Below, piece after piece: positions 1 to 24,291 of a DNA stretch of 24,291 nucleotides. Below the pieces are notes generated by a model, which made no database searches, was not told where the DNA came from, and saw only the letters and a list, made by a program, of their open reading frames with translations. Numbering within the stretch: the first letter of the stretch is position 1; every line of letters starts with the position of its first letter. The stretch spans positions 1 through 24,291 of IMG/VR virus record IMGVR_UViG_3300033996_001201. One strand, given 5' to 3'. Position numbers and translations under genes: made by a program. The stretch comes from a virus.

Positions 1-54
1 GATGTTGAGGCATTGCTTCGACCTTTCCGCAAGAACAATGGGTTGGCTAAGTAA
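1..54 (+). CDS. C-terminal end of an upstream head-tail gene (partial)
   Basis: An open frame enters from the left edge and ends at TAA (52-54), giving only 17 residues, DVEALLRPFRKNNGLAK. The stop shares its last A with the ATG of the tail terminator gene (TAATG), which is the coupling used throughout this operon. By position just before the tail terminator it is probably a head-tail connector or head completion protein. The fragment is too short to recognise a family, so that role is inferred from gene order only. Confidence 0.6.
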   Translation, partial: DVEALLRPFRKNNGLAK

Positions 55-452
55 TGAACCCAAGTCAAGTTCGAGATGGTTTGAAAACAAGACTGCAAAC
101 AATTACAGGCTTGCGAGCGTATGATTTAATTCCCGACACGGTTGTTCCACCGTGCGCGGTAGTTGGACAATTAGATTTCACATTCGACATTGACAATGCT
201 CGCGGTCTTGACCAAGCGCAGGTTGATGTCCTTGTGATTGTGCAACGCTTTTCAGAGCGTGCTGGACAGGACAAACTTGATGCATACCTTGCAGGTTCAG
301 GTTCAACTTCCATAAAGGCAGCAATTGAAGGTGATCGCACTCTTGGGGGAACCGTCAACACTTTGCGAGTTACAGGTGCCGAAGCAGGTACTTATGATTC
401 ACAAGGAGTCACATTTCTTTCCTATCGTTACAGAATCACGATTTGGGGATAA
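54..452 (+). CDS. Tail terminator / tail completion protein
   Basis: A 132-aa protein that probably caps the head-proximal end of the tail tube and joins it to the head, in the virion and during assembly. It opens with a short amphipathic helix (VRDGLKTRLQTI) followed by GLRAYDLIPDTVVPPCAVVG, an arrangement typical of gpU/tail-terminator-like proteins of actinobacterial siphophages. The rest is beta-rich and ends in an aromatic strand (SYRYRITIWG). The ATG overlaps the stop of the previous gene. It lies immediately before the major tail protein genes, which is the usual place for a terminator. Assignment rests on N-terminal pattern, size and gene order; a head-tail adaptor is the alternative. 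Confidence 0.7.
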   Translation: MNPSQVRDGLKTRLQTITGLRAYDLIPDTVVPPCAVVGQLDFTFDIDNARGLDQAQVDVLVIVQRFSERAGQDKLDAYLAGSGSTSIKAAIEGDRTLGGTVNTLRVTGAEAGTYDSQGVTFLSYRYRITIWG

Positions 453-461
453 GGAGAACCA

Positions 462-644
462 ATGGCATACACCGTCATCTCAGATCGAGAGGTCTGTGGC
501 AAGAAGAAGGGTGAGTCAATCACCGACAAAGAACTTGTTGATGCAGGAGTGAGCGCACCCGCACTCATCGCTGCAAACCACATCAAGGCAAGCAATGCAG
601 TATCACCATCCATCAAACCAGCAACAGAAGGAGTGACCAACTAA
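462..644 (+). CDS. Small conserved tail-region protein of unknown function
   Basis: A 60-aa protein preceded by a strong ribosome binding site (AAGGAG, 7 nt before ATG), with its stop overlapping the ATG of the first major tail protein (TAATG). It is hydrophilic, Lys-rich near residues 13-16 (GKKKG), and has an ELVDAGVSAPALIAANHIK stretch that could form a small helical fold. I do not recognise a named family. Tight packing between the terminator and the tube genes makes it very likely real and structural or an assembly aid, but no specific role can be supported. Confidence 0.6.
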   Translation: MAYTVISDREVCGKKKGESITDKELVDAGVSAPALIAANHIKASNAVSPSIKPATEGVTN

Positions 645-1054
645 TGGCACGCATCGTTCTTACAAACGCCTTCATCTCTGTTGGTGGAGTAGATTTGAGC
701 GACCTAGTCAGCTCAGTCTCGCTCTCATCAACATTTGATGTCGTAGAAACAACAGCATTTTCATCATCAGCAACAAAGACTCGCGTGGCAGGTCTTGCAG
801 ACAATTCAATCACTCTTGAATTTCATCAGGATTACGCAACAGGCGAAGTTGAGCAGACAATTTATCCATTACTTGGAACAGTTGCAGCAGTAATTGTGAA
901 GCCAAATGGCGGAACAACAAGCGCATTCAACCCTTCATATTCCTGCAACGCGGTGATCTCAGAGTGGACTCCGGTAAATGGTGCTGTGGGCGAGTTGGCC
1001 AGCGCATCTGTGTCCTGGCCTGTAAGCGGAGCAATCACTAAGGCGGTTGCATAA
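644..1054 (+). CDS. Major tail (tube) protein, copy 1
   Basis: A 136-aa beta-rich protein predicted to polymerise into the tail tube. It starts MARIVLTNAFISVGGVDLSD and contains VETTAF, TKTRVAGLADNS, LEFHQDYA and SEWTPVNGAVGEL, a pattern seen in major tail proteins of many actinophages. The next gene encodes a paralogue about 70% identical over the full length (roughly 94 of 136 positions by eye), so the pair is a tandem duplication. Stop and next ATG overlap by one base (ATAATGG), implying coupled translation and similar output. Compared with copy 2 it has one extra residue in the SSSATK loop and differs most at residues 10-21 and 84-97, probably surface loops. Confidence 0.85.
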   Translation: MARIVLTNAFISVGGVDLSDLVSSVSLSSTFDVVETTAFSSSATKTRVAGLADNSITLEFHQDYATGEVEQTIYPLLGTVAAVIVKPNGGTTSAFNPSYSCNAVISEWTPVNGAVGELASASVSWPVSGAITKAVA

Positions 1055-1461
1055 TGGCAAGAATCGTTCTTACAAACGCATATGTCCTTTTTGGATCAAC
1101 TGACATCTCAGACCATGTGAGTTCAATTTCACTCAGTTCAAGTTATGACATCGTTGAGACCACGGCGTTCGGGCAAACAGCAAAAACTCGTGTGGCAGGT
1201 CTTGCAGATAACTCTGTGACTCTTGAATTTCATCAGGATTATGCAACATCAAGCATTGAGCAGACAATTTATCCAACACTTGGAACAGCGGTCACAATTT
1301 CAGTCAAGCCTGTGAATGCTACAACGACTACAATCAATCCCCAGTACGGATTTTCGGCCGTTATCTCGGAGTGGACTCCGGTCAACGGTGCTGTGGGCGA
1401 GTTAAGTACGGCAAGTGTGTCCTGGCCTATCAGCGGCGCAATTACAAAAACAACAACTTGA
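1054..1461 (+). CDS. Major tail (tube) protein, copy 2
   Basis: A 135-aa paralogue of the gene directly upstream, with the same start (MARIVLTNA) and the same invariant blocks (AKTRVAGLADNS, LEFHQDYAT, VISEWTPVNGAVGEL, ASVSWP). The two proteins align end to end with a single-residue gap. Its conserved core and variable loops suggest both copies are under selection to fold as tube subunits, while the Thr-rich segment (ATTTTINPQYG) is specific to this copy. Whether the tube is mixed or one copy is decorative or minor cannot be told from sequence. It is followed by a 19-nt gap holding AGGGGGAAAC, the ribosome binding site of the tail chaperone. Confidence 0.83.
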   Translation: MARIVLTNAYVLFGSTDISDHVSSISLSSSYDIVETTAFGQTAKTRVAGLADNSVTLEFHQDYATSSIEQTIYPTLGTAVTISVKPVNATTTTINPQYGFSAVISEWTPVNGAVGELSTASVSWPISGAITKTTT

Positions 1462-1480
1462 TTGAACTAGGGGGAAACAA

Positions 1481-1759
1481 ATGGATGGATTAAGTATCAA
1501 AATCGTCACCAATGATGATGTGGAAAGAGTGTATTCACTTCGACCACGCATCATTGTTGACTTTGAGCAAAAATACAACAAGGGACTTGCAAAGCTAATT
1601 GGCGAAGAGCAGAAGTTGGAACATATCTACTTCCTTGCTTGGTTAGCCTTAAAGCACAACGGAAATATCATCAAGCCATTCGGCGGAGACTTCCTTGACA
1701 CACTCAAAGAAGTTTCGTTGGTGGCAAACCCAAATTCCGAATCCACCGAGACAGCCTGA
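1481..1759 (+). CDS. Tail assembly chaperone, short form (gpG-like)
   Basis: A 92-aa product made when ribosomes do not shift frame. It lies between the major tail proteins and the tape measure gene, the standard place for the lambda gpG/gpGT-type chaperone pair that coats the tape measure protein during tail assembly. The sequence contains SLRPRIIVDFEQKYNKGLAK and an aromatic helix YFLAWLALKHNG, like tail chaperones of actinophages. ATG is preceded by AGGGGG. A -1 frameshift signal near the 3' end fuses it to a second frame (separate entry). The final residues SESTETA would be present only in this short form. Confidence 0.75.
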   Translation: MDGLSIKIVTNDDVERVYSLRPRIIVDFEQKYNKGLAKLIGEEQKLEHIYFLAWLALKHNGNIIKPFGGDFLDTLKEVSLVANPNSESTETA

Positions 1760-1887
1760 CCTATTCCATAGCAGCAATTTCGGTGGAGACAGGTATTTCT
1801 CCGGTTGCATTACTTGATGCACCTGAAGGAATTCTTGAGTCAATAGTTATATACATGAAAGAACGAGCGAAGGCGCGGAGCAAGTAG
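1481..1887 (+). CDS. Tail assembly chaperone, -1 frameshift product (gpGT-like)
   Basis: Joined product 1481-1735 plus 1735-1887, 135 aa. After residue N85 (codon AAT, 1733-1735) reading moves back one base and continues FRIHRDSLTYSIAA, then ETGISPVALLDAPEGILESI, to a basic end KERAKARSK and TAG at 1885-1887. The downstream -1 frame has no ATG near its beginning and no ribosome binding site, is open across the overlap, and reads like the T half of tail chaperones (helix, S-P-x-A-L-L, then a charged helix). Its stop overlaps the GTG of the next gene (TAGTG). The function, by analogy with lambda gpGT, is to bridge tape measure and tube subunits. Ratio of short to long form is not visible. Confidence 0.8.
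1729..1735 (+). promoter_or_regulatory. -1 programmed frameshift slippery heptamer CCCAAAT
   Basis: In the chaperone reading frame the codons are AAC CCA AAT, so the heptamer reads C CCA AAT, a perfect X XXY YYZ site. It sits inside the overlap of the two frames (the -1 frame is closed by a TGA at 1696-1698 and the zero frame stops at 1757-1759). A slip here produces the 135-aa form. I did not identify a convincing pseudoknot downstream by eye. Confidence 0.75.
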
Positions 1888-2540
1888 TGGCGGAAATCAA
1901 TTATCGAATTGAGATGCAAGGGTTAACCGAAAACATCATCGCCCTTGAACGCTTCGCGCCTGACCTCAAAAGAGAATTGAACAAAGAAATTCGTGGCATT
2001 CTTGCACCGATTGTTCTTGAGGCAAAAGGGTATCTTCCAAGCAATGACCAAATCCATCCTTCAGGGTGGCAAAAAGGCGGATTCAAACGCTTCAATGGCA
2101 TCGGCCCATTAAGTCAAGAACAAACTCGTGGCTTCATTGCCTACGATGCCGAGCGAGCTAAGGCAGGAATCAAACAAACTGCTGCAACTTCTAAGAAAGA
2201 CGGCAGCGGTTTCCGCAACACTTACGGAGTCATTCAGCGTGACCCAGGTGGAGCAATCTTTGAAACGGCAGGTCGAGGAAGTGCGGCATCTCGTTCACGC
2301 AGTAGGACAAGCCGATCACGCAATCCACAGGCTTCACAGCATTTCATTGGCGTGATTCAAAGAGAGCACGGCGCATTGCCAACTGCTCGTGGTGAAGGAA
2401 AAGATAAAGGTCGCGCAGTCATTCGTGCTGTTGATAACAACAGATACAAAGCATTGCAAGCAATTCGCGAGGCAGTTGATAAAGCCTCTGCAAAAGCACA
2501 GGCACGAGTTGATGCCGCAATCAGTCAAAGAGAGGTGTGA
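1887..2540 (+). CDS. Basic tail-region protein, possibly HK97 gp10-like
   Basis: A 217-aa protein starting at a GTG that overlaps the stop of the frameshifted chaperone (TAGTG), and ending 3 nt before the tape measure GTG. It begins with an amphipathic segment (NYRIEMQGLTENIIALERFA, then LKRELNKEIR), contains WQKGGFKRFNG, two I-Q-R elements (GVIQRDPGG and GVIQREHG) and a very basic low-complexity stretch SAASRSRSRTSRSRNPQ around residues 132-148, and ends in an Ala/Lys helix. The general form resembles proteins labelled HK97 gp10 family, but the location between chaperone and tape measure is unusual for gp10. The RS-rich linker may be flexible. Function is not established; an additional tail assembly factor is an equal possibility. 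Confidence 0.5.
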   Translation: MAEINYRIEMQGLTENIIALERFAPDLKRELNKEIRGILAPIVLEAKGYLPSNDQIHPSGWQKGGFKRFNGIGPLSQEQTRGFIAYDAERAKAGIKQTAATSKKDGSGFRNTYGVIQRDPGGAIFETAGRGSAASRSRSRTSRSRNPQASQHFIGVIQREHGALPTARGEGKDKGRAVIRAVDNNRYKALQAIREAVDKASAKAQARVDAAISQREV

Positions 2541-2543
2541 GTC

Positions 2544-5258
2544 GTGTCAATTGTCGAGCGCATAGTCACCGTCTATAATGACAAAGGTTCCAAGCAAGCT
2601 GTCAAAGACCTCAAAAAACTTGAAAAGAACTTTATTGATTCAGGAAAGAAAATTGGAAAAGCTTTTGGCGTTGCCACATTAGCCGTTGGCGCATTTGCAA
2701 CAAAAATTGGTGTGGATGCCGTAAAAGGCGCAATGGAAGATCAAAAGCAACAAGCGGCATTGGCAACAGCTCTTCGCAACACAACAGGAGCAACCGATGA
2801 GGCTATTGCTGCAACGACTGCATACTTGGACAAACTTGAACTTCTTGTTGGTGTTGACAACAATGAATTGATTCCATCTCTCCAAATCTTAACTCAGGCA
2901 ACACGAGATGTGACACAAGCACAAGCATTACAAAGCCTTGCACTAGATATTTCAGCCGGCACATCAAAAGATTTGACCTCTGTTTCTTTGGCACTTGCAA
3001 AGGCACTTGGCGGAAATGTCGGCGCACTTACAAAACTCGGTGTTCCACTTGATGCAAGTGCAGTTAAGGCAAAAGACCTAAATGCAATTTTGACATCTCT
3101 TGGTGAGACATTTGCAGGTCAGGCAGAAAAACGCGCTGAAACATTTGAATTTAGAATGATGAAGTTGCAGTTGGCATTTAATCAAATCATTGATCAAATT
3201 GGCTATGCACTCATCCCTGTCTTAGAAGAATTTGCACAATATGTTGTTCAAAATGTATTACCTGCAATCCAACAATGGGTTGATTCAAACAAAGATGAAC
3301 TTGCAGCAGGTTTGAAGGATGTTGGCACAACTCTTGTCACAGTTGGCAAGGCGTTGGTTGGCTTCTTCAAAGTCATTGCCGACAACTTAGGTGTTGTCAA
3401 AGCATTTGCAGCAATCTTTGTCGGCGCAAAGTTGGCTTCAGGTATTTATGCCATTGTGACTGCCGTTGGTCTTTTACGAGCAGCCTTTGTCAAGCAAGCA
3501 GCAGCAGCAACCGCCGCCGGCACCGCGACAGCATTTGCCACAGGCGGTGCTTCGGCAATTGCAGCAGCAGCAGCGATTGGCGTATTCGTAGCAGCAGCAG
3601 GTGCGGCATATATCGGCATCAACAAGTTGACGGCAGCAACCGACAAGGGTGCAACATCTACTCAAGCATATAATTCACATTTGAAAGAATTGGGCAAAGT
3701 TGCAGAGCAGGTTGCAGCAGCCAACATCAAAAACACCAAGATCATCAACAACAACACAAAGGGCACCAAAGAACTCACCGCCGCTGAAAAGAAGGCGGCA
3801 GAGATGCGTGCGGCCATCAAGAAAGCGGGATTGGATGTCTTTGGCATCAAGTCTGTTTCAGACACCGACCCTGTTCAGCTCGAAGCAGCACGCCTGAATC
3901 TTCTCAAGCAAAATAATCTTGAAGAACTTCGCAAAATAGAAATCTTGATCAAGTCTGCCGAGGCGCAGATGAAGGTCAATCAGAATGCTCAAAAGTATGC
4001 AGATATTCTCGTTGCACTTGCAGACAATAAGATCAGCCCTGAAGAAATCGGCGTATTGGCAGCCAAATGGGGAATTTCGAATGCAGCAGTTACCAATTAC
4101 CTTGCAACAATCTTCATCGTCAAAGATGCAAAGATTGATGACTCTGAAGTTGGACTCTTGGCAGCAGCATGGGGCATTTCCAAAGAAGCAGCACAGAAGT
4201 ATCTCGATTTTTATGCAGCACTCAACGATGGCAAACTCAGCGATGAAGAGATCAAAAAACTTCAAGACAAGTGGGGATTGACCTATAAAGAAGTTCTGCA
4301 ATATGCAGACTTTGTTGGAAAATTAGATGACTTCACACTTTCTGATGAAGAAATCAAAAAGTTATCTGATGCATGGGGTCTGACAAAAGACCAAGTTCTT
4401 GCCTATACCGAGCAAATTGGTATTCCTGTTTCATATTCAGGAACTCTCATCACACCAGCAGAGGCAGCAGAGGCAGGTTGGAACAAAGCCAACACAGCCC
4501 TCACCGCTTATATCACGCAGCTCAATACAGCGATCACACAATCGGCAGCAGCCAACGCCGCCGCCGTTGCCGCTTTTACAGAAACGCAAAAAGCGATTGA
4601 CAATGCAAATCTTGCAAGTTCAAAATCGGCAACGGCAACGGAACAAGCAGCATCAGCGGTTGCAGCAGCAGATGCAGCAGCAGCCTATGCAGCAGCAGTT
4701 ACAGAAGCAGCAGCAGCAGCACGCGCAGCAGCCGATGCAATGGCAGGTTTGACTGATGCTGAAAAGGCCGCAATTATTGCCGAAACAGAAGCAGCAACAG
4801 CAGTTGGTGCAGCGGCAGCAGCAGCAACCGATGCAGCGGCACAAGCAGCAGCCGATGCAGTAGCCGGTGCTATTGCAGCAGCAGCAGCGGATGCAGCAGC
4901 ACAAGCAGCAGCAGATGCAGCAGATGCAGCAGGAGCAGGTTTAGGTGGCAAGGCTGGCGGCAGCGCAGCAGTTGGCGGTTCAGCAGGAGATCGTGTCAAC
5001 CCAATTGGCGGCGATTTAATTGCTCTTGCAAGCGGCGGAATCGTTACATCGCCAACGATGGCATTGATCGGCGAAGCCGGGCCTGAAGCGGTTATCCCAC
5101 TTTCACGCGGTGGCGGATTTGGTGGCGGAATCACGATCACAGTCAACAATGCAGGATCGGTGATTGCAGAGGCAGACCTAGTTTCAAGCATCCGCAACGC
5201 ACTCCTTCAGGCTCAAAACAATGGCCAAGTGATCACAAAGTCATCGGTGGCAATCTGA
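2544..5258 (+). CDS. Tape measure protein
   Basis: A 904-aa protein that sets tail length and is threaded inside the tail tube; at the usual ~1.5 angstrom per residue it would fit a tail near 135 nm. The N-terminus is a coiled coil (KGSKQAVKDLKKLEKNFID), followed by a helical region with the tape-measure pattern ALGGNVGALTKLGVPL, hydrophobic membrane-active segments around residues 270-360, four tandem 34-residue repeats (485-620), a long Ala-rich helix (about 667-801), and the classic C-terminal block GGIVTSPTMALIGEAGPEAV ahead of a Gly-rich linker and beta strands. Start is GTG, 3 nt after the previous stop. Its stop TGA overlaps the next ATG. No lysozyme or peptidase domain was seen inside it. 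Confidence 0.93.
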   Translation: MSIVERIVTVYNDKGSKQAVKDLKKLEKNFIDSGKKIGKAFGVATLAVGAFATKIGVDAVKGAMEDQKQQAALATALRNTTGATDEAIAATTAYLDKLELLVGVDNNELIPSLQILTQATRDVTQAQALQSLALDISAGTSKDLTSVSLALAKALGGNVGALTKLGVPLDASAVKAKDLNAILTSLGETFAGQAEKRAETFEFRMMKLQLAFNQIIDQIGYALIPVLEEFAQYVVQNVLPAIQQWVDSNKDELAAGLKDVGTTLVTVGKALVGFFKVIADNLGVVKAFAAIFVGAKLASGIYAIVTAVGLLRAAFVKQAAAATAAGTATAFATGGASAIAAAAAIGVFVAAAGAAYIGINKLTAATDKGATSTQAYNSHLKELGKVAEQVAAANIKNTKIINNNTKGTKELTAAEKKAAEMRAAIKKAGLDVFGIKSVSDTDPVQLEAARLNLLKQNNLEELRKIEILIKSAEAQMKVNQNAQKYADILVALADNKISPEEIGVLAAKWGISNAAVTNYLATIFIVKDAKIDDSEVGLLAAAWGISKEAAQKYLDFYAALNDGKLSDEEIKKLQDKWGLTYKEVLQYADFVGKLDDFTLSDEEIKKLSDAWGLTKDQVLAYTEQIGIPVSYSGTLITPAEAAEAGWNKANTALTAYITQLNTAITQSAAANAAAVAAFTETQKAIDNANLASSKSATATEQAASAVAAADAAAAYAAAVTEAAAAARAAADAMAGLTDAEKAAIIAETEAATAVGAAAAAATDAAAQAAADAVAGAIAAAAADAAAQAAADAADAAGAGLGGKAGGSAAVGGSAGDRVNPIGGDLIALASGGIVTSPTMALIGEAGPEAVIPLSRGGGFGGGITITVNNAGSVIAEADLVSSIRNALLQAQNNGQVITKSSVAI
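3996..4403 (+). repeat. Four tandem 34-residue repeats inside the tape measure protein
   Basis: Four units of exactly 102 nt start at 3996, 4098, 4200 and 4302, each opening with a Tyr codon. The protein consensus is Y, about ten residues, then D-x-K/T-[IL]-[SD]-x-x-E-[IV]-x-x-L-x-x-x-W-G-[IL]-[ST]. A conserved WG[IL] and acidic helix-loop-helix spacing give it a superficial EF-hand or ARM-like look. The units have diverged strongly, so the spacing, not the DNA sequence, is what is conserved. Confidence 0.85.
4542..4944 (+). repeat. Ala-rich low-complexity tract in the tape measure gene (GCA/GCN runs)
   Basis: Residues about 667-801 are mostly Ala with spaced D, E, T and Q, encoded by long runs of GCAGCAGCAGCC-type codons. 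The pattern suggests one long solvent-adapted helix that extends the measuring rod. The repetitive DNA generates spurious long open frames on the other strand. Triplet runs of this kind can expand or contract in steps of three bases and so alter tail length without breaking the frame. Confidence 0.85.
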
Positions 5259-6520
5259 TGGCTTTGCCTATACTTGGAGTTTCAGTTGACTTTGCCAACG
5301 GCCCTGCCTTCGGCAATCCACTTATTCTTGATGATGAATCAACGCCACTTGGCGTTGGCATCCTGGCAGATAGCACATCTGATGTTGTAGATGTTTCAGA
5401 CATTACACTCCGCGCTTCAATTCGTAGAGGTCGAAATCGTATCCTCAACAAGTTTGAGGCAGGAACAGCAACAGTTATCCTTGAAGATACCAACGGCGAT
5501 TGGGTGCCAACAAACACCTCATCTCCCTATTACGGCAAACTTGTGCCTCTTCGCAAGATTCGCATTTGGGCAGATTACGACTCAGGATCAGGAATCGTTC
5601 GGTACTATCTTTACTCAGGGTATATCACGAGCTATGACACAAACTTTCAACTCGGACTTGAAAACATTTCAAGCGTAACCTTGCAATGCGTGGATGCATT
5701 CCGTCTTTTCTCCAATGTTGCCATCTCAACGGTGGCAGGAACATCGGCGGGGCAGACAACAGGGGCACGCATGGAGAATCTTCTTGATGTGCCAGCGTTC
5801 CCAACTTCAATGCGCGTGATTGATACAGGTGACAGTACCGTTCAGGCAGACCCCGGCACCGAGCGTGACTTGCTCAATGCTTTGCAGACAATTGAAAACA
5901 GCGAGTTCGGTGGGTTCTATATTGACCCCGAAGGCAACGCCACATTCCTTTCACGCGATACGGTGGCGCAAAAGGCAGATGGAACTGCCACAGATTTTGC
6001 AGATGACGGCACGGGAATCTCATATCAGGCCATTGACTTTGCCTACGATGACACCCTGATCTTCAATGATGTGACTGTCAACCGCGTGGGTGGTACCGCG
6101 CAGACGGTGCAGGATACAAGCAGCATTGAGACATTCTTCATTCACTCAGGAAAGCGTGAAGGTTTGTTGATTGAGACAGATGCAGAGTCTTTAGATCAGG
6201 CAACGATGATTCTTCAATCACGCAAAGATGCAGTTTTCCGCATTGACTCTATTGGGCTGAACTTGGCAGATGATGCCGAAACCGCCCGAATCGTTGCAGG
6301 GTTAAGTTTAGACATCTTTGACTTGGTGGACATTACAAAATCCACTCCCGGTGCGGGAAGTGTTACCCTTGAACTATTCGTTCAGGGCATTCAACATGAC
6401 ATCACAACCAATACTTGGGGAACAAAATTGTTCACAGCGGAGCCTATAATTCAGGCATTCATCTTGGACTCGGCAACACAAGGAACTTTGGATGGCGCAA
6501 ACTCTGTGCTTTCCTACTGA
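5258..6520 (+). CDS. Minor/distal tail protein (baseplate hub-like)
   Basis: A 420-aa protein translated from an ATG overlapping the tape measure stop (TGATG). Position directly after the tape measure gene, and features such as RRGRNRILNKFEAGTATVIL, DTNGDWVPTNTSSPYYGKLV and YYLYSGYITSYDT, match actinophage minor tail proteins that combine distal-tail and tail-associated (hub) modules. The remainder is beta-rich with LLNALQTIENSEFGGFYIDP followed by F-L-S-R-D, a pattern found in phage hub domains. It likely forms the tail tip ring and the adaptor for the fibre proteins encoded next. No peptidoglycan hydrolase motif is visible in it. Confidence 0.8.
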   Translation: MALPILGVSVDFANGPAFGNPLILDDESTPLGVGILADSTSDVVDVSDITLRASIRRGRNRILNKFEAGTATVILEDTNGDWVPTNTSSPYYGKLVPLRKIRIWADYDSGSGIVRYYLYSGYITSYDTNFQLGLENISSVTLQCVDAFRLFSNVAISTVAGTSAGQTTGARMENLLDVPAFPTSMRVIDTGDSTVQADPGTERDLLNALQTIENSEFGGFYIDPEGNATFLSRDTVAQKADGTATDFADDGTGISYQAIDFAYDDTLIFNDVTVNRVGGTAQTVQDTSSIETFFIHSGKREGLLIETDAESLDQATMILQSRKDAVFRIDSIGLNLADDAETARIVAGLSLDIFDLVDITKSTPGAGSVTLELFVQGIQHDITTNTWGTKLFTAEPIIQAFILDSATQGTLDGANSVLSY

Positions 6521-6533
6521 TTAAGGAGCAACA

Positions 6534-7238
6534 ATGGCAGGATCAGGATACAAGTTATTCAACACAGGCGATGTTCTAACAGCCGCACAGGTGAATACTT
6601 ATTTGATGCAACAGAGCGTGATGGTGTTTGCAAACTCAGCAGCTCGAACAACAGCCCTGTCAGGCGTGCTTGCTGAAGGAATGCTTTCATATCTTCAAGA
6701 CACAAACGCAGTTGAGAAGTATGACGGATCATCATGGGGCGCAATTGGCGCAGGAGATATTGAAGGAGTAACGGCAGGAACAGGTTTGTCAGGTGGCGGA
6801 ACATCAGGCACCGTGACACTTTCCATCGCATCTTCACAGTCAGATTTGGTCATCAAGGGATTTGAAGAAGATGTCAATGTTGTTGCAAGTGCTGCAACAG
6901 GCACAATCAACTTTGATGTTGCAACTGCATCGGTGTGGTATTACACGACCAATGCCACCGCAAACCACACCTTGAATTTCCGTTATGACGGTTCAAACAC
7001 TCTCAGCTCAAAATTGGCAGTCGGCGATGCGATCACCCTTGTATGGCTCAACACCAACGGTGCAACCGCGTATTATCCAAATGTGATTCAGATTGATGGA
7101 AGCGCGGTCACCCCGAAGGTACCGGCAGCGATAACAGCAGGAAACGCATCTTCAATTGATTCATATGTGTTCACAATTATTAAGACAGCAGCAACTCCAA
7201 CATATACAGTTCTTGAAACACAAACGAAATTTGCATAA
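6534..7238 (+). CDS. Tail fibre / minor tail protein
   Basis: A 234-aa protein with strong ribosome binding site AAGGAG ahead of ATG. The N-terminal block LFNTGDVLTAAQVNTYLMQQ and VMVFANSAARTTAL is a common attachment module in actinophage tail fibres. A short linker follows (EKYDGSSWGAIGAGDIEGV) and then TAGTGLSGGGTSGTVTLSI, a motif often found at the start of trimeric fibre beta domains. The C-terminal half is beta-rich and Asn/Thr-rich, as in receptor-binding tips. It is flanked by the hub protein and the propeller protein, so it probably forms or anchors the distal fibre. Specific receptor is not predictable. Confidence 0.75.
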   Translation: MAGSGYKLFNTGDVLTAAQVNTYLMQQSVMVFANSAARTTALSGVLAEGMLSYLQDTNAVEKYDGSSWGAIGAGDIEGVTAGTGLSGGGTSGTVTLSIASSQSDLVIKGFEEDVNVVASAATGTINFDVATASVWYYTTNATANHTLNFRYDGSNTLSSKLAVGDAITLVWLNTNGATAYYPNVIQIDGSAVTPKVPAAITAGNASSIDSYVFTIIKTAATPTYTVLETQTKFA

Positions 7239-7247
7239 GGGGGATTG

Positions 7248-8279
7248 ATGTCACCAATTATTTCAACATTGGCAAACGCCTCTGCGCGTGGGTATCGTAG
7301 CTTTGCAGCGGCTTTAGTTTCTTACATAGCAGTTTCTCATACAGGCGGGTCTAATGTTTCGGCATATCCTTGGTTGCCAGGCTTTGGAACTAAATATGCA
7401 AACCCAGCAACAGCGCCCACAGGTACAGGATTGAACCTCACTTTTAAGCCTCAAGGTGATGCAATTGCTGTTGCTCATGCTGCTCCACCTGCCGTGAGCG
7501 CATATCCTTGGTCACCAGGTTTTGGAACTAAATATGCAGACCCAGCAACATTACCGACAGGCACAGGTTGGAGTGTTAAGTTTAGACCTCAAGGTGATGC
7601 AATTGCAGTTTCTAGTGCAACAAGTCCTTATGTTGCAGGGTATCCTTGGTCATCAGGTTTTGGAACTAAATACGCAAACCCTGCAACGCTGCCTGGCAAT
7701 GTCGGTTATGATTTAGCATTTAAGCCTCAAGGTGATGCAATTGCTGTTGCTCACTATATTTCTCCCAATATCACCGCATATCCTTGGTCATCAGGTTTTG
7801 GAACTAAATATGCAAACCCTGCAACGCTACCTGCTGGAACAGGTTGGGGTGTTAGTTTTAGTCCTTCGGGTAATGCGATTGCTGTTGGACACGCAAGTTC
7901 TCCTTATCTCACCGCATATCCTTGGTCATCAGGTTTTGGAACTAAGTATGCAAACCCAGCAACAATACCTGCCGGGGAAGGCAAACGAGTCGCATTCAAA
8001 CCTCAAGGTGATGTCATTGCTGTTGCACACGCAAATTCTCCTTACCTAACCGCATACCCTTGGTCATCAGGCTTCGGAACTAAATACGCAAACCCAGCAA
8101 CATTGCCGACAGGTACGGGTTGGGGTGTTAACTTCAGCCCTTCAGGTGAGGCAATCGCGGTTGCTCATGGAACTACTCCATTTGTCACGGCTTATCCTTG
8201 GTCATCAGGCTTTGGAACTAAATATGCAAACCCGGCAACGCTGCCTTCAAATAATGGATATGGCGTTGCTTTCATCTAA
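7248..8279 (+). CDS. Seven-repeat beta-propeller tail protein (WD40-like)
   Basis: A 343-aa protein consisting of a 26-residue N-terminal segment (MSPIISTLANASARGYRSFA) followed by seven tandem 46-residue repeats. Each repeat contains IAVAH, AYPWSSGFGTKYANPATLP and a V-x-F-x-P-x-G-[DEN]-A element, the last typical of WD40/YVTN-like propeller strands. The seventh repeat stops five residues short (ending GYGVAFI), so the N-terminal segment could complete the last blade and close a seven-bladed ring. I chose ATG 7248, 4 nt after AGGGGG; a TTG at 7245 lies too close to that site. As part of the tail operon it is probably a receptor-binding or glycan-binding tip protein. The closed seven-blade fold is inference from repeat number. 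Confidence 0.8.
   Translation: MSPIISTLANASARGYRSFAAALVSYIAVSHTGGSNVSAYPWLPGFGTKYANPATAPTGTGLNLTFKPQGDAIAVAHAAPPAVSAYPWSPGFGTKYADPATLPTGTGWSVKFRPQGDAIAVSSATSPYVAGYPWSSGFGTKYANPATLPGNVGYDLAFKPQGDAIAVAHYISPNITAYPWSSGFGTKYANPATLPAGTGWGVSFSPSGNAIAVGHASSPYLTAYPWSSGFGTKYANPATIPAGEGKRVAFKPQGDVIAVAHANSPYLTAYPWSSGFGTKYANPATLPTGTGWGVNFSPSGEAIAVAHGTTPFVTAYPWSSGFGTKYANPATLPSNNGYGVAFI
7326..8276 (+). repeat. Seven 138-bp tandem repeats in the propeller gene
   Basis: Units begin at 7326, 7464, 7602, 7740, 7878, 8016 and 8154, always 138 bp apart with no insertion or deletion. The seventh is shortened (123 bp to the stop). The DNA of the AYPWSSGFGTKYANPATLP block is nearly identical between units, while the bases coding for residues around H-x-x-S-P and the T-G-x-G-W segment vary. 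High DNA identity makes unequal recombination between units likely. Confidence 0.92.
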
Positions 8280-8297
8280 CTAAAAGGAGCAAGACAA

Positions 8298-8594
8298 ATG
8301 ACAGAACAAACACAGGTGACACCTCTACAAGCAAGAATTGCTGAAGTGGCACAATACGAGGCAAATATCGCCCTGTATGAAAGCATCTTGCAAACTTTGC
8401 CGACAGAGTGGCCTGAAAGATTATTGGAACACCGAGGTTCAAAGAATCAGCACGACAGCATTGCAGGTGTTGAAAGCGCCGATGTTGAACTGTTGTCAAA
8501 ACTTTGGTACGCAGATGAGTGTTCTAAAGCTATCAAGACAGAAACCTTGGAAATGATCAAATCAAAAGCAATTTTGAATGTGTTGCAGTCTTAA
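8298..8594 (+). CDS. 98-aa protein of unknown function at the end of the tail operon
   Basis: Strong ribosome binding site (AAAAGGAG) before ATG. The protein is helical and charged, with an opening coiled-coil-like region (LQARIAEVAQYEANIALYES), a conserved-looking middle WPERLLEHRG and a second helix pair ELLSKLWYADECSKAI. No domain is recognised. As the last gene of the plus-strand tail operon it may be a fibre assembly factor or fibre-associated protein, but this is position only. It converges on the minus-strand sulfotransferase: the two stop codons overlap (8591-8594) with no terminator between them. Confidence 0.6.
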   Translation: MTEQTQVTPLQARIAEVAQYEANIALYESILQTLPTEWPERLLEHRGSKNQHDSIAGVESADVELLSKLWYADECSKAIKTETLEMIKSKAILNVLQS

Positions 8595-9421
8595 ACAAAA
8601 TCTTTGATCCCATTGGGGAAGATAAAATCTAAGGCGTGACCATATTTTTTGTGTACATATTCGGACAGGATAGATGTATCAGTTTTGCTCGCATCTATCT
8701 TGGGCCGTATTTTGTGCATATTAGGAATGCCAAAAATTTTGCTTTCATTAGGCATTAGAGTCCAACTTAGATTTTCAAACTTGTGTTGGAATGCAGGTAT
8801 ATCAAGGAATTCATAAATGGCTTGAATGACTTTTTCAGGTTTTGATATTAGGTCAGCATAAGCAACAAAATGAAATTTGCCTTGATGTCTTGGATCAAGC
8901 GATGATGCCAATGAATAAATGTTGTTTTCAATATGATGATTGGCAGCCATCATTGCATCACAACGAGCATCATTTTGTGGCCTGAATTGACTCACAGGAT
9001 AATCGGGAACAAATTTATCAATGAAGTTGTCAGGGTTTTTATCAGCCAAATGCACAAAAGATGCAAGGACTTCAAGAATTGGTCTAACAGGACAAATGAT
9101 TTTGACCTTATCGGCAAAGAGTTCTGCAACCTCTATGTTCTCAGCAGTTCCCCAATTGCGATTCTTGTCAATTATGTATGGCTTATCAATGTGTTCATAG
9201 AAGGCATGAGGCAACTTTGCCATGATGTTTTGATAACCTTCAGGGGCAAACCCTGCGTGATAAGACTCTGAAACCTGCGAAGTCTTGTAAAGTGAAAGAA
9301 TCAAAAAACTTGTGTCAGCCGAAGGTGTGACATAAATATCAGGATTTTGATTTAAGATTGCAGAAAGTAGGGTGCTTCCTGACCGTGGGAGTCCTGCCAT
9401 AAAAAAGAAAGTTTTATCCAT
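8591..9421 (-). CDS. PAPS-dependent sulfotransferase
   Basis: A 276-aa protein predicted to transfer sulfate from 3'-phosphoadenosine-5'-phosphosulfate to a hydroxyl or amine acceptor. The N-terminus carries the 5'-phosphosulfate binding loop FMAGLPRSGSTLLSAIL (residues about 7-23). The middle segment ICPVRPILEVLASFVH fits the 3'-phosphate binding region, normally with the pattern R-x-P...S. There is no signal peptide or membrane anchor, so it acts in the host cytoplasm. It is the only minus-strand gene within the late region and has its own leaderless-looking promoter, suggesting independent expression like a moron. A matching donor-making enzyme lies at 18470-19231. The acceptor is unknown: host surface glycan, lipid or a virion component are all possible. 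Confidence 0.82.
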   Translation of the reverse strand: MDKTFFFMAGLPRSGSTLLSAILNQNPDIYVTPSADTSFLILSLYKTSQVSESYHAGFAPEGYQNIMAKLPHAFYEHIDKPYIIDKNRNWGTAENIEVAELFADKVKIICPVRPILEVLASFVHLADKNPDNFIDKFVPDYPVSQFRPQNDARCDAMMAANHHIENNIYSLASSLDPRHQGKFHFVAYADLISKPEKVIQAIYEFLDIPAFQHKFENLSWTLMPNESKIFGIPNMHKIRPKIDASKTDTSILSEYVHKKYGHALDFIFPNGIKDFV

Positions 9422-9427
9422 ATTTTG

Positions 9428-9457
9428 ATTTTAACAGCCAACACCCCCACAAATCAA
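9428..9457 (-). promoter_or_regulatory. Candidate leaderless promoter of the sulfotransferase gene
   Basis: On the minus strand, TTGATT (9457-9452) and TAAAAT (9433-9428) are separated by 18 nt, and the -10 box ends 6 nt before the ATG at 9421. There is no ribosome binding site. This geometry puts the transcription start at or next to the A of ATG, as in the many leaderless actinobacterial transcripts. The -35 box overlaps the ribosome binding site of the divergent plus-strand gene. Confidence 0.5.
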
Positions 9458-9465
9458 GGAGCAAC

Positions 9466-9720
9466 ATGCGAACTTCCCAAGTGACGGTTACAACCTCACC
9501 AACAAAGATCGTTGGAACAGGCAACATCATTCGTGAAGTTCACATTCACAATGTTCATGGAGACATCTACATCGGCGGAGATAACACAGTCAGCACCACA
9601 AATGGTGTCCTTGTTGAAACAAAGGCACACGATGTGATGCACCTACCTGCAACGGCTGAGGTGTGGGCGGTAACGCCAGCCAACACCGCCGTTGTTTATG
9701 TTTTGGAAGTCAATCAATGA
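9466..9720 (+). CDS. Small beta-rich protein, conserved in actinophages, function unknown
   Basis: An 84-aa protein preceded by AAGGAG. It has the pattern V-T-T-S-P-T-K-I-V followed by VHIHNVHGDIYIGGDNTVST and an end with WAVTPANTAVVYVLEVNQ, predicted to be all beta strands. Proteins of this type are frequent in phages of actinobacteria, between tail and lysis genes, and are probably small virion or tail-surface proteins; I know no demonstrated function. Its stop overlaps the ATG of the following membrane protein gene (ATGA), so it begins the lysis cluster transcript. Confidence 0.55.
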   Translation: MRTSQVTVTTSPTKIVGTGNIIREVHIHNVHGDIYIGGDNTVSTTNGVLVETKAHDVMHLPATAEVWAVTPANTAVVYVLEVNQ

Positions 9721-9920
9721 CGGCACAAGATTGGGCTGCTCTCGCCGTTGCGCTCATCACCATTGTTGGAGCATTTGCAACAGCGGTGCGATGGTTGGTC
9801 AAGCATTACTTGGCAGAGTTGAAGCCAAATTCAGGATCAAGTTTGAAAGATTCCGTTGCACGATTGGAGCGACAAGTTGAAGAGATATATCGCATTCTTC
9901 TTACTCGCTCTGACTCTTAG
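9717..9920 (+). CDS. Small membrane protein with coiled coil (holin/spanin-like)
   Basis: A 67-aa protein from the ATG at 9717 that overlaps the previous stop. It has one hydrophobic segment (WAALAVALITIVGAFATAVRWLV, residues about 6-28), then a basic linker and a short coiled coil (LKDSVARLERQVEEIYRIL). The N-out or N-in topology is not obvious. The arrangement recalls small actinophage holin-associated proteins, and also the Rz-type i-spanin plan (one membrane helix plus coiled coil). The last 44 bases are overlapped in another frame by the lipoprotein gene that follows, a layout resembling Rz/Rz1. Function is likely in lysis, from context. Confidence 0.6.
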   Translation: MTAQDWAALAVALITIVGAFATAVRWLVKHYLAELKPNSGSSLKDSVARLERQVEEIYRILLTRSDS

Positions 9921-10065
9921 CGGTTGCAGTTATCAAGGTTGGGTTCGCTACCCATGCCAAGAGTTTGAAAATTGGGGAAAACCCGAATGCAACAAACCGC
10001 AATGCGAAATCACAGGAACCTGCACCTCTGACCTACTTCCGGAGATATTCGATGAAACGCCGTGA
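9877..10065 (+). CDS. Small phage lipoprotein overlapping the upstream membrane gene
   Basis: A 62-aa protein starting at TTG 9877, seven nt after GGAG (9866-9869). That start gives a compact lipoprotein signal peptide, MKRYIAFFLLALTLSGCS, with lipobox L-S-G-C at residues 14-17; a TTG at 9856 would place charged residues ahead of it and has no ribosome binding site. The mature part is small and Cys-rich (RYPCQEFENWGKPECNKPQC, then ITGTC). It should be exported and anchored to the outer face of the cytoplasmic membrane. It overlaps the coiled-coil membrane protein gene by 44 nt. Possible roles are lysis (o-spanin-like) or superinfection exclusion; neither is shown. Confidence 0.65.
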   Translation: MKRYIAFFLLALTLSGCSYQGWVRYPCQEFENWGKPECNKPQCEITGTCTSDLLPEIFDETP

Positions 10066-10333
10066 CAGATACACACCCGAAGAATTACACGCTCGCCTGA
10101 TTGTTTCCATTGGCATCATCTTGGCAATCGTCTTTGCAGGATCGGTTTTCTCACTCCTGTGGGCGCTTGTATTTGTAACGCAACCAATGAAGCAAGCACC
10201 CAACGATGCAGCCTTCATTGATCTCGTGGCAACATTGACGGTATTTCTCACAGGAACTTTGGCAGGGATTGTCTCTGCAAATGGATTGAAGTCAAAACCA
10301 AAACAAGGGGAACAAAATGTCAGCACAACTTAA
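10052..10333 (+). CDS. Two-helix membrane protein, candidate holin
   Basis: A 93-aa protein from ATG 10052, with GGAG seven nt upstream. N-terminal basic segment (MKRRDRYTPEELHAR), then a hydrophobic helix (LIVSIGIILAIVFAGSVFSL, extending to about residue 42), a short polar loop with QPMKQAPNDAAF, a second helix (LVATLTVFLTGTLAGIVSA) and a basic tail. Size, two helices and position directly upstream of the endolysin gene fit a class II holin. The 3' end overlaps the endolysin start by 17 nt. Another holin-like gene follows the endolysin, so which of the small membrane proteins forms the hole is undecided. Confidence 0.6.
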   Translation: MKRRDRYTPEELHARLIVSIGIILAIVFAGSVFSLLWALVFVTQPMKQAPNDAAFIDLVATLTVFLTGTLAGIVSANGLKSKPKQGEQNVSTT

Positions 10334-10817
10334 AGCATTTCTTGATGTAGCTCGTGGCGAAGAGGGTTTTATTGAAGGCCCTGCCGATAATCAAACTCAC
10401 TATCAAAAGGCAAACCAACCTTGGTGTGGAGCCTTTGTCAATTGGGTGGCAAAGCAAGCAGGGGTGAAGATTCCCAACTGCACCTTTACCCCGTCAGGGG
10501 CAGAGGCGTTCCAAGCCAAGGGCAAGTGGCAAGATGCCGAAAGCGCCACGCCCGCGCCAGGTGACATCGTGTTCTTTGATTTCCCATCAGATAATCTTGA
10601 CCGGATTTCTCATGTTGGCATCGTCTTGCAGGTTCGAGATGATGGAACTGTCGTGACAATCGAGGGCAACACGGCACCTGATAAGAAGGGCGATCAACGC
10701 AACGGTGGGCAAGTATGCCGTAAGGTTCGCGCCTATAAGAAGAAAAATCGTGGGAAATTACAACCATCCTTGCCCGTGTTCATCGTTGGATTCGGCAAGC
10801 CTACTTTTAAGGAGTAA
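10317..10817 (+). CDS. CHAP-domain endolysin
   Basis: A 166-aa protein that is essentially one CHAP (Cys/His amidohydrolase-peptidase) domain, predicted to cut peptide or amide bonds of host peptidoglycan. Catalytic residues are visible as C37 (QPWCGAFVNWVAKQAG), H99 (RISHVGIVLQV) and the third-position E116/N118 (IEGNTA). There is no signal peptide, so release through a holin is expected. There is no separate cell-wall binding domain, although the basic tail (RAYKKKNRGKLQ) may help wall binding. ATG follows AAGGGGAAC. It sits between two small membrane protein genes in the lysis cluster. Confidence 0.85.
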   Translation: MSAQLKAFLDVARGEEGFIEGPADNQTHYQKANQPWCGAFVNWVAKQAGVKIPNCTFTPSGAEAFQAKGKWQDAESATPAPGDIVFFDFPSDNLDRISHVGIVLQVRDDGTVVTIEGNTAPDKKGDQRNGGQVCRKVRAYKKKNRGKLQPSLPVFIVGFGKPTFKE

Positions 10818-10819
10818 AG

Positions 10820-11017
10820 ATGTTTGATGCAGTCAAAATTCAAGCAATTGTTATGACCTACCTTCGGGCAGGTGCAGCGGCAGTTTTAGCTCTCTATCTT
10901 GCAAACCCAAATCAGCCTTTGAAGAACTACCTTTTTGCAGGTGTGGCAGCAGTTGCCGGCCCTGTAATGAAGGCACTTGATCCAAAGGCAACAGAATTTG
11001 GCAAAGGTAGCAAGTAA
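10820..11017 (+). CDS. Small membrane protein, holin-like
   Basis: A 65-aa protein with AAGGAG before ATG, two nt after the endolysin stop. It has two hydrophobic segments (YLRAGAAAVLALYLA and YLFAGVAAVAGPVMKAL) and a hydrophilic tail DPKATEFGKGSK. Proteins of this form (MTYLRAGAA...GPV.K.LDP...FG.GSK) are widespread next to endolysins in actinophages and are often called holins. It is probably part of the holin system together with the 93-aa protein, but no experiment is known to me. Confidence 0.6.
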   Translation: MFDAVKIQAIVMTYLRAGAAAVLALYLANPNQPLKNYLFAGVAAVAGPVMKALDPKATEFGKGSK

Positions 11018-11020
11018 AAA

Positions 11021-11290
11021 ATGAACCGGGGGGAAATCTTAGATGAGGCCAAGCGCCTCACACATACTGATCGTCAAAAAAACTATGGATCACCGTATGT
11101 AAATCACAAGCGCATCGCCGACCTGTGGAGTGTGTATCTTGAAACCGAGATAACACCTTCACAGGTCGCTTTGTGTTTATGCCTTGTCAAAATAGCTCGA
11201 TTGATTGAGACACCTGACCACGAGGATTCATTTGTAGACTTGGCAGCATATGCCGCAATAGCAGGGGAGATTGAATCACAATGGAAATGA
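11021..11290 (+). CDS. DUF6378 family protein
   Basis: An 89-aa helical protein with the hallmark ILDEAKRLTHTDRQKNYGSP, then NHKRIADLWSVYLETEITPS and IARLIETPDHEDSFVDLAAY, matching a family of small phage proteins known as DUF6378. The spacing of acidic and His residues in helices (E...H...D/E...D) resembles all-alpha NTP pyrophosphohydrolases, but no such activity is established, so this is a hint only. ATG is preceded by GGGGG-free AAAAA-rich sequence, so initiation may rely on coupling to the previous gene 3 nt upstream. The stop overlaps the start of the glycosyltransferase. Confidence 0.75.
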   Translation: MNRGEILDEAKRLTHTDRQKNYGSPYVNHKRIADLWSVYLETEITPSQVALCLCLVKIARLIETPDHEDSFVDLAAYAAIAGEIESQWK

Positions 11291-11949
11291 TCACACTTGT
11301 TCCAACCCGTGGCAGACCACAAAATGCCGTTGAATTACTTGCTGCTCACGATGACCTGTCATCTGCATCACAGTTGCTTTTTATTGTTGATTATGACGAT
11401 CCCAAGGGTGATGAATATGTCTTTGAATTAGGCGATGACTATGTAATCACCTGCAATAATGAGTCACGCGGTATGGCAAAGCCACTCAATTATGTGGCGC
11501 ACAAATATGCCGACAAATACAAGTATTTCGCCTTCTTGGGCGATGACCACCGCCCACGCACCGCCGATTGGGATGCAAAACTGATCGAGGCGTTGCAACA
11601 GGCACCGTCACTTGCCTACGGCAATGATCTACTTCAAGGCAAGCGCCTTCCAACGATGGTTGCGATGACATCAGATATTGTCAGCGCCCTTCAAGGAATG
11701 GTGCCGCCGAATATGAAGCATCTCTACCTTGACAACTTTTGGAAGAAATTGGGCGAGGATTTAGGCTCTCTGCATTATCTTGATGATGTCATTGTTGAGC
11801 ATATGCATCCCGTGGCAGGAAAGGCAGCGTGGGATGAAGGGTATGTGGCAGTCAATGCACAAGAAGTTTATTCTGCCGATGCTCTTGCGTACAAGAATTA
11901 CATTGAATCCGAAGCCTATGAAGTCTTGCTGAAGAAACTGCGCCGATGA
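11281..11949 (+). CDS. GT-A type glycosyltransferase (family 2-like)
   Basis: A 222-aa protein with the N-terminal pattern ITLVPTRGRPQNAVELLAAH typical of GT-A glycosyltransferases. It has an acidic Rossmann-like strand (LLFIVDYDDPKGDEY), the segment ESRGMAKPLNYVAHKYADKY, and the metal/nucleotide binding motif FLGDDHRPRTADWD around residues 81-95. It likely transfers a sugar from an NDP-sugar to a glycan or protein in the cytoplasm; no membrane segment is present. Start at ATG 11281 overlaps the DUF6378 stop; ATG 11287 is possible. The gene overlaps the next glycosyltransferase by four nt (ATGA), so both belong to one glycan-modifying cassette with the epimerase. Confidence 0.78.
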   Translation: MEMITLVPTRGRPQNAVELLAAHDDLSSASQLLFIVDYDDPKGDEYVFELGDDYVITCNNESRGMAKPLNYVAHKYADKYKYFAFLGDDHRPRTADWDAKLIEALQQAPSLAYGNDLLQGKRLPTMVAMTSDIVSALQGMVPPNMKHLYLDNFWKKLGEDLGSLHYLDDVIVEHMHPVAGKAAWDEGYVAVNAQEVYSADALAYKNYIESEAYEVLLKKLRR

Positions 11950-12671
11950 AACAGGCAATTGCATTCTCACTTTATGGGTCAGATTTGCGGTACTCGGTTG
12001 GTGCAATCAAGAACGCCATCATCGCCCAACAGATTTTGGATGATGAATACGAGTTGGTCTTTTTCGTAGGGGCATCGGTTCCACCCTGGGTGATTTCAAC
12101 CTTGAATCTGTTCAGCAATGTGCGAATCATTCAAACAGATGCACCCGAAGATCACACCGCCAAGTTGTGGCGCTTTCTTGCTTGTGAGCTAGATTACGAC
12201 ATCGTTGCCTTCCGCGATGCCGATGCTCGCCTGTCTTTGCGTGAGTTGAACGCCCACGAGCAGTTCCTTGAGTCAGGTCTTGATGCTCACATCATGAAAG
12301 ACCACCCAACGGGTCACAATTACCCCATCAATGCAGGTATGTTCACAGTTCGGTGCGCCTTATTTAAGGACATCCGTGCCCTGATTGAGTCGGTTGAGAT
12401 TTCAGACTATTACACCCAAGATCAAGACTTCTTGCGAAATATGATTTACCCAAGAATCCAATTTTCCTGCTTTGTCCATGACGAGTTCTATGACACCCAA
12501 GTTGAGGGCAAGTCAGTTCGCAAGCCTTACCTGCTCGACCCTGCCAACCCCATCAGTCACATTGGCGCAGCCCTTGATGAGAATGATAAGTTCATCTTTG
12601 CTGTGGATCAACAAAAGTCTGTCTTGTTGACGGGTGCTGATAGATACGAATATGAATGGGAGATGGAATGA
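11946..12671 (+). CDS. Second glycosyltransferase, GT-A fold (GT8-like)
   Basis: A 241-aa protein beginning MKQAIAFSLYGSDLRYSVGA, a typical sugar-binding start. It carries a YDIVAFRDADARLS segment whose D-A-D is the expected D-x-D metal site, followed by MKDHPTGHNYPINAGMFTVR, in which the P-I-N-A-G-M-F element resembles the acceptor-side motif of GT8-like enzymes. An additional VHDEFYDTQ and H-I-G-A region may complete the active site. No transmembrane helix is seen. It is coupled to its neighbours by four-base overlaps on both sides, suggesting equal dosage with the first glycosyltransferase and the epimerase. Confidence 0.75.
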   Translation: MKQAIAFSLYGSDLRYSVGAIKNAIIAQQILDDEYELVFFVGASVPPWVISTLNLFSNVRIIQTDAPEDHTAKLWRFLACELDYDIVAFRDADARLSLRELNAHEQFLESGLDAHIMKDHPTGHNYPINAGMFTVRCALFKDIRALIESVEISDYYTQDQDFLRNMIYPRIQFSCFVHDEFYDTQVEGKSVRKPYLLDPANPISHIGAALDENDKFIFAVDQQKSVLLTGADRYEYEWEME

Positions 12672-13531
12672 AAATTCTTATCACAGGTGATGCAGGATTT
12701 GTCGGGCGTGCTTTTCACCGCGCACTTGATGGCAAGAATCACGAGATTACAGGCATTGATTTGGTCAATGGCAAAGAGGTTCGACACTTCTTTGCAACAG
12801 ATTCGACTCAGTTTGATGTGGTGATTCATCTCGCGGCAATTGTCGGTGGGCGAATGACCATTGAGGGAAACCCATTGTCAGTTGCCTCTGACCTTGCCAT
12901 TGATGCAGACATGTTCCAATGGGCACTCCGTACTCGCCCGAAGCACATTGTCTATTTCTCCTCATCTGCTGCATATCCAATCTTCTTGCAGAAACTTGCC
13001 TACCAACAAAAACTGCGTGAAATTGACATCAATCTTGAACACATCCGAACACCTGACTTCACCTATGGTTGGGCAAAGTTATCGGGTGAAATGCTCGCCT
13101 CTTATGCAAGAGCTGAAGGTTTGCGAGTAAGTGTTCTTCGACCATTTAGCGGATACGGTTCAGATCAAGCACTTGACTACCCATTCCCATCCTTTATTGA
13201 ACGAGCAAAGCGCAAGGCAGACCCATTTGAAGTGTGGGGCGCAGGAACTCAGGTTCGCGATTTTGTTCACATTGATGATGTGGTTCAGGCAACCTTTGCA
13301 GCCGTGACCAACAATGTTTCCACCATGAACATCTGTTCAGGCAGACCAACCTCATTCATTGAGTTGGCAGAGATGGTGATGTTGCAAGCAGGTTATCTTG
13401 CACCTATAAAGACCAATCTTGATGCACCTGTGGGTGTTGAATACCGAGTGGGCGATCCATCTCGGATGTTGGCAGTTTATGAACCAAAAATCTCCCTCGA
13501 AGAAGGCATTGCTCGCGCACTTGCCTCATAA
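12668..13531 (+). CDS. NAD-dependent sugar epimerase/dehydratase (extended SDR)
   Basis: A 287-aa protein with the Rossmann cofactor motif MKILITGDAGFVGRAFHRAL (G-x-x-G-x-x-G), a VVIHLAAIVGG strand, the catalytic Ser region VYFSSSAAYP and the Y-x-x-x-K pair in FTYGWAKLSGEMLA, as in UDP-glucose 4-epimerases and GDP-fucose synthases. LRPFSGYGSDQ, FEVWGAGTQVRDFVHIDDVV and NICSGRP are standard sugar-nucleotide epimerase blocks. It probably makes the NDP-sugar used by the two upstream glycosyltransferases. I chose ATG 12668 because it overlaps the previous stop and starts right at the cofactor strand. Exact substrate is not predictable. The transcript ends at the terminator directly after it. Confidence 0.85.
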   Translation: MKILITGDAGFVGRAFHRALDGKNHEITGIDLVNGKEVRHFFATDSTQFDVVIHLAAIVGGRMTIEGNPLSVASDLAIDADMFQWALRTRPKHIVYFSSSAAYPIFLQKLAYQQKLREIDINLEHIRTPDFTYGWAKLSGEMLASYARAEGLRVSVLRPFSGYGSDQALDYPFPSFIERAKRKADPFEVWGAGTQVRDFVHIDDVVQATFAAVTNNVSTMNICSGRPTSFIELAEMVMLQAGYLAPIKTNLDAPVGVEYRVGDPSRMLAVYEPKISLEEGIARALAS

Positions 13532-13578
13532 AGAAATCCCCTTCACCATTGGTCGGTCATGGTGAAGGGGATTTCTTT
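13530..13578. terminator. Strong bidirectional intrinsic terminator
   Basis: A perfect 20-bp inverted repeat (13530-13549 with 13559-13578) with a 9-nt loop. The arms read AAAGAAATCCCCTTCACCAT and its complement, with a GC-rich core flanked by A on the left and T on the right (ATTTCTTT then GTCATTTTC), so it can work in both directions. It separates the plus-strand glycosylation cassette from the convergent minus-strand operon ending at 13586. Confidence 0.92.
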
Positions 13579-13585
13579 GTCATTT

Positions 13586-13831
13586 TCACAGAATGTCTGA
13601 TGGGTATTTGATTCCTTTCAGTTCCTTCTTGATGTGATGATTGATTGCAAGTGCGATGAAGATTTTTGGAACTTCAACTTCAGCTTTTGATCGCTTGGGC
13701 AGTAAAAGAAGCGGTATCAATACCCAAAAGCCAAAGAAAAAGGCAGAGATTGACCACATCGCAAATCTTCTTCCACGACCCATTGCAATGAGTGCCACAA
13801 TGGGAACTGCAAGAACATTCATCCAACTCAT
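13586..13831 (-). CDS. Two-helix membrane protein, last gene of the minus-strand operon
   Basis: An 81-aa protein with two hydrophobic segments (VLAVPIVALIAMG and FAMWSISAFFFGFWVLIPLL, continuing LLLP) and a basic cytoplasmic-type tail (KRSKAEVEVP, then INHHIKKELKG). I chose ATG 13831, whose start overlaps the primase-polymerase stop (ATGA) and which has GGAG five nt upstream; a GTG at 13837 would lie inside that ribosome binding site. No family is recognised. It is co-transcribed with the primase-polymerase and ribbon-helix-helix genes, and could tie a replication or immunity function to the membrane, but that is speculation. Confidence 0.65.
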   Translation of the reverse strand: MSWMNVLAVPIVALIAMGRGRRFAMWSISAFFFGFWVLIPLLLLPKRSKAEVEVPKIFIALAINHHIKKELKGIKYPSDIL

Positions 13832-14286
13832 ACCCACTCCATCATCGGTGCAGGTTGAATGTCTTTGACTACTTGATAGAACTTGCCTGACTCGTGCAAT
13901 GACCCTGCACCCACAACATATCCATTGTGCTTGATGTCAACGCCTTCACGAAGTTTGCCCTTGAATTTAGCATCGGCAGGGGCGGTGTAATACAGATGCA
14001 AGCCATCGCCTGTTGCGACTGTGAATGTGTCAAGGTTGAGACCATCGGTGGTTCCGCCATTGCGGAAGTCAATGTCAAAGACAACCAATGATGAAGGCGC
14101 ACATGCAATGCCAATGTTGAGCATCGGAGCGCGAGTGAACCATTTCTCGATCTCTGCAATGTCAGTTGTTGCAGATTTGTACCCATTCTTTGCAATGGGA
14201 AAGAAGGGTGTCTTTTGATAAGGGGCAACAGGCAGGATGTGCCAACCCTTTTCGGCAAAGGCAATGGCGGTGTCGGCTTTTGTCAT
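13828..14286 (-). CDS. Standalone bifunctional DNA primase/polymerase domain (PrimPol)
   Basis: A 152-aa protein that is just a PrimPol (AEP superfamily) domain, able in principle to synthesise primers and extend DNA. It opens with AIAFAEKGWHILPVAPYQKT, has the catalytic metal motif LVVFDIDFRNGG (D71, D73), the GLHLYY motif with H97, and a third region DIKHNGYVVGAGSLHESGKF. The domain is complete; no helicase or zinc domain follows. A second PrimPol, fused to a helicase, lies on the plus strand at 19667-21739 but has E-x-E in place of D-x-D. The gene overlaps both neighbours by four bases (ATGA). It may supply priming or repair synthesis, or prime a different origin. Confidence 0.85.
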   Translation of the reverse strand: MTKADTAIAFAEKGWHILPVAPYQKTPFFPIAKNGYKSATTDIAEIEKWFTRAPMLNIGIACAPSSLVVFDIDFRNGGTTDGLNLDTFTVATGDGLHLYYTAPADAKFKGKLREGVDIKHNGYVVGAGSLHESGKFYQVVKDIQPAPMMEWV

Positions 14287-14414
14287 TTGATGTACTCCTT
14301 CAAGAAATCAACAATGACTTCAGAAACAGACTTGCCTTCTGACTTTGCCTTTGCCATCGCCCGTGCCCATAGTTGGTCACTCACGCGAACTGATCTGACT
14401 TTCTTGCCTACCAT
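14283..14414 (-). CDS. Ribbon-helix-helix (Arc/CopG-like) DNA-binding protein
   Basis: A 43-aa protein, MVGKKVRSVRVSDQLWARAM, continuing AKAKSEGKSVSEVIVDFLKEYIK. The order of one beta strand (KVRSVRVS), helix (DQLWARAMAKAKSEG), turn with S-V-S-E, and helix (VIVDFLKEYI) is the ribbon-helix-helix plan used by dimeric repressors such as Arc and CopG. It stops by overlapping the PrimPol ATG (ATGA), and its own start follows the previous stop directly (TAAATG), without a good ribosome binding site, so translation is probably coupled. It may be the autoregulator of this operon or of the divergent region at 14777-14938. Confidence 0.75.
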   Translation of the reverse strand: MVGKKVRSVRVSDQLWARAMAKAKSEGKSVSEVIVDFLKEYIK

Positions 14415-14579
14415 TTACAACACCACACATTCGCTCATTGAACCCCAACACCAACCGAGAAACTCTGCATTCGGTGAATCAATACCAACCCACCACAGAT
14501 TTGCAGATATGTGGAAAAGCACATAAACCAAAAACACAATACCGATTGCTCTAACTTGCTTTCCGCGCTTTGTAATCAT
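14415..14579 (-). CDS. Small single-helix membrane protein
   Basis: A 54-aa protein whose ATG shares a base with the stop of the gene before it (TAATG). It has a basic start (MITKRGKQVR), one hydrophobic helix (AIGIVFLVYVLFHISANLWW) and a C-terminal part GIDSPNAEFLGWCWGSMSEC. No family is recognised. The clean overlap on both sides, and the position in a tight operon, support that it is real. Such small membrane proteins in an early operon can affect host division or superinfection, but nothing in the sequence shows which. Confidence 0.6.
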   Translation of the reverse strand: MITKRGKQVRAIGIVFLVYVLFHISANLWWVGIDSPNAEFLGWCWGSMSECVVL

Positions 14580-14776
14580 TATGCACCGACCTTCGTGCGG
14601 AGTGCAGCCATTGCATCAAAAGCATTTTTGAAAGATTGTTCAACAATTTGAAGGCTGTAATACTTTTCACCTTCATTTTTTTGAACAACAATCCAACCTG
14701 CACCAACAATGTTGCGAACTGAATACTTTTCATCAAGAGTGATGTAATTGTTTGAAGCTACTTTTACAAACTGCAT
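14579..14776 (-). CDS. 65-aa protein, first gene of the minus-strand operon
   Basis: Start ATG at 14776 with CGGAG seven nt upstream. The protein MQFVKVASNNYITLDEKYSV, then RNIVGAGWIVVQKNEGEKYY, and a helical end NAFDAMAALRTKVGA suggests a small beta-sheet plus helix fold (SSBs or regulators of this size exist). No family recognised. A good promoter (14846-14819) lies upstream, so this gene probably starts the five-gene transcript running left to the terminator at 13530-13578. Confidence 0.6.
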   Translation of the reverse strand: MQFVKVASNNYITLDEKYSVRNIVGAGWIVVQKNEGEKYYSLQIVEQSFKNAFDAMAALRTKVGA

Positions 14777-14818
14777 TTTGAACTCCGATCTGTGGGAGCC
14801 GTTCCCCCTACAAGAAGA

Positions 14819-14846
14819 ACTTTACGCTCATCCATACGAATGTCAA
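14819..14846 (-). promoter_or_regulatory. Promoter of the minus-strand operon
   Basis: On the minus strand a perfect TTGACA (14846-14841) is followed after 16 nt by TAAAGT (14824-14819, four of six to TATAAT). Transcription would start near 14812, giving a leader of about 36 nt with a ribosome binding site before ATG 14776. It is the best sigma-70-like promoter in the divergent region. Confidence 0.6.
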
Positions 14847-14884
14847 TACACGACACAAAGGAGTTTTGGCGAGTCTTATTGCCC

Positions 14885-14893
14885 TGTGGATAA
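14885..14893 (-). other. Perfect DnaA box in the divergent intergenic region
   Basis: TGTGGATAA on the plus strand is TTATCCACA on the minus strand, the classical DnaA-box consensus. It lies between the leftward and rightward operons. A second identical box is at 21724-21732 and looser copies (TTTTCCACA) at 14510-14518 and 21912-21920. Two exact 9-mers is more than chance would give in a window this size (about 0.2 expected). Confidence 0.35.
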
Positions 14894-14938
14894 GTCTCAT
14901 GCGACCATTAAGCCATCTCAAAGGAAAGGGGATAAATC

Positions 14939-15058
14939 ATGGCTTGGATGCTATTAGTGGGCGCAATCGCCGTCACAGGGCTTGTGTGGGGGCTTCTAGT
15001 CCTTGAGGACAGGTTCACCGCACAGATTACACACTCAGAGGGCGGGTGGGGCTATTGA
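14939..15058 (+). CDS. 39-aa single-helix membrane protein
   Basis: Starts at ATG 14939 after AAAGGGGATAAATC, a good ribosome binding site. The protein MAWMLLVGAIAVTGLVWGLL, then VLEDRFTAQITHSEGGWGY, has one hydrophobic helix over nearly its first half and a short polar tail. It is the first gene of the long rightward operon and overlaps the next gene by 13 nt. No family recognised; a small membrane protein expressed early could influence host membrane or superinfection, but this is guesswork. Confidence 0.6.
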   Translation: MAWMLLVGAIAVTGLVWGLLVLEDRFTAQITHSEGGWGY

Positions 15059-15405
15059 TCAACCGCGACCCTTTATTTTCAGTTCACAACTCCCTGAATG
15101 GGGATGTGGCAATTTATCTTGAAGAGCGCGATGCAGCTCTTGATTTGGTCGAGGATGTCCTGGCAGCAGTTCCAATGGCAGATTTGGAAGCCATTGAAAA
15201 CCTCATGATCACAGATTTGAAGTCATCGGATGCAGCACGGATGATGGATAAGGCGAGGTCAGCCGTTCCTGATCTAGCCATCAAACTCGCAAGCATTAGC
15301 GAAAGCGAGGCACTTACTTTGGCTGAACAACTCATCACCGCCGTGAAGTATGCACGCGCCATGCGCTCGCAGCCTCTCACGACAAAATTGGAGTTGGTGA
15401 AGTAA
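15046..15405 (+). CDS. Helical protein of unknown function
   Basis: A 119-aa protein from GTG 15046, or 116 aa from TTG 15055, which overlaps the previous stop as TTGA; the choice is uncertain. It is almost wholly helical and acidic, with YLEERDAALDLVEDVLAAVP, IENLMITDLKSSDAARMMDK and SISESEALTLAEQLITAVKY. No enzyme motif or DNA-binding motif is visible. It precedes the resolvase-like nuclease by one nt, so it may act in the same early program. Confidence 0.55.
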   Translation: MGLLINRDPLFSVHNSLNGDVAIYLEERDAALDLVEDVLAAVPMADLEAIENLMITDLKSSDAARMMDKARSAVPDLAIKLASISESEALTLAEQLITAVKYARAMRSQPLTTKLELVK

Positions 15406-15406
15406 G

Positions 15407-15757
15407 TTGGCAAATCCCAATGGTCGCAAGGGCGCACTCTTTGAAACTTCAGTAATGAAGTGGCTTAGAGATCGCGGGGTCAGCGCCGAGCGACTAACAA
15501 AGGCAGGAAGCAAAGATGAAGGTGACATTGTTTGTGTCGTTGCAAATAAGACTTATATCTTTGAGTTGAAAAACCGCAAGGCGATCACACTTCCTGCCTT
15601 TTGGGATGAAGCCATCACAGAAGCAAAGAATTATGCTGTAGCTCGTGGATTGAAACAAACTCCACCTGCTTATGTCATAATAAAGCGCCGAAATGCCGGC
15701 ATTGAAAAGTCATGGGTCGTTCAGGATTTAGAACAATGGCTTGGAACCAGGGATTGA
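15407..15757 (+). CDS. PD-(D/E)XK nuclease, Holliday-junction-resolvase-like
   Basis: A 116-aa protein from TTG 15407, two bases after the previous stop. It has the small-resolvase pattern: GRKGALFETSVMKWL with E13, then LTKAGSKDEGDIVC with D40, and YIFELKNRKA with E53 and K55, which together form the PD-(D/E)XK site, followed by a helix with DEAITEAKNYAVARG. Proteins of this pattern are annotated as Holliday junction resolvases in actinophages. It probably resolves branched replication or recombination DNA. Another nuclease (endonuclease VII-like, 23570-23944) with a similar expected role is also present. Confidence 0.72.
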   Translation: MANPNGRKGALFETSVMKWLRDRGVSAERLTKAGSKDEGDIVCVVANKTYIFELKNRKAITLPAFWDEAITEAKNYAVARGLKQTPPAYVIIKRRNAGIEKSWVVQDLEQWLGTRD

Positions 15758-16206
15758 ATTTCACATACTTCTTCCCAACTTTACCTTTGTTGTTACAGGC
15801 AAAATGCCGTGACATCGAAAACCCCGACATTTTCTTTCCTGAAGGAAAGGTCGAAGAGGCAAACAGTCTCCCAATCGCTCGCAGTATTTGCGAAGGTTGT
15901 ATAGAACGAAAGGAGTGCTTGGAATACGCACTTGCAGAAAACATCCCATTCGGGATTTGGGCAGGAACGACACCGAAGGAGCGTGGAGTTTATGTTCAAA
16001 GAAGGCGCAGGAAGTTCGGCAAAAATAACGCCGAAACCATTCGCAGACTTCATTTGCAAGGAAGAACACCAAAAGAAATCTCAGTTGCCGTGAATGTTGA
16101 CCTTTCCTATGTTGGACAGGTTTTACGCAAGGCAGGGGTGAAATCAGAGGGAGAACTCCAATCACAACTCAAAACAAGAAACTCATCAGGGGGATTGCAA
16201 TCATGA
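15736..16206 (+). CDS. WhiB-family regulator with a C-terminal HTH extension
   Basis: A 156-aa protein from ATG 15736 with CAGGA nine nt upstream; ATG 15712 and TTG 15754 are alternatives. The four Fe-S ligands are clear at C24 (QAKCRDIEN), C52, C55 and C61 (SICEGCIERKECLEY), together with the FFPEG element and the G-I-W turn in PFGIWAGTTPKERG, all diagnostic of WhiB. WhiB proteins bind RNA polymerase sigma factor in Actinobacteria. A basic linker (QRRRRKFGK) leads to a separate helix-turn-helix-like part, AETIRRLHLQGRTPKEISVA, then LSYVGQVLRKAGV, which could bind DNA directly. It overlaps its neighbours at both ends and probably controls host or phage promoters. Confidence 0.88.
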   Translation: MAWNQGLNFTYFFPTLPLLLQAKCRDIENPDIFFPEGKVEEANSLPIARSICEGCIERKECLEYALAENIPFGIWAGTTPKERGVYVQRRRRKFGKNNAETIRRLHLQGRTPKEISVAVNVDLSYVGQVLRKAGVKSEGELQSQLKTRNSSGGLQS

Positions 16207-16589
16207 TCAGCGTTAGCGGTTTGACATCAGTTGTTGTCAATGCTGCATTTGCGCCTCAAGTTGCCGTACCTGCTTCAATTATTTATACAGAGCGACCACC
16301 GCTTGCCCAGGTTAATCCGAAGGAAGTGGCTCGTGATTTGCTTACAACTAAGCAATACAAATGTTTTTCTCAGTTGATTGGAAAAGAATCAGCTTGGAAA
16401 GATGCAAAAAATCCAACGAGTTCAGCACAAGGCATCGGCCAATTGTTGTCCTCAACCTATCGCAACCTCGGAATGGAACATTCTGAGTCTCGTGTGTCAC
16501 AACTTGTGGCCACGCTCGCCTACATCCACAGGCGGCATGTGAATCCATGCATCGCGTGGTCTCACTTCCAAAAATTCAATTGGTACTAA
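16203..16589 (+). CDS. Lytic transglycosylase-like protein with export signal
   Basis: A 128-aa protein from ATG 16203 (AGGGGGATTGCAATC before it; ATGA overlap with the WhiB stop). The N-terminus has a hydrophobic segment (LTSVVVNAAFAPQVAVPA) that may be an export signal. The lysozyme-like core shows the catalytic Glu in LIGKESAWKDAKNPTSSAQG (K-E-S-A-W) followed by GIGQLLSSTYRNLG, and a final AYIHRRHVNPCIAWSHF, as in SLT/resuscitation-like transglycosylases. It would cleave peptidoglycan glycan strands. It lies in the early region, far from the CHAP endolysin, so it may act in wall remodelling rather than final lysis. Confidence 0.72.
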   Translation: MISVSGLTSVVVNAAFAPQVAVPASIIYTERPPLAQVNPKEVARDLLTTKQYKCFSQLIGKESAWKDAKNPTSSAQGIGQLLSSTYRNLGMEHSESRVSQLVATLAYIHRRHVNPCIAWSHFQKFNWY

Positions 16590-16610
16590 CAAAGATTCGG
16601 GGGAATTTAA

Positions 16611-16928
16611 GTGACCATTGAAATCGAACATCAGCGTGTTGTCTTTGACGATGACATCGCTTCATGGCTCAAGCAATACACAGATGCATTGAGTCGCATC
16701 AAAGAATGGCAAGAAGTTGCCGACATTGCTCGTTCGCACTTGGAAAGTGCAATGGGTACGGCAGAGGTGGCAATGTATAACGGAAATGAAGTTGTCCGTT
16801 GGTCATTTGTCGAATCCAAGCGGATTGATGTCAAGAAGGCACGAGAAATCCTGCCTGATCAAGTCATTCAGCTTTTAGAAGTTCCAACAACTTCACGCAG
16901 GTTCACAATTGTCGAGAGTGGTGAGTGA
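16611..16928 (+). CDS. Small helical protein upstream of the Cas4-like nuclease
   Basis: A 105-aa protein from GTG 16611 with GGGGGAA upstream. It has a long coiled-coil-like helix (LKQYTDALSRIKEWQEVADI), then a beta part with YNGNEVVRWSFVESKRIDVK and VPTTSRRFTIVE. The end portion (V-x-W...K-x-F/I-D...S-R-R-F) is what is often seen in proteins paired with YqaJ/RecB-type phage nucleases. It may be an accessory or substrate-presenting partner of the nuclease encoded just after it. No catalytic motif is present. Confidence 0.6.
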   Translation: MTIEIEHQRVVFDDDIASWLKQYTDALSRIKEWQEVADIARSHLESAMGTAEVAMYNGNEVVRWSFVESKRIDVKKAREILPDQVIQLLEVPTTSRRFTIVESGE

Positions 16929-17008
16929 TGAGCATTATCACGCCCATTGCACCACTTCTTGATGAACCACCTTTCACACCATATGAAGATGACGAGGATG
17001 AGGACTAA
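16928..17008 (+). CDS. 26-aa acidic microprotein
   Basis: A short frame MSIITPIAPLLDEPPFTPYE ending DDEDED, whose ATG overlaps the previous stop (TGATG) and whose stop is followed directly by the ATG of the nuclease gene. The acidic, Pro-rich tail resembles the disordered tails of single-strand-binding proteins. Its packing supports translation. It may bind the nuclease or DNA-binding proteins, but function is unknown. Confidence 0.5.
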   Translation: MSIITPIAPLLDEPPFTPYEDDEDED

Positions 17009-17746
17009 ATGACCTTTGTTGCTCCACATAAGCCGTCAAAGGTGATTGCCGATGAACTTGCCGCGATTATCGTCAAGGCAGGTCAATGGTCTCCACGGTC
17101 AAAGCAAATTGCCATCGGCCCATCAGAAATCGGGCACGAATGCTCACGCCGTCTTGCATACAAACTCCTTGATTGGGAAAAGATCAATGAGGGTGGCAAT
17201 GGATCGTGGGCAGCCCAGGTTGGCACGGCAATTCATGCTTACTTGGCAGAGGTCTTTGGCAAACTCGATGGCTATGAAGTGGAGCAACGAGTGACCATTC
17301 GTTCAGGTCTATCAGGCACGATTGACTTATTTGATGTCAACCGAGGCATTGTGATGGATTGGAAAACCACATCTGCAAAGCAAATTGAAACACGCAGAAA
17401 AGAAGGCGCGAGCAAACAACAGATCATTCAGACTCAGCTTTATGGTTACGGCAAGGCGCAACAAGGCGTTGCCGTCAACCATGTGGCACTTGTGTATCTG
17501 CCAACATCGGGGTCACTCGATGAGATGCATATGGAGATGTATGAATATGATGAGCAGGTCGCACTCGATGCACTTGCTCGCATTGATAGTCTTTATGGAC
17601 TGCTTTCAACAGTTGATGTTGAAGCAAATCCTGCAATGTGGTCACTTATTCCGGCAAAGAGTGATCGCCTCTGTAACTATTGCCCATATTTTTTGCCTTA
17701 CAGTAAAGATTTAAGTAAGGCGTGCAACGGAGACACCGATGTGTGA
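17009..17746 (+). CDS. Cas4/RecB-like Fe-S PD-(D/E)XK exonuclease
   Basis: A 245-aa nuclease. The active site is visible as H76 (TAIHAY), D106 (LSGTIDLFDV), D117-x-K119 (IVMDWKTTS) and Q143/Y145 (IQTQLYGYG). Four Cys residues, C45 (GHECSRRLAY) at the front and C222, C225 and C239 (LCNYCPYFLP, KACNG) at the end, match the 4Fe-4S site of Cas4 and AddB-type nucleases. It probably resects DNA ends for recombination, with the SSB-like protein two genes downstream. There is no CRISPR array in the window. It follows the acidic microprotein with no gap and overlaps the next Cys-rich small gene by eight nt. Confidence 0.85.
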   Translation: MTFVAPHKPSKVIADELAAIIVKAGQWSPRSKQIAIGPSEIGHECSRRLAYKLLDWEKINEGGNGSWAAQVGTAIHAYLAEVFGKLDGYEVEQRVTIRSGLSGTIDLFDVNRGIVMDWKTTSAKQIETRRKEGASKQQIIQTQLYGYGKAQQGVAVNHVALVYLPTSGSLDEMHMEMYEYDEQVALDALARIDSLYGLLSTVDVEANPAMWSLIPAKSDRLCNYCPYFLPYSKDLSKACNGDTDV

Positions 17747-17870
17747 ATGTAATTCATGCAGTTGCGGTCTCATACCGACAAAGGCACTTTCAGATGGTGT
17801 CAAAGAATGGGTGGAAAGTAATTCACCGCAAGAGTTAGACAACAACAACAACGAAGAGGGGGAACAGTAA
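17739..17870 (+). CDS. 43-aa Cys-rich small protein
   Basis: Starts at ATG 17739 inside the end of the nuclease gene and its stop overlaps the next ATG (TAATG). The N-terminus MCECNSCSCG has a C-x-C-x-x-C-x-C cluster suited to binding a metal, followed by GLIPTKALSDGVKEWVESNS and an Asn/Glu-rich end. A GAGGGGG near its 3' end is the ribosome binding site for the following SSB-like gene. Function is unknown; a metal-binding partner of the nuclease or an anti-host protein are both possible. Confidence 0.55.
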   Translation: MCECNSCSCGLIPTKALSDGVKEWVESNSPQELDNNNNEEGEQ

Positions 17871-18334
17871 TGTTCACAGCACCAACGCAAGGTGGCGGTG
17901 ATTCAGTCAAGGTCGCAGACTTGGCAGGAAAGCTGCTTATCATCACACCGACTGAACACAAGCGAGAAATCACAACGGTTCATGGGGTCACAGATGCAGT
18001 CGAGGTCAACATTGTTGATTTAGATGGCAACGAAACACACAACAATATCTTGTTCTTTAATATCGCATTGAAGAATGCACTCAAGAATAAGATCAATCAG
18101 AAAGTTTTGGCACGAATCGGACAAGGTTCGGCAAAAGCCGGAAAATCGGCACCATGGATTCTCATTGATGCCACAGGCAATCCTGATGACTTGGCAAAGG
18201 CAAATGCATACATCGGCGGTGGCAATGCGAATGCACCTGCCACGGCGAGCGCACCTGCCGCGCCAATTGACACAAACAACCTGCCACCTGAAGTGCAAGC
18301 ATTGCTTTCACAACTAGGAGCAAAGGCAGTATAA
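17870..18334 (+). CDS. Single-stranded-DNA-binding-like (OB-fold) protein
   Basis: A 154-aa protein with a beta-rich N-terminal two-thirds (VADLAGKLLIITPTEHKREI, then AVEVNIVDLDGN and ILFFNIALKNALKNKI) and an Ala/Pro-rich disordered C-terminal part (residues about 120-140) that ends PPEVQALLSQLGAKAV. Its size, fold order and location after a recombination nuclease fit a phage ssDNA-binding protein of the kind common in actinophages, although there is no canonical acidic SSB tail. The strong ribosome binding site GAGGGGGAAC suggests high expression, as expected for an SSB. Assignment is by context and general pattern. Confidence 0.5.
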   Translation: MFTAPTQGGGDSVKVADLAGKLLIITPTEHKREITTVHGVTDAVEVNIVDLDGNETHNNILFFNIALKNALKNKINQKVLARIGQGSAKAGKSAPWILIDATGNPDDLAKANAYIGGGNANAPATASAPAAPIDTNNLPPEVQALLSQLGAKAV

Positions 18335-18339
18335 GAAAC

Positions 18340-18375
18340 TTCCTGTGGCTTTTGCCTTTCCTTATGCCACGGGAA
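18340..18375 (+). ncRNA. Intergenic RNA hairpin upstream of the tRNA-like element
   Basis: TTCCTGTGGC (18340-18349) can pair with GCCACGGGAA (18366-18375) over ten positions with one G-U pair and a 16-nt pyrimidine-rich loop (TTTTGCCTTTCCTTAT). It starts 5 nt after the stop of the SSB-like gene. It lacks a T run, so it is not a classical terminator; it may stabilise or process the mRNA, or belong to a larger folded RNA with the element at 18390-18437. Confidence 0.4.
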
Positions 18376-18412
18376 CGAGGGATGGGATTTGCGCTTTTGG
18401 GGAAGGGCGCAG

Positions 18413-18437
18413 GTGAGTTCGACTCTCACCACCTCAC
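18413..18437 (+). other. tRNA 3'-end-like element (T-arm), candidate attP or tRNA relic
   Basis: GTGAG (18413-18417), loop TTCGACT (18418-18424) and CTCAC (18425-18429) form a 5-bp stem and 7-nt loop exactly like a tRNA T-arm, then CACCTCA would be the 3' acceptor strand. The matching 5' acceptor strand (TGAGGTG) and D-arm are not found upstream, so no complete tRNA is encoded. Phage integration sites often contain just this part of a host tRNA gene, which the phage copy replaces. No integrase is in the window. Confidence 0.4.
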
Positions 18438-18469
18438 GCAATAATTACAACGAACGGGGGAACAAGTAG

Positions 18470-19231
18470 ATGATCATTCAAATAATCGGATTGCCTGGAT
18501 CGGGCAAAACGGAATTGGCAAAAGCACTCAAAGAAAGAATAAATGCCATTCATCTCAATGCAGATGAAGTCCGAGCAACTGTCAATTCTGATTTGGGGTT
18601 TAGCCTTGAAGATAGAATTGAACAGGCAAGACGAATGGGTGAAATGTCAAGGCTCATTGCAAAGCAAGGGGTTGCATCAGTCATTGCAGATTTTGTTTGC
18701 CCAACTGATGTGACTCGCGCAGCTTTTGGCAAGCCTGACATTTTGGTGTTTATGGACACGATTTCACAAAGCAGGTTTGAAGATACCAACAGAATTTTTG
18801 ATAGTCCTGAGAATGCAGATGTTTGTTTTGTCAATCACGACCTTGATGCAAATGAAAAGGCTTCCTTCATCATTGCCAAGTTCAATCTTCATGATTGGTC
18901 TGCTCCAACAACTTTGATGCTTGGAAGATACCAACCCTGGCATGAAGGTCATCATGCTCTTTACAATGAGGCGTGCAAGAGAACAGATCAAGTCCTTTTG
19001 GGTGTTCGCAATACATACAAGACAAGTGAAAAAGACCCGCTTCAATTTGATCAGGTAAAAGAATACATTGCCAAAGATGATGTGATGGTTGATGCAATGG
19101 TTTTGCGACTTCCTAACATCACCAACATTGTTTATGGTCGAGATGTTGGATACAAGATTGAACAAGTAAAGTTGGGGGATGAAATTGAAGCTGTTAGTGC
19201 TACTCAAAAGCGTAAAGAAATGGGTATTTGA
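18470..19231 (+). CDS. APS kinase (CysC-like) fused to a nucleotidyltransferase domain
   Basis: A 253-aa two-domain protein. The first about 140 residues are an adenylylsulfate kinase: P-loop GLPGSGKT (7-14), NADEVRATVNSDLGFSLEDR and ARRMGEMSRLIAKQG, IADFVCPTDVTR, which are CysC signatures; it makes PAPS from APS and ATP. From about residue 145 a HxGH nucleotidyltransferase follows (LMLGRYQPWHEGHHALYNEA) with the end SATQKRKEMGI as the phosphate-binding motif. That domain, of about 105 residues, is more like NMN/cytidylyl-transferases than full ATP sulfurylase, which is much longer. The order kinase then nucleotidyltransferase parallels animal PAPS synthase. The likely partner is the phage sulfotransferase at 8591-9421. 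ATG follows GGGGGAACAAGTAG. Confidence 0.82.
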   Translation: MIIQIIGLPGSGKTELAKALKERINAIHLNADEVRATVNSDLGFSLEDRIEQARRMGEMSRLIAKQGVASVIADFVCPTDVTRAAFGKPDILVFMDTISQSRFEDTNRIFDSPENADVCFVNHDLDANEKASFIIAKFNLHDWSAPTTLMLGRYQPWHEGHHALYNEACKRTDQVLLGVRNTYKTSEKDPLQFDQVKEYIAKDDVMVDAMVLRLPNITNIVYGRDVGYKIEQVKLGDEIEAVSATQKRKEMGI

Positions 19232-19293
19232 TTTCTTTTTTATCAACAACATTGCCGACAAAGAGGTTCAACTTTTATTGAGACAAGAACAAG

Positions 19294-19503
19294 ATGAAAG
19301 TCAGTAAAAGTCGCTCATTTGTCAAGGCATTGTCCTATCGCATTTTTGGAACGCTTTCTTCATGGGCTGTTGTTTTTGTAATTACAGGCGAGGGAACTTT
19401 GGCAGTTTTGATTGCTTTTTGGGAAACAGTAATCAAGATTTTTATTTATTACGCACATGAGCGTGCTTGGAACTTGGTAAGTTGGGGCAGAAGGGGAAAG
19501 TAA
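19294..19503 (+). CDS. DUF2061 membrane protein
   Basis: A 69-aa protein with the DUF2061 pattern SRSFVKALSYRIFGTLSSWA, then a helix VVFVITGEGTLAVLIAFWET and VIKIFIYYAHERAWNLVSWG. Two hydrophobic segments flank a short loop. In several bacteria DUF2061 genes sit among sulfate activation genes (cysC, cysD, cysN), and here it follows the APS kinase fusion, 62 nt downstream. It may move or sense sulfate or assist PAPS use, but no biochemical role is established. The ribosome binding site (ACAAGAACAAG) is weak. Its stop overlaps the next ATG. Confidence 0.8.
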   Translation: MKVSKSRSFVKALSYRIFGTLSSWAVVFVITGEGTLAVLIAFWETVIKIFIYYAHERAWNLVSWGRRGK

Positions 19504-19670
19504 TGCCATTCTATGAATTCACCTGCGATTGTGGACACATCGCTGAAGTATTTTTTGAAATGGATGATGAAAAGCGAATCATCTGTGAAGGTTGCAAGAA
19601 GAAGTTGATGCAACGCAAGTATTCTCTTGGTGGTGCAATCTTCAAAGGTGACGGTTGGGGAAGTAAGTGA
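19503..19670 (+). CDS. FmdB-family zinc ribbon protein
   Basis: A 55-aa protein, MPFYEFTCDCGHIAEVFFEM followed by ICEGCKKKLMQRKYSLGG. The C-x-C-G then C-x-x-C spacing (C8, C10, C29, C32) and the P-x-Y-E-F/Y start are those of FmdB-type regulatory zinc ribbons. It could bind RNA, DNA or a protein partner. The ATG overlaps the DUF2061 stop (TAATG) and its stop overlaps the GTG of the helicase gene. Phage-encoded FmdB proteins are common, function unknown; they may be transcription or ribosome-associated factors. Confidence 0.78.
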   Translation: MPFYEFTCDCGHIAEVFFEMDDEKRIICEGCKKKLMQRKYSLGGAIFKGDGWGSK

Positions 19671-21739
19671 CTAATTTGCTTCCAATCGCCTTGCGCTTCT
19701 TGGCACAAGGCATTGCCGTTATCCCAACCGCCAATGACGGTTCCAAGCGCCCATCTTTTGCATGGAAGCGGTTTGAGACAGAGATGCCGACAACAGATGA
19801 GTTGTTGATGTGGTTCAAAGATGGCGTTGACGGAATCGGCGTTGTCACGGGCAACATTTCCAACCTTGAGATGTTGGAGTTGGAAGGTCGCGCCGTAGCT
19901 CAAAAGATGCACATTGAGATTGGCGAGATTGCAAAGAACTCACGACTTGGTGATCTATGGAATCGTTTGAACAATGGTTATCTTGAGATGACACCATCGG
20001 GTGGGTTGCATTGGCTCTATCGGATTTCTGACGGTCAAGTGCCAGGAAACACCGTACTTGCTCGAAAAGCAGGTGAAGATGGGGGTGTCCTTGCCGAGAC
20101 ACGCGGAACAGGTGGCTTTTCCATCACCGCGCCGTCAGGTGGCAAGACCCACCCCAACGGTGGCAATTGGACACTCATCGGCGGTTCCATTGAGACAATC
20201 CCAACGATCACAATGGAAGAGCGCGATGCCCTTCACTCAATCTTTGCAATGTTCCATGAAATCCCACGGGTTGAAGCTGTGGCAGAGGATGTCATCACTC
20301 GCACCGATGGCATCCTGACACCGGGCGATGATTACAACGCCAAAGTCACCTGGGAAAGCATCCTTGAGCCTTTAGGGTGGACAAAGGTGTATTCAAAGGG
20401 TGATTCAATCACTTGGCGCAGACCGGGCAAGAATGAAGGTATATCTGCCACCACAAACTTCAATGGCAACGGCAAACTGTATGTGTTCTCCACATCAACC
20501 ATCTTTGATGCAGAATCTTCATACTCCAAGTTCGCCGCCTACGCCAAGATTGAACACAACGGAGATTTCAAACAAGCAGCCAAAACCCTGCGCTCGCAAG
20601 GATACGGAGCAAGTAACGAGTTAAAGACCGATTGGACAGGTCTTGAAATCCACGCACCCTCAATGGTTCAGCTCCATGATGAGAATGAGGAAGTCACCAC
20701 AAGTTCTTGGATTCCGCGTGAGATTTGGAATGAGGACTTTGATGAGGAACTGCCGCCCTCAATGCTTCGCCGTGAGGATGGCAATAACATCTTGTATGCA
20801 GGAAAGGTCAACGCACTCTTTGGTGAGTCTGAGTCAGGCAAGACTTGGGTGGCACTTGAGGCTGTGCGCCAAGAGTTAGCCAAAGGCAACTGTGTTTTCT
20901 ATATTGACTTCGAGGACTCTGCACGAGGCATCTTCAACCGCCTTAAAACACTTCAATGCAACATGGACAACCTCAAGTCGTTCAAGTATGCCAACCCTGA
21001 TGAACCTCTCGGTGATGGCATCGGAGAGATCATGAAAACAGAGATTGGCAAGTACCTGCCCACTCTCATTGTCGTGGATGGTGTCAACGCTGCGATGAAC
21101 CTGCTTGGGTTGGACTTGGAAAAGAATAAGGATGCCACGACCTTTTCACTCAAAGTCTTGAAGCCGCTGAAGATATTTGGCGCAGGTATCTTGACCATTG
21201 ACCATGTGACCAAGAGTAAAGACAATCGAGGAAACTATGCCATCGGCGCTCAAGCCAAGAGAGCAGATATTGATGGGGTGGCGATTGCCTGTGATGTGTC
21301 AATGCCATTTGGCAGAGGCATTGACGGTTGCCTTGACTTGAAGGTGACGAAGGATCGGCCCGGCTTTGTCCGTGCCCTGTGCCCTGATGCAAAGACACTT
21401 GGCATCGCCAATATCCGAAACGGCAAGGATGACTCCATCTCTGTCTCAATCTCAGGTGGCACCGTTGCCATCCCATCGTCTGAGTCACGGATTGAGTTGG
21501 TCTCAGCTTTTATGGAAGCACATGGTTATGAGATGGGTCTGAATGAGATCAGAGAGAAGATTCGCAAAGAGGGTCACAAGATCGGCAACACCGAGATTTC
21601 AACGGCACTCACATCCCTTGTGATGAGCCATCACCTACTGATGAGAGAGGATGGGCAGAAAAAATTGTTCAAGCATTTGAAGTCATATGTGGTCAATGAT
21701 GTGCGACCTTTGGAGACTTTGCCTGTGGATAACTCTTGA
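19667..21739 (+). CDS. Primase-polymerase fused to RepA-like helicase
   Basis: A 690-aa replication protein from GTG 19667. Residues 1-200 are a PrimPol-type domain (FLAQGIAVIPTANDGSKRPS, GGLHWLYRISDG, ETRGTGGFSITAPSGG), but its metal motif reads LEMLELEGRA with E71 and E73 in place of Asp. A linker domain follows (VTWESILEPLGWTKVYSKGD). A RecA-fold RepA-like ATPase has Walker A GESESGKT at 386-393, Walker B LIVVDG with D471, and TIDHVTKSKDNRGNYAIGAQ. The last 90 residues, LVSAFMEAHGYEMGLNEIRE onward, look like a winged helix. It is probably the replicative helicase and initiator. A GC-rich repeat region follows directly and may be its binding site. Another PrimPol with D-x-D is on the minus strand. 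Confidence 0.88.
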   Translation: MTNLLPIALRFLAQGIAVIPTANDGSKRPSFAWKRFETEMPTTDELLMWFKDGVDGIGVVTGNISNLEMLELEGRAVAQKMHIEIGEIAKNSRLGDLWNRLNNGYLEMTPSGGLHWLYRISDGQVPGNTVLARKAGEDGGVLAETRGTGGFSITAPSGGKTHPNGGNWTLIGGSIETIPTITMEERDALHSIFAMFHEIPRVEAVAEDVITRTDGILTPGDDYNAKVTWESILEPLGWTKVYSKGDSITWRRPGKNEGISATTNFNGNGKLYVFSTSTIFDAESSYSKFAAYAKIEHNGDFKQAAKTLRSQGYGASNELKTDWTGLEIHAPSMVQLHDENEEVTTSSWIPREIWNEDFDEELPPSMLRREDGNNILYAGKVNALFGESESGKTWVALEAVRQELAKGNCVFYIDFEDSARGIFNRLKTLQCNMDNLKSFKYANPDEPLGDGIGEIMKTEIGKYLPTLIVVDGVNAAMNLLGLDLEKNKDATTFSLKVLKPLKIFGAGILTIDHVTKSKDNRGNYAIGAQAKRADIDGVAIACDVSMPFGRGIDGCLDLKVTKDRPGFVRALCPDAKTLGIANIRNGKDDSISVSISGGTVAIPSSESRIELVSAFMEAHGYEMGLNEIREKIRKEGHKIGNTEISTALTSLVMSHHLLMREDGQKKLFKHLKSYVVNDVRPLETLPVDNS

Positions 21740-21875
21740 GTATGCAACCGCGCCGAACCGCGCCGAACCGATCCGCTAATTTCTCGGCATACTGCCGACA
21801 ACCGCGCCGACACGCCCCCTCTTTAGAGGGGCGTGGGGCGCGGTTCGGTGGCACGCTTGGGCGCGGTGAATCTCT
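21740..21875 (+). repeat. GC-rich iteron and hairpin region, candidate replication origin
   Basis: This 136-bp gap between the helicase gene and the next gene is far richer in GC than its surroundings. It holds AACCGCGCCG at 21746-21755, 21756-21765 and 21800-21809, a degenerate copy AACCGATCCG at 21766-21775, and near-inverted copies GGGCGCGGTT (21836-21845) and GGGCGCGGTG (21860-21869). It also has the hairpin CGGCA-TAC-TGCCG (21785-21797) and a longer stem-loop from CACGCCCCCTCT (21811-21822) to AGAGGGGCGTG (21825-21835). DnaA-box matches flank it at 21724-21732 and 21912-21920. A frame 21742-21879 is open but I consider it incidental. Confidence 0.55.
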
Positions 21876-22226
21876 ATGAATTTCAACTTTGAACCAATAA
21901 ACTGTCGAGCCTGTGGAAAACTTATTTGGCGCGGTTTATCATCGGGTGGATTTGATACCAAACTTGATACGGCTCGACTCAATGTTGCCGAAGAGATCGT
22001 GAAGATTTTGCAGGGTGCAAGAACCTATGAGTGCCACAAAACTGTTGTCTCCTTTGAGGCAGTCAGGAGAACCTCAAGCCGGATCAAGATGGGAACCCAT
22101 CCCAACGCCGTCACCCTTGCCACCCACCTCTGTTCAACCATGCACCTGTTTGAGACCCCTGACATGGCACCTGCCTATTGGGGAAAGCCAAAGCCATCCA
22201 AAGAGTACGAAGGAGTTCCTTTCTGA
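21876..22226 (+). CDS. Small zinc-ribbon-like protein, unknown function
   Basis: A 116-aa protein with a C-x-x-C pair near the start (NCRACGKLIWRGLSSGGFDT), then helices (LDTARLNVAEEIVKILQGAR) and a TYECHK...HLC segment that may complete a metal site. It ends with a basic, Pro-rich tail (YWGKPKPSKEYEGVPF). Such proteins are frequent in actinophage early regions; function unknown, perhaps nucleic-acid binding. The start is directly at the right edge of the iteron region and has only a weak ribosome binding site (GGTGAATCTCT). Confidence 0.65.
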   Translation: MNFNFEPINCRACGKLIWRGLSSGGFDTKLDTARLNVAEEIVKILQGARTYECHKTVVSFEAVRRTSSRIKMGTHPNAVTLATHLCSTMHLFETPDMAPAYWGKPKPSKEYEGVPF

Positions 22227-22342
22227 TGAAACGACTGCGACACCTATTGTGCCGAAACTTCCTATGGCGAGTGATAGACCCACAACAGAGTTTTTGGATT
22301 GTCCGATGTACCAAATGCGGCTATAGGAAAGAGATCAAATGA
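22226..22342 (+). CDS. 38-aa basic protein with C-x-x-C motif
   Basis: MKRLRHLLCRNFLWRVIDPQ followed by FWIVRCTKCGYRKEIK. Start overlaps the previous stop (TGATG) and its stop overlaps the next ATG (ATGA), so it is almost certainly translated in a coupled run. The C-T-K-C-G near the end is half of a zinc ribbon, with another Cys at residue 9. It is basic and may bind nucleic acid. Function unknown. Confidence 0.55.
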   Translation: MKRLRHLLCRNFLWRVIDPQQSFWIVRCTKCGYRKEIK

Positions 22343-22548
22343 CACACGATGAATTGATGGCGATGATAAAACCCATGACCAACAATGATGCTATCTTCAT
22401 GAAGGATGCCCTTCGTGCAGTAGTGGAATTGCACCCACCTCAAGAAATTACATTACCAAATGGCTCTTGGGCTTATGGCTGCAAGGAATGCCATTCATGG
22501 ACTTATCCCTGCCCAACCATTCAGGCTATTGAGAAGGAGTTGGAATGA
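22339..22548 (+). CDS. Small Cys-containing protein of actinophage type, unknown function
   Basis: A 69-aa protein with the pattern FMKDALRAVVELHPPQEITL, then a Cys pair GCKECHSWTYPCPTIQAIEK. Versions of this protein (ALRAVVELHKP...YPCPTIQAIE) are widespread in actinophages and always hypothetical. The three Cys and His may bind a zinc. It overlaps both neighbours by four bases. Confidence 0.65.
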   Translation: MTHDELMAMIKPMTNNDAIFMKDALRAVVELHPPQEITLPNGSWAYGCKECHSWTYPCPTIQAIEKELE

Positions 22549-23285
22549 ACTGCACCATCTGCGACAAAGCAACCAAGAATGAAGGCGCGTGCCTTACCTG
22601 TGAGTTGAAGGTCAAGGCGTGCCTTGTCGAACTTCCTGCATTGCAGTATGAGGCAGGTAATCACCTGGCACCTGCTCGGACAGGATCGGGCGCGGTTAGC
22701 TCTGAGAGAAGCATCGGCATCAATGTCAATGCATTGGACTTCTCAATGGCAACTGACCTGCTCCACATCCTGCATGGCTATGAGGTGCCCATTCGGATCG
22801 GGCGTGGGCTGACACCACCTGCCTACATAGACAAAGAGCCAAGCATCGAGGCAGAGGTGGATGCCACCTGCTCGTTCCACCTGGCTCACTTGGACTACAC
22901 ATTGTTGCAACCGTGGGCGGTAGACTTTGCATCAGATGTCTATGGTCTCCACGCCAAAGGCAGAGCAGCAGCAAAGAAGTTCTCTGAACAAGCCCGGCGC
23001 ATTCCTTGTCCTACTGATGATTGCAAACGATTTGTTGTCATAGATGTTGAGAACTTATCTGATGAGGTCTCTTGCTTCGGGTGTAAGCAATCGTGGACAG
23101 TAGCTCGATTGGTGAAGTTGGCAATGAGCAATCCGAATCGAAAGTTCTTTCTTGATGTTGAGGCAATCAGTTTGTGGCTCAAGATAAGTCAGAGAGAGAT
23201 TTACAGGATTGTGAAACGCAATGACATCGAAAAGCGTGGAAGCCTTTACAACTTCGGGGATATTTTGAAAGTGGTGCAAATATGA
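22545..23285 (+). CDS. Zinc-finger and helix-turn-helix DNA-binding protein
   Basis: A 246-aa protein with two zinc-type clusters and a C-terminal HTH. It starts MNCTICDKATKNEGACLTCE, which has two C-x-x-C pairs. The middle is helical and acidic, then a second pair of C-x-x-C type sites appears (IPCPTDDCKRFV, VSCFGCKQSW). The C-terminal segment FFLDVEAISLWLKISQREIY, then RIVKRNDIEKRGSLYNFGDI, is an excisionase/MerR-like winged HTH. It is probably a transcription or replication regulator of the phage. It overlaps both neighbours by four bases, so it is part of the same operon. Confidence 0.7.
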   Translation: MNCTICDKATKNEGACLTCELKVKACLVELPALQYEAGNHLAPARTGSGAVSSERSIGINVNALDFSMATDLLHILHGYEVPIRIGRGLTPPAYIDKEPSIEAEVDATCSFHLAHLDYTLLQPWAVDFASDVYGLHAKGRAAAKKFSEQARRIPCPTDDCKRFVVIDVENLSDEVSCFGCKQSWTVARLVKLAMSNPNRKFFLDVEAISLWLKISQREIYRIVKRNDIEKRGSLYNFGDILKVVQI

Positions 23286-23377
23286 TTGATTTGACAAAGT
23301 TGGCAATTGATTATGCTACGCTTTCGCTATCAGGTTTTGCTATCCCTGCATCAGTATTTGGAACACTAGAATGCTGA
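23282..23377 (+). CDS. 31-aa small frame between regulator and acidic protein genes
   Basis: MIDLTKLAIDYATLSLSGFA, then IPASVFGTLEC, starting at an ATG overlapping the previous stop (ATGA) and overlapping the next gene by 7 nt. It is hydrophobic in its second half. The packing is consistent with translation, but a promoter-like TTGACA/TATGCT pair (23291-23317) covers the same bases, so this could instead be a spacer. Confidence 0.35.
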   Translation: MIDLTKLAIDYATLSLSGFAIPASVFGTLEC

Positions 23378-23577
23378 AGATCATCATAAACATTGGCGAT
23401 GTCGCAACTGAGTTGATGACAGATCAATCTCTCTCATTCGATGCAATTGAATCTCTATTGAACCGAGCAGTTCAAGCAACCCTTCAGTCATACCTGTCAT
23501 TGCCGACTGAGGATCGCCTTGCTGCACTTGGATTGGATACTTCAGACGATGATGATGATGATGAGGAAGATGAGTGA
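23371..23577 (+). CDS. 68-aa protein with poly-acidic tail
   Basis: MLKIIINIGDVATELMTDQS, helices (IESLLNRAVQATLQSYLSLP) and an end DTSDDDDDDEEDE. The N-terminal part may be a short beta strand plus helices. The run of Asp/Glu resembles tails of DNA-mimic or SSB-interacting proteins. It may inhibit a DNA-binding protein or act as an SSB tail. The end overlaps the endonuclease VII gene start by eight nt. Function unknown. Confidence 0.55.
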   Translation: MLKIIINIGDVATELMTDQSLSFDAIESLLNRAVQATLQSYLSLPTEDRLAALGLDTSDDDDDDEEDE

Positions 23578-23944
23578 CACGACATCCAAATGTCGGCGTT
23601 GCAAATTAGATTTACCTCTTGACTCATTTCATAACGATAAGCGCACAGCAAATGGGCGATACGACATCTGCAAACAATGCAGAGTGATTCATCGCAACAT
23701 CACAAACATTACAGATCAACAATATGATTCATTGCTTCAAGCACAAAACAATTCATGCGCCATCTGTGGCATACACACATCAGAGACAGAGCGCGGTCTA
23801 GTAGTTGACCACAACCATCAGACACACAAGATTCGTGGACTCTTATGCACACGATGCAATGTTGGTCTTGGTTACTATGGCGATGACACAACAAAGTTAT
23901 CAATGGCAATCGAGTATCTGATCAAGACCGATGGTATTGCCTAG
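23570..23944 (+). CDS. Recombination endonuclease VII-like (HNH/His-Me)
   Basis: A 124-aa protein from ATG 23570. It has two zinc-type pairs in SKCRRCKLDLPLDSFHND and RYDICKQCRVIHR, then the endonuclease VII signature SCAICG...LVVDHNHQTHKIRGLLC and TRCNVGLGYYGDD, in which D-H-N-H supplies the catalytic residues and C-x-x-C the structural zinc. T4 endonuclease VII resolves branched DNA before packaging. ATG has AGGA three nt upstream, in the end of the acidic protein gene. The next gene starts within its last codons. Confidence 0.87.
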   Translation: MSDTTSKCRRCKLDLPLDSFHNDKRTANGRYDICKQCRVIHRNITNITDQQYDSLLQAQNNSCAICGIHTSETERGLVVDHNHQTHKIRGLLCTRCNVGLGYYGDDTTKLSMAIEYLIKTDGIA

Positions 23945-24227
23945 ACCTTGCAATGGTTGTGGAGTTATCGTTCGCGCTTCACGATGTGATGCTTGCAAAA
24001 GAATACAAGAACGCAAAAGACCAAAGCGTGCAGATCGTGGATATGACAGCAAGTGGCACGAGCTATCGCGCACAATGCGAGCGCAACAACCTTTCTGCAC
24101 TATCTGTCATTCAACCAAAGACTTGACTCTTGATCACATAAAACCTTTGTCACAAAATGGTTTGACAATTCCAAGCAACTTGCAAGTGTTATGCCGCAAA
24201 TGCAACAGCCGAAAAGGTTCACAGTAA
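23931..24227 (+). CDS. HNH endonuclease
   Basis: A 98-aa protein from ATG 23931; a TTG at 23937 would give the family-typical start M-P-R-P-C and may be the true one. An N-terminal zinc part (RPCNGCGVIVRASRCDACKR) is followed by a linker GYDSKWHELSRTMRAQQP and the HNH core FCTICHSTKDLTLDHIKPLS, then SNLQVLCRKCNSRKG. Such HNH proteins in actinophages typically lie just before the terminase genes and cooperate in DNA packaging. This would put a cos site or small terminase just past the right edge. Confidence 0.87.
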   Translation: MVLPRPCNGCGVIVRASRCDACKRIQERKRPKRADRGYDSKWHELSRTMRAQQPFCTICHSTKDLTLDHIKPLSQNGLTIPSNLQVLCRKCNSRKGSQ

Positions 24228-24291
24228 AAGAACCCCCCGGTGGCACATGTGGGTACGCTCACAATTTGCCAAAGAGGTGCGATAGCGTAAC
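24228..24291. other. Short tail of the window with no clear gene
   Basis: After the HNH stop the sequence is AAAGAACCCCCCGG followed by GTGGCACATGTGGGTACGC and AT-poor mixed bases. I see no ribosome binding site and no frame of useful length. The C-run and the position after an HNH gene would suit a cos end or a terminase leader, but nothing proves it. Confidence 0.3.

Follow-up and report, generated by a model that had tools for sequence, protein, structure and literature searches.

Two types of enzyme, Sat and CysDN, are generally held responsible for sulfate activation. In the animal PAPS synthases, PAPSS1 and PAPSS2, an APS kinase domain comes first and an adenylyltransferase domain second. 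We analyzed a 24,291 nt stretch of DNA from a virus infecting freshwater bacteria (IMG/VR record IMGVR_UViG_3300033996_001201, positions 1 to 24,291; hereafter the window), which encodes a kinase-nucleotidyltransferase (NT) fusion sharing with PAPSS1/2 the domain order, the kinase fold and, as we propose, the overall reaction. In contrast to these enzymes, the fusion comprises only 253 aa, less than half their length, its adenylyltransferase lies outside the Sat family, and no PUA-like domain was matched in it by Pfam. The protein is probably a minimal bifunctional PAPS synthase with a non-canonical ATP sulfurylase domain and would feed phage sulfotransferases. The three ORFs singled out in the preliminary description, encoding a sulfotransferase, the fusion and a DUF2061 protein, were all found in place, and the window contains the following features:

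8591-9421, minus strand: sulfotransferase of the PAPS-dependent type, 276 aa (Sulfotransfer_3 and Sulfotransfer_1 above Pfam cut-off; phrog_27463, E 6e-70)
11281-11949, plus strand: glycosyltransferase-like protein (phrog_14945, E 3e-49; TAGT of Pfam below cut-off)
12656-13531, plus strand: NAD-dependent nucleotide-sugar epimerase/dehydratase (PF01370, E 4e-35)
18470-19231, plus strand: kinase-NT fusion, 253 aa, proposed minimal PAPS synthase (Pfam, PHROG, alignment, model and gene context)
18470-18892, plus strand: APS-kinase-like P-loop domain of the fusion, residues about 1-141 (APS_kinase above cut-off, Foldseek, invariant residues)
18893-19228, plus strand: compact HxGH adenylyltransferase domain of the fusion, residues 142-253 (CTP_transf_like, model, context of homologues)
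19294-19503, plus strand: DUF2061 small membrane protein, sulfate-associated subtype (PF09834, E 8e-16, 58.7 bits against a cut-off of 23.1)

The fusion matches phrog_10255 'kinase' over its full length (E 1e-64) and belongs to this phage protein family, which has relatives in isolated phages and is annotated only as kinase or hypothetical, with no pathway or partner genes assigned. As relatives are encoded in at least 592 viral stretches, the fusion is not a chance ORF; a search from the protein of Stenotrophomonas phage Suzuki retrieved nothing in viral contigs. The AlphaFold2 model of the fusion (pLDDT 89.8, pTM 0.83) has APS kinases as its best Foldseek matches and shows the APS kinase fold. 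The kinase domain scored above the cut-off of APS_kinase (PF01583; E 3e-15, 56.9 bits against 21.1) over residues 2-85 only and did not reach the curated equivalog TIGR00455 (apsK; 60.2 bits against a cut-off of 138.7); the short match and the missed cut-off count against our reading. In the alignment of 27 sequences, GLPGSGK, D32, R35, F44 and R49 are invariant. R35, F44 and R49, located in DxDxxR, DLxF and EDR, were aligned to 3uie, and we take them to be the Arg/Phe/Arg residues contacting APS.

The NT domain was matched by CTP_transf_like just above cut-off (E 2e-4, 22.0 bits against 21, residues 150-188), and its model (pLDDT 90.7) adopts the PPAT/NMNAT fold with Z about 10. It carries GRYQPWHEGH, the conserved R180, YGRDVGY and SATxxR, and GRxQPxHxGH and SATxxR are invariant or nearly so in 29 sequences that include stand-alone NT proteins. 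We also considered NT as a true Sat domain. The Sat profile (PF01747) gave no match in the window protein and sub-threshold matches in two homologues, hhalign against a two-sequence Sat alignment returned a probability of 5% with similarity confined to ISxTxxR, and ATP sulfurylases were absent among the 50 structural matches listed. We propose instead, from its gene context, that the domain acts as a non-canonical ATP sulfurylase.

Part of this context comes from bacteria. In the five small alphaproteobacterial genomes that carry them (G153 and G226-G229), the kinase and NT are two overlapping genes at the end of an operon that runs tetrapyrrole methylase, CysI (NIR_SIR), CysH (PAPS_reduct), DUF2061, kinase and NT, and they occupy the place where CysD/CysN/CysC would be expected. 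The CysH proteins of these operons carry CC..RK and C.PC, which we read as the signature of an iron-sulfur APS reductase. A Rhizobium sp. encodes Sulfotransfer_2, APS_kinase and CTP_transf_like in a single 555-aa ORF. Among 121 genomes of the SAR86 order, 59 carry NT, 65 carry Sulfotransfer_3 and 56 carry both (Fisher p 6e-21, with no correction for kinship). A same-strand sulfotransferase precedes NT in 23 of the 59 NT carriers, leaving a gap large enough for the kinase. Classical ATP sulfurylases were detected in only two of the 121, CysD above cut-off in one and Sat in another, although these bacterial genomes are drafts, which weakens absences. The genome with CysD (G096) has a sulfotransferase and no NT, and its CysD and a CysN-like gene are clustered with GmhA-like and Wzz-like genes. 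As points against our reading, Sat is also present in G153 and G013 and CysD in the Rhizobium, and NT occurs without an adjoining kinase in some genomes (L098, L102 and G013). Kinase and NT genes are often located near polysaccharide genes.

The pair resembles CysDN(C) or Sat plus CysC in holding their place in the sulfate-reduction operon and beside sulfotransferases, but it has neither a CysD-like nor a GTPase subunit, and its HxGH domain of about 110-130 aa is unlike the Sat profile. Sulfated-capsule clusters likewise pair cysNDC with sulfotransferases (PMC11641403; PMC11766843).

Phage loci show a similar association. The fusion directly follows a sulfotransferase in 11 phage loci, and in five more the two are separated by about 0.55 kb, again with the sulfotransferase upstream. 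Overall, 29 of 160 fusion loci contain a sulfotransferase compared with one of 80 control loci (p 5e-5); the controls were anchored on endolysins, none of them with the fusion, and the comparison is rough in that flank lengths and lineages differ. With the broader set of sulfotransferase queries, 30 of 161 viral fusion loci were positive; the other 131 had no sulfotransferase in the available sequence, which counts against our reading. Homologues of the window's own sulfotransferase were near a fusion in only four of 82 loci, a misleadingly low figure because other sulfotransferase types are in use. Co-occurrence in related phages, whose lack the preliminary description had named as evidence against its reading, is therefore present. 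Its reading holds in part, most strongly for sulfate activation. The suggestions that kinase and NT form a PAPS-making unit and that NT is a "minimal analogue" of ATP sulfurylase gain support from the CysI-CysH-DUF2061-kinase-NT operons, the gene order and co-occurrence in SAR86, the Rhizobium fusion, the adjoining phage sulfotransferases and fusions of DUF2061 to CysN and CysN-CysC.

The DUF2061 gene starts 62 bp after the fusion, and DUF2061 lies within 400 bp downstream of the fusion in 100 of 161 viral loci. Elsewhere, DUF2061 of the window type is fused to CysN and to CysN-CysC. The window protein is 34-45% identical to the DUF2061 of these CysN/CysNC fusions and of CysH operons, compared with 18-28% to DUF2061 of unrelated contexts. 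A Caulobacter DUF2061 gene is iron-responsive (PMC3751524), which counts against our interpretation.

As the nearest sequence relatives of NT are NMN adenylyltransferases, the clustering with enzymes for unrelated substrates that the preliminary description had named as refuting its reading was seen in part, and the fusion could serve NAD salvage or repair against NAD-depleting defence: the kinase would convert nicotinamide riboside to NMN and NT would form NAD, as in NadR with the order reversed. NT shares GRxQPxHxGH, ISxTxxR and the general HxGH fold with NadM and archaeal NMNATs, but this fold and these motifs are common to other HxGH enzymes. In Casjensviridae, and only there, a NADAR gene directly adjoins the fusion upstream, hinting at NAD/ADP-ribose metabolism, and NAD synthesis genes have been reported in phages with NADAR beside NadM/NadV (PMC9503650). 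However, every curated NadM/NMNAT cut-off was missed widely (27.5 against 127 bits and 22.8 against 181.2 bits), and R180 stands opposite G-S in the NMN adenylyltransferases that were aligned. At about 110 aa compared with 168 in an archaeal NMNAT (1f9a), NT is about 60 residues shorter and thus lacks part of the NMNAT domain. Moreover, both profile and fold identify the kinase as an APS kinase, and NAD metabolism would leave the CysI/CysH and sulfotransferase contexts of the homologues unexplained. We rejected the NadR-like assignment, as context and kinase type disagree with it, and consider NAD salvage very unlikely.

The HxGH fold does not reveal the substrate, so the pair might instead activate a different small anion or a phospho-compound, for instance as a nucleotidyl intermediate on the way to a surface glycan, in keeping with the frequent polysaccharide neighbors; the sulfotransferase and CysH genes would then be incidental or their products accept an analogue. 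This is highly improbable, since sulfate activation is the missing step of the CysI-CysH operon and the pair repeatedly has sulfotransferases, belonging to two Pfam kinds, as neighbors in genomes that are unrelated. Least likely is that the kinase alone matters, as an accessory APS kinase raising host PAPS from host APS beside an NT that is degenerate or regulatory. In its favor, the kinase is the half with the better profile match and some genomes also have a classical ATP sulfurylase, but the catalytic motifs are retained even in stand-alone NTs and hardly any SAR86 carrier has a further ATP sulfurylase.

In the proposed PAPS synthase, the C-terminal HxGH domain would transfer AMP from ATP to sulfate, giving APS and PPi, and the N-terminal domain would phosphorylate the 3′-OH of APS to yield PAPS. 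DUF2061 may serve the same step, perhaps as a membrane anchor or in sulfate supply. The PAPS would be used by phage sulfotransferases, here probably that at 8591-9421, to sulfate a molecule of the host surface or virion. The 8591-9421 product has both the domains of PAPS-dependent sulfotransferases (Sulfotransfer_3, E 5e-17; Sulfotransfer_1, E 8e-15) and their PAPS-binding motifs, GLPRSGSTLL and, further down, R-x7-S (VRPILEVLAS). A link between the fusion and this distant gene is plausible; among the 10 loci with the closest sulfotransferases, the fusion was found in the same phage only, but most contigs were short and this count carries little weight. Of the two glycosyltransferases and the epimerase previously noted at 11281-13531, the epimerase and the glycosyltransferase at 11281-11949 stand and are possible pathway members, whereas 11946-12671 matched none of the families of Pfam, PHROGs or NCBIfam. 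A single sulfated-glycan pathway made up of the sulfotransferase, epimerase and glycosyltransferase genes is at most possible and gained no support. PADLOC gave weak matches only.

Beyond this phage, our results point to Sat and CysDN likely being joined by a third class of ATP sulfurylase, an HxGH adenylyltransferase of roughly 110-130 residues, related to NMNAT rather than Sat. Its partners would be a shortened APS kinase, encoded in one piece with it in phages and as a separate gene in SAR86 and other marine-type bacteria, and in many cases DUF2061. Together they would supply PAPS for both sulfate reduction and sulfation, and the enzyme would have reached hundreds of phages. Literature searches covering phage DUF2061 proteins, the sulfotransferases of SAR86 and novel families of ATP sulfurylase turned up no description of such an enzyme. 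If the proposal is correct, the fusion would to our knowledge be the smallest PAPS synthase and might find use in making sulfated compounds. Both phrog_10255 and one subtype of DUF2061 would gain a function, and it would become clear how SAR86 and its relatives, abundant small-genome marine bacteria with sulfotransferases and almost no classical ATP sulfurylase, obtain PAPS. Many phages would then bring their own supply of the sulfate donor.

The sulfotransferase, the fusion of an APS-kinase-like P-loop kinase to a small HxGH nucleotidyltransferase (NT), and the DUF2061 gene, which the preliminary description had joined in a sulfation pathway, were all confirmed in the window by ORF calling and Pfam; the virus record comprises 24,291 bases. 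The sulfotransferase and DUF2061 scored well over the Pfam cut-offs, and the fusion matched APS_kinase at residues 2-85 and, barely past threshold, CTP_transf_like at residues 150-188. Its full-length match, phrog_10255, is labelled 'kinase', nothing more.

7245-8279: protein of near-identical repeats (YPWSSGFGTKYANPATLPTGTGW...), weak beta-propeller matches only
8591-9421, minus strand: sulfotransferase, 276 aa
13828-14286, minus strand: stand-alone Prim-Pol N-terminal domain (Pfam), 152 aa
15712-16206: WhiB-like transcription factor
18470-19231, plus strand: kinase-NT fusion, 253 aa
19294-19503, plus strand: DUF2061
19667-21739, plus strand: Prim-Pol N-terminal domain (Pfam)

The WhiB gene suggests an actinobacterial host. 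This one phage carries two Prim-Pol N-terminal domains, the stand-alone copy on the opposite strand. The repeat protein, possibly tail-associated, immediately precedes the sulfotransferase.

The predicted structure of the fusion was good (pLDDT 89.8, pTM 0.83), with APS kinases as top PDB matches. Modelled alone (pLDDT 90.7), the NT domain shared its fold with nucleotidyltransferases acting on phosphopantetheine, NMN and glycerol-3-phosphate, at Z about 10; the Foldseek E-values were weak, 1.2e-3 at best. Its nearest profile was an archaeal NMN adenylyltransferase (1f9a, E 4e-10), yet it missed the cut-offs of all curated NMNAT models. Compared with Sat, the domain's profile was similar at ISxTxxR alone. 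The fold therefore sets the chemistry, nucleotidyl transfer, but not the acceptor, which we infer from gene context.

The decisive contexts are cellular, and relatives were sought by a one-genome-per-species scan and targeted genome searches. The kinase-NT pair is present in five of six genomes of a small alphaproteobacterial order, and in all five carriers it closes an operon of the order tetrapyrrole methylase, CysI, CysH, DUF2061, kinase, NT; Pfam confirmed the genes at one locus (L237), and at another (L241) the contig stops short of the complete methylase end. At the position of the pair one would expect a gene for sulfate activation. Each of the five CysH proteins has the motifs CC..RK and C.PC, which we take to mark the iron-sulfur type able to use APS. 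No CysD was found in these draft genomes, the weak matches in G227 and G228 falling on CysH, and Sat was found among the drafts in G153 only. There, a pyruvate kinase gene directly follows Sat (L257).

In SAR86, kinase and NT are separate, overlapping genes (~135 and ~130 aa). Among 121 genomes, NT occurs in 59, Sulfotransfer_3 in 65 and both in 56 (Fisher p 6e-21, ignoring shared ancestry), while CysD over the cut-off and Sat were each found in one. G096, the genome with CysD, contains a sulfotransferase gene but not NT, and its CysD clusters with CysN-like, GmhA-like and Wzz-like genes, which looks as if one sulfate-activation system had taken the place of the other. A sulfotransferase gene ends 547-742 bp upstream of NT, in the same orientation, in 23 genomes; where the interval was read (e.g. 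L242, L243, L245), the kinase occupies it. Published sulfated-capsule clusters show the same companionship, with classical cysNDC genes alongside sulfotransferases (PMC11641403, PMC11766843). Another SAR86 genome (G013) encodes a 717-aa ORF of pyruvate kinase (PF00224), PUA_2 and ATP-sulfurylase (L367:1951-4101); this association, as in G153, may tie the regeneration of ATP to the activation of sulfate. In Woeseiaceae, NT genes stand without an adjacent kinase gene (L098:8001-8387, L102:8004-8390), and no kinase partner was found for them.

Gene fusions were also found: a Rhizobium genome encodes Sulfotransfer_2, APS_kinase and CTP_transf_like in a single 555-aa ORF, in G211 a CysN-like protein carries a C-terminal DUF2061 fusion, and in G186 DUF2061 shares a reading frame with APS_kinase within a CysN-CysC-like protein. 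The window DUF2061 is 34-45% identical to CysN/CysN-CysC-fused and CysH-operon types versus 18-28% to those from unrelated contexts, so DUF2061 overall is not specific to sulfate, whereas this subtype appears to be.

Relatives of the fusion are encoded in no fewer than 592 viral stretches, the nearest 80 at 80-100% identity on contigs of ~4 to 118 kb; the Stenotrophomonas phage DLP_6 protein as query retrieved a more divergent second set. DUF2061 lies within 400 bp downstream of the fusion on the same strand in 100 of 161 viral loci. Sulfotransferases occur near the fusion in 30/161 loci, and in 1/80 loci of an endolysin-anchored control. Pfam checks place them in Sulfotransfer_3, with two distinct sequence groups, and in Sulfotransfer_2; one directly adjoins the fusion in 11 loci, and Sulfotransfer_2 lies ~0.55 kb upstream in five more. 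In L007 an aspartyl/asparaginyl hydroxylase gene intervenes. Several of these loci come from near-identical phages, which leaves fewer independent cases. The window sulfotransferase is encoded 9 kb from the fusion in the opposite orientation, and among its nearest relatives there was no independent case with a fusion nearby.

Tryptophan halogenase-like and carbamoyltransferase-like genes (by eye) and aspartyl hydroxylase also recur near viral fusions (e.g. L039:11024-12577, L031:16382-17815, L007:1791-2351). In Stenotrophomonas phages Suzuki (L084:7553-7996) and Bhz60 (L087:2553-2996), a NADAR gene overlaps the fusion start, for which the sulfate reading offers no account; Clavibacter phage 33 and Xanthomonas phage AhaSv have genes of the same size at this position.

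We consider it quite probable that the fusion is a minimal PAPS synthase whose NT domain serves as a non-canonical ATP sulfurylase, an activity proposed with its acceptor taken from context. The broader proposal of the preliminary description, that the phage carries a pathway for a sulfated glycan, is plausible but unproven.
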